DNA from: Bacteroidales bacterium
GTDB lineage: Bacteria; Bacteroidota; Bacteroidia; Bacteroidales; UBA932
DNA: 64,000 bases
Reading direction: 5' to 3'
Assembly: GCA_017438975.1 (NCBI GenBank)
Contig: JAFRUH010000033.1
Span: 186,001-250,000 of the forward strand
Every line of letters begins with the position of its first letter. The stretch's first letter is position 1. Under the pieces are notes generated by a model that saw only the letters and a program-made list of their open reading frames with translations, was not told where the DNA came from and ran no database searches. The translations under genes were made by a program, and so were the position numbers. Positions 1 through 64,000 of the stretch are shown here, one piece after another.

Positions 1-242
1 TTCAGCATCCGGAACTGGATCGTGGACGCATCCGTTACGATTCCCATGTATCCGCCCAAAGCATCAATCTCCCGGACGATCTGACCCTTGGCGATTCCTC
101 CGACCGCAGGATTGCAGGACATCTTGGCGAAAGCCGTCATGTCCATCGTAATGAGCAGGACGGATGATCCCATGCCCGCAGCGGCCATCGCCGCTTCGCA
201 TCCGGCATGGCCTCCCCCGACAACGATTACATCATACTCCAT
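1..242 (-). CDS. mnmG: tRNA uridine-5-carboxymethylaminomethyl modification enzyme MnmG (GidA), N-terminal part
   Basis: Only the first 80 codons are present; the gene runs off the left edge. The N-terminus is a Rossmann FAD-binding segment with [10 protein letters not shown] at residues 9-18, followed by the conserved [13 protein letters not shown] stretch that is diagnostic of MnmG/GidA. The family works with MnmE to install cmnm5U at the tRNA wobble position in the cytoplasm. The ATG at 242 gives the usual short lead ([11 protein letters not shown]). It lies one base after the ybeY stop on the same strand, so the two are probably co-transcribed from the ybeY promoter. Confidence 0.96.
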
Positions 243-243
243 T

Positions 244-663
244 TCAGACCAGTTCACGGAGTGAAAGATAATAATTCTCCTTCGCTCTCATCTCTTTAAT
301 ATCCTCTTCCGAATGGTCGTCATATCCGATAAGGTGCAGGACTCCATGGACAATGACCCTGTTCAGTTCATCCTTGAACTCCGTACCATAGAAAGCAGCG
401 TTCTCGCGGACGGAATCGACGCTGATGAACAAATCTCCGAAAACGGTATCCCCTTCGCAATAATCGAAGGTGATGATGTCCGTGAAATAGTCATGCTGGA
501 GATATTTCATATTGACGTCCAGTATATAGTTATCGGAACAGAAAATGATCGAAATATCACCGAGACGACGGATTTCACTTTCCGCAACAAGTTTCAGCCA
601 GCGGTTTGTGAGTCGTTTTTCCTTGAAGTCGAACTTCGTATCTTCATTGAAATATGAAACCAT
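244..663 (-). CDS. ybeY: Endoribonuclease YbeY (rRNA maturation factor)
   Basis: A 139-residue protein starting at the ATG at 663; the reading frame stays open further upstream, but that extension overlaps hflX on the other strand and has no YbeY similarity. The C-terminal half carries the zinc-site signature [12 protein letters not shown], with the third histidine one residue later than in the common HGxLHLxGYDH form. Family role: single-strand-specific metal-dependent RNase needed for 16S rRNA 3'-end maturation and ribosome quality control. It precedes mnmG by one base. A TATTTTTG box at 690-683 is the likely promoter, back-to-back with the hflX promoter. Confidence 0.93.
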
Positions 664-682
664 ATATGACGGATTTGACACG

Positions 683-690
683 CAAAAATA
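683..690 (-). promoter_or_regulatory. Putative Bacteroidetes-type -7 box for ybeY-mnmG
   Basis: On the minus strand this reads TATTTTTG, matching the Bacteroidetes -7 consensus TAnnTTTG, 20 bases before the ybeY start. No clean -33 TTTG is obvious. Position between divergent genes supports it. Confidence 0.4.
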
Positions 691-702
691 CAAATAATTC
701 AC

Positions 703-710
703 TACTTTTG
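703..710 (+). promoter_or_regulatory. Putative Bacteroidetes-type -7 box for hflX
   Basis: TACTTTTG matches TAnnTTTG and ends only 5 bases before the hflX ATG, so the transcript would be leaderless or nearly so. A TTTG at 674-677 is a possible -33 element, but the 25-base gap is longer than usual. Confidence 0.4.
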
Positions 711-715
711 CAGGT

Positions 716-1900
716 ATGAGTGAATTGAAAACGGAAAAAGCCGTATTTGTCGGCGTCGTGCTGGAGAAAGGCGGCGAAAGGAAAACGATGGAATATCTGG
801 ATGAACTCCAGTTCCTGGCCGAGACGGCCGGAGCAGTCGGAGACAAGAAATTCATCCAGCGGCTGGACCGTCTTTACCAGGCGACCTATCTGGGAACGGG
901 AAAGTTGGAAGAGATAAAGAATTACTGCGAAGAAAATGATATTCAATACGTTATCTTCGATGATGAACTCTCCCCTACCCAGCAGCGCAATATCGAAAAA
1001 GCTATCGGTTGCAGCCATATCCTGGACCGTACAAGCCTGATTCTGGAAATCTTTGCCCAGCGGGCGAAGACATCCTACGCAAAGATGCAGGTGGAACTAG
1101 CGCGCCACCAGTATATGCTTCCGAGACTGGCGGGTATGTGGACCCACCTCGAGAGGCAGCGGGGCGGTATGGGAACCCGGGGCGGTATGGGTGAAACCCA
1201 GATAGAAGTGGACCGGCGTATCGTCAAGGAAAGGATCCGGAAACTGAAAGAGGACCTGGCGAAAGTGGACCGACAAATGGCGACGCAGAGAGGAAACCGC
1301 GGTTCCCTGGTACGTCTTTCCCTTGTAGGATACACCAATGTCGGAAAGAGCACTCTGATGAACCTGCTGGCAAAATCAGACGTTTTCGCCGAGAATAAAC
1401 TGTTTGCTACGCTCGATACGACCGTCCGGAAAGTGGTCATTGAAAATGTACCCTTCCTCTTGAGCGATACCGTCGGTTTCATCCGGAAACTTCCCACCCA
1501 GCTGGTCGAGGCCTTCAAGAGTACTCTCGACGAAGTACGGGAAGCTGATATTCTGGTTCATGTCGTAGATATCTCCCATCCGGATTTTGAAGAACAGATG
1601 AGAGTCGTGGAACAAACTCTTCGGGACATCAAGGCGGCAAACAAGCCTACTTACGTGGTTTTCAATAAGATAGATGCGTACGAATACGAGGAGTACGACG
1701 AGTTTTCGCTGGAGCCGAAAGGGAAGGAGCATCGGACGCTGGAAGAACTGAAAAACAGCTGGATAGCAGAGGAAAAGACACCCTGTATCTTCATTTCCGC
1801 GAAAGAGCGGATCGGTATCGATAAACTCCGGAACGATATCTATAAGATGGTCGCAGAAATTCACGCCGGCCGGTATCCGTTCAACAATTTCCTCTGGTAG
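716..1900 (+). CDS. hflX: Ribosome-associated GTPase HflX
   Basis: A 394-residue protein with the HflX layout: N-terminal nucleotide-binding-like domain, the glycine-rich linker (GGMGTRGGMGETQIEVDRR), a helical segment, then a G domain. G1 is GYTNVGKST at about residues 205-213, followed by the DTTVRK switch and G3 DTVGFIRKLP near 251; NKID is the G4 motif. HflX binds the 50S subunit and splits stalled 70S ribosomes; it acts in the cytoplasm. The ATG at 716 gives the normal N-terminus. The gene faces sdhB across the inverted repeat at 1913-2055. Confidence 0.97.
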   Translation: MSELKTEKAVFVGVVLEKGGERKTMEYLDELQFLAETAGAVGDKKFIQRLDRLYQATYLGTGKLEEIKNYCEENDIQYVIFDDELSPTQQRNIEKAIGCSHILDRTSLILEIFAQRAKTSYAKMQVELARHQYMLPRLAGMWTHLERQRGGMGTRGGMGETQIEVDRRIVKERIRKLKEDLAKVDRQMATQRGNRGSLVRLSLVGYTNVGKSTLMNLLAKSDVFAENKLFATLDTTVRKVVIENVPFLLSDTVGFIRKLPTQLVEAFKSTLDEVREADILVHVVDISHPDFEEQMRVVEQTLRDIKAANKPTYVVFNKIDAYEYEEYDEFSLEPKGKEHRTLEELKNSWIAEEKTPCIFISAKERIGIDKLRNDIYKMVAEIHAGRYPFNNFLW

Positions 1901-1912
1901 CGTTATTTTTAT

Positions 1913-2055
1913 ATTAAGAGGGTAAGCATATTATAGTATATCTCCTCTGAAACCTATGCCACCCTCGGCAATATAAGAGGGAGGGGCCCTTTAGGGAGGG
2001 GTCGCAAAGCGACGGTTTCAGAGGAGATATACTATAATTGCGATGGACTCTTAAT
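1913..2055. repeat. Large inverted repeat (25-bp perfect arms plus 8-bp outer arms), possible MITE-like element or bidirectional terminator
   Basis: Bases 1930-1954 and 2014-2038 are perfect reverse complements (25 of 25). Outside them, after a 9-base unpaired bulge on each side, 1913-1920 (attaagag) and 2048-2055 (ctcttaat) pair again; the right outer arm covers the sdhB stop codon. The 59-base centre contains a G-rich direct repeat (gggagggg twice) and a small hairpin gtcgc-aaa-gcgac at 2001-2013. It occupies the gap between the convergent hflX and sdhB genes. Seen directly: the pairing. Inferred: a mobile MITE-type repeat, or a terminator serving both genes. I see no target-site duplication. 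Confidence 0.8.
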
Positions 2056-2794
2056 CGCTGAATCTGGCCTTGAGATACTCGCGGTTCAGGCGGGCGATAT
2101 GGTCGATGGTGACGTGCTTCGGGCACTCCATCTCGCAGGCACGCGTATTCGTACAGTTGCCGAATCCGAGTTCATCCATCTTGGCGACCATCGCCTTTGC
2201 CCTGCGGGCAGCTTCAGGCTTACCCTGAGGCAGAAGCGCGAGCGAAGAAACGCGGGCGGCCACGAACAGCATTGCAGAACCGTTCTTGCAGGTAGCCACG
2301 CAGGCACCGCAACCGACGCAAGCGGCAGCGTCCATGCTCTTCTCGGCCTGATCGTGCGGAATCAGGATATTGTTCGCATCCTGGGCGGATCCGGCGCGGA
2401 CGGTGATGAAACCGCCGGCCTGGAGAATCTTATCGAATGCACCGCGGTCAACGACAAGGTCCTTGATGATCGGGAAAGCGCCGCTTCTCCAAGGCTCGAC
2501 CGTGATGGTCGCACCCGGTTTGAAATGACGCATGAACAGCTGGCAGGTCGTTACCTGGTCGTCCGGACCATGGGCACGGCCGTCCACATACAGGGAACAG
2601 GCACCGCAGATACCCTCGCGACAATCGTGATCGAATGCAACGGGCTCCTTGCCCTGACGGATCAGCTGGTCATTCAGAATATCGAGCATCTCGAGGAAAG
2701 AAGCGTCTTCCTCGACATCCGTGACGTGATAGGTTTCGAAGTGACCTTTTGCCTTGGCGTTTTTCTGGCGCCATACTTTAATATTGTATTCCAT
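2051..2794 (-). CDS. sdhB: Succinate dehydrogenase/fumarate reductase iron-sulfur subunit
   Basis: A 247-residue protein with all three cluster sites: the ferredoxin-type [2Fe-2S] loop CREGICGAC (C58, C63, C66) plus C84, then CVGCGACVATC (C159, C162, C165, C169) and C214, C220, C224 for the [4Fe-4S] and third clusters. It passes electrons between the flavoprotein and the membrane quinone site. It lies 6 bases after sdhA in the same transcript. In anaerobic Bacteroidales the enzyme usually runs as a fumarate reductase, so frdB would be an equally good name. Confidence 0.95.
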   Translation of the reverse strand: MEYNIKVWRQKNAKAKGHFETYHVTDVEEDASFLEMLDILNDQLIRQGKEPVAFDHDCREGICGACSLYVDGRAHGPDDQVTTCQLFMRHFKPGATITVEPWRSGAFPIIKDLVVDRGAFDKILQAGGFITVRAGSAQDANNILIPHDQAEKSMDAAACVGCGACVATCKNGSAMLFVAARVSSLALLPQGKPEAARRAKAMVAKMDELGFGNCTNTRACEMECPKHVTIDHIARLNREYLKARFSD

Positions 2795-2800
2795 ATCCGA

Positions 2801-4750
2801 TTAGTCTTTGTAGTTTCTGGTTGCAATCTTGATGTTCTCGTACTTGAGCGGCTCCTTGTGGAGTTCAGGTTCCACACCTTCGCCCTTGTACTCCCAGGCG
2901 GCGACATACATGAAGTTCTCGTCGTCACGCTTCGTCTCGCCTTCCTCGGTCTGCATTTCCTCGCGGAAATGGCCGCCACAGGACTCCCGGCGATTCAGAG
3001 CGTCACGGGCCATCAGTTCTCCGATATCGAAGAAGTCGACCAAACGGAGAGCTTTCTCAAGTTCCTGGTTGAATTCTTCGTTCGTTCCGGGAACACGGAC
3101 CGTCTTCCAGAATTCTTCGCGGAGAGCCTTGATTTCCTCGATACCCTTCTTCAAGCCTTCTTCGGTACGGGCCATGCCAACATACTCCCACATGATATGG
3201 CCGAGTTTCTTGTGGATGCTGTCGACCGTTTCGGTTCCCTTTACTGCGAAAATCTTTGCAATCCTCTCACGAACAGCTTTTTCCGCTTCTTCAAATTCAG
3301 GAGCGTCGGTGTTCGTCTTCGGCTCTGCGAACTTATGGGAAAGATAGTCGCCGATCGTGTACGGAAGGATGAAATAACCGTCGGCGAGTCCCTGCATGAG
3401 GGCAGAAGCACCGAGCCTGTTTCCACCGTGGTCGGAGAAGTTAGCCTCACCGATTGCATAGAGACCCGGAATCGTAGTCTGGAGATCATAGTCGACCCAC
3501 AGACCGCCCATCGTATAATGGATAGCCGGATATATCATCATCGGCTCCTCCCAAGGAGAGGTTGTGGTTATTTTCTCATACATCTGGAAGAGGTTGCCGT
3601 AGCGTTCCTCAACCCTCTGATGGCCAAGACGTTTGATAGCGTCGGCGAAGTCCAGGAAAACGGCGAGACCCGTTTCGTTGACTCCGTATCCGGCATCGCA
3701 GCGCTCCTTGGCGGCGCGGGAAGCGACGTCACGCGGAACGAGGTTTCCGAAGGCCGGATAACGGCGCTCGAGATAGTAGTCGCGGTCTTCCTCGGGAATC
3801 TGGGACGGCTTGATTTCGTGCTTCCGGAGTTTCATGACGTCTTCCATTTTCTTCGGAACCCAGATACGACCGTCGTTACGGAGCGATTCGGACATGAGGG
3901 TCAGCTTGCACTGCTGGTCGCCATGGACCGGAATACAGGTCGGATGGATCTGTGCAAAGCAGGGGTTGGCGAAGAAAGCTCCCTTACGGTAGCACTGCAT
4001 CGCAGCGGAACCGTTGGAATTCATTGCGTTGGTCGAAAGGAAGTAAGTATTTCCATAACCACCGGTCGCAAGGACGACGGCGTGGGCACCGAAGCGCTCG
4101 ATTTCACCGGTCACGAGGTTACGGGCGATAATACCCTTCGCCTGGCCGTTGATGATTACGAGGTCCAGCATTTCATGGCGGGGATAGCTCTTGACGGTTC
4201 CTGCGGCGATTTCCTTGTTCAGGGAAGCATAGGCACCGAGAAGGAGCTGCTGGCCGGTTTGACCGCGGGCGTAGAAAGTACGGCTGACCTGGACGCCGCC
4301 GAAAGAACGGTTGGCAAGATAACCACCGTATTCACGGGCGAAAGGAACACCCTGCGCTACGCACTGGTCAATGATCGCTGCGCTGACTTCGGCGAGACGG
4401 TAGACGTTCGCTTCGCGGCTGCGGTAATCGCCTCCCTTGATCGTATCGTAGAAAAGACGATAGATAGAGTCATTGTCGTTCTGGTAGTTCTTGGCAGCAT
4501 TGATACCGCCCTGGGCCGCGATGGAATGGGCGCGGCGCGGGGAATCGGAAATGCAGAAAATCTTGACATTGTATCCGAGCTCTCCAAGAGAAGCAGCTGC
4601 AGATGCACCGCCAAGACCGGTTCCTACCACGATCACTTCGAGTTTCCTCTTGTTGTTGGGACTGACGATCCTAATTTCGGATTTGCGCCGGGTCCATTTT
4701 TCGGCGAGCGGTCCGTCCGGAATCTTTGAAATTAATTTAGTATCGGCCAT
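2801..4750 (-). CDS. sdhA: Succinate dehydrogenase/fumarate reductase flavoprotein subunit
   Basis: A 649-residue flavoprotein. The dinucleotide-binding motif [12 protein letters not shown] starts near residue 41, and [13 protein letters not shown] carries H75, the expected covalent-FAD histidine. Substrate-site segments QIHPTCIPV, the [11 protein letters not shown] region and the C-terminal capping segment typical of the B. subtilis-like (type B) enzymes are present. Start ATG at 4750. The gene directly upstream on the same strand, 45 bases away, is an unrelated hydrolase; the cytochrome b subunit (sdhC/frdC), usual in this position in Bacteroidetes, is not present. Confidence 0.95.
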
Positions 4751-4795
4751 TTTTATATGATTATAATTTTACAATTATTCTATTATCCTGCAATT

Positions 4796-5914
4796 TTAAT
4801 CATTTTTAAGCAAATCAGCAAAAATACGGTTATAGACTTTAAAATATTTACCTGTCAGCCTATCATATTTCTTGTAGAAACTCTTTTCGCTGATCTTTCC
4901 GGATGCAAATTTCATATAAATATCCTCAAACCCTGGATCGATGAAAGTCTCCGCACGGGCGCATTCGACAGAATAATCGTTATCCTTCATCGCGAGAGCG
5001 TTGTCGCACAGGATTGCGTTGCCCTCCCCTTTCAGGTAAGAAGGAATATGGTCCCCGTGAAGAACCATCAGGGGAACATAGACCGTCGTTGCAGGCCATC
5101 CCAGCGCCGTCCACATCACGGTCTTGACGGGATCGTCCCCGGCCTTGACTCCCTCAAAGGCGACAACCGCGGAAGTAATGTTCCGCAAAATCGGTTTTCC
5201 GCTCCGGGAAATACCGTTGATCAATTTCTTGTGGGGAATACACTCGCTCCATCCGTCGATGGCGCTTTCCATGAACAGTCCCGCCTTCTCGAAACGATCT
5301 ACTCCCTTCCGGTCCTCGACCCTTCCTGTCCGGGTAAAATTCGTGACTACCCTGTATCCTTCCTTATCTTTGTTGACATCGAACTTGACCCAGGAATGAT
5401 TATTTACCTCATAATAGGCCGCTCCCCCTTCCGCATCGATGACACCGAAATTCGTCTCGACGCCGATCGGACGGCGCAGCGTATCGAGAAGCGTCTCGAA
5501 ATCAGCCAGATTCCGGCATATTTCAAGTGCCCGGTACATCACCTGCCCTTCTCTGTCCATCATTGAATCCGGCACGTCGTCGTCCTTCAGGTCATAGGTT
5601 GCCGTATTCATGATACAGAATCCGGCCGAATTGGTTCCTGACCATGCTTCCGCACCGTGGAAAGGCTCTTTTACGGTCGGCTTCGTTTTCCAGTCCGAAT
5701 TGACCAGGGCGATGAAAGTGTATTTTTCTCCCTGGAACCATTCTATCTTGTTGTTCAGATTGCCGGTATCCCGGTGCTTGAACATCACCGGACGGCCGTC
5801 CGCGCGCATCTTTCCGCTGATGATCACGGACGTACACGCAAAGGAAGGAACGGAAAGGAAAAGGGCAGCGGCAGCGAAAAGGATTCCCGACCGTTTTCTA
5901 AAAGAGTGAACCAT
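4796..5914 (-). CDS. Secreted Ntn-hydrolase of the choloylglycine hydrolase / C45 acyltransferase type
   Basis: About 372 residues from the ATG at 5914. The start gives a normal signal peptide ([10 protein letters not shown], hydrophobic core, SFA) cleaved directly before C27, which would make cysteine the N-terminal nucleophile as Ntn-hydrolases require. [16 protein letters not shown] followed by MFKHRDT resembles the N-terminal block of the C45/C69 families, as does the [17 protein letters not shown] stretch. Expected chemistry is hydrolysis or transfer at an amide bond, but the substrate cannot be read from sequence. ATGs at 5923 and 5920 are alternatives; all overlap the 3' end of ruvB, so the two may share a transcript. 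Confidence 0.72.
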
Positions 5915-6935
5915 TGTCATCATTGTTGATTTTTGGGGAATAATATCCATCCAGACCGAGGTGACGGTATGCCATCTCCGTGGCGACGCGGCCGCGCTGG
6001 GTCCGGACCAGGAAACCTTCCTTGATCAGGAAAGGTTCATATACTTCTTCCAGGGTGCCCGTATCTTCGCTGATTGCCGTTGCGAGCGTGCCCACACCGA
6101 CCGGACCGCCCTTGAACGTCGTAATCAGAGTACGGAGGATCTTGTTGTCGATCGAATCGAGACCCCGTTTGTCGATCTTGAGCTTATTGAGGGCGAAACG
6201 CGCAATTTCAAGGTCGATGTGCCCGTCCCCGACAACCTGGGCAAAGTCCCGGACCCGTTTCAAGAGAGCGTTGGCTATTCGAGGCGTGCCCCGGCTCCGG
6301 AGCGCGATTTCGACCGCAGCGTCATCGTCAACCTCCACATTGAGGATCGAAGCGCTGCGAATAATGATTCTTTTCAAATCCTCTTTATCGTAATACTCTA
6401 AAGCACAGTTAATTCCGAAACGTTCCCGCAAAGGAGCCGTCAACAGGCCGCTCCTTGTCGTTGCGCCAACGAGGGTAAAGGGATTGAGTGAAATCCGTAC
6501 GCTTCGCGCTCCGGGTCCCTTGTCGATCATGATATCGATCACGTAATCCTCCATTGCGGAATACAGATACTCCTCGACTTCCGGCGAGAGGCGGTGGATC
6601 TCGTCTATGAAGAGGACGTCCCCGGTTTCCAGGGAGGTCAGCAGGCCGGCCAGGTCGCCCGGCTTGTCCAGAACGGGGCCGGACGTCACTTTCATATTGA
6701 CGCCCATTTCGTTGGCGATGATATGGGCGAGGGTGGTTTTTCCCAATCCGGGAGGACCGTGGAAAAGGGTATGGTCCAGGGCCTCTCCGCGCATCTTCGC
6801 CGCCTTTATATAGATGTTCAGGTTGGACACGATTTCCCGCTGTCCGGTAAAATCATCCAGTTCCTGGGGACGGATTATTCCGTCCAATTCATTATCTTTG
6901 CGTTCTACGGTGCTCCGTGGGTCGAATTCGCTCAT
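5898..6935 (-). CDS. ruvB: Holliday junction branch migration DNA helicase RuvB
   Basis: A 345-residue AAA+ protein. Walker [10 protein letters not shown] is at residues 60-68, Walker B DEIH at 111-114, and sensor/arginine-finger segments ([18 protein letters not shown]) follow. The C-terminal winged-helix part ends in the family's [18 protein letters not shown]. RuvB forms the hexameric motor that drives branch migration with RuvA. Start ATG at 6935, 24 bases after a TATATTTG box. It is transcribed away from mfd across the AT-rich candidate origin. Confidence 0.97.
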
Positions 6936-6958
6936 GGCATAGGGTTCGATAAACTTTA

Positions 6959-6966
6959 CAAATATA
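6959..6966 (-). promoter_or_regulatory. Putative Bacteroidetes-type -7 box for ruvB
   Basis: The minus strand reads TATATTTG, a full match to TAnnTTTG, 23 bases before the ruvB ATG. No clear -33 TTTG at the expected distance. Confidence 0.42.
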
Positions 6967-6969
6967 GCA

Positions 6970-7200
6970 TTTTTTAGAGATTTAAGTTGTTTTTGTTTAC
7001 CCTGTGAATTTGTTGATAACTTTTCGTAAATAATTGATTTAAAGAATTTTATAAAATTATTAAAGTATTGAAAACCTTGTGGAAAAAGAAGTATCCTGAT
7101 GTGTAAAAAAATTGAATCTCTTTTTTCAACAGAATCCCGCTTGTATTGAACAAGTTTATAAACAGGTTTTCAACAGCTTTTCCAGTAAAATGTTGATAAG
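6970..7200. other. Candidate replication origin: AT-rich gap with DnaA-box-like sequences between ruvB and mfd
   Basis: The stretch contains tgttgataa at 7011-7019 and 7191-7199 and tgtggaaaa at 7078-7086, each one mismatch from the reverse complement of the DnaA box TTATCCACA. Two weaker ttttcaaca copies are at 7123-7131 and 7167-7175. An AT-only-like block at about 7022-7070 could be an unwinding element. Genes to the left (ruvB, hydrolase, sdhA, sdhB, ybeY, mnmG) are mainly on the minus strand and those to the right on the plus strand for about 14 kb, as expected around an origin. Function is inferred; the region may also simply hold the ruvB and mfd promoters. Confidence 0.35.
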
Positions 7201-10200
7201 TTCAAATTCTTCAGAAATACTCAAAAAGAGGATAGAAAAGGAAGGTAAAGTGTATTGCAGCGGACTTTTCCTTTCCGCCCGCTGGTTCATTCTGTCCCAG
7301 GTTGCCGTCAAGGGGGTCCATTTCATCGTCCTTCCTACGCGGGAAGCGGCCGAGTATTGTTCCAACGACCTGTACAATTTAAACGAAGGAGACTTTATTT
7401 TTTATCTTCCGGATACCGGAAGGGCCGTAGAGAGAAGCAATTACAAATCTTCGCTGGGCGTTCAAAGGACGTCAGCTATCGCGAATATACTCTCCCCTGC
7501 CGAACGGCTTTTCATCGTTACATATCCCGAGGCAATCGAAGAGTTGGTTCCGACTGGGAATACGGTCAAAAATTCCGTATTCACCATTACCGCCGGCGAT
7601 GAAATCAGTCACGACAAAATCAAGGAAATCCTTTTTGAACAGGGTTTCGAAAAAGTGGATTTCGTATCCGCTCCCGGTCAGTATGCCGTGAGGGGATCCA
7701 TCATAGATATATTTTCGTTCTCTTACAACCATCCCTACCGTCTCTCCTTTTTCGGAAACGAAGTGGATGAAATCCATCTTTTTGACTGCAATACCCAGCT
7801 ATCGCTGGAAAAGACGGACAAGGTCGATATCTATCCGGATCTAGTTTCCAATGCGGAAGAAGGAGTGAGTGTCCTGGACATACTCCCGAAAGATGCGGTT
7901 GTCTGGCTGGATTCATCCGATATGTATTCCGGAAAGGATTTCTTTGCCAAATTAGATTCTTTCAAGACCGTTTTCCTGGAAGTTCCCCTGATGAAGGAAG
8001 GAGTGGATGCTGTCAGGTTCCAGATTACTCCGCAACCGGTTTTCAACAAGAACTTCGAATTGCTGGAGGCAGATATCCAGAAGAATATTGAAAGCAATTA
8101 CAGGGTTTTCATCGTAGGTGAGAAGCAGAACCAGACGGAACGTCTCAAATCAATCCTCCTGCAGGACGGCATCCATCTGCCGGAATTCGTAAACGGCATG
8201 AACCTGCATAACGGTTTCATCGATCATGAAGACAGGGTTTGCTATTATACGGATCATGAAATATTCGACCGGTTCCACCGGGCCCGGATCCGCCGGACGG
8301 TTGAAAAGAGCGAACAACTGACCCTCAATGACCTGACATCCTTTAATATAGGGGACTATATCGTCCATATCGACCACGGCGTCGGTATCTTCGGGGGTCT
8401 TGTCAAAATGCGCGATGACAAGGGAAGGGTCCATGAGGTGGTCAAATTGACATACAAGGACAATGATGTCGTATTTGTCTCGGTCCATGCCCTCCATAAG
8501 ATTTCCCGTTTCCGGTCCCGGGAAGGGGAAATGCCGAAAATCAACAAACTCGGATCGAAGACCTGGCAGAATCTCAAGTCTACCGCAAAATCGAGGGTAA
8601 AGGACATCGCCAAGGACCTGATCCAGCTTTATGCGAAACGGAAAGCGTCGAAGGGATTCGCCTTTTCCGCGGATACATACCTCCAGGAAGAACTGGAATC
8701 CTCCTTTATGTATGAGGATACCCCGGATCAGGAAAAAGCAACCCTCTCCGTCAAGCGGGACATGGAGGACGACTGTCCGATGGACCGGCTCGTCTGCGGA
8801 GATGTGGGTTTCGGAAAGACCGAGGTGGCTATCCGCGCCGCGTTCAAGGCGGCGACGGACGGGAAGCAGGTCGCTGTTCTCGTTCCTACGACAATCCTGG
8901 CCCTGCAGCATTTCACCACATTCACTTCCCGTCTTGAAAACTTTCCCTGTACGATCGATTATGTCAGCCGCCTGAGGACGGCGAAAGAACTGACGGATAT
9001 AAAGAAACGACTGAAAGAAGGGAAGATAGATATCCTGATTGGAACGCATAAGATCCTTGGAGCGGGATTCGAGTTCAAGGATCTGGGTTTGCTGGTCATC
9101 GACGAGGAACAGAAATTCGGAGTCTCGGCCAAGGAAAAACTCCGCCAGATCAAAAGTTCGGTGGATACCCTTACCCTGACTGCGACGCCGATTCCCCGTA
9201 CTCTCCAGTTCTCCCTTCTCGGTGCACGGGATCTGTCCATTATCAACACTCCCCCGCCGAACCGGATTCCGATCCAGACCGAAATCATCCTTTTTAATAA
9301 AGAGGAAATCAAGAGCATTATCGATTATGAACTGAACCGCGGCGGCCAGATCTTTTTCCTGCACAACAAAGTTGAGGAACTGCCGGCGATCCATGACATC
9401 CTCCACCGTCTCGTTCCGGACATGCGTATCTGCACGGCGCACGGACAGATGGAATCGAAGGAACTGGAAAACAGGATGCTGGATTTCATCAAAGGTGAAT
9501 ATGACCTTCTGCTCTGCACGACGATCATCGAGAACGGCCTGGACATCCCGAACGCAAATACCATTATCATCAACCAGGCCCAGAACATCGGCCTGAGCGA
9601 CCTGCATCAGCTCCGAGGCCGGGTCGGCCGGTCCAACCGGAAAGCGTTCTGCTATCTGATCGTTCCTCCTCTTGTCAGCATCACGGACGATGCCAGGCGC
9701 CGCCTGAAAGCGATCGAAGAATTTTCGGACCTCGGCAGCGGATTCAACATCGCTATGCAGGATCTGGATATCCGGGGGGCCGGAAACCTGCTCGGAGCGG
9801 AACAGAGCGGTTTCATTACCGACATGGGCTTTGAAACCTACCAGAAGATCCTTTCCGAAGCGATGGAGGAGCTCGGCGTGGAAACCGGCCTCAAGACCAA
9901 GTCGGACAATGATTTCTATGTGAGCGACTGTACGATAGAGACGGACCAGCCCGCGTTCATCCCTGATGATTACATCGATGTCAATGCGGAGAAAATCCGG
10001 ATTTACAAGCAGCTCGATACCATCACTTCCGAAAAGGAAATAGAGCGGTACAGGAACCAGCTGACGGACCGTTTCGGGAAATTCCCGCCGGAAGTGGAGA
10101 ATCTTTTCCAGGTCGTCCGGATCCGGAACAAGGGGATAGAAAAGGGTTTCGAGAAGATTATCATCAAGAACGGCCTGCAGATCATGTTCTTCATCAACAA

Positions 10201-10366
10201 TCCGATGTCCGCGTACTACAATTCAAAGACTTTCGGGAAGATTCTCGATTCCGTCAATGCCGACAGTACCCGTTATTCCTTCTCGCAGAAAGACGGAAAA
10301 CTCCGGATTATTTCGAGAAATGTGGGCTCTCTGGCGCAGGCAATGGACAATTTGCTGCGATTGTAG
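7190..10366 (+). CDS. mfd: Transcription-repair coupling factor Mfd
   Basis: About 1058 residues from the ATG at 7190; an in-frame TTG at 7112 would add 26 residues. Domains in order: UvrB-like N-terminal modules, the RNA-polymerase-interacting domain (FNIGDYIVHIDHGVGIF, near residues 385-400), a RecG-like SF2 translocase with Walker A GDVGFGKTE near 537 and the DEEQ box near 638, then the C-terminal TRCF domain. Mfd removes stalled RNA polymerase at lesions and recruits UvrA. The protein is slightly shorter than most Mfd proteins, mainly at the N-terminus. coaX follows 42 bases later. Confidence 0.95.
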   Translation: MLISSNSSEILKKRIEKEGKVYCSGLFLSARWFILSQVAVKGVHFIVLPTREAAEYCSNDLYNLNEGDFIFYLPDTGRAVERSNYKSSLGVQRTSAIANILSPAERLFIVTYPEAIEELVPTGNTVKNSVFTITAGDEISHDKIKEILFEQGFEKVDFVSAPGQYAVRGSIIDIFSFSYNHPYRLSFFGNEVDEIHLFDCNTQLSLEKTDKVDIYPDLVSNAEEGVSVLDILPKDAVVWLDSSDMYSGKDFFAKLDSFKTVFLEVPLMKEGVDAVRFQITPQPVFNKNFELLEADIQKNIESNYRVFIVGEKQNQTERLKSILLQDGIHLPEFVNGMNLHNGFIDHEDRVCYYTDHEIFDRFHRARIRRTVEKSEQLTLNDLTSFNIGDYIVHIDHGVGIFGGLVKMRDDKGRVHEVVKLTYKDNDVVFVSVHALHKISRFRSREGEMPKINKLGSKTWQNLKSTAKSRVKDIAKDLIQLYAKRKASKGFAFSADTYLQEELESSFMYEDTPDQEKATLSVKRDMEDDCPMDRLVCGDVGFGKTEVAIRAAFKAATDGKQVAVLVPTTILALQHFTTFTSRLENFPCTIDYVSRLRTAKELTDIKKRLKEGKIDILIGTHKILGAGFEFKDLGLLVIDEEQKFGVSAKEKLRQIKSSVDTLTLTATPIPRTLQFSLLGARDLSIINTPPPNRIPIQTEIILFNKEEIKSIIDYELNRGGQIFFLHNKVEELPAIHDILHRLVPDMRICTAHGQMESKELENRMLDFIKGEYDLLLCTTIIENGLDIPNANTIIINQAQNIGLSDLHQLRGRVGRSNRKAFCYLIVPPLVSITDDARRRLKAIEEFSDLGSGFNIAMQDLDIRGAGNLLGAEQSGFITDMGFETYQKILSEAMEELGVETGLKTKSDNDFYVSDCTIETDQPAFIPDDYIDVNAEKIRIYKQLDTITSEKEIERYRNQLTDRFGKFPPEVENLFQVVRIRNKGIEKGFEKIIIKNGLQIMFFINNPMSAYYNSKTFGKILDSVNADSTRYSFSQKDGKLRIISRNVGSLAQAMDNLLRL

Positions 10367-10377
10367 AATTATTTTTG

Positions 10378-10385
10378 TATTTTTG
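10378..10385 (+). promoter_or_regulatory. Putative Bacteroidetes-type -7 box for the coaX operon
   Basis: TATTTTTG matches TAnnTTTG in the mfd-coaX gap, 23 bases before the coaX GTG. A TTTG at 10351-10354 lies 23 bases upstream and could be the -33 element. Confidence 0.45.
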
Positions 10386-10408
10386 CGACCTGTCAAAAGC
10401 GGGATTAC

Positions 10409-11137
10409 GTGTCTAATCTTTTGATTGAAATAGGCAACACCGCCCTGAAAGCGGCCTTTTCCGACGGAATGACGCTCGGAAAAACCTTCCGTTACCAGGG
10501 CGAGAAGGTGATGGACTTTATCCGGACGATCCTCCAGAAGGAGAGACCGGCGGTACTCGTCGTCGCCTCCGCCTATCCGATTTCTCCCGTCGACGAGGAC
10601 TTTCTCCGGGGAGAATGCCAGCACCTGATTCTCCTGGACGCGTCCCACAAGGAACTCCTGACCGCCCGCTCCCTTCCTCCCTACCTGAGTTACGACCGGG
10701 CGGCATCGATTCTGGCCGCACGGTACCTTTTTCGCGGAAAAGGCTGTACGATCGTGGATTTCGGCACTACGCTGACGATCGACCATACGGATGAGGCGGG
10801 GATGTACCGGGGCGGCACCATATCTCTCGGATGCCGCACCCGGTTCAAGGCGCTGAACCGCTATTCGAAGACGCTTCCCCTTCTGAATTCTCCGGAAATG
10901 AAGGGCCTTTCCCCACTTTCCCTGGAGGGGTCCATGGTCTCCGGAGTGGTCTCGGGCATGCTATTTGAAATAGAGGGCTACACGAGGTTGAATCCGGATA
11001 ATATCGTGGTATTTACCGGCGGAGACGCGAATTTTTTTGCAAAACGGATGAAAATCTCGATATTTGTAATTTGCAATCTCGTCTTGATGGGATTGGCGCT
11101 AATAGCAGACGATTATGTCAGGAAGATGGATCAATAG
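10409..11137 (+). CDS. coaX: Type III pantothenate kinase
   Basis: A 242-residue ASKHA-fold kinase that phosphorylates pantothenate in the first step of CoA synthesis. Visible motifs: EIGNT at residues 7-11 (phosphate-1 loop), SYDRAA with D96, IVDFGTTLTID near 115-125 (phosphate-2), MYRGGTISLG near 132-141, and TGGDA near the end. The usual DxGNT aspartate is glutamate here (E7). The start is a GTG; no nearby in-frame ATG gives a complete N-terminus. Its 3' end overlaps the next gene by 23 bases, implying translational coupling. Confidence 0.9.
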   Translation: MSNLLIEIGNTALKAAFSDGMTLGKTFRYQGEKVMDFIRTILQKERPAVLVVASAYPISPVDEDFLRGECQHLILLDASHKELLTARSLPPYLSYDRAASILAARYLFRGKGCTIVDFGTTLTIDHTDEAGMYRGGTISLGCRTRFKALNRYSKTLPLLNSPEMKGLSPLSLEGSMVSGVVSGMLFEIEGYTRLNPDNIVVFTGGDANFFAKRMKISIFVICNLVLMGLALIADDYVRKMDQ

Positions 11138-12437
11138 ATGGCTTGCAGCGGCGGCGGGGATTCTCCTTGCCGGTTTCCTTGCATCTGCCCAGGACGGTAC
11201 CTACAACGGATATACCCCTTATTCCGTGTACGGTATCGGGGAACTCCATACTTCCGGCTCTGCCTACAATTCTTCGATGGGCGGGGTAGGTATCGCCAAC
11301 CGGACCCGGCGTTACGTGAACTTCATGAACCCGGCTTCGGTCACGGCGCGGGACTCCCTGTCCTTCATGGCCGATTACAGCATGTCCGCGAAATCGTCCA
11401 TTTATTCGCAGGCTGGCCGTCATTCAGCAAAGAACCTCTTCAATATCAATGATTTCGTAATCAGCTTCCCGATATACCGCTCGTCCGCCATGATGATCGG
11501 AATCACGCCTTTGAGCAATACGGGATATGATTTCACCTATGTGGAGACGGACCAGGACCTGATCGGAAGGACCGGCAACCAGGTATATTCCGCCAGCGGG
11601 AACGGGAGCATCTATCAGTTCTTCGCGGGCGGCGCCGTCACCTTCTGGAAGCGGCTCTCGCTCGGAGCGGAGTATATCATGAACTTCGGCAATATCGACA
11701 AGAACGTCGACATGGCATTCTCGAACACGTCTTTCCGGAGCATCCAGAGCGGCTATACCCTGCAGCTCCGTGGATCTTCCGCCAAGTTCGGACTCCAGTA
11801 TGAGCAGCCGCTCGGGGCGCGGGAATCCGTCGTCGTCGGAGCAACCTACCGCCTCAAGTCCTCCCTCAAGGGATATTCCACGGAGTTCGCCTACGCCAAT
11901 ATGTCCTCCCTCGTCGATACGCTCCGCCACAGGGAGATCAATCTTTCGGAGGGAAACAAGATCCGTTTCGGAGATGAACTCGGGTTCGGCCTTTCCTACC
12001 GGAACGGAGAGAAATGGTCCGCCGAGATCGACTACGTGCGGTCCGACTGGAGGAATTCCGGATTCGAGACCGTCAACGGATTCTCCAACGTCTCCGCTTA
12101 TACGTTCACATCCGGTGTCGCCCAGTCTTTCCGGGCGGGCTTCGAAATGACGCCGAACCGGAACGACATCCGCTACCGCTGGAAGCGCTGCACGTACCGG
12201 GCGGGCGCCTATTATGAACAGTCTTATTACCGGCTGGACGGGAAGAGCGTCGATTCGTTCGGGATCACGCTCGGGGCGACCATCCCCGTTTTCCAGGGAT
12301 ACAACGGCATTACGGTCGGTCTGGACATCGGTAAAAAGGGTACGGTCGCCAACAATGGAATCCGCGAAAACTATTTTGGCCTGAATATTGGATTCAACAT
12401 ATTCGACATCTGGTTTGTTAAGCAACGGTATGATTAA
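11115..12437 (+). CDS. Outer membrane beta-barrel protein (FadL/OmpP1-like Bacteroidetes family)
   Basis: A 440-residue protein with a signal peptide (cleavage after ASA, about residue 25) and PYSVYGIGELHTSG...MGGVGIANRTRRYVNFMNPAS, the hallmark start of the Bacteroidetes OmpP1/FadL-type family. The rest is alternating aromatic beta strands with a barrel-like pattern and no soluble domain. Probable outer membrane channel; the substrate is unknown. It overlaps coaX and is followed 17 bases later by a TPR protein. The same coaX-OMP-TPR-lptC-ppiD order is familiar from Bacteroides, pointing to an envelope-biogenesis operon. Confidence 0.8.
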   Translation: MSGRWINRWLAAAAGILLAGFLASAQDGTYNGYTPYSVYGIGELHTSGSAYNSSMGGVGIANRTRRYVNFMNPASVTARDSLSFMADYSMSAKSSIYSQAGRHSAKNLFNINDFVISFPIYRSSAMMIGITPLSNTGYDFTYVETDQDLIGRTGNQVYSASGNGSIYQFFAGGAVTFWKRLSLGAEYIMNFGNIDKNVDMAFSNTSFRSIQSGYTLQLRGSSAKFGLQYEQPLGARESVVVGATYRLKSSLKGYSTEFAYANMSSLVDTLRHREINLSEGNKIRFGDELGFGLSYRNGEKWSAEIDYVRSDWRNSGFETVNGFSNVSAYTFTSGVAQSFRAGFEMTPNRNDIRYRWKRCTYRAGAYYEQSYYRLDGKSVDSFGITLGATIPVFQGYNGITVGLDIGKKGTVANNGIRENYFGLNIGFNIFDIWFVKQRYD

Positions 12438-12454
12438 TATTAAAGGTTAACGAT

Positions 12455-13765
12455 ATGAAAAAATTAACTTTCATCCTCATCGCTGCATGTGCAGTAATCT
12501 CCGGCGGAAACCTTTTCGCCCAGGGTAAATATGGTGCCGACAGCGCAGAATGCATCAAGTACTTGAACTATTACCAGGAGTACTACAAGCAGAAGAATTA
12601 TGATGCTGCCCTCCCGAACTGGAGGAAAGCGTACAGCATCTGCCCTGCTTCCGCTTCCCAGAATATGTTCATTCATGGAACGACCCTCCTGACCCGGGTC
12701 TTCAGCAAGACGAAGGACCAGGCGGTTGCGGACTCCATCCTGGCGCTCCAGGACCAGCGTCTCGCCCAGTATCCGAAGAACAAGGCGTCGATCCTGAATA
12801 ACAAGGGATCCTATATCGTCAACTTTAAGGGGAATGATTCCCAGTTCGTCTATGACAACCTGAACGCGATCATTTCCGAACTGGGCGGCGAGACCCGCGC
12901 CAGCATCCTGGTGAACAATCTCCAGGCCGCGATCAAGCTGTTCCAGGAGAACAACCTGCCGGCCGACGATGTGATCGGCGCCTACAACAAGGCCGTCGCC
13001 TGCATCGATGCGGCTACTCCGAAGAACGCCGAGGAGGAAGAGCAGAACGCCAAGGTACGGAATGACCTCGAGGCCATCTTCGCCCAGAGCAAGGTCGCCA
13101 GCTGCGAGAATATCCTCAATATCTTCGGTCCCCGCTTCGACTCCGATCCGGAAAATGTCGGCCTGGCCACGACGATCGTCAAGCTGATGAATACCGCCGA
13201 GGACTGCCTCAACAACGAGCTTTACCTGAAGGCTGTCACCCTCATGCACAAGAACGAGCCTTCCGCCAGCACGGCATACTACCTGTACAGGCTCCTCTCC
13301 GCTAACGGCAATACGCCCGAGGCCATCAAGTACCTTGAAGAGGCGATTGCCTATCCGGGTGTCGAGCGTGCGGACAAGGCCCAGTATACGTATGAACTTG
13401 CCAATTACTGCCTCAAGAATGGCATGAAGGCGAAGGCTTATGCCAGTGCGAAGGATGCCGTCGAACTGGGCAGCGGATATGCCGGAAAGGCCTATTATCT
13501 GATGGGAACGATCTGGGGATCCACCGCTTGCGGCGGAAACGAGATCGAGAGAAGGGCCCCGTACTGGGTCGCCGTCGACTTCCTCCAGAAGGCGAAAGCC
13601 GCCGACGAGACCCTCGCCGAGGATGCGAACCGTCTCATCGGCCAGTACAGCGCCTACTATCCTCCGGCAGCCGATGCGTTCATGTATGATCTCACGGCGG
13701 GCCAGTCCTATACCGTCTCCTGCGGCGGAATGTCCGCAACGACGACCGTCCGGACGAGAAACTAA
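12455..13765 (+). CDS. Periplasmic tetratricopeptide-repeat protein
   Basis: A 436-residue protein with a signal peptide (MKKLTFILIAACAVISGGNLFA). Helical TPR-like units are visible, for example YYKQKNYDAALPNWRKAYSICP near residues 43-65, a pair around 275-300 (ANGNTPEAIKYLEEAIAYPG), and LANYCLKNGMKAKAYASAKDAVELGSGYAGKAYYLMGTIW in the C-terminal third. No catalytic motif. It sits between the outer membrane protein and lptC, so an assembly-scaffold role in envelope biogenesis is plausible but unproven. Confidence 0.78.
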   Translation: MKKLTFILIAACAVISGGNLFAQGKYGADSAECIKYLNYYQEYYKQKNYDAALPNWRKAYSICPASASQNMFIHGTTLLTRVFSKTKDQAVADSILALQDQRLAQYPKNKASILNNKGSYIVNFKGNDSQFVYDNLNAIISELGGETRASILVNNLQAAIKLFQENNLPADDVIGAYNKAVACIDAATPKNAEEEEQNAKVRNDLEAIFAQSKVASCENILNIFGPRFDSDPENVGLATTIVKLMNTAEDCLNNELYLKAVTLMHKNEPSASTAYYLYRLLSANGNTPEAIKYLEEAIAYPGVERADKAQYTYELANYCLKNGMKAKAYASAKDAVELGSGYAGKAYYLMGTIWGSTACGGNEIERRAPYWVAVDFLQKAKAADETLAEDANRLIGQYSAYYPPAADAFMYDLTAGQSYTVSCGGMSATTTVRTRN

Positions 13766-13772
13766 CCGTCTT

Positions 13773-14402
13773 TTGAATCCGGTACCCAGAATACTGAAGG
13801 TGATGGCAACCGCACTCGCGGTTGCTTTCATCGTCTATTCCTGCAAGGGAAAACTGTCCGAGGCAGACCGGCTGGACCTGTCCACAACCCCCCTGCAGCG
13901 GGTGGAGGACATGTTCTTTGTCCAGACGGAAAACGGCCTGCTGAAGATTCGTGTCGAGGCTCCCGTGATGGAGAGCTATGACAACGACACCGTCGCCTAT
14001 GAACTCTTTCCCGAGGGACTGTATGTCTACGGGTACTCGGCGGACGGGCTCCTGGAAACGACCATCCGCTCGGATGCGGCCCGTCACAACCAGCCCCGGG
14101 GAGGGCAGGCGGAACTCTGGCAGGCTTTCGGGAATGTCGTTGTCCGGAATGAAATCAAGCAGGAAACGATAGAGACCGATACGATTTACTGGGACCAGTC
14201 CAAGCATGAAATCTATACGGATTGCTATCTCAAGCTCTATTCTCCGTCCGGTTTCATGCAGGGGTACGGCATGCGTTCCGACGAAATGGCTCGCAATTCG
14301 GAGATTATGGAACCGTTCAATACCTATGGCGTCGTTCTTCAGGATACGACCCGCGTTTTGATTGATTCTGCCAATTTTATAGGGCCATTATTAAAAAAAT
14401 AG
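13773..14402 (+). CDS. lptC: LPS export ABC transporter periplasmic protein LptC
   Basis: About 209 residues. The segment WQAFGNVVVRNEIKQETIETDTIYW followed by YTDCYLKLYSPSGFMQGYGMRSDE is the LptC/OstA-fold pattern seen in Bacteroidetes LptC. LptC bridges the inner-membrane LptBFG complex to LptA. The TTG at 13773 is preferred because it adds R and K residues ahead of the hydrophobic core ALAVAFIVYSC, giving a proper lipoprotein-like signal; ATG at 13803 or GTG at 13800 would leave no positive n-region. It follows the TPR gene by 7 bases. The CorC/hemolysin-like gene often found next in Bacteroides is absent. Confidence 0.82.
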   Translation: MNPVPRILKVMATALAVAFIVYSCKGKLSEADRLDLSTTPLQRVEDMFFVQTENGLLKIRVEAPVMESYDNDTVAYELFPEGLYVYGYSADGLLETTIRSDAARHNQPRGGQAELWQAFGNVVVRNEIKQETIETDTIYWDQSKHEIYTDCYLKLYSPSGFMQGYGMRSDEMARNSEIMEPFNTYGVVLQDTTRVLIDSANFIGPLLKK

Positions 14403-14424
14403 TGATAGTTCCGATAAAAATAGC

Positions 14425-14432
14425 TACATTTG
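14425..14432 (+). promoter_or_regulatory. Putative Bacteroidetes-type -7 box for ppiD
   Basis: TACATTTG matches TAnnTTTG, 46 bases before the ppiD ATG, in the 76-base lptC-ppiD gap. No clear -33 TTTG. Confidence 0.45.
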
Positions 14433-14478
14433 CACCCCTAATCGATTTTTGGATAAAAATTAAAAATTAAGCATAAAA

Positions 14479-16563
14479 ATGGCAGTTTTACAGAAACTTC
14501 GCGGATGGGGCATCGTCCTTTCTATTTTGGTCGCCCTTCCCCTTTTGCTGTTTATCATCGATCCCCAGCAGATCATGCAGACAGTACAGTCCGTGTCGTC
14601 GCGTAACGACGTCGGCAAAATCAATGGAAAATCGGTGTCCTATATGGACTTCCAGCAGGATATCGAGAAGTTCCAGAATATTCAGGAAATCATGACGGGT
14701 GCGTCCGCTTCCACCGAGCAGGGCCAGCAGCAGGTCCGCGATGCCGCCTGGCAGAACCTCATCGACAAACTTCTCTTCGAGCCGCAGGCTGCGGCCGCCG
14801 GCATCCAGGTCGGAAAAGACGAGATGATCGACCTTACGCTCGGAGACAATGTCTCTCCGCTCATCTCTTCCAATCCGTATTTCGTCGATGAGAACGGAAC
14901 CTTCTCCCCCGACCGCCTGACCGAGTTCGTCCAGGCCGTCAACGGTGGAGACGCCGATCCCCGTTTCTCCCAGTATTGGGATTATCTCCAGCAGTCCGTC
15001 AAGACTTCCCAGCTGTTCAGCAAGTACAACAGCCTCTTCTCCGCCGGCAACGTCCAGAACAAGCTGATGCTCGAGGAGACGATCAAGGGCAACAACGAGA
15101 CCTCCAACATCGAGTTCGTGATGGTTCCGCTTACCTATGCCAATGATTCTACCGTCGTCGTTACCGACCAGGAGATCAAGAACTTCTTCAACTCCCACAA
15201 GGACCTGTTCCGCCAGAACGCGTCCCGCGATATCGAATACGCTGTCTTCGAGGTGGTTCCTTCCGCCGATGACATTGCCGCCCAGAGTTCCGAGTTCACC
15301 CGTCTCTATGACGAGTTCGCAACGACCGAGAATGTCCGCGCTTTCCTTCAGAGGAATTCCGATACCCAGTATTCCGACTATTATTACAAGGCCGGGGAAC
15401 TGAACGCCGTCAACGGTGAGGTCGAAGCTTTCGTCGCCGCCAACAACGCCGGTACTTCCCCCATCATCCAGGGAGGAAATTCCTTCTATGCCGCCCGTAT
15501 CCTGGACACCGCGATGCGTCCGGACTCCGTCTATGTCCGCCACATCCTGCTCCAGGGCATGGATGCCAAGCACGTCGCCGACAGCCTCGTGAAGGAAGTC
15601 AAGGGTGGTAATTTCTCTACCCTCGCGACGCTTTACTCCGCCGACAAGGGTTCCGCCGCCGACGGTGAGAACGGAAACATCGGCTGGATGACCCAGAACA
15701 TGATGATTCCCGGATTCGAGTCCGTCCTAACCGCCAAGACGGGTGTCCCGTTCGTCATCACGACCCAGTACGGCACCCATGTCGTCGAGGTCACGAAGAC
15801 GACCAAGCCGGTCCTGATGAAGAAGGTCGGCCTGTTCCAGAAGGAGACTCTCGCCAGCAAGGAGACGTTCAACAACTACTACAACAAGGCCAACCGTCTT
15901 GCGACGATCGCCGCCGGCAAGTTTGAGAACTTCAAGGCCGCCGTCGATTCCACCGGTACCTATGCGCACCCGATGACCATCACAGAGGCCACCGATACCT
16001 ACGGCACCATCGGCCACGCCAAGGAAGTCACCCGCTGGGCTTTCGACAACAAGCCGGGCAAGGTTTCCCAGATCATCACCGTCGACAACAACTACTTCTT
16101 CGTCGTTGCCGTCAAGCAGGCCCATAAGGAAGGTACGCCCGAGCTCAACGAGGTCGCCGCTTCCATCAAGAACCAGCTTTACTCCGAGAAGTATGCCGAG
16201 GCCCGCAAGGAAGCCATCGCCAATGAGATTGCCGGTCTGAATGACATGCAGGCTATCGCCGAGAAGCTCAACACCACCGTCAGCACCGAAGAAGGCGTCG
16301 CCTTTTCCGCGATGTCCCGCACTCTCGATCCGAAGTTCATCGGCGCTGTCGCCGCTGCGAAGGAAGGAGAGATCACCGGACCCGTCGCCGGCACCTACGG
16401 TGTCTATGTCTTCAAGGTTACCGGCCGTGATACGGGTTCCTACTACACGGAAGACGATGCCCGCAACTATAACGCCCAGTTCGCTTCCTATCTGTCCCGG
16501 ATGATCCTTCCGGTGATGATGGACGACGCGGACGTCAAGGACAACCGGGCCAGATTCTATTAG
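14479..16563 (+). CDS. PpiD/SurA-type periplasmic peptidyl-prolyl isomerase
   Basis: A 694-residue inner-membrane-anchored chaperone. One N-terminal membrane segment (residues 13-28, GIVLSILVALPLLLFI) is followed by a SurA-N-like helical region, VGKINGKSVSYMDFQQDIEKFQ, and a parvulin rotamase domain near residues 350-440 with VRHILLQ, DKGSAADGENGNIGWM and HVVEVTKT. A second, weaker rotamase-like module follows (PGKVSQIITVDNNYFFVVAVKQAHKEG). The role is folding of outer membrane and periplasmic proteins at the membrane. It sits at the end of the lptC group, 4 bases before ychF. Confidence 0.88.
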   Translation: MAVLQKLRGWGIVLSILVALPLLLFIIDPQQIMQTVQSVSSRNDVGKINGKSVSYMDFQQDIEKFQNIQEIMTGASASTEQGQQQVRDAAWQNLIDKLLFEPQAAAAGIQVGKDEMIDLTLGDNVSPLISSNPYFVDENGTFSPDRLTEFVQAVNGGDADPRFSQYWDYLQQSVKTSQLFSKYNSLFSAGNVQNKLMLEETIKGNNETSNIEFVMVPLTYANDSTVVVTDQEIKNFFNSHKDLFRQNASRDIEYAVFEVVPSADDIAAQSSEFTRLYDEFATTENVRAFLQRNSDTQYSDYYYKAGELNAVNGEVEAFVAANNAGTSPIIQGGNSFYAARILDTAMRPDSVYVRHILLQGMDAKHVADSLVKEVKGGNFSTLATLYSADKGSAADGENGNIGWMTQNMMIPGFESVLTAKTGVPFVITTQYGTHVVEVTKTTKPVLMKKVGLFQKETLASKETFNNYYNKANRLATIAAGKFENFKAAVDSTGTYAHPMTITEATDTYGTIGHAKEVTRWAFDNKPGKVSQIITVDNNYFFVVAVKQAHKEGTPELNEVAASIKNQLYSEKYAEARKEAIANEIAGLNDMQAIAEKLNTTVSTEEGVAFSAMSRTLDPKFIGAVAAAKEGEITGPVAGTYGVYVFKVTGRDTGSYYTEDDARNYNAQFASYLSRMILPVMMDDADVKDNRARFY

Positions 16564-16567
16564 AATT

Positions 16568-17671
16568 ATGTCTCTGAAATGTGGAATAGTTGGACTTCCT
16601 AATGTTGGGAAGTCCACTTTGTTTAACTGCGTCAGCTCCGGCAAGGCGCAGAGCGCCAACTATCCTTTCTGCACGATCGATCCGAACATCGGGTCGACCA
16701 ATGTGCCGGACCGCCGTCTGGATGTCCTGACGGAGATCTGCCACCCCAAGCGGACAATTCCCGCGACGGTCGAAATCGTCGACATCGCCGGACTCGTCAA
16801 AGGGGCCAGCAAGGGAGAGGGCCTCGGGAACCAGTTCCTCGCCAATATCCGCGAGACCGACGCCATCCTGCATGTACTCCGCTGTTTCGACGACGGGAAC
16901 ATCGTCCATGTCGACGGCTCCGTGGATCCGGTCCGCGACAAGGAAATCGTCGATACGGAGCTCCAGATCAAGGATCTTGAAACGGTGGAAAACCGGATCA
17001 AGAAGGTGGAGAAGCAGGCGACGACCGGCGGGGACAAGGAAGCCAAGAAGCTGCTCGTCCTCCTGCAGAAGTACCGCGAGGTGCTCCTGCAGGGAAAATC
17101 CTGCCGTACGGTCGTTCCCGAAAACGCGGAAGAGGCCCAGATGGCCCGCGAACTCTTCCTCCTGACGAACAAGCCCGTGATGTATGTCTGCAATGTCGAC
17201 GAGGCGTCAGCCGCAAAGGGAAACGCCTATGTCGATGCGGTCCGGGAAGCCGTCCGGGACGAGGATGCGGAAATCCTGGTCATCTCTGCCAAGACAGAGG
17301 CGGAAATCGCCGAGATCGAGGAATACGAGGACCGTCAGATGTTCCTGGAGGAGATGGGGCTCGAGGAGTCCGGCGTCGTGCGACTCATCCAGGGCGCCTA
17401 CCATCTCCTGAACCTGCAGACCTTCTTCACAGCGGGGGCTGACGAGTGCCGCGCCTGGACGATTTCACGCGGAGACAAGGCTCCGAAGGCTGCCGGCGTG
17501 ATCCATACGGATTTCGAGCGGGGGTTCATCCGCGCCGAGGTGATCAAATACGAGGATTTCGTACAATACAAGTCCGAGGCCGCGGTCCGGGCCGCAGGAA
17601 AGATGGGAATCGAAGGGAAAGACTATGTCGTCCAGGACGGCGATATCATGCATTTCCTCTTCAACGTGTAA
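16568..17671 (+). CDS. ychF: Redox-regulated ATPase YchF (Obg-family)
   Basis: A 367-residue protein of standard YchF length. G1 GLPNVGKST starts at residue 9, then PFCTIDPNIG, DIAGLVKGASKGEGLGNQFL (G3), a coiled-coil arm (ENRIKKVEKQATTG...), and a C-terminal TGS domain ending DGDIMHFLFNV. YchF prefers ATP to GTP and binds ribosomes. It lies 4 bases after ppiD, so it may be read from the same transcript. Confidence 0.97.
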   Translation: MSLKCGIVGLPNVGKSTLFNCVSSGKAQSANYPFCTIDPNIGSTNVPDRRLDVLTEICHPKRTIPATVEIVDIAGLVKGASKGEGLGNQFLANIRETDAILHVLRCFDDGNIVHVDGSVDPVRDKEIVDTELQIKDLETVENRIKKVEKQATTGGDKEAKKLLVLLQKYREVLLQGKSCRTVVPENAEEAQMARELFLLTNKPVMYVCNVDEASAAKGNAYVDAVREAVRDEDAEILVISAKTEAEIAEIEEYEDRQMFLEEMGLEESGVVRLIQGAYHLLNLQTFFTAGADECRAWTISRGDKAPKAAGVIHTDFERGFIRAEVIKYEDFVQYKSEAAVRAAGKMGIEGKDYVVQDGDIMHFLFNV

Positions 17672-17734
17672 AACCGGTTTTGGTTTTATCCGTTTTTTCC
17701 TGAAACCAATGTTCTCATGGCCTATCTTCGGACC

Positions 17735-18697
17735 ATGAGAATTTTTTTGTGCTTCTTTTTGTCCGTGGCCCTGTCCGGAGATACCCTCCGTCTGCTGTTC
17801 TGGAACCTGGAGAACTGTTTCGATCCCAGGCCGGATTCCACCAGCGTATCAGAACTTGATTTTTCCGCTTTCGGGTCCCGCCGGTGGAGTCGGAAACGGT
17901 ATGACCGGAAAATCTTCCAGATCGCGAAAACCGTGCTTTGGACGGCCCGGGAACTCACAGGCGGAGACCCGCACCTCCCGGATGTGGCCGGATTCGCGGA
18001 ACTTGAGAAAAAACGGATTCTGACCGACCTGGTCCGCGGAACCGCGCTTCGAAAAATGGATTATGTCCCCGTGCATTTCGAGTCCCCGGACCCCCGCGGA
18101 ATCGATGTCGGGCTGATTTACCGTAAGTCGGTCCTGACGCTCCTGAGAGCCTCACCGGTCCATATTCTTGACTCCGCGGGAGCCATCCTGCCGACCCGTG
18201 ACATCCTTCTCGCGGAATTTTTGACGCGCGGCGGAGACACCCTGGCGATCCTGGTCTGCCATTTCCCGTCCAAGTACGGGGGTGCGTCCGTGTCCATGCC
18301 GAAACGGCAGGCGGCCGTCCGGCGGCTGGAAACCCTCGCCGACTCCCTCTCCCGGAGGGGATTCCGCCATCTTATCGCAATGGGAGATTTCAACGATACA
18401 CCGGACCGGATTGCGCCCAAGGGCCTCGTCAATGCCGCCCGGACGCTTTGGAAGAAAGGGAGGGGGACGATCCGCTATGAAGGGACATGGGAACTGATCG
18501 ACATGTTCTTTGTCTCGCCCCCGCTCGCGAGCGGTGCCGATATGCGGATTCCCGAGCCGCCCTTTCTCCTGACCCGGGACCGCAGATACGGCGGCCGTAA
18601 ACCCCTCCGAACCTACTCCGGCCCGCGCTACCTCGGCGGCGTCTCCGACCATCTCCCGATCCTGCTATTCCTTTCCCTTCCGTCGGCACCGCCGTAA
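17735..18697 (+). CDS. Secreted endonuclease/exonuclease/phosphatase family protein
   Basis: About 320 residues from the ATG at 17735, which starts a signal peptide (MRIFLCFFLSVALSGD); an ATG at 17717 adds six residues. EEP-superfamily motifs in order: FWNLENCFD, FAELEK (metal glutamate), LVCHFPSKYGG, MGDFNDTP, and SDHLPI at the C-terminus. These are metal-dependent phosphodiesterases acting on DNA, nucleotides or phospholipids; the substrate is not readable. The gene has no -7 box upstream and may be read through from ychF. Confidence 0.82.
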   Translation: MRIFLCFFLSVALSGDTLRLLFWNLENCFDPRPDSTSVSELDFSAFGSRRWSRKRYDRKIFQIAKTVLWTARELTGGDPHLPDVAGFAELEKKRILTDLVRGTALRKMDYVPVHFESPDPRGIDVGLIYRKSVLTLLRASPVHILDSAGAILPTRDILLAEFLTRGGDTLAILVCHFPSKYGGASVSMPKRQAAVRRLETLADSLSRRGFRHLIAMGDFNDTPDRIAPKGLVNAARTLWKKGRGTIRYEGTWELIDMFFVSPPLASGADMRIPEPPFLLTRDRRYGGRKPLRTYSGPRYLGGVSDHLPILLFLSLPSAPP

Positions 18698-18741
18698 AAC
18701 GGGAAGATAATTTGATTTTCTTTGAAAAAAAGCATACTTTT

Positions 18742-20154
18742 ATGCAAATGATTCATTCTTCGTTCCATAAGGCTGTGCTTTTGGTCGCGGTGATCCTTCT
18801 TTCGGCAGGATGCGGCCGGGTCAGGGCTCCGTTCCGGCCCGTTCCCTCCTCCCTTGATTCTTTGGGAATGACATCGACCGGAATTCCCGTGATCAGCATC
18901 GAGACCGAAGGGGGGAAGGAAGTCCTGAATAATAAGGAATATGTCAACTGCTCCGTCAATATCTACAATGTCGAAGGCAGGAAAGCGTTGACAGACGTTG
19001 CAGCCGGAATCCGGCTCCGGGGCAATTCGTCCCGGTTTTCCGGGAATATCGCCAGGATCCGCGCGAATCCGGTTCCCTATCGCCTGAAGTTTGATAAAAA
19101 GGTCAACCTGCTGGGGCTCAACGCCGGAGCGCAGTGCAGGAACTGGATCCTGCTGACGAACCGGAAAACGGAAAAAGATGTCATCAAGAATGACTTCGCG
19201 CTGCGTTTCGGCCGCATGATCATGGCTTCGGACGGGGTTTACTGCTCCGACGCCCAGTTGGCGCACCTGTATCTGAACGGCCGGCTCCAGGGGGCCTACC
19301 TGGTCTGCGAACAGAACCAGGTCCATCCGGAAAGAATCAATATCTGCGACCCTCAGAAAGGATATGCCGGGACCGATATCGGTTATCTCGTCGAAATCGA
19401 CTCCTATGGAGAAGAACCGTGTTTTATGATGGACTATGAAAACGCAATGACGCTTGATATCAATGGAACTCTCGGACATTTCGAGCCCAAGAGTTATTCC
19501 ATCAAGTCGGACACTTACTCGGAAGACCAGAAGGAGTTCATTTCCAACTATATCCGCGGCGTTTTCAAGATTGTCTACGAGGCCTGTGAAAAGAAAAACT
19601 ACCTGGCCTTTGACGGAAATTATGCCGTCGGCCCGTCCGGGTTCAAGAACGCGGAAGAATGCGTCGGGGCGGTCCTGGACCTGCCGTCGGTCGTCGATAT
19701 GTACGTCCTCTACGAACTCCTGTGCGACAAGGATGTCGGCGAAAGCAGTTTTTTCATGTGTGCGGATTTCTCGGGAAAGGGGGAGCGGCCGAAACTGGCG
19801 TTCACGGCTCCGTGGGACTTTAACTGGACCTTGGAGCGCAAATCGAACCAGCGGTTTTTCGCCGCAGCATTCACCCCGGGAGGAACGGAAGAGTTCGGGG
19901 AACGCTCAAACCCTTGGTTCATCCTGCTCTACAAGCAGAAATGGTTCCGGGACCGGGTGCAGGCCAAGTGGCGGTCTCTGGGCGGAAACGGCGCCGTCGC
20001 CCGTTGCATCGCCCTGGAAAATGCCTATATTTCGCTCTACCGGCCGGATCTGGACCGTCGTACCCCGGGGATCATGGACGAGGCGGATTTGTGGCTCCAG
20101 TGGGTTCAGATGCGAGCGGACTGGCTGGAAACAAGATGGGGAGACAACAACTAA
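18742..20154 (+). CDS. CotH-kinase-like lipoprotein
   Basis: About 470 residues from ATG 18742, with a lipoprotein signal (LLSAGC). The body fits the secreted CotH family: IRLRGNSS then RLKFDKK, NWILLTNRKTEKDVIKNDFALRFGR, a DMYVLYELLCDKDVGESSFFMCAD segment and the PWDFNWTL motif that supplies the metal-binding aspartate. CotH proteins are atypical secreted protein kinases in spore formers; the role in Bacteroidetes is unknown. TTTG at 18711-18714, 20 bases, then TACTTTTA at 18735-18742 is a near-consensus promoter, but it would place the transcript start at the ATG. It is followed 12 bases later by the BNR-4 gene. Confidence 0.78.
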   Translation: MQMIHSSFHKAVLLVAVILLSAGCGRVRAPFRPVPSSLDSLGMTSTGIPVISIETEGGKEVLNNKEYVNCSVNIYNVEGRKALTDVAAGIRLRGNSSRFSGNIARIRANPVPYRLKFDKKVNLLGLNAGAQCRNWILLTNRKTEKDVIKNDFALRFGRMIMASDGVYCSDAQLAHLYLNGRLQGAYLVCEQNQVHPERINICDPQKGYAGTDIGYLVEIDSYGEEPCFMMDYENAMTLDINGTLGHFEPKSYSIKSDTYSEDQKEFISNYIRGVFKIVYEACEKKNYLAFDGNYAVGPSGFKNAEECVGAVLDLPSVVDMYVLYELLCDKDVGESSFFMCADFSGKGERPKLAFTAPWDFNWTLERKSNQRFFAAAFTPGGTEEFGERSNPWFILLYKQKWFRDRVQAKWRSLGGNGAVARCIALENAYISLYRPDLDRRTPGIMDEADLWLQWVQMRADWLETRWGDNN

Positions 20155-20166
20155 TAACTGGATATT

Positions 20167-21630
20167 ATGATTCGCAAAGCATTACTTCTTGTCACTGCGC
20201 TGCTCATGGGAGTCTCCGCTCCGGCCCAGAAAAAGGCGCCGGAGCAGGCGCCGGCGCCCAAGCCCGGCGTCCTGAACAATACGAAGGTAGACGGCTTCCG
20301 CCCGATCTGGTTCGACCTCGGGCAGAAAAGCGAGTATGGTTCCAAGTATAACGGCGCCTTCGGCACCTATACGATGAAACACCGCCCGCTAGCGATCTAC
20401 AGCCAGGTCGTGGACAAGACCTTTTTCGTCTTCGGCGGCACGACCTCGGCTGAGGAGCGGCACCTCCTCTGCATGATCAGCTGCTATGACCACAAGACCG
20501 GTCTCGTTCAGAAGCCGACGGTCGTCTATGACAAGGGACCGGTCAACGACCCGCACGACAATCCAGCTCTGCTGATCGATCCCGAAGGCTATCTCTGGGT
20601 CTATGTGGCCGGACGCGGGAACCACCGGATCGGATTCCGTTACCGCTCCGTGAAACCGTACGACATTTCGCAGTTCGAGGACAAGGGAGGAAGCATCATG
20701 GCCTATCCGCAGCCGTATTATGTGGAAGGGAAGGGCCATTTCCTTTTCGAAACCCGCTATGACGGCGTCCGGAGGCTTTTTTTCCAGACCTCTCCGGACG
20801 GCGAGCACTGGACGGACTACCGCCAGATCGCCAGCATCATGGACAAGTCCGCCGGGGAAAAGAAATCCGGGCACTATCAGATCACCGGAAAGTTCGGGAA
20901 TAAACTCGTCACGGCCTTCAACCGCCACCTGAACGGGGACTGCGACACCCGGACCAACATCTATTTCCTGCAGACGACGGACTTCGGCGAGCACTGGACC
21001 CTCGTCGACGGCACCCCGATCGAGATCCCCATTACGGACCAGGATTCACCCTGCAAGATCCTGGACGTGGAACACCTGAAGCAGAACTGCTATATCAAGG
21101 ATGTCAATTTCGATCCGCAAGGCAATCCGATCATCCTGTATCTCGTCTGCAACGGCCACCAGCCGGGGCCGAAACACGGCCCGCGGGAGTGGTACACGGC
21201 CTACTGGACCGGGAAGAAATGGGACTTCCGCTTCCTGACCCGATCGACGAACAATTATGATTCCGGGTCCATCTGGGTGGACGGCAAGACATGGACCGTC
21301 ATCGCCCCGACCGGGCCGGGCCCGCAGAAATGGGGCCAGGGCGGCGAAATCGAGGCCTGGGTCAGCCGCAACAATGGAAAGAGCTGGAAAAAGACCATCC
21401 AGTATACCGCCAACTCCCCGATGAACCATTCCTATGTCCGCCGCCCGGTGGACTGCCAGGATCCTTTCTGGTGCTTCTGGGCCGACGGAAACACGGACGT
21501 CTTCTCCATCTCCCGCTTCTACTTCGCGGATTCGAAGGGGAACGTCTACCGGCTTCCGTATAAGATTGCGCCCGAAGAGGAATGGGTCAAGCCCGAACTT
21601 GTCGAGTTCGACAAGACGCCCCAGTTCTAA
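20167..21630 (+). CDS. Secreted BNR-4 repeat protein
   Basis: A 487-residue protein with a signal peptide (cleavage after SAPA, about residue 20). The VNDPHDNPALLIDPEGYLWVYVAGRGNHR block and later DGEHWTDYRQI, FGEHWTLVDG and NNGKSWKKTIQ (Asp-box-like turns) are typical of BNR-4 beta-propellers, a family found in polysaccharide lyases and other glycan-active proteins. Catalytic residues cannot be assigned. Its stop overlaps the stop of the convergent DUF456 gene by 4 bases. The pairing with CotH suggests a secreted module. Confidence 0.75.
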   Translation: MIRKALLLVTALLMGVSAPAQKKAPEQAPAPKPGVLNNTKVDGFRPIWFDLGQKSEYGSKYNGAFGTYTMKHRPLAIYSQVVDKTFFVFGGTTSAEERHLLCMISCYDHKTGLVQKPTVVYDKGPVNDPHDNPALLIDPEGYLWVYVAGRGNHRIGFRYRSVKPYDISQFEDKGGSIMAYPQPYYVEGKGHFLFETRYDGVRRLFFQTSPDGEHWTDYRQIASIMDKSAGEKKSGHYQITGKFGNKLVTAFNRHLNGDCDTRTNIYFLQTTDFGEHWTLVDGTPIEIPITDQDSPCKILDVEHLKQNCYIKDVNFDPQGNPIILYLVCNGHQPGPKHGPREWYTAYWTGKKWDFRFLTRSTNNYDSGSIWVDGKTWTVIAPTGPGPQKWGQGGEIEAWVSRNNGKSWKKTIQYTANSPMNHSYVRRPVDCQDPFWCFWADGNTDVFSISRFYFADSKGNVYRLPYKIAPEEEWVKPELVEFDKTPQF

Positions 21631-22124
21631 GGGAAGGCGAAAACGATGATGTAGTAGAGCATGAGTCCGGAAGCGATCAGTTTGATGCCGGTTCCGGACA
21701 GGAAGCCCAGAAAGGCCCCGAGGGCTGATTTGACGGACGTCCAGGTATCTTTCTTCGCGAAGAGGAGTTCGGCGGCGAAGGCTCCGAGAAGAGCGCCGAC
21801 GATCATGCCGACCGGAGGAACGACCATGCCGAGGAACAGCCCGATGATGGCGCCCCAGCCCCCGTATTTCGACCCTCCGGTCACTTTCGTGAACCAGGCG
21901 GGGACGACATAGTCGATGACGGTGACGACAACGGTGATGACCAGCCAGAGCAGGACGAGACTTCCTCCGAGCACGGCGCCTTCCCCGTTGGTTCCGGAAC
22001 CCCAGAAGTATAGGATCAGCAGGCCGAGCCAGCTGATGGGCGGCCCGGGAAGGCCGGGGACGATGCTGCCGATGATCCCGATGATGCCGAGAATGATGGC
22101 GGCGATGGCGATAAAGGTAGACAT
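21627..22124 (-). CDS. DUF456 family membrane protein
   Basis: About 165 residues with several membrane segments and glycine-zipper hairpins: the N-terminal GIIGIIGSIVPGLPGPPISWLGLLIL is the DUF456 signature, and the C-terminal half repeats GAIIGLFLGMVVPPVGMIVGALLGAFAAELL. Function unknown. ATG at 22124 fits the family start; ATG at 22130 adds two residues. It is divergent from pepP across a 70-base AT-rich gap. Confidence 0.85.
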   Translation of the reverse strand: MSTFIAIAAIILGIIGIIGSIVPGLPGPPISWLGLLILYFWGSGTNGEGAVLGGSLVLLWLVITVVVTVIDYVVPAWFTKVTGGSKYGGWGAIIGLFLGMVVPPVGMIVGALLGAFAAELLFAKKDTWTSVKSALGAFLGFLSGTGIKLIASGLMLYYIIVFAFP

Positions 22125-22169
22125 GACCATCCCCGCAGCAAAAAATATACAAAAACGAGAGTTTTTTGT

Positions 22170-22177
22170 TATTTTTG
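22170..22177 (+). promoter_or_regulatory. Putative Bacteroidetes-type -7 box for the pepP-STAS operon
   Basis: TATTTTTG matches TAnnTTTG, 17 bases before the ATG at 22195. It is the only clear promoter seen upstream of the following six-gene operon. Confidence 0.5.
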
Positions 22178-22194
22178 TCTAAATGTAATTGATT

Positions 22195-23595
22195 ATGTTC
22201 GATAAAAGCGTATACACCAAACGTCGCGGTACCCTTCTCGGCAAGATGCGGGAAGCGGGCGCGCAGGGCATTCTTCTTTTCATCGGGAACGCCGAGGCCC
22301 CTGCCCAGTACAGGGACAATTGCTATAAATTCCGTCAGGACAGCACCTGGCTCTATTATTTCGGGCTGGACGAGCCGATGATGGCCGCGATCCTCGACCT
22401 GGAGAGCGGAGAGGAGACCCTCTTCGCGGACGACGTTGAAATCGGGGACATCATCTGGATGGGCCCGCAGCCTTCCGTCCGTTCCAAGGCGGAGGGCGTC
22501 GGCATCGGCCGCACGGCCCCCTACGCCGAAGTCGACAAAGCGGTCAAGGCGGCCGTCAAAGCCGGCCGGACGGTCCATTACATCGCGCCAACCCGGTACT
22601 TCAACAAGTTGAGGCTGATGGAAATGCTCGGCCGGTACAGGATCGAGAACGGCATCTCCCTGCCGATGACGGAGGCGATCATTTCGATGCGCCTCATCAA
22701 GGAGGACGTCGAGATCGCCGCGATCGACGAGGCCTGCGCCCTGGGATACGAAATGCATTCGGTCGCCCGCGACAGCATCGTCCCGGGAATCATCGAGCAG
22801 GACATTGTCGGAAAGATGGAGGGAGTCACCCTCGCAAAAGGCTGGGGCGTTTCCTTCCCGACAATCCTCACCCAGCACGGCGAAACGCTTCACAACCACC
22901 TGCATGACAAGGTGATCGAGCCCGGCAAACTGATGGTCATCGACGCCGGCGCGGAATCCAACCTGCACTATGCTTCCGATTTTACCCGGACCTATCCGAC
23001 CTCCGGGAAATTCACCCCGAAGCAGCGCGAGATCTACCAGATCGTCTGCGACTGCAACGAGTACGCCTTCTCCCTGACCCGCCCGGGCATCACCTACCGT
23101 GAGGTCCATCTCGCAACCGCCCGGAAAATGCTCGAGGGGCTTTCCGCCCTCGGACTTGTCCACGGCGACCTGGACGAGATGGTCCGGGAAGGGATCGCGG
23201 GCTTGTTCCAGCCCCACGGTCTCGGCCACAATATGGGCCTGGACGTCCATGACATGGAGGATCTCGGTGAAAACCTCGTCGGCTATGACAAGGACCAGAC
23301 CCGCGCGAAACAACTCGGTCTCGGCAGCCTCCGGATGGCCCGCCGTCTCGTTCCCGGCCATGTCATCACGGACGAACCCGGAATCTACTTCATCCCCGCC
23401 CTCATCGACAAATGGAAGGCGGAAGGGACCGGAAAAGGCTTTGTCAACTTCGACAAGCTGGCTTCCTACTATGATTTCGGAGGCATCCGTCTCGAGGACG
23501 ACGTCCTCGTTACCGAAACCGGTGCGCGCCGGCTCGGCCCCTGCCGCCTGCCGATCCATCCCGACGACGTAGAGGCCGCCATGGCCCGCAAATAA
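22195..23595 (+). CDS. Xaa-Pro aminopeptidase (M24B, aminopeptidase P)
   Basis: About 466 residues from ATG 22195. An N-terminal creatinase-like domain (RDNCYKFRQDSTWLYYFGLDEP) precedes the pita-bread domain. The five metal ligands are visible: D250 (DAGAES), D262 (ASDFTRTYP), H345 (HGLGHNMGLDVHD), E394 (DEPGIY) and E434 (RLEDDVLV). It removes N-terminal residues ahead of proline in the cytoplasm. It opens a six-gene run with gaps of -1 to 12 bases. Confidence 0.93.
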   Translation: MFDKSVYTKRRGTLLGKMREAGAQGILLFIGNAEAPAQYRDNCYKFRQDSTWLYYFGLDEPMMAAILDLESGEETLFADDVEIGDIIWMGPQPSVRSKAEGVGIGRTAPYAEVDKAVKAAVKAGRTVHYIAPTRYFNKLRLMEMLGRYRIENGISLPMTEAIISMRLIKEDVEIAAIDEACALGYEMHSVARDSIVPGIIEQDIVGKMEGVTLAKGWGVSFPTILTQHGETLHNHLHDKVIEPGKLMVIDAGAESNLHYASDFTRTYPTSGKFTPKQREIYQIVCDCNEYAFSLTRPGITYREVHLATARKMLEGLSALGLVHGDLDEMVREGIAGLFQPHGLGHNMGLDVHDMEDLGENLVGYDKDQTRAKQLGLGSLRMARRLVPGHVITDEPGIYFIPALIDKWKAEGTGKGFVNFDKLASYYDFGGIRLEDDVLVTETGARRLGPCRLPIHPDDVEAAMARK

Positions 23596-23600
23596 TCCCG

Positions 23601-24707
23601 ATGATGAAAGACATAACCTACGGACTGGACCTTCACTGCCAGATGATTCTCGAAGAATACCGGGAGTCCAAGCCGATGTTCGACAGGATGAAGGAAATCC
23701 TGCTCAAGAAGATACGGCAGGTCCTGTCGGACGCCGGGATCATCGTCGCTGCCGTGGAGGGGCGTGTCAAGACCGAAGCGTCCCTCGCCGGGAAACTGGA
23801 ACTGAAAGGCTCCAAGTACGCCAGCCTGGATGACGTGACGGACATCCTCGGCCTCCGGGTCATTACGTTCTACACGGACGACGTCGACAAGATCGCGTCG
23901 GTCCTCGAGCGTTTCCTGGAGATCGACTGGGAGAATTCCATCGACCAGCGGAAACTGCACAAACTCAACAGTTTCGGGTACAACTCCCTGCATTATATCT
24001 GTCGTCTTCCGGAGGCGATGTACTCCGAGAAAGACTGCCCGGCGGTCAACCGGGCCCGTTTCGAGATCCAGATGCGGACGGCCCTTCAGCATGCTTGGGC
24101 CAATATGTACCATGATACCGGCTACAAATCTGGTGTCGAAATCCCGGAAACCTACCTGCGCAACCTGAACCGGCTGGCAGGTATGCTGGAACTGGCAGAC
24201 GAGCAGTTCAGCCGGATCCGTACCGAAATCAACGATTACCGCCGAAAGGTCCGGGAACTCGTCGATTCCGGCAACCTGGAAGAGGTCGCCCTCGACGGCG
24301 ATACCTTCCGGAGTTTCCTCTCCCTGAAGCCTTTCGACAACCTCAATAGGCGGATTGCGGCCGTGAACCAGGCGGAAATCCAGGAAGTCTCGCTGATGCA
24401 CTACCTGCCCGTTCTCAAGGCGATGGAGTTTTCCACCCTCGGCGATATCCAGGAGATGATCCGGACCTGTTCGGAAGGTGCGTACCAGCTTGCCTGCTAC
24501 CAGATCAGCCTGACCGACCTGGATATCCTGGCCTCTTCTGTAGCCCTGCAGAACCTCTGCATCGTCTATATCCTCAAGAAAGGCCACGGAGCGGTCGGCA
24601 TCCGGTTCTTCCTCGATCTGCTGAACGGCCAGTCCGAAAGCAACCAGGCTCTCGGCGATCTGTATGCCGCCCAGGCGGAGGACCTTCCCTTCATGCACGC
24701 GGAATAA
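23601..24707 (+). CDS. RelA/SpoT synthetase-domain protein (stand-alone (p)ppGpp synthetase-like)
   Basis: A 368-residue protein. The first half is a RelA/SpoT synthetase domain: VEGRVKTEASLAGKLELKG (substrate-binding basic stretch near residues 52-70), DVTDILGLRVITFY near 78-91, GYNSLHYI, then FEIQMRTALQHAWANMYHDTGYKS near 154-175. No HD hydrolase, TGS or ACT domain is present, so it is not a full-length Rel. The second half is helical and unassigned. Synthesis of pppGpp/ppGpp is expected from the motifs. It is followed by a separate HD-type hydrolase-like gene. Confidence 0.85.
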   Translation: MMKDITYGLDLHCQMILEEYRESKPMFDRMKEILLKKIRQVLSDAGIIVAAVEGRVKTEASLAGKLELKGSKYASLDDVTDILGLRVITFYTDDVDKIASVLERFLEIDWENSIDQRKLHKLNSFGYNSLHYICRLPEAMYSEKDCPAVNRARFEIQMRTALQHAWANMYHDTGYKSGVEIPETYLRNLNRLAGMLELADEQFSRIRTEINDYRRKVRELVDSGNLEEVALDGDTFRSFLSLKPFDNLNRRIAAVNQAEIQEVSLMHYLPVLKAMEFSTLGDIQEMIRTCSEGAYQLACYQISLTDLDILASSVALQNLCIVYILKKGHGAVGIRFFLDLLNGQSESNQALGDLYAAQAEDLPFMHAE

Positions 24708-24719
24708 AAACAATGCGAT

Positions 24720-25289
24720 ATGGGAAATGAAGCATTGGACACCACCCTGCTCGACCGGGCGATTCTCTTTGCCGTGGAAGCCCACCGCGGTACGGCCCGG
24801 CGCGGAAAACGGCTGCCGTATATCGTCCATTCCCTCGAAGCGATGACGATTGCAGCGAGCATGACCGACGACCAGGAGATCCTGGCGGCCGCCGCCCTGC
24901 ACGACACCGTGGAGGATACGGATGTGACCTTGGAGGAACTGAAGAGCCGCTTCGGGGAACGGGTCGCCTCTTTCGTCGAGACGGAGAGCGACGACCTCTC
25001 CAGCGGGGATACCTGGCACGAGAAGAAACGGAAGTCCGCCGCCCGCCTCGCCTCCGCCTCCCGCGAAGCCAAGATCGTCGCGCTCGGGGACAAACTGTCG
25101 AACATGCGGGCGATCGCCCGCGACTATGCCGCCAGGGGGGAGGATTTCTGGAATCTGTTCCACGTCAAGGACAAGTCTGTCCACGGCGCCCGCTACCGCG
25201 GACTTGTCGACGCCTTGCAGGAACTCTCCGGGTGTTGGGCGTATGAAGAGTTTAAACGGCTTGTATATCAAGTATTTAACGAAGAATAA
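24720..25289 (+). CDS. HD-domain protein resembling stand-alone (p)ppGpp hydrolase (MESH1/SAH-like)
   Basis: A 189-residue protein with the SpoT-type HD layout: AHRGTARRGKRLPYIVH (H37), LHDTVEDTDVTLEELKSRFG (H61-D62, ED motif), a long helix, and VALGDKLSNMRAI carrying the distal metal aspartate. These match the Rel/SpoT hydrolase domain, not general HD phosphohydrolases. It would remove the 3' pyrophosphate of (p)ppGpp, countering the neighbour upstream, 12 bases away. An antitoxin-like role against a toxic alarmone synthetase is a second possibility. Confidence 0.82.
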   Translation: MGNEALDTTLLDRAILFAVEAHRGTARRGKRLPYIVHSLEAMTIAASMTDDQEILAAAALHDTVEDTDVTLEELKSRFGERVASFVETESDDLSSGDTWHEKKRKSAARLASASREAKIVALGDKLSNMRAIARDYAARGEDFWNLFHVKDKSVHGARYRGLVDALQELSGCWAYEEFKRLVYQVFNEE

Positions 25290-25291
25290 CC

Positions 25292-26128
25292 ATGGAAGGG
25301 ATCAAACCGGTGTTAATAGACCTCTCCGACTACGAAGCCGTCGGGGAAGGGGCGAATGGAATCTCTCTGAACCATAGGACGGATCCGCATATCCTGCTGA
25401 AGCTCTATAACGAGGGCAAGTTCCGTCAGTCTTATGATGAATGGGTCCTTTCCAAGCGGGTCTATGAAACCGGGATTCCGACCCCGGAACCGGGAGATTT
25501 CGTAACGGACGGGAAGAGATTCGGTCTCCGTCTCCACAGGATCCTGGGGAAAAAATCCTTTGCCCGGGCGATCGGAGACGAGCCTGAAAAAGTCGGGGAA
25601 TACGCCCGGGAGTTCGCCCGGATGTGCCTGGATCTTCATTCCACCCGTGTTGATACTTCGCTCTTTGAGTCCGTCAAGAGCCGTTACCTCCGCCTGCTGG
25701 AAGAGAATCCGTTTTTCTCGGACGGAGAGAAGGCGAAGCTGGCCGATTTCATCGAAAAGGTTCCGGACACCGAAACGGCGATCCATGGCGACCTGCAGTT
25801 CGGGAACGCGATCTTCGCGGGGGACCGGCGGTATTTCATCGATCTCGGGGACTTCTGCTACGGTCATCCGTATTTTGACATCGGCATGGTCTATCTCTGC
25901 TGCAAGCTGAACTCGGACGATTGGACCCGGGAGGTCTTCCATATGGAGCCGGAAACGGCCCTCGCCTTCTGGGACGAGTTTGTCCCGGCCTATTTCGGCC
26001 CCGCACGGACGAAGGAGGACGTGGAACGGGAAATCCGCCCGTTCGCCGGCCTGAAAACCCTGATCGTAGAACGTGACACCAAGCGGCCGATGCCGGAGTT
26101 CCGGATCGCCCTTAAAGATATTCTGTAA
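25292..26128 (+). CDS. Aminoglycoside-phosphotransferase/kinase-fold protein (TIGR02172-like)
   Basis: A 278-residue protein. AVGEGANGIS near 16-25 resembles a glycine-rich loop, ILLKLYN supplies a candidate ATP-binding lysine (K37), AIHGDLQFGNAIF near 163-175 is the Brenner-type catalytic loop (H165, D167), and FIDLGDFCYGHPYFDIG is the metal-binding segment. This is the choline/aminoglycoside kinase fold; the small TIGR02172 family found in anaerobes fits best, function unknown. It is 2 bases after the HD gene and its TAA shares its last base with the next ATG. Drug resistance should not be inferred. Confidence 0.78.
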   Translation: MEGIKPVLIDLSDYEAVGEGANGISLNHRTDPHILLKLYNEGKFRQSYDEWVLSKRVYETGIPTPEPGDFVTDGKRFGLRLHRILGKKSFARAIGDEPEKVGEYAREFARMCLDLHSTRVDTSLFESVKSRYLRLLEENPFFSDGEKAKLADFIEKVPDTETAIHGDLQFGNAIFAGDRRYFIDLGDFCYGHPYFDIGMVYLCCKLNSDDWTREVFHMEPETALAFWDEFVPAYFGPARTKEDVEREIRPFAGLKTLIVERDTKRPMPEFRIALKDIL

Positions 26129-28467
26129 TGCAACCGCAAGACACGCATCAATCATTCGTCTGGAGAGTCTGCCTCTGGGTCTGCCTTACCGTAGGCCTGG
26201 TCTTCCAGGGTATTCTCCTCTATACGACATACCAGGAGGTCATCCGGATGCGCGAGGAAGTCGCCTACGTCGCCGGAAAGGAAATGGACCACGTTTCCCT
26301 GTATATCGAAGAGAAGTGTACCAATGTGGAGATCGCCACCAAGAATCTCGCCTATGCGATGAACCGGGACGCCGCCGCCGGCCGTCTGGACCTGGCCCAT
26401 CTTCCCGACCGGATGGCGGAACTGGTATCCATGAACCCGGAGCTTCTGGGGCTTTCAATCGGGTTTGAACCGGAGGTCTATCGCAAACCGGGAACATACG
26501 GTTTCTGCTCTTTCGTCTATTCCGATACGGAGGCGGATGAAATCGTGCGGGTCCCTGTCGGTGAAATCCGGGATTACCACCAGATGGAATTCTATGCCGG
26601 AACGAAGGCCTCCGGTACGACCCGCTGGTCAAAACCATATATCGGGACCCGCGGGCACCTGATCGCCAATTACTGCATCCCCATCATCCGGAAAGACCGG
26701 TTTCTCGGGGTCTTCGCCGCGGATATGGATCTCCGCGAGCTGTCGCAGATGGTCAATGCAATCCGTCCCTACAAGAACTCGGTCGTTTCGATCGTGGACG
26801 AGGATCTGGGATATGTCGTCCATCCGAACGAGGATTACGTGACGAAGGCAACCCTGCTGGACCGCGTCACGGACGGGGAGATTCCCCTGGACGAAGAAAC
26901 GATCAAGAAGATCCGGAGCCGGGAACGGGGTGAGTTCATCTACCATGACGGACTCGACCGGATCCATTTCTATTACGCTCCGATCCCGACCGTCGGGTGG
27001 ACGGTAATCATGGAATGTTCCGAGCAGGATAGTTTTTCCCGCGTGAACAAGGTCCGGAAAGACCGGTCCCTCCTGTCGCTCCTGTCGCTTTTCCTCCTGT
27101 TCGGAGTCTGCGTCCTGCTTCTGCGGCGGCTGACCCGGCCGGTCCTGCAGTTCAGCGAAGCGGCCCGGAGTATCGCCGGCGGCAATTTCCATACGAAACT
27201 ACCGGAGATCAAGACAAAGGACGAGCTGTGGGTTCTCCGCAATTCCATGGAGACGATGCAACAGTCCATGGATAAGTATATGACGGAACTTCAGGAGACG
27301 TCGGAGGAGAAAGGCCGGATCGAGAGGGAGCTCCAGATCGCGCGGGGGATCCAGATGTCCATGATTCCCAAGATTTTCCCGCCCTTCCCCGACCGGCGGG
27401 AGATCGACCTCTGTGCGCTTATGACTCCGGCGAAGGAAGTAGGAGGAGACCTCTACGATTTCTATATCCGGGACGAAAAACTCTTCTTCTGCATCGGCGA
27501 CGTCAGCGGGAAGGGTATCCCCGCGTCTCTTGTCATGGCCGTGACCCGCAGTCATTTCCGCACGGTTTCCGCCCGCGAACAGGACCCGGCCGTCATTATG
27601 GAGATAATGAACAACCTGATGTCCGAGTCGAACGAGAGCAGCATGTTCGTGACCTTCTTCATCGGGGTCATCGACCTCTCGGACGGCCACCTGTCCTACT
27701 GCAACGCCGGTCATACGCCTCCGCTGCTGGTCGGACCGGAGAAGGGGACCTGCCGGACCCTCATGGTCGTGCCCAACATCCCGCTCGGCATCATGGCGGG
27801 ATTCCGGTTCGCGCACCAGGAGCACCGTCTTTCGGCCGGGGAGACCCTGTTCATGTATACGGACGGTCTGACGGAAGCGGAAAACGACCGCCAGGAACTG
27901 TTCGGAGAGGAGCGGGCGAAAGCCGTCGCGTCGACCTTCGCCGGGGCAACCGCCTTCCAGCAGCTCTTCATCATGGAGAAGGAGGTTTCCAAGCACGTCG
28001 GGAGCGCTATCCAGAGCGATGACCTGACGATGCTGACGATTGTTTATCAGGGCATTACGTCAAAGCATCACCTGACGCTCAAGAATGAAATCTGCGAAAT
28101 TTCCAAATTGGAACCATTCTTGCAAGGTGTCGCCGATGACGCAAAACTGGACGCTTCCGAGGTGATGAAAATCAACCTCGCCCTGGAAGAGGCGGTGACC
28201 AATATCATCCATTACGCCTACCCTTCCGGAGAGAGAGGATTCATCGGTCTGGACGCGGACATCTCCGAAGAGGAGATCTGCTTTACCCTGATCGACGGAG
28301 GCCTGCAGTTCGATCCGACCGTTAAGCCGGACCCGGACGTCACCCTCGGCGTCGAGGACCGGCCGATTGGCGGACTGGGCATCTTCATGGTCCGGAAGAT
28401 CATGGACGAAGTCCGATACGAACGCGTGGACGCGAAGAATATTTTGACAATGATTAAAAAGAGATAA
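26128..28467 (+). CDS. Membrane sensor with Cache, HAMP, PP2C (SpoIIE/RsbU) and RsbW-type kinase domains
   Basis: A 779-residue fusion. TM1 is near residues 12-33, a Cache-like periplasmic sensor fills about 40-300, TM2 is near 313-330, then HAMP to about 385 and a coiled linker. The PP2C phosphatase has VGGDLYDFY near 437, GDVSGKGIPASLVMA, YCNAGHTPP, MYTDGLTEAEN and SDDLTML. A C-terminal HATPase module has the N-box LALEEAVTNIIHYAYP near 682 and GGLGIFM near 748. In partner-switching systems RsbU dephosphorylates the STAS antagonist and RsbW phosphorylates it; here both enzymes are on one chain. The antagonist gene follows 3 bases later. Confidence 0.93.
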   Translation: MQPQDTHQSFVWRVCLWVCLTVGLVFQGILLYTTYQEVIRMREEVAYVAGKEMDHVSLYIEEKCTNVEIATKNLAYAMNRDAAAGRLDLAHLPDRMAELVSMNPELLGLSIGFEPEVYRKPGTYGFCSFVYSDTEADEIVRVPVGEIRDYHQMEFYAGTKASGTTRWSKPYIGTRGHLIANYCIPIIRKDRFLGVFAADMDLRELSQMVNAIRPYKNSVVSIVDEDLGYVVHPNEDYVTKATLLDRVTDGEIPLDEETIKKIRSRERGEFIYHDGLDRIHFYYAPIPTVGWTVIMECSEQDSFSRVNKVRKDRSLLSLLSLFLLFGVCVLLLRRLTRPVLQFSEAARSIAGGNFHTKLPEIKTKDELWVLRNSMETMQQSMDKYMTELQETSEEKGRIERELQIARGIQMSMIPKIFPPFPDRREIDLCALMTPAKEVGGDLYDFYIRDEKLFFCIGDVSGKGIPASLVMAVTRSHFRTVSAREQDPAVIMEIMNNLMSESNESSMFVTFFIGVIDLSDGHLSYCNAGHTPPLLVGPEKGTCRTLMVVPNIPLGIMAGFRFAHQEHRLSAGETLFMYTDGLTEAENDRQELFGEERAKAVASTFAGATAFQQLFIMEKEVSKHVGSAIQSDDLTMLTIVYQGITSKHHLTLKNEICEISKLEPFLQGVADDAKLDASEVMKINLALEEAVTNIIHYAYPSGERGFIGLDADISEEEICFTLIDGGLQFDPTVKPDPDVTLGVEDRPIGGLGIFMVRKIMDEVRYERVDAKNILTMIKKR

Positions 28468-28470
28468 ACC

Positions 28471-28782
28471 ATGGAGATTATTTTATCGGAACAGGAGAAA
28501 GACGTCCTGGTCGCCAAGTTTTCCGGCCGACTCGATACCCCGGCCTCCGGAGAGGCCGCGGCTGCGGTCCAGCCCCTGATCGACTCTGCAGAGAAAACGA
28601 TCATCCTGGATTGCGGGGATCTGACCTATATCAGCAGTTCCGGCCTGCGTATCTTCCTCTCCATACGAAAAGCCGCGGCCTCCAAAGGCGGCCGCGTCAT
28701 TATTCGTGGGATCAACAATGAAATCCGTCAGATCTTCGTGATGACGGGTTTCCTGAACCTGTTCGAGGTCGAAGGGAGCTAG
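28471..28782 (+). CDS. STAS-domain anti-sigma factor antagonist (SpoIIAA/RsbV-like)
   Basis: A 103-residue single STAS domain. DCGDLTYISSSGLRIFL contains the SSSGLR loop whose serine is the usual phosphorylation site; RVIIRGINNEIRQIFVMTGFLNLF is the second half of the fold. It is the natural substrate of the kinase and phosphatase on the upstream gene. No sigma factor is encoded in this window, so the output is not known. Its stop codon overlaps the convergent endonuclease gene's stop in the tetranucleotide ctag. Confidence 0.93.
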   Translation: MEIILSEQEKDVLVAKFSGRLDTPASGEAAAAVQPLIDSAEKTIILDCGDLTYISSSGLRIFLSIRKAAASKGGRVIIRGINNEIRQIFVMTGFLNLFEVEGS

Positions 28783-29624
28783 AACTCCAGGACGGCCTTG
28801 ATGGGGTAGTGGTCGGAGATGAATTTCCGGTCCATGTACGGTTTCCGGACCGTTTCATAGGAGATGCACTTGCTCCAACCCTTGATGAAGATATAGTCGA
28901 TGATATCTTTGTCGACCTTGCCCCAGCCGTTGAAGGTCGGGAGGTGGTCCGTAATCGGAGCGACCTCGCGGGCGTCCTGCATCCGCTTGTTGAGTTCCTC
29001 GAACTCGGGACGGTCCGGGGTCATGTTGAAGTCTCCGGTCAGGACCATCGGATACCCCTTCGGGTTCATCTTGTCGATATAGTCGACGATCAGTTTCAGT
29101 CCATTCCTGCGCGCCTCCCAGCCCTTGTGGTCGAGGTGCGTGTTGACATAATAGAATTTCTTTCCGGACTTCTTGTCTTTCAGGAGAGCCCAGGTCGCGG
29201 TCCGGCGGCAGGCGGCGTCCCAGCCGAAGGAGGGCTCGTCAGGCGTCTCGGAGAGCCAGAACGTCCCCCATTTCAGCATCTTGACGGTCTTCTTGTTGTA
29301 GAAGATGCTCATATATTCCCCCTTGGTCTTTCCGTCGTCACGGCCGACTCCGACGCTCTTGTAGTACCCCGGGAACTCCGTCAGGTACTTGACCTGGTAG
29401 AGATAGGCTTCCTGCACGCCGAAGATGTCGGGTTTCTGGTCATCGAGCATCATCGCAGAAGCGGGATAGCGGAATTCCCAGGAATTGGTCCCGTCTTTGG
29501 CTTCTCCGTTCCGGATGTTGTAGGACATGACGGTCAGGCGGGCGGGCTCGTTTTTCTTTCCGGCCATGACGGCCTGGGGAAGAACGGTCAGGAAGACCAG
29601 GAGAGAGAGGAGGATCTTTTTCAT
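28779..29624 (-). CDS. Secreted endonuclease/exonuclease/phosphatase family protein
   Basis: About 281 residues from ATG 29624, which begins a clean signal peptide (MKKILLSLLVFLTVLPQAVMA). EEP motifs: MSYNIRNG, FGVQEAYLYQ (metal glutamate), YVNTHLDHKG, LTGDFNMTPD and SDHYPI. This subfamily, common in secreted Bacteroidetes proteins, resembles sphingomyelinase/DNase-I-like phosphodiesterases; the substrate is unknown. It is single-gene, divergent from the ThiL-like gene with its own promoter. Confidence 0.85.
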   Translation of the reverse strand: MKKILLSLLVFLTVLPQAVMAGKKNEPARLTVMSYNIRNGEAKDGTNSWEFRYPASAMMLDDQKPDIFGVQEAYLYQVKYLTEFPGYYKSVGVGRDDGKTKGEYMSIFYNKKTVKMLKWGTFWLSETPDEPSFGWDAACRRTATWALLKDKKSGKKFYYVNTHLDHKGWEARRNGLKLIVDYIDKMNPKGYPMVLTGDFNMTPDRPEFEELNKRMQDAREVAPITDHLPTFNGWGKVDKDIIDYIFIKGWSKCISYETVRKPYMDRKFISDHYPIKAVLEF

Positions 29625-29645
29625 AAACGAAAGATTTTGTATCTT

Positions 29646-29653
29646 CAAATTTA
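29646..29653 (-). promoter_or_regulatory. Putative Bacteroidetes-type -7 box for the secreted phosphodiesterase
   Basis: The minus strand reads TAAATTTG (TAnnTTTG), 21 bases before the ATG at 29624. Confidence 0.42.
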
Positions 29654-29664
29654 GCAATATTTAT

Positions 29665-29672
29665 TAATTTTG
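29665..29672 (+). promoter_or_regulatory. Putative Bacteroidetes-type -7 box for the ThiL-like gene
   Basis: TAATTTTG (TAnnTTTG), 25 bases before the ATG at 29698, back-to-back with the opposite promoter at 29646-29653. Confidence 0.45.
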
Positions 29673-29697
29673 TGGGGAACCGCTTAAAAAAACAGAC

Positions 29698-30705
29698 ATG
29701 GCAGAGCAGAGATTTGCAGATATAGGCCGCGTGGAGGCCGTCTCCACCCTTCTCCGGGACGGCGGGTTCGACCCGCTCTCTCCGTCGGTATTCCCGGCGG
29801 AAGCGGGGGACAGGATTGTTTCCGCATCCCGGGTCTTTATCGAAGGGATGGACTTCAATCTCGTCTATTTCCCCTTCCGTCACCTGGGCTACAAGTGCAT
29901 CACGGCCGTTGTCGGGGAGCTGTACGCCGCGATGGCGGTTCCGCGTTCCGCTTCCGTCACGCTCGGCCTTTCTTCGAAACTGGATTTCTCCGAGGTCCGG
30001 GAACTTTGGTCCGGGATGTCCGGAGCGCTCCGGGAGCACGGGGTCGGAAAAGTTTCGCTCGACCTCGTTCCCTCGCCGAACGGCCTGACGGCCGGCGTCT
30101 CGATGGTCGGAAGCCGCGGGAAACTGACATCCTCCCGTCTCCCTGTTCCCAAGAGCAAGGACCTTCTCTGCGTGTCGGGCAGTCTCGGTGCGGCGTATCT
30201 CGGAATGCGGATCCTGGAGAAGGGTCGCGCCGATTACGAGAAGACGGGGAAGCAGCCGGATCTCGAAAAATACAAGATGCTGGTCGGGGCCTATCTGAAG
30301 CCCGAAATGGGGGATGGAATCGTTTCCCGGCTGGAGGCGGAGGAGCTCTATCCGTCGGCGGGCGTCCTGGTTACCCGCGGACTCGCGGACGCCGTCAAGC
30401 GCCTTTCCCGGCGGACCGGGCTCGGCGCCAAGGTCTATGCCGACAAGATCCCGTTTGAGGGGAACAGTTTCGCGGCCGGCCGCGAGTTGGACGTGGACCC
30501 CGTTTCCGCGGCGATGAACGGCGGGGAGGATTACAGGCTCCTCTTCGCGATTCCGATCCTTTCCCTGGAGAAATTCCGCCGGGAATTCCAGACCTTCGAC
30601 ATCATCGGCCATCTCGCCCTTCCCGAAGCGGGCGCCGTCCTCGTGACGCCGGACGGGGCCGAACTTCCGCTCCGCGCCCAGGGATGGAACGATAATCCGG
30701 AATAA
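29698..30705 (+). CDS. ThiL (thiamine-monophosphate kinase)-like protein with degenerate active site
   Basis: A 335-residue protein aligning by eye end to end with Bacteroidetes ThiL: FIEGMDFNLVYFPFRHLGYKC, LCVSGSLGAAYLGMRILE, LKPEMGDGIVSRL, AMNGGEDYRLLFAIPI, IGHLALPEAGAVLVT and the terminal LRAQGWN. The catalytic acids of ThiL are largely missing: the GDDAA block is absent (EAGDRIV), the TTD before LEG is SASR, GGDTT is SLDLV, and DISDGL is LVTRGL. True ThiL makes thiamine pyrophosphate from TMP; these losses argue against normal activity. No frameshift or stop is present. It leads a group with DUF4923 and an AI-2E-type transporter. Confidence 0.8.
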   Translation: MAEQRFADIGRVEAVSTLLRDGGFDPLSPSVFPAEAGDRIVSASRVFIEGMDFNLVYFPFRHLGYKCITAVVGELYAAMAVPRSASVTLGLSSKLDFSEVRELWSGMSGALREHGVGKVSLDLVPSPNGLTAGVSMVGSRGKLTSSRLPVPKSKDLLCVSGSLGAAYLGMRILEKGRADYEKTGKQPDLEKYKMLVGAYLKPEMGDGIVSRLEAEELYPSAGVLVTRGLADAVKRLSRRTGLGAKVYADKIPFEGNSFAAGRELDVDPVSAAMNGGEDYRLLFAIPILSLEKFRREFQTFDIIGHLALPEAGAVLVTPDGAELPLRAQGWNDNPE

Positions 30706-30739
30706 TTCCGTATCTTTCGCAGTGAATAAGTCATTGAAT

Positions 30740-31372
30740 ATGAAAAAAGTAATGATCTCGCTTGCGGCAGCCCTCCTTTTCGCGGGAGCCGCGTCCGCCC
30801 AGTCCATCCTCGGAGGACTGCTCGGCGGAGACACCTCGAATACGCTTTCGAAGATTGTCACCGGCCTTGCCGGAACCGTCTATTCCGCACCGGTCAGCTT
30901 GAACGGGACCTACTCTTACAACGGCGTTGCCGTCGGAGTCAGCAGTTCTGAAGGGGGGCTTCTCTCGAATCTCGCCGGAAGTGCGGCGGTCCCGACCATC
31001 GAATCCAAGATCGACGCCCAGCTCGCGAAGGTCGGCATCAAGCCCGGAGCGATGACATGGACCTTCAACCGCGACGACAACACATTTACCCTCAACGTCC
31101 TGGGTATCAGCATTCCCGGCACGTACAAGGTGGGTGACGGGGAGAATACGGTGAACCTGACCTTCGGCAAGAAGTTCCAGTATCTCTCGATGACCGGAAC
31201 ACTCAAATCGACGTCCGGCGGCGCCGAGATGCTGTTCCAGGCCAACAAGGCCCTCGCCTTCCTGAAGAAAGTCGCGGCCCTCGCCGGAAAGGCCTCTTCG
31301 GAAGTGGCCGCCGTCGCCAAACTGGCGGACGGGTATGACAATTTCAGACTCGGTATCAAGCTGACCAAGTAA
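30740..31372 (+). CDS. DUF4923 family secreted protein
   Basis: About 210 residues from ATG 30740 (MKKVMISLAAALLFAGAASAQ signal peptide); a GTG at 30722 is an alternative. After the signal come a small glycine-rich stretch (SILGGLLGGDTSNTLSKIVTGLAGTVYS) and a beta-rich body ending RLGIKLTK. This is the DUF4923 pattern, restricted to Bacteroidetes; function unknown. It lies 34 bases after the ThiL-like gene and 5 bases before the transporter. Confidence 0.75.
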   Translation: MKKVMISLAAALLFAGAASAQSILGGLLGGDTSNTLSKIVTGLAGTVYSAPVSLNGTYSYNGVAVGVSSSEGGLLSNLAGSAAVPTIESKIDAQLAKVGIKPGAMTWTFNRDDNTFTLNVLGISIPGTYKVGDGENTVNLTFGKKFQYLSMTGTLKSTSGGAEMLFQANKALAFLKKVAALAGKASSEVAAVAKLADGYDNFRLGIKLTK

Positions 31373-31377
31373 ACAGG

Positions 31378-32526
31378 ATGGAGGAAAGAAGCATCGACCG
31401 GCTGGCCAGGTATCTCATATCGATTGGCGTCATCGTGATCGTCGGCCTGCTCTGCTGGTATTTCCGCAGCGTGCTGGTCTATATTATCGCGGCCTTTGTC
31501 GTTTCGCTGATCGGCAGGCCGGTCATGCGTGGCCTCCGCCGCATCCGGATCAAGGGCCGTTCCGCTCCCGACTGGCTGCTCTCGATCCTGACGATCCTCT
31601 TTATCTTCCTGGTCCTCGGCCTGATCGTCACCCAGGCCGTCCCGGTCGTCGTCCGGATCGTGCGGGATGCGTCGATCTTCAACAACCGGGGACTCTCCGG
31701 GGCCGCGCCGCTCGAAGCCGTCAATCAGTGGCTCATCGACCTCTTCCCCTCGCTCGGGCCGGATTTCAACGCTGTCGGCCTGTTGCTCGACAAGTTGCGG
31801 GAGACCCTCAGCTTTGACAATGTGACCAGCCTTCTCGGCTCCGTCGCGTCGGCCGTCTCCGGAATCGCGATCGGACTGTTCGCCACGCTCTTCATCTCCT
31901 TTTTCTTCATCAAGGACGAATACCTCTTCGGGCGGATCGTCGGTTCCCTGGTCCCGGACCGGATCGAACCGAACGTAGGGAAGACGATCCATGAAATCGA
32001 CTTCCTCCTTTCCCGTTATTTCGTCGGCCTGACCATCGAGATCCTCGGGGTGGCCCTGGTGGACTTTTTCGGCCTTTGGGCCATCGCCCGCCTGCCGTTC
32101 TCCTATGCCATCGGTATCGCGTTCATCGCGGGTATCCTGAATGTCATCCCGTATGTCGGTCCGCTGATCGGGGAAGTGATCGGCGTGGTCCTCGGAGTCA
32201 TCATCAAATATGGAACGGGAGCCGGGCTGGACGTCAACCTGTGGATCTTCGCCCTGGTCGTTTTCGCCGTCATGATGGCGGCCCAGCTGATCGACAACTT
32301 TATCTATCAGCCCCTGATCTATTCGACCAGCATCAAGGCCAGTCCATTGGAAATCTTCATCGTCCTGCTGGCCGCCGGCCACATCGGCGGCATGCTCGGC
32401 ATGCTGGTGGCAATCCCCGCCTATACGGTCCTCCGCGTCATCGCGAGCCGTTTCTTCTATCACCTCAAGCCGGTCCGCCGCCTGATGCCGGACCGTACCG
32501 AGGAAGACCAGTGGCTGAAATCCTAA
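31378..32526 (+). CDS. AI-2E family transporter
   Basis: A 382-residue polytopic membrane protein with the family pattern: two N-terminal helices (LISIGVIVIVGLLCWYF, VYIIAAFVVSLIGRPVM), a long extracytoplasmic helical region, then the conserved membrane core FISFFFIKDEYL and GILNVIPYVGPLIGEVIGVVLG, and LIDNFIYQPLIYSTSIKASPLEIFIVLLAAGHIGGMLGMLVAIP. Members include the E. coli TqsA exporter and Na+/H+ antiporters, so the substrate is open. Its stop overlaps the convergent DUF554 stop by 4 bases. Confidence 0.9.
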   Translation: MEERSIDRLARYLISIGVIVIVGLLCWYFRSVLVYIIAAFVVSLIGRPVMRGLRRIRIKGRSAPDWLLSILTILFIFLVLGLIVTQAVPVVVRIVRDASIFNNRGLSGAAPLEAVNQWLIDLFPSLGPDFNAVGLLLDKLRETLSFDNVTSLLGSVASAVSGIAIGLFATLFISFFFIKDEYLFGRIVGSLVPDRIEPNVGKTIHEIDFLLSRYFVGLTIEILGVALVDFFGLWAIARLPFSYAIGIAFIAGILNVIPYVGPLIGEVIGVVLGVIIKYGTGAGLDVNLWIFALVVFAVMMAAQLIDNFIYQPLIYSTSIKASPLEIFIVLLAAGHIGGMLGMLVAIPAYTVLRVIASRFFYHLKPVRRLMPDRTEEDQWLKS

Positions 32527-33212
32527 AGGCCGAACAGACCCTTCACCAGGAACCAGAGAACCGGCACGAGCAGCGCCGGAAGGTAATTCAATGTCTTGCA
32601 ATCCTTGATTTCCAGGATTGAAAGTCCGGAAGAAATGATCAGGACCCCTCCTACGATGGCGAGTTCGTTGACAAGCGTCCCCTGCATGATGGCTGCCCCG
32701 CCCGCAAGTTTGGCGATGAGATAGAACATCCCCTGCCAGCAGAACAGGATGGGGGCAGTAACGATCATGCCGATACCGTAGGTCGTTGCAAAGACCATGG
32801 ACGTGACGAGGTCGAGGGTGGAATTCGTGAAGAGGAAGGTATTATCCCCCTGGAGGGCGCTCAGGACCGGTCCGACGATGGAAAAGGTTCCGACGCAGAA
32901 GAGCAGGGAGGCGGAGATGATCCCTTTGGCGAGCCCCTCTCTGGATTTTTTGGCGATCAGCCGGTGGACGCGGCCGTCCAGGTCCAGCGCCGTTCCGGCG
33001 ACTCCGCCAAGGGCGAGGCTCAGGATGAAGAGGACCGGGAATTCGCTTTTCGGCAGGTTCTGCACGAAAGAGGCGGCGCCGAGGGCGACGGCAGCGAGGC
33101 CCATGGCGTTGAAGAGCGCCTTGGTGTATTTTTCCCCGAGCCCTTTCTTGAAAAGGGTTCCGACCAGGGTTCCGGCAATGATGCAGGCCGTATTGACGAG
33201 GGTCCCGACCAT
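32523..33212 (-). CDS. DUF554 family membrane protein
   Basis: A 229-residue membrane protein. GTLVNTACIIAGTLVGTLFKKGLGEKY at the N-terminus, FCVGTFSIVGPVLSALQGD in the middle and NELAIVGGVLIISSGLSILEIKDCKTLNYLPALLV at the end are the DUF554 (YdfK-type) signature. Function unknown. It starts 7 bases after the S1/P1 nuclease gene stops, so the two are likely one transcript. Confidence 0.9.
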   Translation of the reverse strand: MVGTLVNTACIIAGTLVGTLFKKGLGEKYTKALFNAMGLAAVALGAASFVQNLPKSEFPVLFILSLALGGVAGTALDLDGRVHRLIAKKSREGLAKGIISASLLFCVGTFSIVGPVLSALQGDNTFLFTNSTLDLVTSMVFATTYGIGMIVTAPILFCWQGMFYLIAKLAGGAAIMQGTLVNELAIVGGVLIISSGLSILEIKDCKTLNYLPALLVPVLWFLVKGLFGL

Positions 33213-33219
33213 GAGAAGA

Positions 33220-34017
33220 CTATCCGAAAATGGTGTTCAGGGCCTTGGCGAGCTGGTAGGCGGCCTTACGCAGTTCGAGTTCAGCGAGGGCGATATGCTT
33301 GTCGACGAACTCCTGCCCGAGTTCCGCACCCTCCGGGATGGTCCGGATATAAGGGCGCACATCCCGGGCGCAATCCTCGAACCATTCACGGGCCCATCCG
33401 CGGGCGACCCGGCGCTGCTGCCGGCGGGTCCAGGTGTCGAGCCGGTCGGCGAACTCCTTGTAATCCGGGTAGGTGAGCCCGCTGGCCCGCTGGATCAACC
33501 CCGTGTCCCAGACATGGTGCAGCAACACTTCTTTCCCGAAAAAGACGACCGGGTATTTCAATTCATTGACTTCGTCGGTAAACCGGACATGGGCCGGGCA
33601 GTGGAAATCGCCGACCATGTGGACGATGCACTTGATCGCCTCCAGAACCATGCTGTCCGGCATCTCCCGGTAGTCCTTGAGCATTTCCCGCATCATATCA
33701 AGGCCGGAGACGGTATCCTTGCAGCCTCGTCTCAAACGCCTGATATACAGCGGACTCCTGCAATCCGGCGTACAGATCGAAGCATGCCAGCCGGCGAGGG
33801 ACTCCTTATACGGAGGCGTCGCCACGACTTCGTCCATCCAGCTGGCATATTCCGCCAGCGGGGTGCCGTGGGTATAATTTTCGATATTGGCCCTGGCCGC
33901 CGGAGTCAGATGCCGCTGTGCGATTTCAGCGATCGTCGCGTGGCCGAGTCGTCCCCAGCCCTGCGCCTGAAAGGCACAGAACGTCAGCAGGGAAAGGATA
34001 AGAACCAGTTTTTTCAT
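33220..34017 (-). CDS. Secreted S1/P1-type nuclease
   Basis: A 265-residue protein from ATG 34017 with a signal peptide cleaved before W21, which becomes the N-terminal tryptophan that coordinates zinc in this family. All other zinc ligands are visible: H26 (GRLGH), D62 (SWMDEV), H78 (WHAS), H133 and D137 (HMVGDF), H143 (PAH), H167 and D171 (HHVWD). S1/P1 enzymes cut single-stranded DNA/RNA and remove 3'-phosphates; a secreted form could serve nucleotide scavenging. Promoter box at 34044-34037. Confidence 0.93.
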   Translation of the reverse strand: MKKLVLILSLLTFCAFQAQGWGRLGHATIAEIAQRHLTPAARANIENYTHGTPLAEYASWMDEVVATPPYKESLAGWHASICTPDCRSPLYIRRLRRGCKDTVSGLDMMREMLKDYREMPDSMVLEAIKCIVHMVGDFHCPAHVRFTDEVNELKYPVVFFGKEVLLHHVWDTGLIQRASGLTYPDYKEFADRLDTWTRRQQRRVARGWAREWFEDCARDVRPYIRTIPEGAELGQEFVDKHIALAELELRKAAYQLAKALNTIFG

Positions 34018-34036
34018 ACTTGGAAAACTAACTACA

Positions 34037-34044
34037 CAAAGATA
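34037..34044 (-). promoter_or_regulatory. Putative Bacteroidetes-type -7 box for the S1/P1 nuclease
   Basis: The minus strand reads TATCTTTG, the commonest form of TAnnTTTG, 19 bases before the ATG at 34017. Confidence 0.5.
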
Positions 34045-34122
34045 GTTAATTTCTTCTGAATCCCGTCCCGCTTGGAAAACTCGGCGGAAATTAGCATCTT
34101 CGCGTAGCAAAACCGCAGTTTG

Positions 34123-35232
34123 ATGAAACCGATCCGATTCCTTCTCTCCCTTCTGCTCCTTGCCGGCGCACTCTGTCTGCAGGCCCGCGAGACCCGCAGC
34201 CCCTTGTCCGCGGACGGACCCTATGTCCTTTATACCGACGCCGGAGTCCGGGTCATCGCCGTAGATGCGTCCGGAACGGTTTCCGACACCGTCTCTCCGG
34301 AGGCGCCCGCTTCCTTTACCGTCATCGACCACCGGGGTCGCAACCCCTTCGAGGTCAGCCTCCGTCCGATCCGTCGCCAGAACTGGTGCGACCGGACCCG
34401 GCCGGACCGGGTCTTCGTGATGTCCGACCCTCACGGGAGACTTGACTGCGTTCTGAGTCTGCTCCTTGGGAACATGGTGATTGACAAGGACTTGCATTGG
34501 TCGTTCGGAAAAAGCCACCTTGTCATGATCGGGGATGTTTTCGACCGGGGCGAGGATGTCGTGCAGATATTCTGGTTCTTCTACAGGCTCCAGCAGGAAG
34601 CGGAAGAGGCCGGAGGCCGCGTCACGATGCTCCTCGGCAACCACGAACCCATGGCTTTCTCCGGGGACATGCGCTACGCCAAGCCGAAATACGCCGCCCT
34701 CGCCGAGAGGCTCGGGATGGAATACCGCGAGCTGTTCGGACCGGCCTCGGAACTCGGCCGCTGGATCGCCTCTTGGAACACGGTCGGCATCGTCGGACGG
34801 GACCTCTTCGTCCATGCCGGTCTCGGTGCGGACTTCTACCGCTGGAACCTCCCCGTCGAGACGGTCAACCGGCGGATGAGCGACGTTATCTTCCTGAAGA
34901 ACAAGGAACGGAAAGCTCTTTCCGACACGCTCGACTTCCTGTACGGCAGCTACGGCCCGATTTGGTTCAGGGGCCTCGTCCTGGACGAGGAAACGCGCCG
35001 CCCCGTTCCGGCGGACACGCTCGACCTGCTGCTGGACCGTTACGGAGTCGACCACATCATTGTCGGCCATACGATCTTCAAGGATATCAGTACCTTCTAT
35101 GACGGAAAGGTCATTACCGTCAACGTCGACAACCGTGTCAACCGCCGCAAGCACCGCGGCCGTGCCCTTCTGATCGAGGGGGACCGCTATGTCGTCGTCG
35201 GCGACCGGGGCAAGAAACGGGAACTTAAATAA
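34123..35232 (+). CDS. Secreted PPP-type metallophosphatase (Shewanella-like phosphatase type)
   Basis: About 369 residues from ATG 34123 (a TTG just before is the other option), with a signal peptide ending LCLQA. Calcineurin-like PPP motifs in order: MSDPHGRLD (DxH), IGDVFDRGEDV (GDxxDRG), LLGNHEPM (GNHE), LFVHAGLG and IIVGHTIF. This motif set and the long insert between GNHE and the later histidines fit the bacterial Shewanella-like phosphatases. Protein or small-molecule phosphatase activity is expected in the periplasm. The next gene starts 8 bases downstream. Confidence 0.87.
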   Translation: MKPIRFLLSLLLLAGALCLQARETRSPLSADGPYVLYTDAGVRVIAVDASGTVSDTVSPEAPASFTVIDHRGRNPFEVSLRPIRRQNWCDRTRPDRVFVMSDPHGRLDCVLSLLLGNMVIDKDLHWSFGKSHLVMIGDVFDRGEDVVQIFWFFYRLQQEAEEAGGRVTMLLGNHEPMAFSGDMRYAKPKYAALAERLGMEYRELFGPASELGRWIASWNTVGIVGRDLFVHAGLGADFYRWNLPVETVNRRMSDVIFLKNKERKALSDTLDFLYGSYGPIWFRGLVLDEETRRPVPADTLDLLLDRYGVDHIIVGHTIFKDISTFYDGKVITVNVDNRVNRRKHRGRALLIEGDRYVVVGDRGKKRELK

Positions 35233-35240
35233 AAAACGAT

Positions 35241-36848
35241 ATGATGAAACACAGAAAACTTCTGCTTTGCCTGCCGGTGCTGGCACTGCTTGCCGGTTGT
35301 GCCGGAAAAGACATCTATTCAAACCTGAACGCCCAGGCCGCCCGGGAATACCTGGAGCCTGTCCGCCCCGCCTCGGAGGGTCGGAACCCCTGCTGGAATG
35401 GCTTCGCCAAGAAATTCATGTACGCCCCCGCCTTCGACATCACTCCGGCGGAAGGAGCTGAGAATTACCGCTTTACCGTTACACCCAAGGAGGGCGAAGG
35501 GGCCTGGACCTTTACGGCGAAGGACCCCGGGGCGGACCTTTCCCCGATTTGGAACGAGATCGTTCCGGGCCATGTCAATCTGACCGTCGAGGCGCTCGAC
35601 GCTTCCGGGAAGCCCCTTTCAACCGTATATGAGCGCGAATTCGTCCGGGACTTCCCGTTCGAGGGCCCTTATTCGGAGCCTGTCCGCGACTACCGCGAAG
35701 CGGCCATCAAGGGAGCCCTCTACATCCATATGCTCCCGGCCATCCAGCACTGGGCGAGCGCGACGACCCCGGACATGTCCTACCACCACAACACCTACCC
35801 CTGCAAGATCATCGGGGCGACGGTCCGGAACGAGTGCTTCATCGCCCGGGAACTTCCGCACCGCCGCGAGAACGCCGTGGCCGTCGCCCGGGGAGCCGCG
35901 CAGTTCCTCATCGACATGAGCCATCCGGAAGGTCATCCGCTGGCTTTCTTCCCGCCGACGTATTATCTGGACTACGCGGCCTCCAAACAGGAATGGAACC
36001 AGGGAAAGACCATGACCCTCGAGGCCTGCAAGGCCGGGGATGCGTTCCTGGACCTCTATGACCTTACCGGGGAGAAGGAGTGGATGGACAGGGCCGTCGG
36101 CATTGCCCGGACCTATGTCCGTCTCCAGAGGGAAGACGGATCCCTCCCGATCAAGATCGATTTCGAGACGGCGGAGCCGGTCAACAATGTTTCCGCCATG
36201 CTGCACCCGCTTCTCCGCTACTTCCAGCGACTCGCCGGATATGGAGTGACCGAGTTCCTCCCGGCCCAGGAGAAGGCGGAAAAATGGATGGACGAAGTCG
36301 CGGTCGAGACCTTCGACATGACCGGCCAGTTCGAAGATGTCAATGTCAACGGACTGCAGCCTTACCAGAACCTGACCAACTGCACGGCGGCACCGTATGC
36401 GTCCTTCCTGCTTGATAAAGAGACCGTTTCAGAAAGAGACCTCGCGAACGCACGGGACCTGATCCGTCTCAGCGAAGACCAGTTCGTGCACTGGGCCTAT
36501 CCGGATCTTACCGAAGACGGCTTCCCGAAAAAGAACGCGCCGTGCGTCCACGAACAGTATCATTACGAGATGCCGGTCGACAACAGCGCCTGCAATGTCG
36601 CCAATGCCTGGCTCGACTACTATGAAGTGACGGGAGACCTTCTCTCCCTGGCGAAGGCCAAGGCGATGGGAGACCAGATGACGATCCAGCAGAACGCCGT
36701 GAACGGCATGCTCCCGACGACTTGGGAGTGGCGCGACTCCAAGAAGGACCGCAACCGTTCCTTCTGGGCGAACTGCTCCTTTGCAACGGAACTCTTCCTC
36801 ATGCGCCTTGCGTCCATGGAGGAAGATCTCAGGAAACTGGAAAAATAG
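35241..36848 (+). CDS. Lipoprotein with (alpha/alpha)-barrel, glycosidase/epimerase-like, unassigned
   Basis: A 535-residue lipoprotein (LLAGC at the signal end). Residues about 30-140 are beta-rich (FDITPAEGAENYRFTV, HVNLTVEALDASG); the rest is helix-hairpin material with repeated patterns such as ACKAGDAFLDLYDLTGEKEWMDRAVGIARTYVRLQREDGSLP and NVANAWLDYYEVTGDLLSLAKAKAMGDQM, as in six-hairpin glycosidases and epimerases. I do not recognise a specific family; catalytic residues are not assigned. It probably acts on glycans at the cell surface and is co-transcribed with the phosphatase. Confidence 0.7.
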   Translation: MMKHRKLLLCLPVLALLAGCAGKDIYSNLNAQAAREYLEPVRPASEGRNPCWNGFAKKFMYAPAFDITPAEGAENYRFTVTPKEGEGAWTFTAKDPGADLSPIWNEIVPGHVNLTVEALDASGKPLSTVYEREFVRDFPFEGPYSEPVRDYREAAIKGALYIHMLPAIQHWASATTPDMSYHHNTYPCKIIGATVRNECFIARELPHRRENAVAVARGAAQFLIDMSHPEGHPLAFFPPTYYLDYAASKQEWNQGKTMTLEACKAGDAFLDLYDLTGEKEWMDRAVGIARTYVRLQREDGSLPIKIDFETAEPVNNVSAMLHPLLRYFQRLAGYGVTEFLPAQEKAEKWMDEVAVETFDMTGQFEDVNVNGLQPYQNLTNCTAAPYASFLLDKETVSERDLANARDLIRLSEDQFVHWAYPDLTEDGFPKKNAPCVHEQYHYEMPVDNSACNVANAWLDYYEVTGDLLSLAKAKAMGDQMTIQQNAVNGMLPTTWEWRDSKKDRNRSFWANCSFATELFLMRLASMEEDLRKLEK

Positions 36849-36853
36849 GGGGT

Positions 36854-37516
36854 CTACCGGCCGTTTTTGAGCCGGGCTCTCAGAACGGACGCAAAGTCCT
36901 TGAACTGTTCATTGCGGCGGGTCCTTCCGAAATTGGAATCGTGGACCCTCCGGTCCGTTGAGACAAGGTCGATTTTCCGGATGACCTGCCCGTGAAGCGC
37001 CATCCTGTCGCTCCAGTCGATGATTTCGCCCGCGGTCAGGGCGGAGTTGAAGGGACCGATGATCCCGAAGACGGACCGCCGGATCAGGATGGCTCCGGTG
37101 AACAGTCCGTAATAGGGTTCCTCCCTGAGGGAAACGTTGCCCGGGGTGCATTCCGGAGAGAGGAAATCCCGTACCATCGCTTCCGCCGCCGCGGCCCCGG
37201 GATTGCCGGAGAGGGTCTCGCAGAGGGTCTTGAGGGCACCCTCCCGCATCCGGTCGTCATGGTCCATGAAAAGGACGAAATCGCCCGTCGCGGCCTGCAG
37301 ACCCGTGTTCTTGGCGACAACGGGCCCCTGAGAAACCGGATGGGAAAGGACCCGGCACCCGTACTCCGCCGCAATCGCCGCCGTTTCGTCTTCGGAGCCG
37401 TCGTCCACGACGATGACCTCGAGACGGCACCCCTGCCGGAACAGGCTGTCAAGGGCTTCCCGGATATACTTCGCTCCGTTCCGGACGGGCATGATAACGG
37501 AAATGAGTGGGTCCAT
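36854..37516 (-). CDS. Family 2 glycosyltransferase
   Basis: A 220-residue GT-A protein: ISVIMPVRNGAKYIREALDSL, VIVVDDGSEDET, GPVVAKNTGLQAATGDFVLFMDHDD (metal-binding acidic motif). Shorter than its two neighbours, with a compact C-terminal half, and no membrane segment. Donor and acceptor are unknown. Last gene of the minus-strand locus, starting 5 bases after the previous glycosyltransferase stops. Confidence 0.88.
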   Translation of the reverse strand: MDPLISVIMPVRNGAKYIREALDSLFRQGCRLEVIVVDDGSEDETAAIAAEYGCRVLSHPVSQGPVVAKNTGLQAATGDFVLFMDHDDRMREGALKTLCETLSGNPGAAAAEAMVRDFLSPECTPGNVSLREEPYYGLFTGAILIRRSVFGIIGPFNSALTAGEIIDWSDRMALHGQVIRKIDLVSTDRRVHDSNFGRTRRNEQFKDFASVLRARLKNGR

Positions 37517-37521
37517 GGCGG

Positions 37522-38505
37522 TCAGGTTTTTGATGCGTTCCGGAGTCGGTTCCGGATAAAGTCGATCGAGATGTTGGGATTGTGCCGGGTACGGTACTCG
37601 GCGTAGTCGGCGCAGGAGGTGACGGCCTCCAGAAGGTACAGGTCGAGGGCGATGTACCGTTCGGGATGGCGGAGGACGGCAGGCTTGATTTCGACGAGGA
37701 AGTCCCGGATGAAGTCGAACCTCTCTTCCGAATCGATGACGAGGGGACCGGCGTAGAAGAGACGGAGGTCTTCCGTAGGGAGCGACCGCGCGCGCAGTTC
37801 GTCATAGAGGGCTCTGAAACTGAGGATGAAGTCATATCCGGCCGTCTTCAGATGGGCGAGGGAATCCTCCCGCTGGTAATAATGGTAATACGGACCCCGG
37901 AAAACGAAAAGGTCCGGGAGGGGGATTTCCGCCAGGGTCGTGAAATAATTGTCTTCGCCTCCACCCCGGAGGTCCGGGAACCTGAGTCCGTTCTTATTCA
38001 GGTATTCTTTCCGGTAGAGCCGGGCCCAGAGGACGGGCGGGAAAAGGAGCTCCACCGAGGCGGTGTCATAGACTTCCCGCCCTTCTTCGAGGAAACCGAA
38101 CCGGGTGCTGTATTCTTTCTTTACCGGATCGTCGTATTCCTTGACGAAACAGGCGTTGATCACGACATCCCGTCCGGTCCTTTCCGCCTGGCGGAGCATC
38201 GCTTCCAGATGGCCGGGATCGAGCCAGTCATCGGAATCCAGGAAACAGATATAACGACCTTCCGCGGCCTCGAGGGCGCGGTTCCGGGCCTTCCCCGGGC
38301 CTCCATTCGTCTCCATGCGGAGGACTTTGAGCCGTCCGTCCTGTTCCGCCCTGCGGGCGAGAACGGCGGAGGACCCGTCCGTAGAACAGTCGTCGGCGCA
38401 GAGGACCTCGATGCTCCGCAGGGTCTGCCCCAGGACGGAATCGAGGCAGCGGTCCAGGTATTTTTCCGTGTTGTAAACCGGAATGATGACGGAAATATCA
38501 ACCAT
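37522..38505 (-). CDS. Family 2 glycosyltransferase
   Basis: A 327-residue GT2: ISVIIPVYNTEKYLDRCLDS, EVLCADDCSTDGS, NGGPGKARNRALEAAEGRYICFLDSDDW. The C-terminal half has the longer WcaA-like extension (YKFLDW-type segment replaced by ARLYRKEYLNKNGLRFPDLRGGGEDNYF). It overlaps the upstream glycosyltransferase by 8 bases and is clearly its paralogue over the first 110 residues, suggesting a tandem duplication. Confidence 0.9.
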   Translation of the reverse strand: MVDISVIIPVYNTEKYLDRCLDSVLGQTLRSIEVLCADDCSTDGSSAVLARRAEQDGRLKVLRMETNGGPGKARNRALEAAEGRYICFLDSDDWLDPGHLEAMLRQAERTGRDVVINACFVKEYDDPVKKEYSTRFGFLEEGREVYDTASVELLFPPVLWARLYRKEYLNKNGLRFPDLRGGGEDNYFTTLAEIPLPDLFVFRGPYYHYYQREDSLAHLKTAGYDFILSFRALYDELRARSLPTEDLRLFYAGPLVIDSEERFDFIRDFLVEIKPAVLRHPERYIALDLYLLEAVTSCADYAEYRTRHNPNISIDFIRNRLRNASKT

Positions 38506-39442
38506 GCAGATCCCGTTTTAGTTCCCGGACGAGGGCCCTCCGGTCCGATTCTTTCCGGAAAAAGACATATTCCGACAGGCAGGCGGAAAGGTCCCGGCAC
38601 CGGCGGAGAATGCCGCTGAAGCCTTCAGCGGCCCGTTTCGTCACCGCGTCGGAGACATAATACTTCTGGCACCAGCCGATGAACTGGTCCATCAGGAAGG
38701 CGAATACGATGCTGTAATGCCGGTTGTCGATCCCTAGGGCGTCCATCCGGTCCAGGATGTCGTTCGCCCCGGTGATCAGGTCCTCGACCGGCCGGAGGGA
38801 GAGATTCTTCCTCGTCACGGACGCCGGGTTGTCCGTGTAGTAGTAGACCGCATCGTCCACCACCGCGATCCTGTCATAGTGGAAGGCGGCGCGGACCGAA
38901 AAATGCGGATCTTCGAAAAAGAGGAGATCCTCGTTGAAACGGATTCCGTTCCGGCGCAGCATCTCCGTCCGGTAGACGGCGGAGGTATAGGTCAGGAAAA
39001 ACCACGCCTTGTGCTTCCGGATCCGGTCGTTGAGGTTGAAGATTTCCTTCAGATAGACGCTCTCTTTCCTCGGGTCATAGTTTTTCAGCGTTCCTTTGGC
39101 GACATCCGCCCCTTCCCGGAGGGCGGCTCCGCAGAGCTTTTCGAAAAAGTCCGGATCGACGAAGTCATCGCTGTCCACGAAGCCGATGAAATCGCCCTTG
39201 GCCGCATCCAGGCCTGCGTTCCGCGCTGCGGAAGGGCCCCGGTTCTCCGGAAAAGAAAGGACCCGGATCCGTCCGTCTTTCCGGGACCATGTCTCCAGCA
39301 AGGCGGCGGATCCGTCCGTGGAACCGTCGTCTATGCAGAGGACCTCCAGGTCGCGGAGCGTCTGGCCGGTCAGGCATTCCAGGCACTTGTCCAGGAAGGC
39401 TTCGGCGTTGTAGACCGGAACAATGACGGATACGACGGGCAT
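38498..39442 (-). CDS. Family 2 glycosyltransferase
   Basis: A 314-residue GT2: VSVIVPVYNAEAFLDKCLECL, EVLCIDDGSTDGS, NRGPSAARNAGLDAAKGDFIGFVDSDDF; further on, TEMLRRNGIRFNEDLLFFEDPHFSVRAA is the usual acceptor-side segment. First of three glycosyltransferases, 6 bases after the PqqD-like gene stops. Its position suggests that sugar transfer is part of the same pathway as the PqqD/kinase-like genes. Confidence 0.9.
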   Translation of the reverse strand: MPVVSVIVPVYNAEAFLDKCLECLTGQTLRDLEVLCIDDGSTDGSAALLETWSRKDGRIRVLSFPENRGPSAARNAGLDAAKGDFIGFVDSDDFVDPDFFEKLCGAALREGADVAKGTLKNYDPRKESVYLKEIFNLNDRIRKHKAWFFLTYTSAVYRTEMLRRNGIRFNEDLLFFEDPHFSVRAAFHYDRIAVVDDAVYYYTDNPASVTRKNLSLRPVEDLITGANDILDRMDALGIDNRHYSIVFAFLMDQFIGWCQKYYVSDAVTKRAAEGFSGILRRCRDLSACLSEYVFFRKESDRRALVRELKRDLHG

Positions 39443-39448
39443 GAGGGC

Positions 39449-39871
39449 TTATTTTTCGGGTTTCCAGCCCTCTTCCTCGCTCACTTCATGGATCGGATCG
39501 GCGAAGAGCAGCTCCTGGACGTCCTTGTATTCCTTGCAGACCGGGATGAACTTGTCAAAGGCCGCATCTTCCGCTTTCAGGACCGCTTCTCCGGAGGAAA
39601 CGGGGGCGGGAACGACGATGTCGAAGTCGACCAGGGTATCGAGGAATGCCTGCAGGGGTTCTTCCAGATCCTCGGGTGCGCCGGGCAGGGCCTTCGCGGC
39701 CGCAAGCACGTCCGTCGTGGAGGCTCCGGAGAGCAAACTGCAGAAGATGCCGGTCCCATAGCCGTTCATCCCGTAGTAGATCCCGGTGACGGCGTTGATG
39801 ATGATGGCGATCCCGTCCGTGACGTCCGCAAACATCTTCGCTTCGTTCAACTGATAGTTCTTTGATTCCAT
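39449..39871 (-). CDS. PqqD-like protein with acidic C-terminal tail
   Basis: A 140-residue protein from ATG 39871. Residues 10-95 resemble PqqD-type RiPP recognition elements: FADVTDGIAIIINAVTGIYYGMNGYGTGIFCSLLSGASTTDVLAA, then helices. After about residue 95 there is an extension ending in DPIHEVSEEEGWKPEK (125-140), not part of a normal PqqD. PqqD domains bind precursor peptides and hand them to modifying enzymes. It lies between the HPr-kinase-like gene (16 bases upstream) and the glycosyltransferases. No separate small precursor gene fits in the gaps. Family assignment is by pattern only. Confidence 0.72.
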   Translation of the reverse strand: MESKNYQLNEAKMFADVTDGIAIIINAVTGIYYGMNGYGTGIFCSLLSGASTTDVLAAAKALPGAPEDLEEPLQAFLDTLVDFDIVVPAPVSSGEAVLKAEDAAFDKFIPVCKEYKDVQELLFADPIHEVSEEEGWKPEK

Positions 39872-39887
39872 TAATTCGTTCGGTTGG

Positions 39888-40970
39888 TTATCGTTCTTGG
39901 GTTTGGAGGAACGTCCGGAGACATTCCACATTGCCGTAAATGTCCGGAGAGAGCCGGATCGTATGGAAGGGAAGTTCCTGCAGGAAGGAAATGAGTTTCC
40001 GGACGGTCCCAGCGTCTCCCTGGGCCTGCATCTGGAGGATGGTCGAATGGACCAGGTGCGTGATCGCCCGGCCTTTTTCGGCGGGAGAGCAGGGCTCGAC
40101 GCGGGCTTCCTTCGCGTCGGGGTCGATTTCGGGGAACATGCAGGAGAGGACGGGATACCGCCTTCGGAGTGTATCGCCGTATCCGGAAATGTCGAAGACA
40201 TATTTGTCTTTCCGGGCGTTGTTGCAGACGAAACGCGCCCGGTCCAGGTCGTCGTACAGGCGGGTGTACATCGTCGGGGAAAGGGTGATGATCGAATAGA
40301 TCGGTGAGGCCAGAAGGCCCTCCCGGCTCTTTTCAAGGATCAGGTAATCGTCTGATACATAATCGAATCCGCGGAGCATCGCCGTGACCGCGAGGGTGGA
40401 CTTGCCACGCTGCCCCCTCGCGCAGAGGAGGATTCCCTTCCCGTCCAGGCCGATGCAGGCCCCGTGGACCAGATGGGAGGAAGGCGTGTCCAGGATGCGG
40501 TACAGGTCGTGCACGAAAAGGTGCCCTTCCCGGATCCATTCCTCCGGCTCGAAGCGCTCCGTCGCATACCAGGTAACCGTCCCGTCGGTCAGGCGTACGG
40601 TCCGGTTGGCGTAACTCACTTCGCCGAAGGGAACGAGGTCTTCGCCCTTCCGCTCGGTGAGGATCAGGTTGTCTCCGGAACCGTCGCCTTCGACGTCCAA
40701 CCCGAGGACGCGCCTGTGGAAATCCGCGTCCACCCGCTCCCGCCACAGGATCAGGGTTGCGTCAGGGGAAGGGACCGGAGCGGTCAGGGACCAGGCGAGC
40801 TGGCGCCGGATCATCGGTGCGGCCTCTTTCTCGCAGGCGAGGATCCGGACGGTCCGGACGCCACCGAGGTCCAGATAGAACACCTCCGCTCCGGGAAGCA
40901 GAGGCTCCAGGGCGGCTCTCAGGCGGCGGAAACAATTCGCCCGCTGTTCCGTATGCAAGGACAGGACCAT
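39888..40970 (-). CDS. HPr kinase-related protein (HprK-rel type)
   Basis: A 360-residue protein. The C-terminal half has a P-loop, LLCARGQRGKSTLA, with the nucleotide lysine at about residue 190, followed by FDYVSDDYLIL, the HprK-like acidic segment. The N-terminal half (1-165) is a separate alpha/beta region without recognised motifs. It is not a normal HprK/P, since no HPr or PTS gene is nearby. Related kinases occur in peptide-modification clusters, including lasso-peptide kinases. It abuts the nucleotidyltransferase-fold gene with no gap. Confidence 0.78.
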   Translation of the reverse strand: MVLSLHTEQRANCFRRLRAALEPLLPGAEVFYLDLGGVRTVRILACEKEAAPMIRRQLAWSLTAPVPSPDATLILWRERVDADFHRRVLGLDVEGDGSGDNLILTERKGEDLVPFGEVSYANRTVRLTDGTVTWYATERFEPEEWIREGHLFVHDLYRILDTPSSHLVHGACIGLDGKGILLCARGQRGKSTLAVTAMLRGFDYVSDDYLILEKSREGLLASPIYSIITLSPTMYTRLYDDLDRARFVCNNARKDKYVFDISGYGDTLRRRYPVLSCMFPEIDPDAKEARVEPCSPAEKGRAITHLVHSTILQMQAQGDAGTVRKLISFLQELPFHTIRLSPDIYGNVECLRTFLQTQER

Positions 40971-42098
40971 CTATTCTTCGTTAATCAGGAACCCCTTGTT
41001 CCTGAGGATTTTCATTTTCTCTTTCAGGCCGGGGATCCGTTTTAGGAAGAAGAACTTCGCCCGCCGCCCGACATACGGGGCGAGCGGCCGGATCTCCCGG
41101 AAGGCTTTGGCCAGGTTGAACTCTCCGATTTCAGTCCGCATGGGGCTCAGGACCTCCCGTTTGTACATCAGCCGGAGGCAATGCGCCTCCGCCGCCCTGT
41201 CGTCGATCCGGTCGGACAGGAACCCTTCCGGGAAGAGTCCGGGAAGGAGGGAGGAGACGAAGGAGGCGGCCATCCAGACCTGGATTTCGGACCGGGTCCG
41301 GGCGGCGTTTTCCCGTACGATTCCCCAGTCGAAACCGCCCTGGAGCCCGAGGAGATAATGCAGGTCGAAGAAGGAATTCAGCACACTTCCGGCGCTGGTC
41401 CTTTCCGACAGGTTCTTATACAGGTTGACAAGGGAAATGAAGACCATGTCCTCCCGGCAGGGCAGGAACCCGTCCGAAGAGAACATCCGCTCTTTCCCGG
41501 CGCGGCGGAACAGGTCGTCGTTGAAGGGACGTTCCTCGCCGGTATGCATCTGGATGAACCGGTGCAGGTCGACGACGCTTTCGTCCGTCCCCGCGATCCG
41601 GAGGTCGGTGCTGTGCGAACAGCGGAAAGAACTGTAACCCAGTTCTTCCGCGACGGTTTCCGCCGCGTGGAAGTCCTTCTCTTTCACGAGGATGTCGACA
41701 TCTCCCATCCAGCGGGGAAACTCCGGACGGTAGACTTTCATGGCGCCGCCTTTCAGGATGACGAAGGGAATATTCCTGCGGTTCAGCGCCCCTGCGATCC
41801 TCGAGAAATGGGAGAACAGCTTCAGGCTCTGGAACCGGCAGAAGTTCAGGACACCCTTCAGCCGCGGCAGGACCGAATTCGGGAAAGACAGTTCCGGATG
41901 GATCTTCATCAGGTATGCGAGGAGGATGACGCTGTGGATCGGGACTTTTTCGATATCCCAGTCCTTCAGGAAGGCGTCGAGTTCTTCCTGCGACACGGAG
42001 GGTCCCAGGGACATGGTCAGGAGCCGGCGCTCCTCCGTGTCCATCGTTTCCCGTCCGAGGTAATCCAAAACCTTATGAACCAGCTCCTTCCCTTTCAT
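40971..42098 (-). CDS. Nucleotidyltransferase-fold family protein (PF14907-like)
   Basis: A 375-residue protein. ALNRRNIPFVILKGGAMKVYRPEFPRWMGDVDILVKEKDFHAAETVAEELGY near residues 104-155 is the signature of the uncharacterised nucleotidyltransferase family, with the GDVD metal-binding motif. VVDLHRFI and a helical C-terminal half follow. Such proteins regularly accompany HPr-kinase-like and PqqD-like genes in peptide-modification loci. Its 5' end overlaps the YfhO-like gene by 26 bases, and its stop abuts the kinase start. Confidence 0.82.
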   Translation of the reverse strand: MKGKELVHKVLDYLGRETMDTEERRLLTMSLGPSVSQEELDAFLKDWDIEKVPIHSVILLAYLMKIHPELSFPNSVLPRLKGVLNFCRFQSLKLFSHFSRIAGALNRRNIPFVILKGGAMKVYRPEFPRWMGDVDILVKEKDFHAAETVAEELGYSSFRCSHSTDLRIAGTDESVVDLHRFIQMHTGEERPFNDDLFRRAGKERMFSSDGFLPCREDMVFISLVNLYKNLSERTSAGSVLNSFFDLHYLLGLQGGFDWGIVRENAARTRSEIQVWMAASFVSSLLPGLFPEGFLSDRIDDRAAEAHCLRLMYKREVLSPMRTEIGEFNLAKAFREIRPLAPYVGRRAKFFFLKRIPGLKEKMKILRNKGFLINEE

Positions 42099-44622
42099 TC
42101 CTTTTCGTAATATAAATCCAGGCCGCAGCCGCGAGGAGAAGCAGGTACATCAGTACGGAGGCGATCCGGGAGATCCGGGAGCCAAGCGTATAGGACGGCG
42201 GATCGAAACGCATCGTGAGGTCGTGCTCCCCGGCAGGGACGACGGCACCGCGGAGGGTCCAGTCCGCCCGGAAGATATCGACCGGCGTTCCGTCCTCCAG
42301 GGAAGCCCTCCAGCCGGGATAGTAGACTTCGCTGAAGACGGCGGCGCGTCCGGACGACGCCTTGTAATGGTATTTCACTTCATTCGGGACGTAGGAGGTG
42401 AGCGCGATCCAGTCCGTCGAATCGGCGGGAGCCGCCGGCGCCGTTACCGAACCGAAGTCCGGTCCGAGGATCGCCTCGCTCCCGAGCGGGACCTCGGCGA
42501 GCAGGCCGATTTCCTCGTCCAGGGACGCAGCCTTCCGGAATCCGTCCACGAACCAGGCGTTCCCCAGGCGGGCCGGGTTGTACAGAGGGCGGTTGCCCTT
42601 GGCTATGAAGTACTTGGTATTCAGCAAATTGAAAATCGGGATTCCGGTGAGGAGCGTCTGTCCGTCCATCCGCTCGTTCAAGCCCTTGATCAGGAAGGAG
42701 GTCTCCGCCCGGAGATACCGGTCGATAAGGTCCTGATAGCGCTGGAGCTTGGCGGGACTGTACCCGCCGACGCTCTTGTGGGTGTAGCTCAGGCGGGCGT
42801 CGCTGAAAATGTCGGTGGTAAGGTCGAGAACGCGGAAATCAGGGTCGTCGTCCTTGAGGATTTCGAGGTCGACGGGCCGCATCGCGAACTGTTTTTCGAA
42901 CTTTTTGACGGAGGAGAAATGCTGTCCGTTCAGGTAGCGCTTCCCGACCGAGAAGAGGTTGACGAGGATCAGGAGGCAGATGGCCGCCATGGCGGCATCC
43001 TTCCGCCCGAAGGCAGATTTATTCCGGGCGGAGGTCTTTCCGGAGACAGCCCACCATAAAAGCAGGAAGGAACTGACAATCAGGAAGAAGGAAATCCAGG
43101 CATCGCGGACCAGCAGGGCTTTCCGGTCGGCGGTGAGGGCTTCGAGCAGGGATGCCGTCTTTCCGGCATCCTCCGGTCTCGCGAAGTTCCCCGCAAGGCC
43201 CGGGAAAAGGGCGAAGAGGAGGCAGACTCCGGCGGTAAGCGCCAGGGCGATCCCGCCTTTCCGGAGGAATTCCTTCCGGGGGCAGCCTTCCCGCATCAGG
43301 TGCTCCAGCAGCAGGAACGCGAGCATCGGCAGGGTGAACTGCAGGACGACAAGGCCCATGGACACCGCCCTGAACTTGCTGTAGAACGGGACGAAACGGT
43401 AGAAGAACTTCGTGAAGGGAAGGAACTGGGCCCCGAGGGAAAGGAAGATGGCGACGAGGGTCGCGGCCAGCAGCCACCATTTGTCCTTGCCCTTGTAGAG
43501 GAGCAGTCCCAGGAGGAAAAGGAAGATGGTCACGGCGCCCATGTACATCGGACCCGCGGTCATGGGCTGGGGCCCCCAGTAGACGGAAATGTTCCAGTCC
43601 TGCGGTTTCATCTTGTCTTCCCCGATCCGCTGCAGGGCCTTGTAGGTCTTGAGGCTCGGGGTGATCTTGCTTTCCGAGCTGCCGCCGTTCAGGTTCGGGA
43701 TCATCAGGTTCGGAAGCTCTTCCCAGTGGTAGGACCACATCGAGGCGTAGTCGGTGGAGACGCCTTTCTTCTCATTTCCGGACAGTTCCGATCCGCCGCG
43801 GATCGACTGGGCGGTATACTCATAGAGCGGGACCAGTTTCGAGGCGCTCGTCGCGATGCCGGCGCCGCCCAGCAGGAGCAGGAGCAGGGACGCCGCGGCC
43901 CAACGGCCGGGAAGGACCTTTCTGCGCTCTTTGTCGACGAGGATCCGGATCAGAAGGGCAAGGGCATAGATGCCGATGACAAGGGCCAGGTACCAGGTGA
44001 TCTGGACATGGTCCGCCTTGACCTGGAAGGCGAGGGCGAAGCCGAAAAGGACGGCCCCGAGTACGGTATAGGGAAGCCACTCCTTCCGGGCAGCGTCCTT
44101 TTGGGCGAGAGCCTTGCGGTAAGTGAAGATGACGGCGGCGAGAACCCACGGGAAATAGGCCAGGGCCAGCATCTTGGTGTTGTGCCCGCTCTGGATGATC
44201 TGCATGTTGTAGGAGCAGAAGGTAACGGCGACGGCTCCTCCCATCGCCAGCAGGGGACGGATTCCCAGCGAAAGCATCAGCAGGAAGGCGCCCAGCAGGG
44301 AGATGAACAGATAGCTGGCCGGCCGGCGTCCGGCGTGGCGGACCGCTTCGAACAGGGGTTTGACCCAGTCTCCGGTGTCGTTTCCGGTCAGGAGGATGGT
44401 CGGCATGCCGCTGAACATGGACCCGGTCCATGCCGTCTTGTCCTCCGGGTGGTATTCGTCCCACTGTTTGGCTTCGTGGCTGGCTCCGACGTAACCGGTG
44501 ATGTCCGGGGACTGGACGATTTCTCCCTTGAAGACGGCTTGTGGCACGAAAGCGCAGGAAAGCGCCGCAAAAAAGAGGACTGCGGCGGCGTACAGAAGGA
44601 CTTTTTTATAAACAGGGTTCAT
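42073..44622 (-). CDS. YfhO-type polytopic membrane protein
   Basis: An 849-residue membrane protein: an N-terminal TM helix, a large extracytoplasmic loop (QSPDITGYVGASHEAKQWDEYH), then many TM helices to about residue 600 (for example GAFLLMLSLGIRPLLAMGGAVAVTF), and a C-terminal soluble domain with NLLNTKYFI and SEVYYPGWRASLEDGTPV, both hallmarks of the YfhO family. YfhO in Gram-positives takes part in glycosylating lipoteichoic acid, so a GT-C-like transfer is likely here too. First gene of the seven-gene minus-strand run; the promoter box is at 44655-44648. Confidence 0.9.
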   Translation of the reverse strand: MNPVYKKVLLYAAAVLFFAALSCAFVPQAVFKGEIVQSPDITGYVGASHEAKQWDEYHPEDKTAWTGSMFSGMPTILLTGNDTGDWVKPLFEAVRHAGRRPASYLFISLLGAFLLMLSLGIRPLLAMGGAVAVTFCSYNMQIIQSGHNTKMLALAYFPWVLAAVIFTYRKALAQKDAARKEWLPYTVLGAVLFGFALAFQVKADHVQITWYLALVIGIYALALLIRILVDKERRKVLPGRWAAASLLLLLLGGAGIATSASKLVPLYEYTAQSIRGGSELSGNEKKGVSTDYASMWSYHWEELPNLMIPNLNGGSSESKITPSLKTYKALQRIGEDKMKPQDWNISVYWGPQPMTAGPMYMGAVTIFLFLLGLLLYKGKDKWWLLAATLVAIFLSLGAQFLPFTKFFYRFVPFYSKFRAVSMGLVVLQFTLPMLAFLLLEHLMREGCPRKEFLRKGGIALALTAGVCLLFALFPGLAGNFARPEDAGKTASLLEALTADRKALLVRDAWISFFLIVSSFLLLWWAVSGKTSARNKSAFGRKDAAMAAICLLILVNLFSVGKRYLNGQHFSSVKKFEKQFAMRPVDLEILKDDDPDFRVLDLTTDIFSDARLSYTHKSVGGYSPAKLQRYQDLIDRYLRAETSFLIKGLNERMDGQTLLTGIPIFNLLNTKYFIAKGNRPLYNPARLGNAWFVDGFRKAASLDEEIGLLAEVPLGSEAILGPDFGSVTAPAAPADSTDWIALTSYVPNEVKYHYKASSGRAAVFSEVYYPGWRASLEDGTPVDIFRADWTLRGAVVPAGEHDLTMRFDPPSYTLGSRISRIASVLMYLLLLAAAAWIYITKRNEREGAGS

Positions 44623-44647
44623 CTACAGCGTTTTATCGATGGAGAAA

Positions 44648-44655
44648 CAAAGATA
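44648..44655 (-). promoter_or_regulatory. Putative Bacteroidetes-type promoter for the YfhO-GT operon
   Basis: The minus strand reads TATCTTTG 25 bases before the YfhO ATG, with TTGT about 19 bases upstream as a partial -33 element. It lies between the flippase stop and the YfhO start, so the locus has its own promoter. Confidence 0.5.
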
Positions 44656-44678
44656 AAAGAATGTATGGAAAGTAACAA

Positions 44679-46232
44679 CTATTTGCGCCGTATCACATGG
44701 AAAAGGCGGTTGGCGAAATCTTTCAGCCCGTCTTCCAGGAGTGAGAGCAGGGCTCCGTAGACCAGGAAAGCGGTTGCGCCCGTCACGAAGGCATAGACAA
44801 GGAAGGTCCAGAAGGAAGCTGCGGGATCGATGGGGATGTGGGGAAGGAGCAGGTACACGGCCCCGAAGGCGAAAATGCCGGGGAGGAGGCACCGGACGTA
44901 GAGCGAGATATAGAACCGCAGGGGTTCATGCAGGGCGCTCCTGAAAAGGAAGAAGGGTTTCCAGGAGAAGGTGATGATCAGCTGGCTGATCAGAACGCCG
45001 GCGAGAACGCCGTTGAGGCCGTACCGGCTGCCCAGCAGGATGGACAGCGAGACATTGATGGCGGCTTCGGCGAGAGGGGACCAGATGTCCCGGAAAAGCC
45101 CGTAGGCGTTCAGGTAGTCGTCGACGATGTTCCGGGTATTGCCGATGAAGAACTGGGCGATGATCAGGGCGAGCGTCGTCCTGGGGAGGATGTATTCCGG
45201 TCCGAGCCAGAGGCTGACGAAGGGGTCCGTCAGGAACCACAGACAGATGCAGCAGAGGCCTACGATCAGCATCCGGGAGGAGAAAAGCTCCCGGAAAACC
45301 TTCAGGATCAGTTTCTTGTCTCCCTCTGCGACCATATTGCCGACGCCGGCGGTGATTCCGGAATAGAGGGCGGTCAGGATGGCCGTGAGGTTGGTCGTAA
45401 GGACCAGATAGTTTCCATAATACCCGACGACCGCGAGGGAGGTGTAGGCATAGATGAAGATCGGACTGGACCGGGCCACGGCGTACCCGCCCAGTTTGTG
45501 GAAGGCGATATACTTGGTCTTGCGGATGATATCCGGATACTTGTCCTTCAGGGACAGGTCGACCGGAACGGGCTCCTTGAGATAGGGATAGTTCCGGTCC
45601 ACGATGATGCTGATCAGGATGGTGCTGACCGTGGCGGATGCGGCTTCCAGGCCGAGCCACCAGAGATAGCCCTGCTCCAGGTGCAGGACGGCCAGCATCT
45701 GGAGGACCAGTTTCACGAGCGCGATGAGTTTCGTGCAGAGCAGGACCTTGTAATTCTCCTGGTCGGCGAAGAGGACGTTTTTCTTATAGTTGAAGAAATA
45801 CCAGAGCAGGGAGGAATAGAGCAGGACGGCGTAAGTCGCATACGGATACCAGAGGGGAAGGTCCGACTTGCTGAAAATCTGCGGCATGAAGCAGAAGACG
45901 ACCGCGCTGCCGACCAGGACGAAGGAGCCGATGATCCGGTACAGGCGTCCCTGCAGGGCGACGATTTCCTTGACCGTCTGCCGGTCCTGTTGGAAAAGGG
46001 GCTTGTAGAGCGTTACCGCAACGGCCGTCCCGATGCCGAGTTCCGCCAGGTTGAGGAAGTCCAGGATACTGGCGGCGGTGGAATTCAGGCCCATGACCTC
46101 GACGCCGAGGATCCGGATGAAGATCCGCCGCGAGAAGAACCCGACGAACATGGCGACGGTCTGGAGAATCAGCGCGATCGCGCTGTTCCTCAGACTCTTC
46201 CGTGTCCTTCCATATGATGGATTCCGTGTCAT
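44679..46232 (-). CDS. Oligosaccharide flippase / polysaccharide biosynthesis membrane protein (Wzx-like)
   Basis: A 517-residue MOP-superfamily protein with about 12-14 TM helices. The start IALILQTVAMFVGFFSRRIFIRILGVEVMGLNS is typical of Wzx/PST proteins in capsule and O-antigen loci, as is FLNLAELGIGTAV. Family role: flipping undecaprenyl-linked repeat units across the inner membrane. It overlaps the upstream cutC gene by 4 bases (ATGA) and precedes the YfhO-GT operon in the same direction. Confidence 0.88.
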   Translation of the reverse strand: MTRNPSYGRTRKSLRNSAIALILQTVAMFVGFFSRRIFIRILGVEVMGLNSTAASILDFLNLAELGIGTAVAVTLYKPLFQQDRQTVKEIVALQGRLYRIIGSFVLVGSAVVFCFMPQIFSKSDLPLWYPYATYAVLLYSSLLWYFFNYKKNVLFADQENYKVLLCTKLIALVKLVLQMLAVLHLEQGYLWWLGLEAASATVSTILISIIVDRNYPYLKEPVPVDLSLKDKYPDIIRKTKYIAFHKLGGYAVARSSPIFIYAYTSLAVVGYYGNYLVLTTNLTAILTALYSGITAGVGNMVAEGDKKLILKVFRELFSSRMLIVGLCCICLWFLTDPFVSLWLGPEYILPRTTLALIIAQFFIGNTRNIVDDYLNAYGLFRDIWSPLAEAAINVSLSILLGSRYGLNGVLAGVLISQLIITFSWKPFFLFRSALHEPLRFYISLYVRCLLPGIFAFGAVYLLLPHIPIDPAASFWTFLVYAFVTGATAFLVYGALLSLLEDGLKDFANRLFHVIRRK

Positions 46233-47002
46233 GGGCGGGAAATGGCGGTTAGGATGGCGACGACCTTGCCGGTGGAAGTCTGCCAGATTCCTCCGACGGA
46301 TTCCGAGGCGGAGGCGTGGATTTCCGATGCGCCCGTTTCCGAAAGGATACGTGCGGCGTTTTCCGGCGTAACCCCGCCGCCGGGGAGGATGAGGATGCGT
46401 CCCGCCGCCCTATCCGTGAGCTGCTTCAGAAGCGGGATGCCGGCCTCGGCGGAGGATGCCTGCCCCGAGGTCAGGATGCGGTCAAACCCCAGGCTTGCCA
46501 GGGCTTCCAGGGCGAAAAACGGATCCCGGCAGACATCGAAGGCCCGGTGGAACGTCAGGGAAACGGCCTTCCGGGGCGCGCCCGGAAAGAAATGGCCGTC
46601 GTTCGAGGCGTGGCAGAGGTCGGAGTCCGCCAGTTCCCTGGCGAGGTTCCAGTCCTCGACGGGGCGGACCAGCTCCAGTAGCGCCCGGATGTCCGGATCC
46701 CCGTTTCCGTCGAGGGCCCCGATCACAATGCCGTCAGCGCCGGCCTCCAGGGCCTCTTCGACCTGTCCGGCCATGGTCCCGGTTTCAGCGGGGGTATAAC
46801 GGAAATCACCCGCCCGGCAACGGATCAGGACATGGACAATCAGGTCCGGATAACGCGCCTTGACAGCCCGGAGATCCTCCATGGACGGCGTCAGTCCGTC
46901 CTTTTCGAGGGCGGAGCAGAATTCAATCCGTTCCGCCCCGCCCCGGACGGCTGCGTCGACGCTTGCCGGATTGCCGCAGCAGACTTCGAGAAGGGGGTTC
47001 AT
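46229..47002 (-). CDS. cutC: CutC family protein
   Basis: A 257-residue TIM-barrel protein of standard CutC length. LLEVCCGNPASVDAAVRGGAERIEFCSALEKDGLTPS and DLIVHVLIRCRAGDF are the N-terminal signature; LTFHRAFDVCRDPFFALEAL and GFDRILTSGQASSAEAGI follow, and ILPGGGVTPEN is near the C-terminus. It was named for copper homeostasis, but the biochemical role in bacteria is unsettled. It overlaps both neighbours by 4 bases, so it is translated in line with the fucosidase and flippase. Confidence 0.95.
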   Translation of the reverse strand: MNPLLEVCCGNPASVDAAVRGGAERIEFCSALEKDGLTPSMEDLRAVKARYPDLIVHVLIRCRAGDFRYTPAETGTMAGQVEEALEAGADGIVIGALDGNGDPDIRALLELVRPVEDWNLARELADSDLCHASNDGHFFPGAPRKAVSLTFHRAFDVCRDPFFALEALASLGFDRILTSGQASSAEAGIPLLKQLTDRAAGRILILPGGGVTPENAARILSETGASEIHASASESVGGIWQTSTGKVVAILTAISRP

Positions 47003-48324
47003 TTAAGTTTGATTTCGAGGACAGTATCGATCTCCGCCGGGTCCGGAGCGGGCAGGGTAATCGTCAGGAATCCGTCTTTGGAGGTCTTCCAGAGCCGGTT
47101 CTCTCCGCTCTTGTACTCGGAGACGCCGGTGATTTTTTCCGCAAAGGGAATGACCAGAACGGCCGTCTTCCCGTCGGACGGCAGGTTGGCGGGTTCGAGG
47201 ATATGGAGGAAGACGGAGGTTGCGTTCCGGGTCGAAACGCCCCAGGGCTGCTCCGGAATCGCGGTCTTGTCCGTTCCGTCGACGGTGCGGGAGAAGACCT
47301 TCATCCACCCGCCCATCCCCTTGAGCCGGTCGAGCGCAGGGGCCGGGAGCTGGCCGTCGGCCTGCGGGCCGATGTTGATCAGGAGGTTGGACCCCTTGGC
47401 CGCGGCGCGTACCAGGAGTTGGATCAACTCTTTGACACTCTTGTATTTCTGATCGTCGATCTTGTATCCCCAGGCTCCGTTCATCGTCTGGCACATCTCG
47501 AGGGGCATGATCGTGCTGACTGCCTGGCCGCTCATCCCCGCCTTGTTTTCGCCGGGGAGATCCCGCTCGAACATCTGGAAATCTTCTCCCGGGATGGGTG
47601 CGATGTGGTGGTTGTTGCCGATGAGGCAGGCCGGATCGATGTCGTGGATGAACCGGTAAAGCTCTTCCATCTGCCAGGGAAATCCGGCTTCCCGGTGGTC
47701 CCACATGCCGTCGAACCAGAGGGCGGAGGGATGATACTGGGTCAGGAGCTCGCGAATCTGGGCCTTTTCAAACTCGAGATAATGGTTGTAATCCGCCTTG
47801 GAATCGTCTTTGGCGATGCCGGAACGGCCTTTCGGATAGTCCTCCCGGAGCCAGTCTAGGATGGAATAATAGAAGTGCATGTCCATCCCTTCGGCCTTGA
47901 CGGCCTCGGTGAGCATCCCGGAAACATCTTTTCCATAGGGAGTCCCGTCTACGATGTTGTAAGGGCTTTGGGCGGTGCGGAACATGGAGAAACCGTCATG
48001 GTGCCGGGAGGTCAGGGTGACATAGCCGGCGCCGGCCTCCTTGAACGCCCTGGCCCAGGCGGCCGCATCGAAACGGGCCGGGCAGAAGCCGTTGGCCGCA
48101 CTGTAATAGGCTTCCCGGTCGAGTTTCCCGTTCGACAGGTACCACTCTCCCTGGGCGTATGAGCTGTAGATTCCCCAGTGGAGGAAAATGCCGAGCCGGT
48201 GGGAGGCGAATTTCTCCCGGGCCCGGAGGTTGGATTCGGAGGGAGTATAGGATTCCGTCTGCGCGGAAACGGCCGCCCCGCCGAGGAGCAGGCACAGGAG
48301 CAGGGTGAAGAAACGTTTATTCAT
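46999..48324 (-). CDS. Secreted alpha-L-fucosidase (GH29)
   Basis: A 441-residue protein from ATG 48324 with a signal peptide ending AVSAQ. GH29 motifs: HRLGIFLHWGIYSSYAQGEWY, FDAAAWARAFKEAGAGYVTLTSRHHDGFSMF, and ALWFDGMWDH, where D205 is the expected nucleophile; KGSNLLINIGPQADGQLP closes the barrel. A short beta domain ends the protein. It would release alpha-L-fucose from glycans in the periplasm or outside. Gap to the upstream GH28 gene is 16 bases. Confidence 0.92.
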   Translation of the reverse strand: MNKRFFTLLLCLLLGGAAVSAQTESYTPSESNLRAREKFASHRLGIFLHWGIYSSYAQGEWYLSNGKLDREAYYSAANGFCPARFDAAAWARAFKEAGAGYVTLTSRHHDGFSMFRTAQSPYNIVDGTPYGKDVSGMLTEAVKAEGMDMHFYYSILDWLREDYPKGRSGIAKDDSKADYNHYLEFEKAQIRELLTQYHPSALWFDGMWDHREAGFPWQMEELYRFIHDIDPACLIGNNHHIAPIPGEDFQMFERDLPGENKAGMSGQAVSTIMPLEMCQTMNGAWGYKIDDQKYKSVKELIQLLVRAAAKGSNLLINIGPQADGQLPAPALDRLKGMGGWMKVFSRTVDGTDKTAIPEQPWGVSTRNATSVFLHILEPANLPSDGKTAVLVIPFAEKITGVSEYKSGENRLWKTSKDGFLTITLPAPDPAEIDTVLEIKLK

Positions 48325-48340
48325 ACTAACAGGGTTCGTA

Positions 48341-49720
48341 TCAGTAGGACAGGATCCGGACATTCCGGAAGGCAATCATGGCCGGGTCGGCGAGGTCCGA
48401 TCCGGTTTCGAGGAAAAAGAGGGTGCTGTCGTCCAGGAAGATATCGTGGATCATCGAGAGCGGGCCGCGGGCGGCGACGGCGATCCGGGCGTCCCGACAC
48501 ACGATGCCGGAGATATGGATGTCCGAAAAGTCGGGCAGGAAGGCCTGCGTCTTTGCGACGGCGGCCTTCTCTCCGACGGACTGATTGGCATAGGACGTTT
48601 CGAAAACGATCGCCTCGTCCCGGATGTCGCTCATGTAAATCGATGAGATATAGATATTTCCGCAGCGACCGCCCCGGCCGGGTCCACTTTTGAAGCGGAG
48701 GCCGGTATCCGTTCCGGAGAAGGTATTGTCCCGGACGACGATGTCGAACATCCCCCCGGAGAACTCGGACCCGATGACAAAGCCTCCATGGGCATGGTTG
48801 ACCGTGTTCCCGGCGATCAGGATCCGCCGGCAGGGGCCACCCTTGACCCCGGCCTCGCCGGCTCCGCCCTTGAGGCAGATGCCATCATCGCCGACATCGA
48901 CCCTGCAGCCCGTCACGAGGACGTCCTGCGACTGCATGATGTCGATTCCGTCACCGTTCTGGGCGTTCCAGGGACAACGGACCGTGACTCCGTCGATGAT
49001 GACGTTGCGGCAGCGCTGCGGAACGAGATGGAATTTGGGAGAGTTCTGGATCGTGACGCCGGCGACGAGGACATTCTCGCAGTCCGTGAAACGGATCAGG
49101 TGCGTCCTCAGCCGCTCCTGCTCCTGCGGGGAGGGGGCGGCGTTCTCGAAATGCTTGAGCCCGAAGGGGTACCAGAGCGACCCGTCCTCGGTAACCGTTC
49201 CGCCGAGCCGCCGGAAATCATTCCATTCTACATCGCTGACCTTGCCTCGCTTGACGGCCCGCCACCATTCTCCGTTCCCGTCCAGGGTGCCTTCGCCGGT
49301 CAGGCTGATGTTCTTCCGCTTGCTCGCGGAGAGACCCGGGACCATTCCGGAGCCGTCCTCTTTCAGGAAGAGGGTCTTGTCCGGGGAGAAGAGGACGAGA
49401 GCGTTTTTCTCGAGGTGGAGGTCGATATTGTCCTTCAGGGAAATCGGGCCGGTCAAGTAGATTCCGGCCGGGACGACCAGATGGCCGCCGCCTTGTTTCG
49501 AGAGGGCGGAGATGGCTTTCCGGAAGGCTTCCGTGTTGAGGGCGACGCCGTCCCCGTTTCCGCCGAAATCAAGCAGGGAGACGGTCCGGTCGGGAATGAC
49601 GGGCGCTACCGGTTCGGACAATGCGACGGGAAGATTCCGGTACAGGTCGGTATAGCTGCCGGCCGAAAGGGTCGCAAGGGGGCCGGTAAACAGCATCAAA
49701 AGAAGTAAAATCCGTTTCAT
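48341..49720 (-). CDS. Secreted glycoside hydrolase family 28 (polygalacturonase-like)
   Basis: A 459-residue protein from ATG 49720 with a signal peptide. SLLDFGGNGDGVALNTEAFRKAI is the classic right-handed beta-helix start. GH28 acids and histidine are visible: NGDGIDI with D257, GDDGI with D278 and D279, H311 in HAHGGFVIGSE, and LRFKSG. It would cleave alpha-galacturonosyl or related bonds in pectin-type glycans. With the fucosidase it forms a degradation pair, but no SusC/SusD genes are present here. Confidence 0.92.
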   Translation of the reverse strand: MKRILLLLMLFTGPLATLSAGSYTDLYRNLPVALSEPVAPVIPDRTVSLLDFGGNGDGVALNTEAFRKAISALSKQGGGHLVVPAGIYLTGPISLKDNIDLHLEKNALVLFSPDKTLFLKEDGSGMVPGLSASKRKNISLTGEGTLDGNGEWWRAVKRGKVSDVEWNDFRRLGGTVTEDGSLWYPFGLKHFENAAPSPQEQERLRTHLIRFTDCENVLVAGVTIQNSPKFHLVPQRCRNVIIDGVTVRCPWNAQNGDGIDIMQSQDVLVTGCRVDVGDDGICLKGGAGEAGVKGGPCRRILIAGNTVNHAHGGFVIGSEFSGGMFDIVVRDNTFSGTDTGLRFKSGPGRGGRCGNIYISSIYMSDIRDEAIVFETSYANQSVGEKAAVAKTQAFLPDFSDIHISGIVCRDARIAVAARGPLSMIHDIFLDDSTLFFLETGSDLADPAMIAFRNVRILSY

Positions 49721-49725
49721 ATTCG

Positions 49726-49733
49726 CAAAGATA
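49726..49733 (-). promoter_or_regulatory. Putative Bacteroidetes-type -7 box for GH28-GH29-cutC-flippase
   Basis: The minus strand reads TATCTTTG, ending 5 bases before the GH28 ATG at 49720, so the leader would be very short. Confidence 0.45.
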
Positions 49734-49764
49734 ACAAAATACCGGAATCTGCGGGAGGATTTCT

Positions 49765-49772
49765 TATCTTTG
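49765..49772 (+). promoter_or_regulatory. Putative Bacteroidetes-type -7 box for the GDPD lipoprotein
   Basis: TATCTTTG (TAnnTTTG), 27 bases before the ATG at 49800; divergent from the GH28 promoter. Confidence 0.5.
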
Positions 49773-49799
49773 CAGCAGGAACTAAAGCGAAAGATTGAT

Positions 49800-51131
49800 A
49801 TGAAGACTAACCGGATCCCTGCACTCTGCCTCCTGCTGGCACTCCTCGCGTCCTGCGGAAGAGGCCCCGAACGAATACCCTCCCACGCCGTCATGGCCCA
49901 TCGCGGCTCGACCTACTGGGCGCCCGAGGAAACGGAAAGCGCCTGGCGCTGGGCGCGGGAAACGGGCGCGGACTATCTCGAATCCGACCTCCAATGCACG
50001 AAGGACGGCATCATCCTGGCGAACCACGATGAGAACCTGACCCGGACGACGGATATCGAAGCCGTCTTCGGCGACCGAATTCCCGACAGCCGCATCTCCT
50101 TCTACGAGTCCCTGGGGTTCTCCTCGGCCGACGCCGTGGCCCAGTTCCTCCGGGACAAGGAGACCTTCCGTCCCTTCTATGCAGCCTCCTATTATTATGC
50201 GGAGCTGCTGATGCTGGATGCCGGAAGCTGGTTCAATGCCGCCAACCCCGACCGGGCACGTCCCGCTTTCGAAGGAAGCCAGTATGTGTCCGCCCTGCAG
50301 GACCAGATCGCATATGCCTCCGGAAAGAGGCTCTGCCGCGATACCTCGGGGCGCCGGATCCTGCCCTATGCCATGAAGGAATCCTGCAAGGGGAAGACCC
50401 TGGAAGAGATTTTCCATTCAGCCCCCGAAGGAGGGAAGTATATGGAGATCGTATCCTATGATTTTTCAAAGGCCTATGAACCGGATCCGGAAGACGGAGG
50501 GAACCGGCCCGGCATCTATATCGAATTCAAGGAGCCCGAGGTCAATCCCGAGGATATGGAACAGCGGGTCTATGAGATCCTGGACGCGGAGGGATGGAAT
50601 GTCCTGACCCGCCCCGCGACGGACCGGGACTTCTATAAGGACGGAAAGGTCAATGTCGGAAACACGGGAGGAAAAGTCATCCTCCAGACCTTTTCTCCGG
50701 CCTCCCTCCAAAGGGCGAAAGCCGTCTTCAAGGGGCGTCTTCCGATGTGCTTCCTGCTCTGGCCGCCCTGTCCGGAAGAGATTCCCGGCGGGGACCTTGA
50801 TACGCCGGAAGGCTTCCGGGCGATCCTGAAATGGGCACGGGCCAACGGGGCGAATATCATCGGACCGTCCATCTCCGGAGCTCCGAACGACTATGCGGAA
50901 CTGAACCATGCCTGGCAGGCGGACCTCGTCCGGAAGGCGGGAATGCTGAACCATCCCTATTCTTTCGACACGATCGACCAGATGAAGGAACAGACCGGAC
51001 GTTCGGACGGCTTTTTCACCAACCGGAGCGAGATGACGCTCCGCTTCCTGCTGGAGAAGGGCTTGCGGGGAGAAGGCGCCCCGACGGAAGTTTCCGATGC
51101 CGAAGAAACGCTTGCCCGGCTCGGATACTGA
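49800..51131 (+). CDS. Glycerophosphodiester phosphodiesterase lipoprotein
   Basis: A 443-residue lipoprotein (LLALLASC). The GDPD core is clear: VMAHRGSTYWAPEETESAWRWARETGADYLESDLQCTKDGIILANHDENLTRTTD, with HR, E, D and H at the expected catalytic spacing, and later YIEFKEP. A large insert (about residues 90-210) interrupts the barrel between the first and third strands, making the protein longer than a minimal GDPD. It hydrolyses glycerophosphodiesters to glycerol-3-phosphate and an alcohol, probably at the outer face of a membrane. Confidence 0.87.
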   Translation: MKTNRIPALCLLLALLASCGRGPERIPSHAVMAHRGSTYWAPEETESAWRWARETGADYLESDLQCTKDGIILANHDENLTRTTDIEAVFGDRIPDSRISFYESLGFSSADAVAQFLRDKETFRPFYAASYYYAELLMLDAGSWFNAANPDRARPAFEGSQYVSALQDQIAYASGKRLCRDTSGRRILPYAMKESCKGKTLEEIFHSAPEGGKYMEIVSYDFSKAYEPDPEDGGNRPGIYIEFKEPEVNPEDMEQRVYEILDAEGWNVLTRPATDRDFYKDGKVNVGNTGGKVILQTFSPASLQRAKAVFKGRLPMCFLLWPPCPEEIPGGDLDTPEGFRAILKWARANGANIIGPSISGAPNDYAELNHAWQADLVRKAGMLNHPYSFDTIDQMKEQTGRSDGFFTNRSEMTLRFLLEKGLRGEGAPTEVSDAEETLARLGY

Positions 51132-51149
51132 TTTTTCCGGAAGAATTAT

Positions 51150-51157
51150 TATATTTG
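51150..51157 (+). promoter_or_regulatory. Putative Bacteroidetes-type -7 box for the small outer membrane protein
   Basis: TATATTTG (TAnnTTTG), 20 bases before the ATG at 51178. Confidence 0.48.
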
Positions 51158-51177
51158 TAGAAATAAATCTTTTTAAG

Positions 51178-51621
51178 ATGAAAAAGACAATCCTTATCCT
51201 CGCTGCCCTTATCGGCCTTGCCGTGGCAGCTTCGGCGCAACCCCGCGCTCTCGGTGTCCGTGTCGGTTATGGCGCAGACCTCTCCTATCAGCACGCGCTT
51301 GGCGCTTCGAATTTCCTCGAAGTCGACCTGGGTTGGAAACTGAATCCCAATGCACCCGGCTCTTTCAGCGCAGCCGCTTCGTATGATTTCCAGATAGCTC
51401 CGGCCGGTCCTTTCAACTTCTACGCCGGCCCGGCAGCCCATCTCTGGCTGGTCGAGAAGGCCGGAATCGGTCTTGGTATCGGCGGACAGATCGGATTGGA
51501 ATATCTTTTCTCCGAAATTCCGTTCCAGATCTCCATCGACTGGCGGCCGATGTTCAATCTGATTCCTGACACCGGCTTCGGCTGGTCCAGTTTCGGACTC
51601 GGTCTCCGCTATCTGTTTTAG
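51178..51621 (+). CDS. Small outer membrane beta-barrel protein
   Basis: A 147-residue protein from ATG 51178, with a signal peptide (MKKTILILAALIGLAVAASAQ). The mature part is about eight amphipathic strands, including ALGVRVGYGADLSYQH, NFLEVDLGWKL, GSFSAAASYDFQI, FNFYAGPAAHLWLV, GIGLGIGGQIGLEYLF and SSFGLGLRYLF, with a C-terminal phenylalanine as expected for BAM substrates. It resembles the small OmpW/OmpA-like barrels of Bacteroidetes; no function can be assigned. A terminator hairpin follows 21 bases later. Confidence 0.82.
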   Translation: MKKTILILAALIGLAVAASAQPRALGVRVGYGADLSYQHALGASNFLEVDLGWKLNPNAPGSFSAAASYDFQIAPAGPFNFYAGPAAHLWLVEKAGIGLGIGGQIGLEYLFSEIPFQISIDWRPMFNLIPDTGFGWSSFGLGLRYLF

Positions 51622-51642
51622 CAGTTAACCAAGTATGAATTC

Positions 51643-51683
51643 AGGGGAGTCCCGGAAAAGCCGGATCTCCCCTTAACTTTTTT
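51643..51683 (+). terminator. Intrinsic terminator-like hairpin after the small outer membrane protein gene
   Basis: Arms 51643-51655 and 51661-51673 pair with 7 plus 4 base pairs around a 2-base mismatch and a 5-base loop, followed by a run of six T at 51678-51683. It lies 21 bases after the barrel gene's stop and only 3 bases before the ATG of the tandem hydrolase. Confidence 0.75.
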
Positions 51684-51686
51684 CTT

Positions 51687-53414
51687 ATGAAAAGAACGAT
51701 CGGATTCCTGCTCCTTTTCGCGACCCTTACGCTGTCCGCATACGAAAGGGAGTCCGTCTGGCCCAAGGGAAAGATGCCGGACGCACAGCCTCATCAGATT
51801 GCCGCGATGACCAATGAGGTCAGTGCGGAGAAATTCAATCCTGACAAATTCCGGACGGCCTATCTGGAATGGTTCGAGACCCCGGACGCCTCCGTCCGGA
51901 ACGGAGCCTGCATGATCCTGATTTCGGGCGGCAGCTACAAGAACTGCTGCGATGTCGACCTCATTGACAAGTGGCATAAAGAACTGACAGCGAGGGGAAT
52001 CCAATGCGTCAATTTCGTCTACCGGACGCCCCGCCCCAAAGGACTCCCGATCTACCAGACGGCCTGGGAAGACGGCCAGCGGGCGGTCCGCATGGTCCGG
52101 AGCGAAGCGAAAAAGCGCGGGTTCGACCCCGAGCGCATCGGAGCGATTTCGATGTCGGCGGGTTCGCATCTCGCCCTTCTTCTCGCGACCAGTTCCGAGA
52201 CGCCAGCCTACGAGCCGATTGACGCCCTTGACAAGGTCCCCTGCCACCTGAACTGGGCCATCGTCAACGCCCCGGCCTATGTCACGACAGACGGGGAAAT
52301 GGGAACCAGGGCCGTCCGCGAAGGATACGGCTCCGATGTCTTCCTGAGCGACGTCTTCAAATTTGACGGGAAAACCTGTCCGATGAGCCTGCACCACGGC
52401 GGTCTGGACCCGTATTCCCCCAACGGTTCGACCCTGGTCTACCGCGAGCTCCGGAAAAGGAATATTCCGGCGGAACTCCATCTCTATCCGGACAAGGGCC
52501 ACGGAGCCTTCGGTCTCGAACGGGGAATCGAGTTCATGACCCAGATGGGATTCCTCGGGCCGGTCGGCGAGGAAGTCGCGCTGATGGACCGTTTCACGAG
52601 CGACGAAGACCGGGCGGAAGTGACCCGCGAAGCGGTCTGGCCGGAAGGGAAGATGCCCGATCCGCAGGACCACCTGTGCGAGCCCTATATCGAATGGCAT
52701 ATCCCGAAAGTCCTGAAAACCAAGGCGATCCAGATTATCTATTCCGGCGGCGGCTATAACGGGAACAACCCGGACGGCTTCGAGGTCACTCCTGCCCGCC
52801 GTTACCTGAATGCGATGGGGATGACCGTCGTGACCCTGAAATACCGTTCTCCCCGTCCGAAGGGACTTGCCAAGCATACCTGCGCCTGGGAGGACCTCCA
52901 GCGGACGATCCGCATCGTCCGGAGCGAAGCGGTCGCCCGCGGCCTGGATCCGGACCGGATCGGGATCATGGGCTCTTCCGCCGGCGGACACCTGACCCTG
53001 ATGGGCGTGACCTCTTCCCGGCACCGTTCCTATCTGCCGATCGATAGTCTGGACAAGCTCTCCTGCAAGGTCCAGTGGGGAATCGGCATCTATCCCGCCT
53101 ATGCCCTGACCGATGGTCTGGATGTGCATAATACGACCCGAGGAAACGACGATTCCGCCGTTCTCTCCCCGGAATTCTCTTTCGACCTCGATACCGCCCC
53201 GATGCTGTTCATCCACGGCGACGCGGATGTCTGGGCCTCGATGAACTCCGTGAAGACCTGGGAAAAGATGCGGGCGATGGGCATCCAGAGCGAGCTCCAT
53301 ACGCTTGCTACCCGTCCCCACTGCTTCCAGCGGAAAGCTTCTCCCGGAACGGGCAGCTACACCTGGCTCGACCGGATCGGGGAATATCTCCAACCGATTA
53401 TCGCCGAAGAATGA
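51687..53414 (+). CDS. Secreted protein with two tandem alpha/beta-hydrolase (esterase) domains
   Basis: A 575-residue protein with a signal peptide (MKRTIGFLLLFATLTLSA) and two related halves, about residues 20-300 and 310-575. Each starts with a matching motif (ESVWPKGKMPD at 22-32, EAVWPEGKMPD at 315-325) and has YRxPRPKGL, WEDxQR and RIG...SAG. Domain 2 has a full GSSAG nucleophile elbow (S431), D512 and H545. Domain 1 has SMSAG (S157) with D241 and H272. They resemble xylanase/acetyl-xylan esterase-type BD-FAE hydrolases, so a carbohydrate esterase role is likely. The following lytic transglycosylase overlaps by 4 bases. Confidence 0.82.
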   Translation: MKRTIGFLLLFATLTLSAYERESVWPKGKMPDAQPHQIAAMTNEVSAEKFNPDKFRTAYLEWFETPDASVRNGACMILISGGSYKNCCDVDLIDKWHKELTARGIQCVNFVYRTPRPKGLPIYQTAWEDGQRAVRMVRSEAKKRGFDPERIGAISMSAGSHLALLLATSSETPAYEPIDALDKVPCHLNWAIVNAPAYVTTDGEMGTRAVREGYGSDVFLSDVFKFDGKTCPMSLHHGGLDPYSPNGSTLVYRELRKRNIPAELHLYPDKGHGAFGLERGIEFMTQMGFLGPVGEEVALMDRFTSDEDRAEVTREAVWPEGKMPDPQDHLCEPYIEWHIPKVLKTKAIQIIYSGGGYNGNNPDGFEVTPARRYLNAMGMTVVTLKYRSPRPKGLAKHTCAWEDLQRTIRIVRSEAVARGLDPDRIGIMGSSAGGHLTLMGVTSSRHRSYLPIDSLDKLSCKVQWGIGIYPAYALTDGLDVHNTTRGNDDSAVLSPEFSFDLDTAPMLFIHGDADVWASMNSVKTWEKMRAMGIQSELHTLATRPHCFQRKASPGTGSYTWLDRIGEYLQPIIAEE

Positions 53415-54286
53415 GACGGCAGATCCTTCTTTTCGCCCTGCCGCTCCTCGTCTCGGGCAGTCTTTTGGCCCAGACCTGGAGCCCGGGGGCGGAAACGCTT
53501 CATCCGCGGCCGCCGGCCGTCCCCGACAAGATGGTCTTCGCCGGGGATACGGTCGACCTGACCCGCCAGGACCTCCGCGAACGCATGGACCGGGAACTGA
53601 TCTCCTTTACGTATATGCACTCGACGTCGCTCCTGATGCTCAAGCGTTCCCGCCGCTTTTTCTCCCGGATCGTTCCGATCCTGAAACTCTATGGCATCCC
53701 GGAGGATTTGAAGTATCTGATGGTCATCGAAAGCAACCTCGATCCCAAGGCGGTCTCAAAGGCCGGTGCGGTCGGTCTCTGGCAGTTCATGAAATCCGCC
53801 GCCCAGACCTATACGCTCGAGGTAAGCGCTGAGGTAGACGAACGCTATCATATTGAGAAAGAGACGATTGCGGCCTGTCAGTACCTCAACGAAGCCTATC
53901 GGAAATTCGGGGACTGGATGACGGTCGCTGCGAGCTACAACGCCGGCCAGGGGGGCATCGCCCGCCGCCGGGAAACGCAGAAGCAGAGTAACGCCATGGA
54001 CCTTTGGCTCCCGGAAGAGACGGCCCGCTACATGTTCCGCCTCCTGGCGGCCAAGATGTTCTTCGAGAATCCCGCCGCGTTCGGCTTCGACCTCGCCCCG
54101 GGAGATTATTATCCGTTGTTCCGGCCCCGGGAAGAGGTCACGGTCACCGGTCCCGTCCCGAGCCTCGTGGACTTCGCCCTTGCGCACCATACGACCTACG
54201 CCGCCCTCAAGGAGGCGAACCTCTGGCTGCGCGACGACAAGTTGACCAACAAGGCCGGGAAGACCTACAAGATCGTAATCCCGTAA
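53411..54286 (+). CDS. Lytic transglycosylase (SLT/MltD-like)
   Basis: A 291-residue protein with a signal peptide ending LLAQ. The SLT domain starts YGIPEDLKYLMVIESNLDPKAVSKAGAVGLWQFMKSAA, with catalytic E107, and continues AASYNAGQGGI. The last 50 residues (VPSLVDFALAHHTTYAALKEANLWLRDD) look like a LysM-like module that is not fully conserved. It cleaves peptidoglycan glycan strands to anhydromuropeptides. It overlaps the tandem-hydrolase gene by 4 bases and is 3 bases from the convergent esterase gene. Confidence 0.88.
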   Translation: MRRQILLFALPLLVSGSLLAQTWSPGAETLHPRPPAVPDKMVFAGDTVDLTRQDLRERMDRELISFTYMHSTSLLMLKRSRRFFSRIVPILKLYGIPEDLKYLMVIESNLDPKAVSKAGAVGLWQFMKSAAQTYTLEVSAEVDERYHIEKETIAACQYLNEAYRKFGDWMTVAASYNAGQGGIARRRETQKQSNAMDLWLPEETARYMFRLLAAKMFFENPAAFGFDLAPGDYYPLFRPREEVTVTGPVPSLVDFALAHHTTYAALKEANLWLRDDKLTNKAGKTYKIVIP

Positions 54287-54289
54287 AAA

Positions 54290-55141
54290 CTATTTCCCGA
54301 AGTTGCGGGAAGCGAAAGGGAGGGCCTCTCGGAGGGCCAGGTGCCAGTATTCCCAGTTATGGACGCCGTTCCGCACCCGAAGTTCGGAGTTGACGCGGGC
54401 GGCTTTCATTTTCATGTGCAGCTGGAAGGAGAGGGTGACGAGCCCGTCGTCATCGCCGCAGTCGAAGAACCAGCGGACCGAGTCGAGTTTCGAAAGCGTT
54501 TCCTTGTCGGCATTGTCCACGAAATCCAGGGCGGAATGGTTGCGGACCGAGTGGACGGTATAATAGAAGCGGTCGGAAGGATCCTCCGGGGCCTTGTCTT
54601 CGACTTTCTGGTCCAGCCAGGCGCTCATCGCATAGCAGCTGGAGAAGAGGTCGGGATGCCGCTGGCAGTAGACGGTCGAACCGCCTCCGCCCATCGAAAG
54701 GCCCATGACGGCCCTGTGCGCCTTGTCCCCGACGCACCGGTATTTCGCTTCGACATAGGGCAGCAGTTCCTGGAAGAAAAAGTCCTCATAGTTCCATCCC
54801 GGGGTGTTGAAATAGCCGTTCGGGACCTTGTGGACGTCTTTTCCGCCGGCGTTCGGCATGACGATGATCATATCGGCGGCTTCCCCCGAGGCGATCAGTT
54901 CGTCGGCGACCTCTTTCATCCGGCCCTTTTCCTGCCAGTCCTCATAGCATCCGTAGAGGCCGTGGAGCAGATAGACGACGGGATAGGTCTTCTCCGAATC
55001 GTTGAAACTGTTGGGCAGGTAGACGTTGAACTTGACCTCCGCGTCCAGGATCTTGCTGGAGAGGCTGTCGGTGACGATTTTCCCTGCCTGGGCGGAGAAT
55101 ACGGGCAGGAAAAGCAGCAGAGAGATAAGGATTCGTTTCAT
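54290..55141 (-). CDS. Secreted esterase (feruloyl esterase/esterase D type, CE1-like)
   Basis: A 283-residue protein from ATG 55141 with a signal peptide (LLFLPVFSAQA). LLHGLYGCYEDW is the oxyanion region, GLSMGGGGS contains nucleophile S149, DCGDDDGL near 230 supplies the acid, and NGVHNWEYWHLAL the histidine. It is the esterase D/CE1 layout and could remove acyl groups from polysaccharides, though some relatives act on other esters. It is 11 bases after the nitrilase-GDPD gene. Confidence 0.87.
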   Translation of the reverse strand: MKRILISLLLFLPVFSAQAGKIVTDSLSSKILDAEVKFNVYLPNSFNDSEKTYPVVYLLHGLYGCYEDWQEKGRMKEVADELIASGEAADMIIVMPNAGGKDVHKVPNGYFNTPGWNYEDFFFQELLPYVEAKYRCVGDKAHRAVMGLSMGGGGSTVYCQRHPDLFSSCYAMSAWLDQKVEDKAPEDPSDRFYYTVHSVRNHSALDFVDNADKETLSKLDSVRWFFDCGDDDGLVTLSFQLHMKMKAARVNSELRVRNGVHNWEYWHLALREALPFASRNFGK

Positions 55142-55152
55142 ATGGAATTGTT

Positions 55153-56808
55153 TTATTTGCATCCGGTAGCGGAAGAGACGATCTGATACTCGTTGGTCAG
55201 GATGGTGTCGACGCCCATGTCGAAGAACGTTTTCGCGTCCTCGGGGGTGTCGGCCCAGTAGACGTTGACCCGGAGTCCGGCGGCGTGGGCCCGGTCGATC
55301 ACGGACTGGTCGAAATGAGGCTTGAACAGCTGCACCATCCGGCAGCCGCAGGCGAGGGCGTCATCTACGATATCACGTCCCGAGGCATATCCCATGCACC
55401 GGGGGATATCCGGGGCGGCCTTGGCAAGCTTGGCCTGGAGCTCCCGGTTTTCCGTCATGAAATAGACATGGTCCTGGGCGTCGTAGGCGAAGATCTGGTC
55501 GAGGAGTTTCCGTACCATCCCATCCTCCCAGGTCGTTCCCTTGCGGGTTTTCAGGTGGATGTTCATGATTGTATGGCAGGACAGTTTCGAGAGGATTTCA
55601 TCGAAGCGGAGGATCCGGAGTCCGCGGAAATGCTCGCTGGTCTTGCTGCCGAAATCGTACTGGAGAAGCTCTTCGTATGTCTTGTCGTAGACGAATCCGG
55701 ACCCGTCCGAAACCCGGTCGAGGGAGGCGTCGTGGATGGACACAAGCTCCCCGTCCTTCGTGCACCAGAGGTCGAATTCCACTTCGGCCGCCCCGAGGGA
55801 GACTGCGGTGCCGAGGGCGGCGAGGGAGTTCTCCGGCGCGACCGCCGAGAAGCCGCGGTGGGCGCAGAGACGCTTGGCGGGCGCTTCCTCGAAAGGCGGA
55901 ACGATGGCGCTGCCGCCCGGGCGGTATTTCCACGGCCGGCGTCCGATTTCAATGTATTCCGAATGGAGGGAGGGAGGGTTGCCGTAACCGGCCGGCTTGA
56001 GGTATTTCTCCTTGGGGTCGAAGGTGACGTCGAGGGTGGCGATTTCGGAGCGCAGGGTGCCGAGGATCTCTCCCGTCGGGGCGACGACGCAGGAGCAGCC
56101 GCCCAGTTCTGAATCAAGACCCATGGACACGGAGCACCGGACGAGGTAGGCGCCGGTGTTGTAGGCACAGAAGGAATTGATGATGTCGAGCGCCCGGAAC
56201 GTGTCGCTCCGCTGGTGGGAGCAGCCGATGATCACGTCGGGTTTCCACCGGGCGATGTTCGCGAAGTTCTCGTAGAAATAGAAATCGTAGCAGGTCAGGA
56301 AAGCGAAGCGGACTCCCTCGAGGTCGAGGATGTAGGGCTCTGACCATTCCTCCGTGTACGATTTGTCCAGTCCGTTGCGGGTCCATTCCCCCCGGGTCAG
56401 GTGCTGCTTGTAGTATTTCCCGATGAGTTCTCCGTTCCGGTCATAGATGAAAATCGCGTTCCGGGGAACGTCCAGGGAGGTGTCCACGACCCCGCAGAAA
56501 ACATAGGAGCGGCACCGACGGGCCGTTTCGGCACATCTTTTCTGGAGCGCGGGGCCGTATTCCCGGGCATTCTTGATGAATTCGCCGGCCTGGGACTTGC
56601 CGGGGACGTCCGCGAACTCCGGCAGGACGATGATGTCCAGGCTCGGATCGCATTTGTCGAGTTCCCGGATGGTCCATTGGAAACTCTCGACGCGTCCCTT
56701 GTCATCCTGGGCGAAGTATTGCTGGATGACGCGGGCTTTCATGGGTGCAGCCCCTGCGGGAAGGGCGAGGGCCGGGATAAGGAGGGCGAGGAAAAGAAGT
56801 CGTTTCAT
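55153..56808 (-). CDS. Carbon-nitrogen hydrolase (nitrilase) fused to glycerophosphodiester phosphodiesterase
   Basis: A 551-residue protein with an N-terminal signal peptide. Residues 24-285 are a nitrilase-superfamily domain with the complete triad: E64 (LPEFAD), K134 (YYKQHL) and C173 (LTCYDF). Residues 313-551 are a GDPD domain: AHRGFSAVAPENS (H317), EVEFDLWCTKDGELVSIHD (E344, D346, H359). Both active sites look intact. It may act on a substrate with both an amide and a phosphodiester, or on two related compounds. It overlaps the symporter gene by 4 bases. Confidence 0.87.
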   Translation of the reverse strand: MKRLLFLALLIPALALPAGAAPMKARVIQQYFAQDDKGRVESFQWTIRELDKCDPSLDIIVLPEFADVPGKSQAGEFIKNAREYGPALQKRCAETARRCRSYVFCGVVDTSLDVPRNAIFIYDRNGELIGKYYKQHLTRGEWTRNGLDKSYTEEWSEPYILDLEGVRFAFLTCYDFYFYENFANIARWKPDVIIGCSHQRSDTFRALDIINSFCAYNTGAYLVRCSVSMGLDSELGGCSCVVAPTGEILGTLRSEIATLDVTFDPKEKYLKPAGYGNPPSLHSEYIEIGRRPWKYRPGGSAIVPPFEEAPAKRLCAHRGFSAVAPENSLAALGTAVSLGAAEVEFDLWCTKDGELVSIHDASLDRVSDGSGFVYDKTYEELLQYDFGSKTSEHFRGLRILRFDEILSKLSCHTIMNIHLKTRKGTTWEDGMVRKLLDQIFAYDAQDHVYFMTENRELQAKLAKAAPDIPRCMGYASGRDIVDDALACGCRMVQLFKPHFDQSVIDRAHAAGLRVNVYWADTPEDAKTFFDMGVDTILTNEYQIVSSATGCK

Positions 56809-57977
56809 GCCAAAGTGGTTTTTTTATTGAAGAAACGGTTGATAACCAGGGCGATGGCTCCGTCGCCCGTCACATTGCAGGCCGGGCCGTACCCGTCCAG
56901 TGCAAGGTAGAGCGTCATGACGAGGGCCGTCTGGTCGGGGGTGAAGCCCATGATGGATTCCAGCAGGCCGACCGAGGCCATCAGGACGCCGCCCATGACC
57001 CCCGGCGCCGCGACGGCGGCGATGCCCTGCATCAGGACGAAATGGGCATAGACCGCGAAGGGGAGGGGCGTCCCGGTCAGATAGGCGACGGCGATGGCGG
57101 AAACGGCCAGCTTGATGGTCGAGCCGCACATATGGACGGTGGAGCAGAGCGGAATCGTGAAATCGACGATATCGTCGGGGATCCCGTTCTTGCGGGTGCA
57201 GGAGGAGGTGACGGGGATGGCCGCGGAGGAAGAACAGATCGAGAAGGCCGTCAGGTAGGCCGGGAGCATGTTCCAGAGGCATTTGAAAGGATTCTTGCCG
57301 GCGACGGCGCCCGCGATGCAGTATTGGATGACCAGGTAGAGGACCGTCAGGACGACTCCGGTCAGGATAATCTTGAATCCGGATCCGAGAACGACGGCGA
57401 GGACCCCCCTGGCGCCCATCTCGCAGATCATCGTGAATACATACCAGGGTAGCATCGGGATGATGACCTTTTCGATGGTCAGCTTGACGATGGCCCCGAA
57501 ATCCTCGAAGGCTTTCTTCAGCGGGCTGGAGCCGGTCGCGATGATTCCGATTCCGAGCATGAAAGAGAGCAGGAGAGCGGTCAGGATGTCGCAGACGGGC
57601 GGGATCTTCAGGTCGAAGTAAGGCTGGAACTCACGGGCGGAGAGGGCTTCCGAAGACAGTTCCCCGGCCTGGAGGTAATGAGGAAAGGCGTTCGAGGAGC
57701 AGAGATGCGCGAAAAACCCCGAAAAGATCGTCGACAGGTAGGCGATGCCGATGACGACCAGCAGCATCTTCCCGGCATTCTTGCCGACATTGGCGATGGC
57801 CGGCGTGACGAGACCCAGGATCAGGAGCGGGATGATGAATTTCAGCAGTTGGGCGAATAAGACGTTGAGGGTCTTCAGGATCCGGACGACGACATCCGGT
57901 GCGACAAGACCCAGCAAGGCGCCACCCGCGATGGCAAGCAGCACCTTTACGAACAATCCGGCTTTGAATTTTTTCAT
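56805..57977 (-). CDS. Dicarboxylate/amino acid:cation symporter (DAACS family)
   Basis: A 390-residue membrane protein from ATG 57977. Eight TM segments with the two re-entrant hairpins: SSSAAIPVTSSC (HP1 serine-rich motif), a TM7 segment in place of NMDG (STIKLAVSAIAVAYL) and the GDGAIALVINRF end with NVTGDGA. DAACS transporters import glutamate, aspartate, or C4-dicarboxylates with Na+ or H+. It precedes the nitrilase-GDPD and esterase genes in one operon; the imported solute may be a product of those secreted enzymes. Confidence 0.88.
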   Translation of the reverse strand: MKKFKAGLFVKVLLAIAGGALLGLVAPDVVVRILKTLNVLFAQLLKFIIPLLILGLVTPAIANVGKNAGKMLLVVIGIAYLSTIFSGFFAHLCSSNAFPHYLQAGELSSEALSAREFQPYFDLKIPPVCDILTALLLSFMLGIGIIATGSSPLKKAFEDFGAIVKLTIEKVIIPMLPWYVFTMICEMGARGVLAVVLGSGFKIILTGVVLTVLYLVIQYCIAGAVAGKNPFKCLWNMLPAYLTAFSICSSSAAIPVTSSCTRKNGIPDDIVDFTIPLCSTVHMCGSTIKLAVSAIAVAYLTGTPLPFAVYAHFVLMQGIAAVAAPGVMGGVLMASVGLLESIMGFTPDQTALVMTLYLALDGYGPACNVTGDGAIALVINRFFNKKTTLA

Positions 57978-57999
57978 ATGCGGTCGGTCCAGTACCTTC

Positions 58000-58007
58000 C
58001 AAAGGTA
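58000..58007 (-). promoter_or_regulatory. Putative Bacteroidetes-type -7 box for the symporter operon
   Basis: The minus strand reads TACCTTTG (TAnnTTTG), 22 bases before the symporter ATG at 57977. Confidence 0.45.
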
Positions 58008-58041
58008 ATCATTTTCTGCCGAATAATAGAGTAAAAAAACA

Positions 58042-58049
58042 TATCTTTG
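58042..58049 (+). promoter_or_regulatory. Putative Bacteroidetes-type -7 box for the alpha-2-macroglobulin-pbpC operon
   Basis: TATCTTTG (TAnnTTTG), 19 bases before the ATG at 58069; divergent from the symporter promoter. Confidence 0.5.
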
Positions 58050-58068
58050 TAGAAACAGAAGAATTGCT

Positions 58069-61000
58069 ATGAGACTTTTCCGAATCCTGATCCTGGCAGC
58101 CTCCGCCGGGCTTGCCGCGGTATCCTGCGGACCGAAGAGATCCGCACAGGCTGTCCCGGACACCGCCTTCGCAACCTACATCAAAGCCTATACGGGCGGT
58201 ACCGTGTCGAACCGCTCGGCCATCCGGGTCGACCTCGCCCAAGCCGTTCCCGAGGAATCCCGGGGAGACGGGGAGCTGTTCAGCTTCTCGCCCTCACTCA
58301 AGGGAACCGTCCGCTGGACCGGTCCGCAGACGGTCGAATTCCTCCCGGACGAAGGGGCCCTCGTCAGCGGCGGCAAGTATAAAGGGGTTTTCCATCTCTC
58401 GAAGGTGGCGAAAGTTACCGACGGGAAACTCAAGGACTTCCGCTTTGATTTCACCGTTGCGCATCCCCAGGCGACGATAGCGGAGGAAGGTGTCACCATC
58501 CCCTCGGGCGGGAGCGGAGCGATCGTCAAGGGAACGGTCTCTTTCAGCGAGCCCGTCGAACGCGCCGCGGTCCGGGAGATGTTCAAGGTCTCCTATCCGT
58601 ACGGGGAGACGACGGTCAATCTCTCGGAAGGATCCGATGTTTTCCGCTTCGAGGTCGCCGGGATTACCCGGAGCGACGTCGAGCGGACCCTCCGGCTGTC
58701 GCTGGACAGTCCGGTCTTCAGCTGTTCTCTTCGAGAAGTTACCGTTCCGGCCCAGGGTGATTTCCGGATCCTTTCCACCCGGTACGACGACGGAACGTCC
58801 CCGTACATTGAAGTCCGGTTCAGCGAACCGCTTTCCCCGAAAGCGGTCGAGCCCGGCCATATCGAACTGGGCGGCGTCATCCGCTACCGGGTTACCGTCG
58901 CGGACAATGTCGCCAAGGTCTGGTTCGAGGGAAAGAAGGCCGACGAGGTCGCCCTGACCGTGCACCGGACCGTCCGGAGCGAGGCGGGGACGCCCCTTGG
59001 CGCGGACTATACGGAGAATCTCGCGGGAGGTGAGGCCAAGCCGGCCGTCGCCATCTCCGTGCAGGGCACGATCCTTCCGGACAAGGCGGATCTCATCCTT
59101 CCTTTCCGGAGCGTAAACCTTCGCGCCGTCGATATCAGGGTCATCCGGATCTATGAGGACAATGTCCTTATGTTCCTGCAGGACAATGAACTCGACGGAG
59201 GCAACCAGCTCCGGCGTTCCGGCCGGCTGGTCTGCAGCCAGCGGATCGATCTCGCGTCCGGCCCCGCGAAGGACCTCCACAAGTGGCAGAATTTCTCCGT
59301 CGACCTTTCCGGCCTTTTCGACAAGGAGCCGGGAGCCATCTACCGCATCCGCCTTTCCTTCAGGCAGGAGTATTCGCTCTATGGGAAGGACGCCGGGGAC
59401 CTTGCTCCGATGAGGGAACTCTCGGACGGGAAGCCCACCCGGGAGGAAGAGGCCGTCTGGGACGTTCCAGAGGCCTGGTACTGGGACAATTCCGTGGACT
59501 GGAACGTCTATGAATGGGACGACCGGGACGACCCGGAAAAGCCTTCCTATTATATGGAAAGCAGCCGGTTCCCCCAGATCAATCTCCTGGCCTCGAACCT
59601 GGGCCTTCTCGCCAAATACGCCGGAGGCGACCGGCTCTGGCTGACCGCCACGGACCTGATCAGCGCAAAACCGCTTGCCGGAACGGCGTTCGACGTCTAT
59701 GATTTCCAGCTCCGGAAGATCGCTTCCGGAAAAAGCGACGGGGACGGACAGGCGGAAATCGCCCTCTCCGGACGGCCCTTCACCGTCGTCGCCCGGCACG
59801 GGCGGAATACGGGCTTCCTCAAGATAACCGACGGGAACGAAAACAGTCTCAGCCGTTTCGACGTGGGCGGGAAAGTGCTTTCGGACGGACTGAAGGGCTT
59901 CATCTACGGCGAACGCGGTGTCTGGCGTCCGGGCGACACCCTCCACGTTACCTTCCTTGTCTCCGACCGGGACCATCCGCTGCCGGCCGGGCATCCGGCC
60001 AGTCTGGAACTTTATACGCCGGAAGGCCGCTTCCACACCCGGATGGCCGTGACGGGAGAAGACGGATTCTTCGCCTTCCACGTCCCGACCGCCGCAACGG
60101 ATCCGACCGGTTTCTGGAATGCGTATGTGAAGGTCGGAGGCGCCTCTTTCCACAAGAGCCTCCATCTCGAGACCATCAAGCCGAACCGCTTGAAAATCAA
60201 TACGGATTTCGGTGTCAAGACACTCCGGGCCGGAGAGAAGCTTCCCGTCTCGGTCACGTCCGAATGGCTGACCGGAGCGCCGGCTTCCGGACTCAAGGCC
60301 GCCGCAACCCTGACCCTCACCCCCTCCAACGCCTCTTTCAAGGGGTTTGAAGGCTATGTTTTCCGCCATCCGTCCTCTACCTTCACCCGCAGCGAGACCG
60401 AACTCTTCCGGACGCAGCTCGGAAGCGGCGGCGAGGCCAGGGTCGACGTGACCCTTCCCAAGGCGGAGAACGCACCCGGGATGCTTTCCGCCTTCATCCT
60501 GTCGACGGTCGAAGAGAACGGAGGGGACGAGAGTTTCACCACGGCGACGATGCCGTTCTCCCCGTATCCCGCCTATGTCGGCGTGCAGTTCCCCGAGGGA
60601 GATTATCTGGAGACGGACAAGGACAACAAGATCCGGGTCGCCGTCGTCGACGCCGCGGGCCGCCGCGTAGCCGGACACCGCCTCGAGTACCGGGTCTTCA
60701 AGCTCGACTGGCGCTGGTGGTGGGAAAGCCGCCGCGAAGAACTCGATTCCTATGTCAACGGCAGTTCGGCCGATGCGGTGGCGGCAGGAGAACTGGTCTC
60801 TTCCGGCAGCAGCGACGTTTCCTTTACGTTCCGGGTGGACTATCCGACCTGGGGCCGCTACCTCGTCTTTGTCCGTGACAGGGACGGCGGGCACGTCTCC
60901 GGCGACGTCGTCACGGTCGACTGGCCGGCCTACAGGGGCCGAGCGGACCGCCGTGACCCGGAATCCCTGACAATGCTGAGCTTCTCTACCGACAAGAACA

Positions 61001-63510
61001 CCTACCAGGCAGGAGAGACGGCGACGGTCTATCTGCCGGCGGCCTCCGGCGGGCGGGCTCTCATCTCCCTGGAGAACGGCAGCCGCGTGATTTCCCGCCA
61101 GTGGGTGAAGACCTCGAAGGACGGGGACACGCCCGTGAAGATTCCGCTCACCAAGGACATGGCCCCGAATTTCTATGTCCATGTCACCCTCCTGCAGCCT
61201 TACGGATCGACGGTGAACGACCTTCCGCTCCGGCTCTACGGCGTCCGGCGCATCGAGGTGACCGATCCGGCCTCCCACCTGGAACCGGTCATCAAGATGC
61301 CGGACAGCGTGCATCCGGAAGAATCCTTTACGGTCCAGGTCGGCGAGAAATCCGGCAGGGAGATGACCTATACCCTTGCGATCGTCGACGAGGGCCTTCT
61401 CGACCTGACGGGTTTCAAGACCCCGCAGCCCTGGCCGGCGATGTATGAGACCGAGGCGCTGGGCGTCCGTACCTGGGACCTCTTCGATGATGTCGTCGGC
61501 GCGTTCAGCGGCCGTTTCTCCCCGATTGCCGGCATCGGCGGCGATCAGGAGAACATCATCTCCGCCAAGAAGGACAACCGCTTCAATCCGGTCGTGAAGT
61601 TCATGGGTCCTTTCACCCTGAAAAAGGGCACGGCCAGCCATAAGGTGACGCTCCCGATGTACGTCGGCAGCGTCCGGGTGATGGTCGTCGCCGGCCACGC
61701 CGGAGCCTACGGGGCCGCGGAGAAGACCGTGGCGGTCAAGGCTCCGCTGATGGTCCTGAGCACCCTTCCGAGGACCGTTTCCGAGGGAGAGAAGTTCACC
61801 CTCCCGGTCAATGTCTTCGCGATGGAGAAGGACGTCCGCGACGTGACCGTCAAGGTCGCCGTGGAGGGCCCGGTCCGGATCGACGGTCCCGCATCCTCGT
61901 CGATGACCTTCACGGAAACGGGGGACAAGGTCGCCCGGTTCAGCCTCGCGGCCACCGGAACGGGAACCGCCAGGGTGACCGTTACCGCGACGGGATCCGG
62001 CCACAAGGCCTATGAGACGGTATCCCTCTCCGTCGGGAATCCCAATCCCGTCGTCCACCGGATCCGGCAGGAGAAGATCGATGCCGGGAAGACGGCAACC
62101 TTCGACGCCGGAGCCTCCGGCATCCTCGAACTGGCGGTTTATCCGGCCCTTGACGCGGCCGGTGTCGCCGCCTTCATGACCGGGTATCCCTACGACTGCA
62201 CCGAGCAGCTCTCCGCCCGGGGACTGGCTCTCCTTCATCTGCTTCCGCAGCTGGAGGAGAAGGAGGCTGAAAAGGCTTCCGCATTGATTCCCAAGCTGAT
62301 AGCCGCGCTTTACGGCCGGCAGCACACCGACGGAGGCTTCCTGTACTGGCCCGGCTCGAGGACCTCTGAGCCGTGGATCAGTTCGATGGCCGGGCAGTTC
62401 CTTACGGAAGCGGCCGGTAAAGGCTTCGCGGTCGAGAAGGGCGTTCTCGGCGCCTGGACGAAATACCAGAAACAGCAGAGCCGTAACTACCGCCAGAAAG
62501 ACGGGGAACCGTTCGCGGAACTGGACGAGGCCTACCGGCTTTACAGCCTCGCCGTCGCCGGCACTCCGGAAACGGGGGCGATGAACCGGATGAAAGAGAC
62601 TCCGGGCCTGGGCTACCGGGCGAAGTGGACCCTCGCGTCCGCCTATGCCGTGACCGGGAAGGCCCAGACGGCCAGGGAGATCATCAAGACGATCCCGGAA
62701 GGGTTCGAAGAGTATGCTCCGAACAATATGACCTACGGGAGCGGCCTGCGGGACAAGGCGCTTGCGCTCGAGGCCCTCGCCCTTACGGACGAGATCGCCG
62801 GAGCGCTGCCGGTCGCCCTCGACATGGCCGGAAAGATCAATTCCGGCAGCTACTCCACCCAGGAGGCCGCTTTCGCCGCGGTCGCGATGGACAGGCTCTA
62901 TGGAAAGGTTCCGACCCAGTCCGTTTCCGTCGAAGTCGGTTCCGGCGGCAAGGAGACGAAGCTGGATCTGCCGAAAGCCGTCTGTCCGATGGCCGTAAGC
63001 GGGGATGTTTCCGTCAGGAATACCGGCAGCGGCCCGGTTTACGCGTCCCTCCTTACCTCGGAGCAGGCCGCGTCCGGCACACCGGTCACCGCGGCCGCCA
63101 GCGGAATCTCACTGAAAGTCGCCTATGCCCTTCCCGACGGGACGGCGCTGGATCCTGCCTCCGTCCGCCAGGGAACGGAATTCACGGCGACCGTGACCGT
63201 GACGGGCGCCCCTTCGGCTTCCGACATCCGGAACCTGGCGCTCTGCTTCAGGATTCCTTCCGGCTGGGAGATTCTCAACCAGCGCCTGATGGGCATTTCC
63301 GAGGCGGAACGTTATGATTATCAGGACATAAGGGACGACAGATGCGTCTGGTTCTTCGACCTCCCCCAGGGACGGAAGAAGGTCCTTTCGGTCCGTCTCC
63401 GGGCCGCGTATGAGGGCTCCTATGTCCTTCCGGCCGTCACCTGCGAAGCGATGTACGACCCGCACGTGACTGCGAACACGGCTTCCGGCAAGGCGGAAGT
63501 GGTCCGGTGA
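58069..63510 (+). CDS. Alpha-2-macroglobulin family lipoprotein (YfhM-like)
   Basis: An 1813-residue lipoprotein (LAAVSC, C20). It has the bacterial alpha-2-macroglobulin layout: many beta-sandwich domains, the YGERGVWRPGDTLHVTFLVSD segment of MG-type domains, AIVDEGLLDLTGFKTPQPW (bait-adjacent region), KFMGPFTLKKG, and the thioester motif CTEQ with C1377 and Q1380 in the alpha/alpha toroid, followed by a C-terminal receptor-like domain. The family traps proteases and is thought to protect the periplasm when the wall is breached. pbpC follows, overlapping by 4 bases, a well-known pairing. Confidence 0.95.
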   Translation: MRLFRILILAASAGLAAVSCGPKRSAQAVPDTAFATYIKAYTGGTVSNRSAIRVDLAQAVPEESRGDGELFSFSPSLKGTVRWTGPQTVEFLPDEGALVSGGKYKGVFHLSKVAKVTDGKLKDFRFDFTVAHPQATIAEEGVTIPSGGSGAIVKGTVSFSEPVERAAVREMFKVSYPYGETTVNLSEGSDVFRFEVAGITRSDVERTLRLSLDSPVFSCSLREVTVPAQGDFRILSTRYDDGTSPYIEVRFSEPLSPKAVEPGHIELGGVIRYRVTVADNVAKVWFEGKKADEVALTVHRTVRSEAGTPLGADYTENLAGGEAKPAVAISVQGTILPDKADLILPFRSVNLRAVDIRVIRIYEDNVLMFLQDNELDGGNQLRRSGRLVCSQRIDLASGPAKDLHKWQNFSVDLSGLFDKEPGAIYRIRLSFRQEYSLYGKDAGDLAPMRELSDGKPTREEEAVWDVPEAWYWDNSVDWNVYEWDDRDDPEKPSYYMESSRFPQINLLASNLGLLAKYAGGDRLWLTATDLISAKPLAGTAFDVYDFQLRKIASGKSDGDGQAEIALSGRPFTVVARHGRNTGFLKITDGNENSLSRFDVGGKVLSDGLKGFIYGERGVWRPGDTLHVTFLVSDRDHPLPAGHPASLELYTPEGRFHTRMAVTGEDGFFAFHVPTAATDPTGFWNAYVKVGGASFHKSLHLETIKPNRLKINTDFGVKTLRAGEKLPVSVTSEWLTGAPASGLKAAATLTLTPSNASFKGFEGYVFRHPSSTFTRSETELFRTQLGSGGEARVDVTLPKAENAPGMLSAFILSTVEENGGDESFTTATMPFSPYPAYVGVQFPEGDYLETDKDNKIRVAVVDAAGRRVAGHRLEYRVFKLDWRWWWESRREELDSYVNGSSADAVAAGELVSSGSSDVSFTFRVDYPTWGRYLVFVRDRDGGHVSGDVVTVDWPAYRGRADRRDPESLTMLSFSTDKNTYQAGETATVYLPAASGGRALISLENGSRVISRQWVKTSKDGDTPVKIPLTKDMAPNFYVHVTLLQPYGSTVNDLPLRLYGVRRIEVTDPASHLEPVIKMPDSVHPEESFTVQVGEKSGREMTYTLAIVDEGLLDLTGFKTPQPWPAMYETEALGVRTWDLFDDVVGAFSGRFSPIAGIGGDQENIISAKKDNRFNPVVKFMGPFTLKKGTASHKVTLPMYVGSVRVMVVAGHAGAYGAAEKTVAVKAPLMVLSTLPRTVSEGEKFTLPVNVFAMEKDVRDVTVKVAVEGPVRIDGPASSSMTFTETGDKVARFSLAATGTGTARVTVTATGSGHKAYETVSLSVGNPNPVVHRIRQEKIDAGKTATFDAGASGILELAVYPALDAAGVAAFMTGYPYDCTEQLSARGLALLHLLPQLEEKEAEKASALIPKLIAALYGRQHTDGGFLYWPGSRTSEPWISSMAGQFLTEAAGKGFAVEKGVLGAWTKYQKQQSRNYRQKDGEPFAELDEAYRLYSLAVAGTPETGAMNRMKETPGLGYRAKWTLASAYAVTGKAQTAREIIKTIPEGFEEYAPNNMTYGSGLRDKALALEALALTDEIAGALPVALDMAGKINSGSYSTQEAAFAAVAMDRLYGKVPTQSVSVEVGSGGKETKLDLPKAVCPMAVSGDVSVRNTGSGPVYASLLTSEQAASGTPVTAAASGISLKVAYALPDGTALDPASVRQGTEFTATVTVTGAPSASDIRNLALCFRIPSGWEILNQRLMGISEAERYDYQDIRDDRCVWFFDLPQGRKKVLSVRLRAAYEGSYVLPAVTCEAMYDPHVTANTASGKAEVVR

Positions 63511-64000
63511 AACGCCGGAAAACCATACTTCTCTCAGGGTTGGCCGTCCTCGTGGCGGCCTACCTTTGCTGTCTGCCACGCGACCTGTTCCGGGGCGTAC
63601 CTTACGCGACGGTCGTGGAAGACGCCTCCGGGGAACTGCTAGGGGCGCGGATCGCCGCCGACGGCCAGTGGCGCTTCCCCCCCTGCGACAGCATCCCGAA
63701 ACGGTATGAGACGGCGCTGATCCAATTTGAAGACAGGCGCTTCCGTTATCATCCCGGAGTCGATCCGGCGGCCATCGCGAGGGCCATCGTCCAGAATCTC
63801 CGGGCAGGACGCGTCGAGAGCGGAGGAAGTACGCTGACGATGCAGGTCATCCGTCTTTCCCGCGGGAAGAAACGGACCCTCTGGCAGAAGGCGGTCGAAG
63901 CCGTACTCGCGACGCGGCTGGAACTCCGCTGCACCAAAGACGAAATACTGGCCCTCTACGCTTCCCACGCTCCCTATGGCGGTAATGTCGTCGGACTGGA
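63507..64000 (+). CDS. pbpC: Penicillin-binding protein 1C, N-terminal part
   Basis: Truncated by the window end after about 164 codons. GTG start at 63507 inside the GTGA overlap with the upstream gene. A single TM segment (TILLSGLAVLVAAYLCCL) is followed by the GT51 peptidoglycan glycosyltransferase: QFEDRRFRYHPGVD contains the catalytic glutamate, then GGSTLTMQVIRL and a typical KDEILALYASHAPYGGNVVGL. The transpeptidase domain lies outside. With the macroglobulin it suggests envelope damage repair. Confidence 0.95.
   Translation, partial: MKRRKTILLSGLAVLVAAYLCCLPRDLFRGVPYATVVEDASGELLGARIAADGQWRFPPCDSIPKRYETALIQFEDRRFRYHPGVDPAAIARAIVQNLRAGRVESGGSTLTMQVIRLSRGKKRTLWQKAVEAVLATRLELRCTKDEILALYASHAPYGGNVVGL

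Follow-up and report, generated by a model that had tools for sequence, protein, structure and literature searches.

RREs are known as leader receptors of RiPPs, and the question arises what such a protein would bind in an operon that offers it no precursor peptide. The window, by which we mean the full DNA stretch studied (64,000 nucleotides from a Bacteroidales genome), holds an operon of this kind: genes for a PF14907 nucleotidyltransferase, an HprK-like kinase and a PqqD-like RRE protein follow each other head to tail on the minus strand, together with three GT2 genes and a YfhO-like gene. If a widespread RRE carries its own leader-like tail and is accompanied by a kinase, often fused to GT2, and by PF14907 and GT2 enzymes, this would connect the machinery of RiPPs with the assembly of glycans. 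The features are given below; gene starts are the most upstream start codons, so that overlaps are overstated.

36854..37516, minus strand: GT2 glycosyltransferase (PF00535, 2.5e-30)
37522..38505, minus strand: GT2 glycosyltransferase (PF00535, 9.9e-40)
38498..39442, minus strand: GT2 glycosyltransferase (PF00535, 4e-40)
39449..39871, minus strand: PqqD-like RRE protein of 140 aa, extended by a C-terminal tail (matched over its full length by an independent family profile at 85.2 bits; RRE homology via the family profile)
39452..39565, minus strand: C-terminal tail of the PqqD-like protein, a leader-like part plus the DPIH segment, AAFDKFIPVCKEYKDVQELLFADPIHEVSEEEGWKPEK (tail-only model, E 3.2e-17)
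39888..40970, minus strand: HprK-like kinase, 360 aa, with His169, Lys190, Asp207 and Asp208 (catalytic columns conserved across the family)
40971..42098, minus strand: PF14907 nucleotidyltransferase, 375 aa, GDVD motif at residues 132-135 (E 3.7e-22)
42073..44622, minus strand: YfhO-like membrane protein, 849 aa, probably of the same operon (family match below cut-off)

An earlier note on this DNA had recognised the trio of PqqD-like, kinase and PF14907 genes, and all three indeed lie at these coordinates on the minus strand and belong to the families it named. It had also missed nothing in reporting neither a lasso cyclase nor a transglutaminase, as a family scan of the operon genes detected none, nor did the operon genes include an MsbA-like ABC transporter; the small precursor gene it did not find has no room inside the operon. 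Absent from that note was the tail of the PqqD-like protein, a conserved stretch with a YxxPxL-like leader motif, which may explain the missing precursor. The reading we put forward, tentatively and at somewhat less than even confidence, is that this operon represents a divergent form of a phospho-glycosylation cassette of many phyla, whose RRE would be occupied by its own built-in leader or pseudo-substrate.

The PqqD-like protein and its tail

Compared with the Pfam PqqD family, the window protein reaches 19.3 bits, which is below the cut-off. This doubtful call is settled by an independent profile built from 78 relatives, with the window and its genus left out, which matches residues 2-136 with 85.2 bits (the A4 set holds 78 of the 80 loci, L095 being left out as truncated and L135 as close to L133). 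The family profile also matches the solved RREs of lasso and LPP systems: TbiB1 (2.8e-18), PbaB1 (6.5e-14), TfuB1 (4.3e-8) and LppB (1.1e-6). These solved chains stop 2 to 6 residues past the profile match, while the window protein continues for about 50 residues. In the PDB searches the significance comes from the family profile and not from the window protein alone; the structural homology of both RRE and kinase rests on the wider family, because the window protein as the only query gives E 0.069 and a kinase profile of the genus finds one solved HPr(Ser) kinase at E 0.017. For the canonical tail-PqqD RREs, NF033536 (lasso PqqD) is the best-scoring model, yet below its cut-off. By profile comparison, then, the PqqD-like protein is an RRE, as the earlier note had supposed, followed by a C-terminal extension of about 50 residues.

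With the tail pattern, a genome collection of 84,980 species was scanned, which yielded 276 stretches, 232 of them encoding relatives; co-occurrence counts refer to the best 80 of these 232 loci. The tail consensus in the family is [FY]xxPxLxK[YF][TS]DMQ[DE]LLLLDPIH[DE]VDExGWP, numbered from the Asp of DPIH as 0, and positions -6 to +2 served as the scan pattern, where conservation is given by construction. Outside these positions, the tails of the best 80 of the 232 loci carry Phe, Tyr or Trp at -18 (76/80), Pro at -15 (78/80), Asp at -8 (79/80), Met at -7 (78/80), His at +3 (80/80) and Val at +5 (76/80), and in 75 of the 80 an aromatic residue at -18, Pro at -15 and an aliphatic residue at -13 occur jointly. 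A model of the tail alone has one match in the genome of the window (E 3.2e-17; the window tail itself contributes one of the model's 23 rows) and six in 395 genomes of the phylum, each within a tail-PqqD frame and with nothing else matched.

RREs of lasso peptides and LPP bind the leader motif [YW]xxPx[LVIFA] (PMC13381572). The first part of the tail matches the YxxPxL motif bound by the RREs of these peptides, in 75 of the 80 tails. The spacing agrees as well: the Asp of DPIH stands 18 residues after the tail aromatic, and the LPP consensus places the phosphorylated Ser 18 residues after the Tyr (PMC13381572). In LppB, D70 bonds the hydroxyl of the leader Tyr (PMC13381572). At the equivalent column, placed by hand from the LppB alignment, Asp, Glu, Asn or Gln is found in 8 of 14 rows with Tyr at -18 versus 7 of 59 with Phe (Fisher p 7.7e-4), and Asp alone in 4 of 14 versus 1 of 59 (p 0.004); 6 of 79 rows with neither Tyr nor Phe at -18, among them the window, were left out. 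When rows were paired independently on a tree of the RRE part, 5 of the 11 pairs were concordant, none discordant and 6 tied. It is suggestive only that the aromatic residue at -18 appears to covary with the RRE residue expected to touch it, the signal being weak once relatedness is allowed for. From the register of the motif together with this weak covariation we infer that the tail may bind the RRE in cis (or within a homo-oligomer). The tail of the window itself keeps P-15, Y-10, D-8, Q-6 and DPIH; it deviates by Lys at -18 (with Phe at -17), Cys at -13 and Lys at -9, which counts against our preferred reading.

Cassette composition and alternative substrates

Among the best 80 of the 232 loci, a tail-PqqD gene is present in 80, GT2 in 75, PF14907 in 69 and the kinase in 68, with an ABC transporter match in 42. 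Kinase, PF14907 and GT2 occur together in 60 of the 80, and in 47 of the 52 loci whose downstream sequence reaches 9 kb or more; since several loci are short contigs, absent cassette genes may reflect truncation. The coupling to glycan assembly, which the earlier note had put forward as a novelty, gains from the GT2 genes at 75 of these 80 loci and from the fusion of kinase and GT2 in 22 of 72 kinase genes. The HMMs behind these counts derive from few sequences each, and two had been refined by iteration over these very loci; a family-free clustering of 1362 ORFs placed GT2/kinase in 72 loci, PF14907 in 66, PqqD in 60 and ABC in 40, and among these ORFs no further gene is as common, the next cluster occurring in 19 loci. 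Gaps between cassette genes are at most 100 nt in 268 of 315 cases and exceed 400 nt in 33. Locus titles name Bacteroidetes, Balneolaceae, Nitrospirota, Chloroflexi, Cyanobacteria, Acidobacteria, Deltaproteobacteria, Bacillota, Verrucomicrobia, Lentisphaerae, Phycisphaerae, Gemmatimonadetes, Ignavibacteria and others; the cassette is widespread but sporadic, Rhodohalobacter sulfatireducens being one cultured carrier. In the open-licence literature searched, no description of a tail-PqqD/GT2 cassette was found.

Small ORFs with a separate YxxP-type motif are not in excess near the cassettes (of 722 small ORFs, 43 have the motif and 35 its reversal). As for leader peptidases, B2 was found at 1 of the best 80 of 232 loci, L127, which also has a tail-less PqqD, and a peptidase domain is absent from the single cassette ABC transporter that was scanned. 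The SpI model TIGR02228 exceeded its cut-off in 7 of 40 genomes (37 from the 80 loci plus G000, G129 and G096). Across the 14 genomes in which both genes could be placed, all 7 over-cut-off ones included, the two never lie close together: just one SpI match shares a contig with the tail-PqqD gene, at a distance of about 71 kb; the match in the genome of the window reaches 21.6 bits and lies on a different contig.

These data bear on two other views of the substrate. The tail could be a modified core, the RRE being fused to its own precursor, which would be phosphorylated and glycosylated and would serve as a protein-bound glycan carrier or be exported. The strong conservation of the tail, the Thr or Ser at -9 in 68 of the 80 tails (best 80 of 232 loci), the lack of an excess of separate YxxP-type ORFs and the confinement of the six phylum-wide tail-model matches to tail-PqqD proteins all speak for it; we nevertheless consider it doubtful, as there is no invariant Ser or Thr (the other 12 of the 80 have none at -9, and the window, L025 and L161 tails carry Lys there) and no linked leader peptidase, be it B2, a peptidase domain in the scanned ABC transporter or a nearby SpI. 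With Lys in these three tails, Ser/Thr at -9 as an obligatory phospho-acceptor is disfavoured. Because of the missing invariant Ser/Thr and the missing linked protease, the tail as an in-cis leader and docking or pseudo-substrate site is favoured over a released product.

Alternatively, in an LPP-like system the substrate would be a distinct peptide bearing a YxxP leader, its gene lying elsewhere, and the tail would only regulate access to the RRE. The enzyme set equals that of LPP and of kinase-tailored lasso clusters (PMC13381572) and RREs are known to bind leaders, but we think such an arrangement unlikely, given that YxxP-type small ORFs show no excess near the cassettes, that most cassette gene gaps are short, that no linked SpI was found in the 14 genomes, and that the tail would compete with any leader.

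Relation to known systems and proposed mechanism

The closest known systems are the kinase-tailored lasso clusters and the LPP family of Bacillota, and the cassette lacks defining features of both. With the kinase-tailored lasso peptides (paeninodin, pseudomycoidin) it has in common the RRE (B1), an HprK-like kinase with His-Lys-Asp-Asp and a nucleotidyltransferase; instead of a lasso cyclase (0/80, by an HMM from loci L071-L074 of the lasso type, the scanned members of which match Pfam Asn_synthase) and of B2 (1/80), there are GT2 core genes in the best 80 of 232 loci. The absence of a cyclase from these 80 loci led us to reject a lasso peptide cluster. The HPr-rel-A cassette (TIGR04352/TIGR04353) places an HprK-related kinase next to a PqqD-like protein. 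The earlier note had pointed to these models and to PF14907: the PF14907 assignment holds (E 3.7e-22), whereas the window kinase scores 26.4 bits against TIGR04352, with a cut-off of 200, and no TIGR04353 match is listed for the window PqqD. The same applies more widely, the four kinases with a listed TIGR04352 score ranging from 26 to 47 bits and the five PqqD-like proteins tested having no TIGR04353 match listed; HPr-rel-A identity was rejected on these scores. In borosins, the modifying enzyme is fused to its own precursor core. The likeness lies in the peptide substrate being fused in cis; the cassette differs in that a leader-like tail sits on the RRE and the modification is putative. RREs fused to GT2 (PF00535) or carbamoyltransferase domains have been noted (PMC12710340); in those cases the RRE is joined to the enzyme, while in the cassette the tailed RRE is separate and it is the kinase that is fused to GT2.

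LPP, published in 2026 from Bacillota, comprises an RRE, an HprK and an NTP transferase, needs no lasso cyclase and was seen in capsule loci (PMC13381572), all of which it has in common with the cassette. An MsbA-like ABC transporter is likewise shared, here in about half of the best 80 loci, and the LPP leader motif YxxPx[VL] is akin to the tail motif, the full precursor motif being YxxPxVLxHQxIxFETxxS (PMC13381572). LPP is marked by a separate precursor, an SpI peptidase and an RRE that is short (PMC13381572), the cassette by the leader-like tail on the RRE, GT2 core genes, frequent kinase-GT2 fusion and a spread over many phyla. Although the enzymes agree, membership in LPP is not claimed here, there being no linked SpI in the 14 genomes and no precursor signal near the cassettes. 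The novelty claimed for the locus is reduced by this cyclase-free enzyme set in PMC13381572; the RRE-kinase-NTase variant is real and broadly conserved, and is best called a new variant.

In the kinase family the His, Lys, Asp and Asp columns are kept in 71, 70, 69 and 70 of 73 rows, window included, and from what is known of HprK we take them to be the catalytic His-Lys-Asp-Asp motif. This motif is essential in lasso kinases (PMC9266682). The PF14907 protein of the window keeps K116, G117, Y123, R129, D133, D135, D177, H179 and D245, so that in alignment the catalytic-type residues of this family are kept, window included; some residues that recur in the family are absent from it, among them the HG pair (230-231) and W242, which counts against our preferred reading. 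By these residues the window copy is a divergent member of the cassette, with its catalytic residues kept and its tail motif partly degenerate. For the chemistry, pseudomycoidin offers an analogy: PsmK places a phosphate on the C-terminal Ser, and hexoses are added to it by PsmN (PMC9266682), and from this pair we infer a possible phospho-sugar chemistry. The analogy is weakened by the unsettled mechanism of PsmN (PMC9266682), and deletion of lppN brought no change in a heterologous host (PMC13381572), which also counts against our reading. The four-protein set allows a direct test of PF14907-type function, which is unsettled in pseudomycoidin as well as in LPP.

GT2 belongs to the core of the cassette and often to the kinase chain, and phosphate-linked glycosylation is therefore the most economical reading. 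In the mechanism we propose, the HprK-like kinase would phosphorylate a hydroxyl on an acceptor, the PF14907 enzyme would place a sugar (or nucleotide) on the acceptor phosphate and the GT2 enzymes would extend the phosphate-linked sugar. The PqqD-like protein would organise the reaction, with the [FY]xxPxL part of its own tail filling the RRE groove, and the DMQDLLLLDPIHxVDExGWP segment would thereby offer the kinase and its partners a docking or pseudo-substrate site. More speculative, and in our opinion rather improbable in its full extent, is a peptide-templated route to surface glycans in many phyla, in which an RRE with a never-released pseudo-precursor tail in its leader groove would act as scaffold or carrier for a phosphate-linked glycan, started by kinase and PF14907 enzyme and extended by GT2.

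Relatives in genus, family and order

The earlier note had expected the trio to be adjacent in related genomes, which is borne out with GT2 in 60 of the best 80 of 232 loci. In the taxonomic family of the window, however, the kinase is rare: 3 of 149 genomes have it, the own one included, all from a single genus, in which 2 of the 10 other listed genomes are positive. One of them, G096, has the order NTase-kinase-PqqD-GT2 of the window. A second PF14907 gene in the genome of the window (L001) was seen with no kinase or PqqD gene within 3.7 kb.

The third genome, G129, contains three kinase genes and two tail-PqqD genes. At locus L025 the order is again NTase-kinase-PqqD-GT2, with a second kinase nearby, and locus L161 combines a tail-PqqD with an ABC ATPase, a YfhO-like protein and a PF14907-like protein that at 29.6 bits narrowly misses the cut-off; a better PF14907-type match lies on the opposite strand. 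At locus L026 a kinase lies beside a Poly_export protein, a GNVR/AAA_31 protein and an ABC transporter gene, and within 20 kb there is no tail-PqqD or PF14907 match. Two of the three G129 kinase genes have no tail-PqqD to themselves, and one of the two adjoins genes for polysaccharide export; this speaks against our reading, as the kinase may have a function in which the tail-PqqD takes no part.

The YfhO-like protein of the window is 51.5% identical to the one near the L161 tail-PqqD gene of the same genus; of four tail-PqqD loci read in the genus, the window and L161 have such a gene and L025 and L027 do not. The earlier note had suggested checking whether the trio is conserved with GT2 and YfhO, of which the GT2 part stands (75/80); YfhO as a conserved cassette part outside the genus was rejected, as no match at E 1e-3 occurs in the best 80 of 232 loci and 18 further loci.

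Kinase and PF14907 enzyme might also have a small molecule (a sugar or lipid carrier) as substrate and supply GT2 with an activated donor, the RRE being a scaffold with no peptide substrate. In Bacillus, the YfhO family has a connection to lipid-carrier sugars, which we take as favouring such a role; the strong GT2 link with its kinase-GT2 fusions and the L026 kinase, which has no tail-PqqD and lies beside polysaccharide-export genes, favour it as well. It is nonetheless improbable in our judgement, even more so than a peptide encoded elsewhere, because RREs bind peptides, there would be no reason for the leader motif to be conserved, and the characterised pairs of HprK-like kinase and nucleotidyltransferase act on peptides (PMC9266682, PMC13381572).

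At the level of the order, the kinase search found 18 of 295 genomes, the own one included, with mostly weak scores. The five best other kinases are fused to one or two GT2 domains and adjoin PqqD, with PF14907 at four of them. One of the five, L028, has a PqqD without DPIH and no PF14907. The loci L071-L074, found with the PqqD profile, are of the kinase-tailored lasso type: they encode a tail-less PqqD, an asparagine synthase-like protein, a transglutaminase-like B2, an ABC transporter and the kinase, accompanied by PF14907 in three of the four.

Further enzymes near the cassettes

Family scans of two loci placed the following enzymes near the cassette of tail-PqqD (a PqqD-like protein with a conserved leader-like C-terminal tail), HprK-like kinase, PF14907 protein and GT2:
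L029, 5738-6481, sulfotransferase-family protein adjoining the cassette
L034, 12649-14505, carbamoyltransferase

ORF clustering recovered a group of frames similar in size to the L029 sulfotransferase in 11 of the 80 loci examined (the best of 232), which by eye belong to the same family. Frames resembling the L034 carbamoyltransferase were likewise assigned by eye in L031 and L032, and in all three loci kinase-GT2-GT2 fusions (831 to 861 aa) lie near these frames.

Loci with other gene content

In the Bacillota locus L127, the tail-PqqD cassette adjoins a tail-less PqqD, the lasso-type leader peptidase B2 and a second kinase, an arrangement reminiscent of clusters for linear polyphosphorylated peptides and lasso peptides located together. 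Three further loci carry:
L028, 5090-9789, kinase-GT2 fusion adjoining PqqD
L026, 10141-11256, HprK-like kinase of G129 (same genus as the window), 49% to the window kinase
L001, 1198-2340, second PF14907 gene of the window's own genome, 118.8 bits

The L028 PqqD lacks the DPIH segment in its tail, and a second GT2 protein close by matches the kinase profile only in part; L028 is possibly a decayed or divergent cassette version. Polysaccharide export genes adjoin the L026 kinase, and no tail-PqqD or PF14907 match was found within the 20 kb read; neither kinase nor PqqD gene occurs in the 3.7 kb examined around the L001 gene.

Other genes of the window

Upstream of the operon lie:
46999-49894, alpha-L-fucosidase and GH28 genes

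These are sugar-degrading and not capsule genes. The window also encodes a bacterial alpha-2-macroglobulin of 1813 aa (58069-63510).
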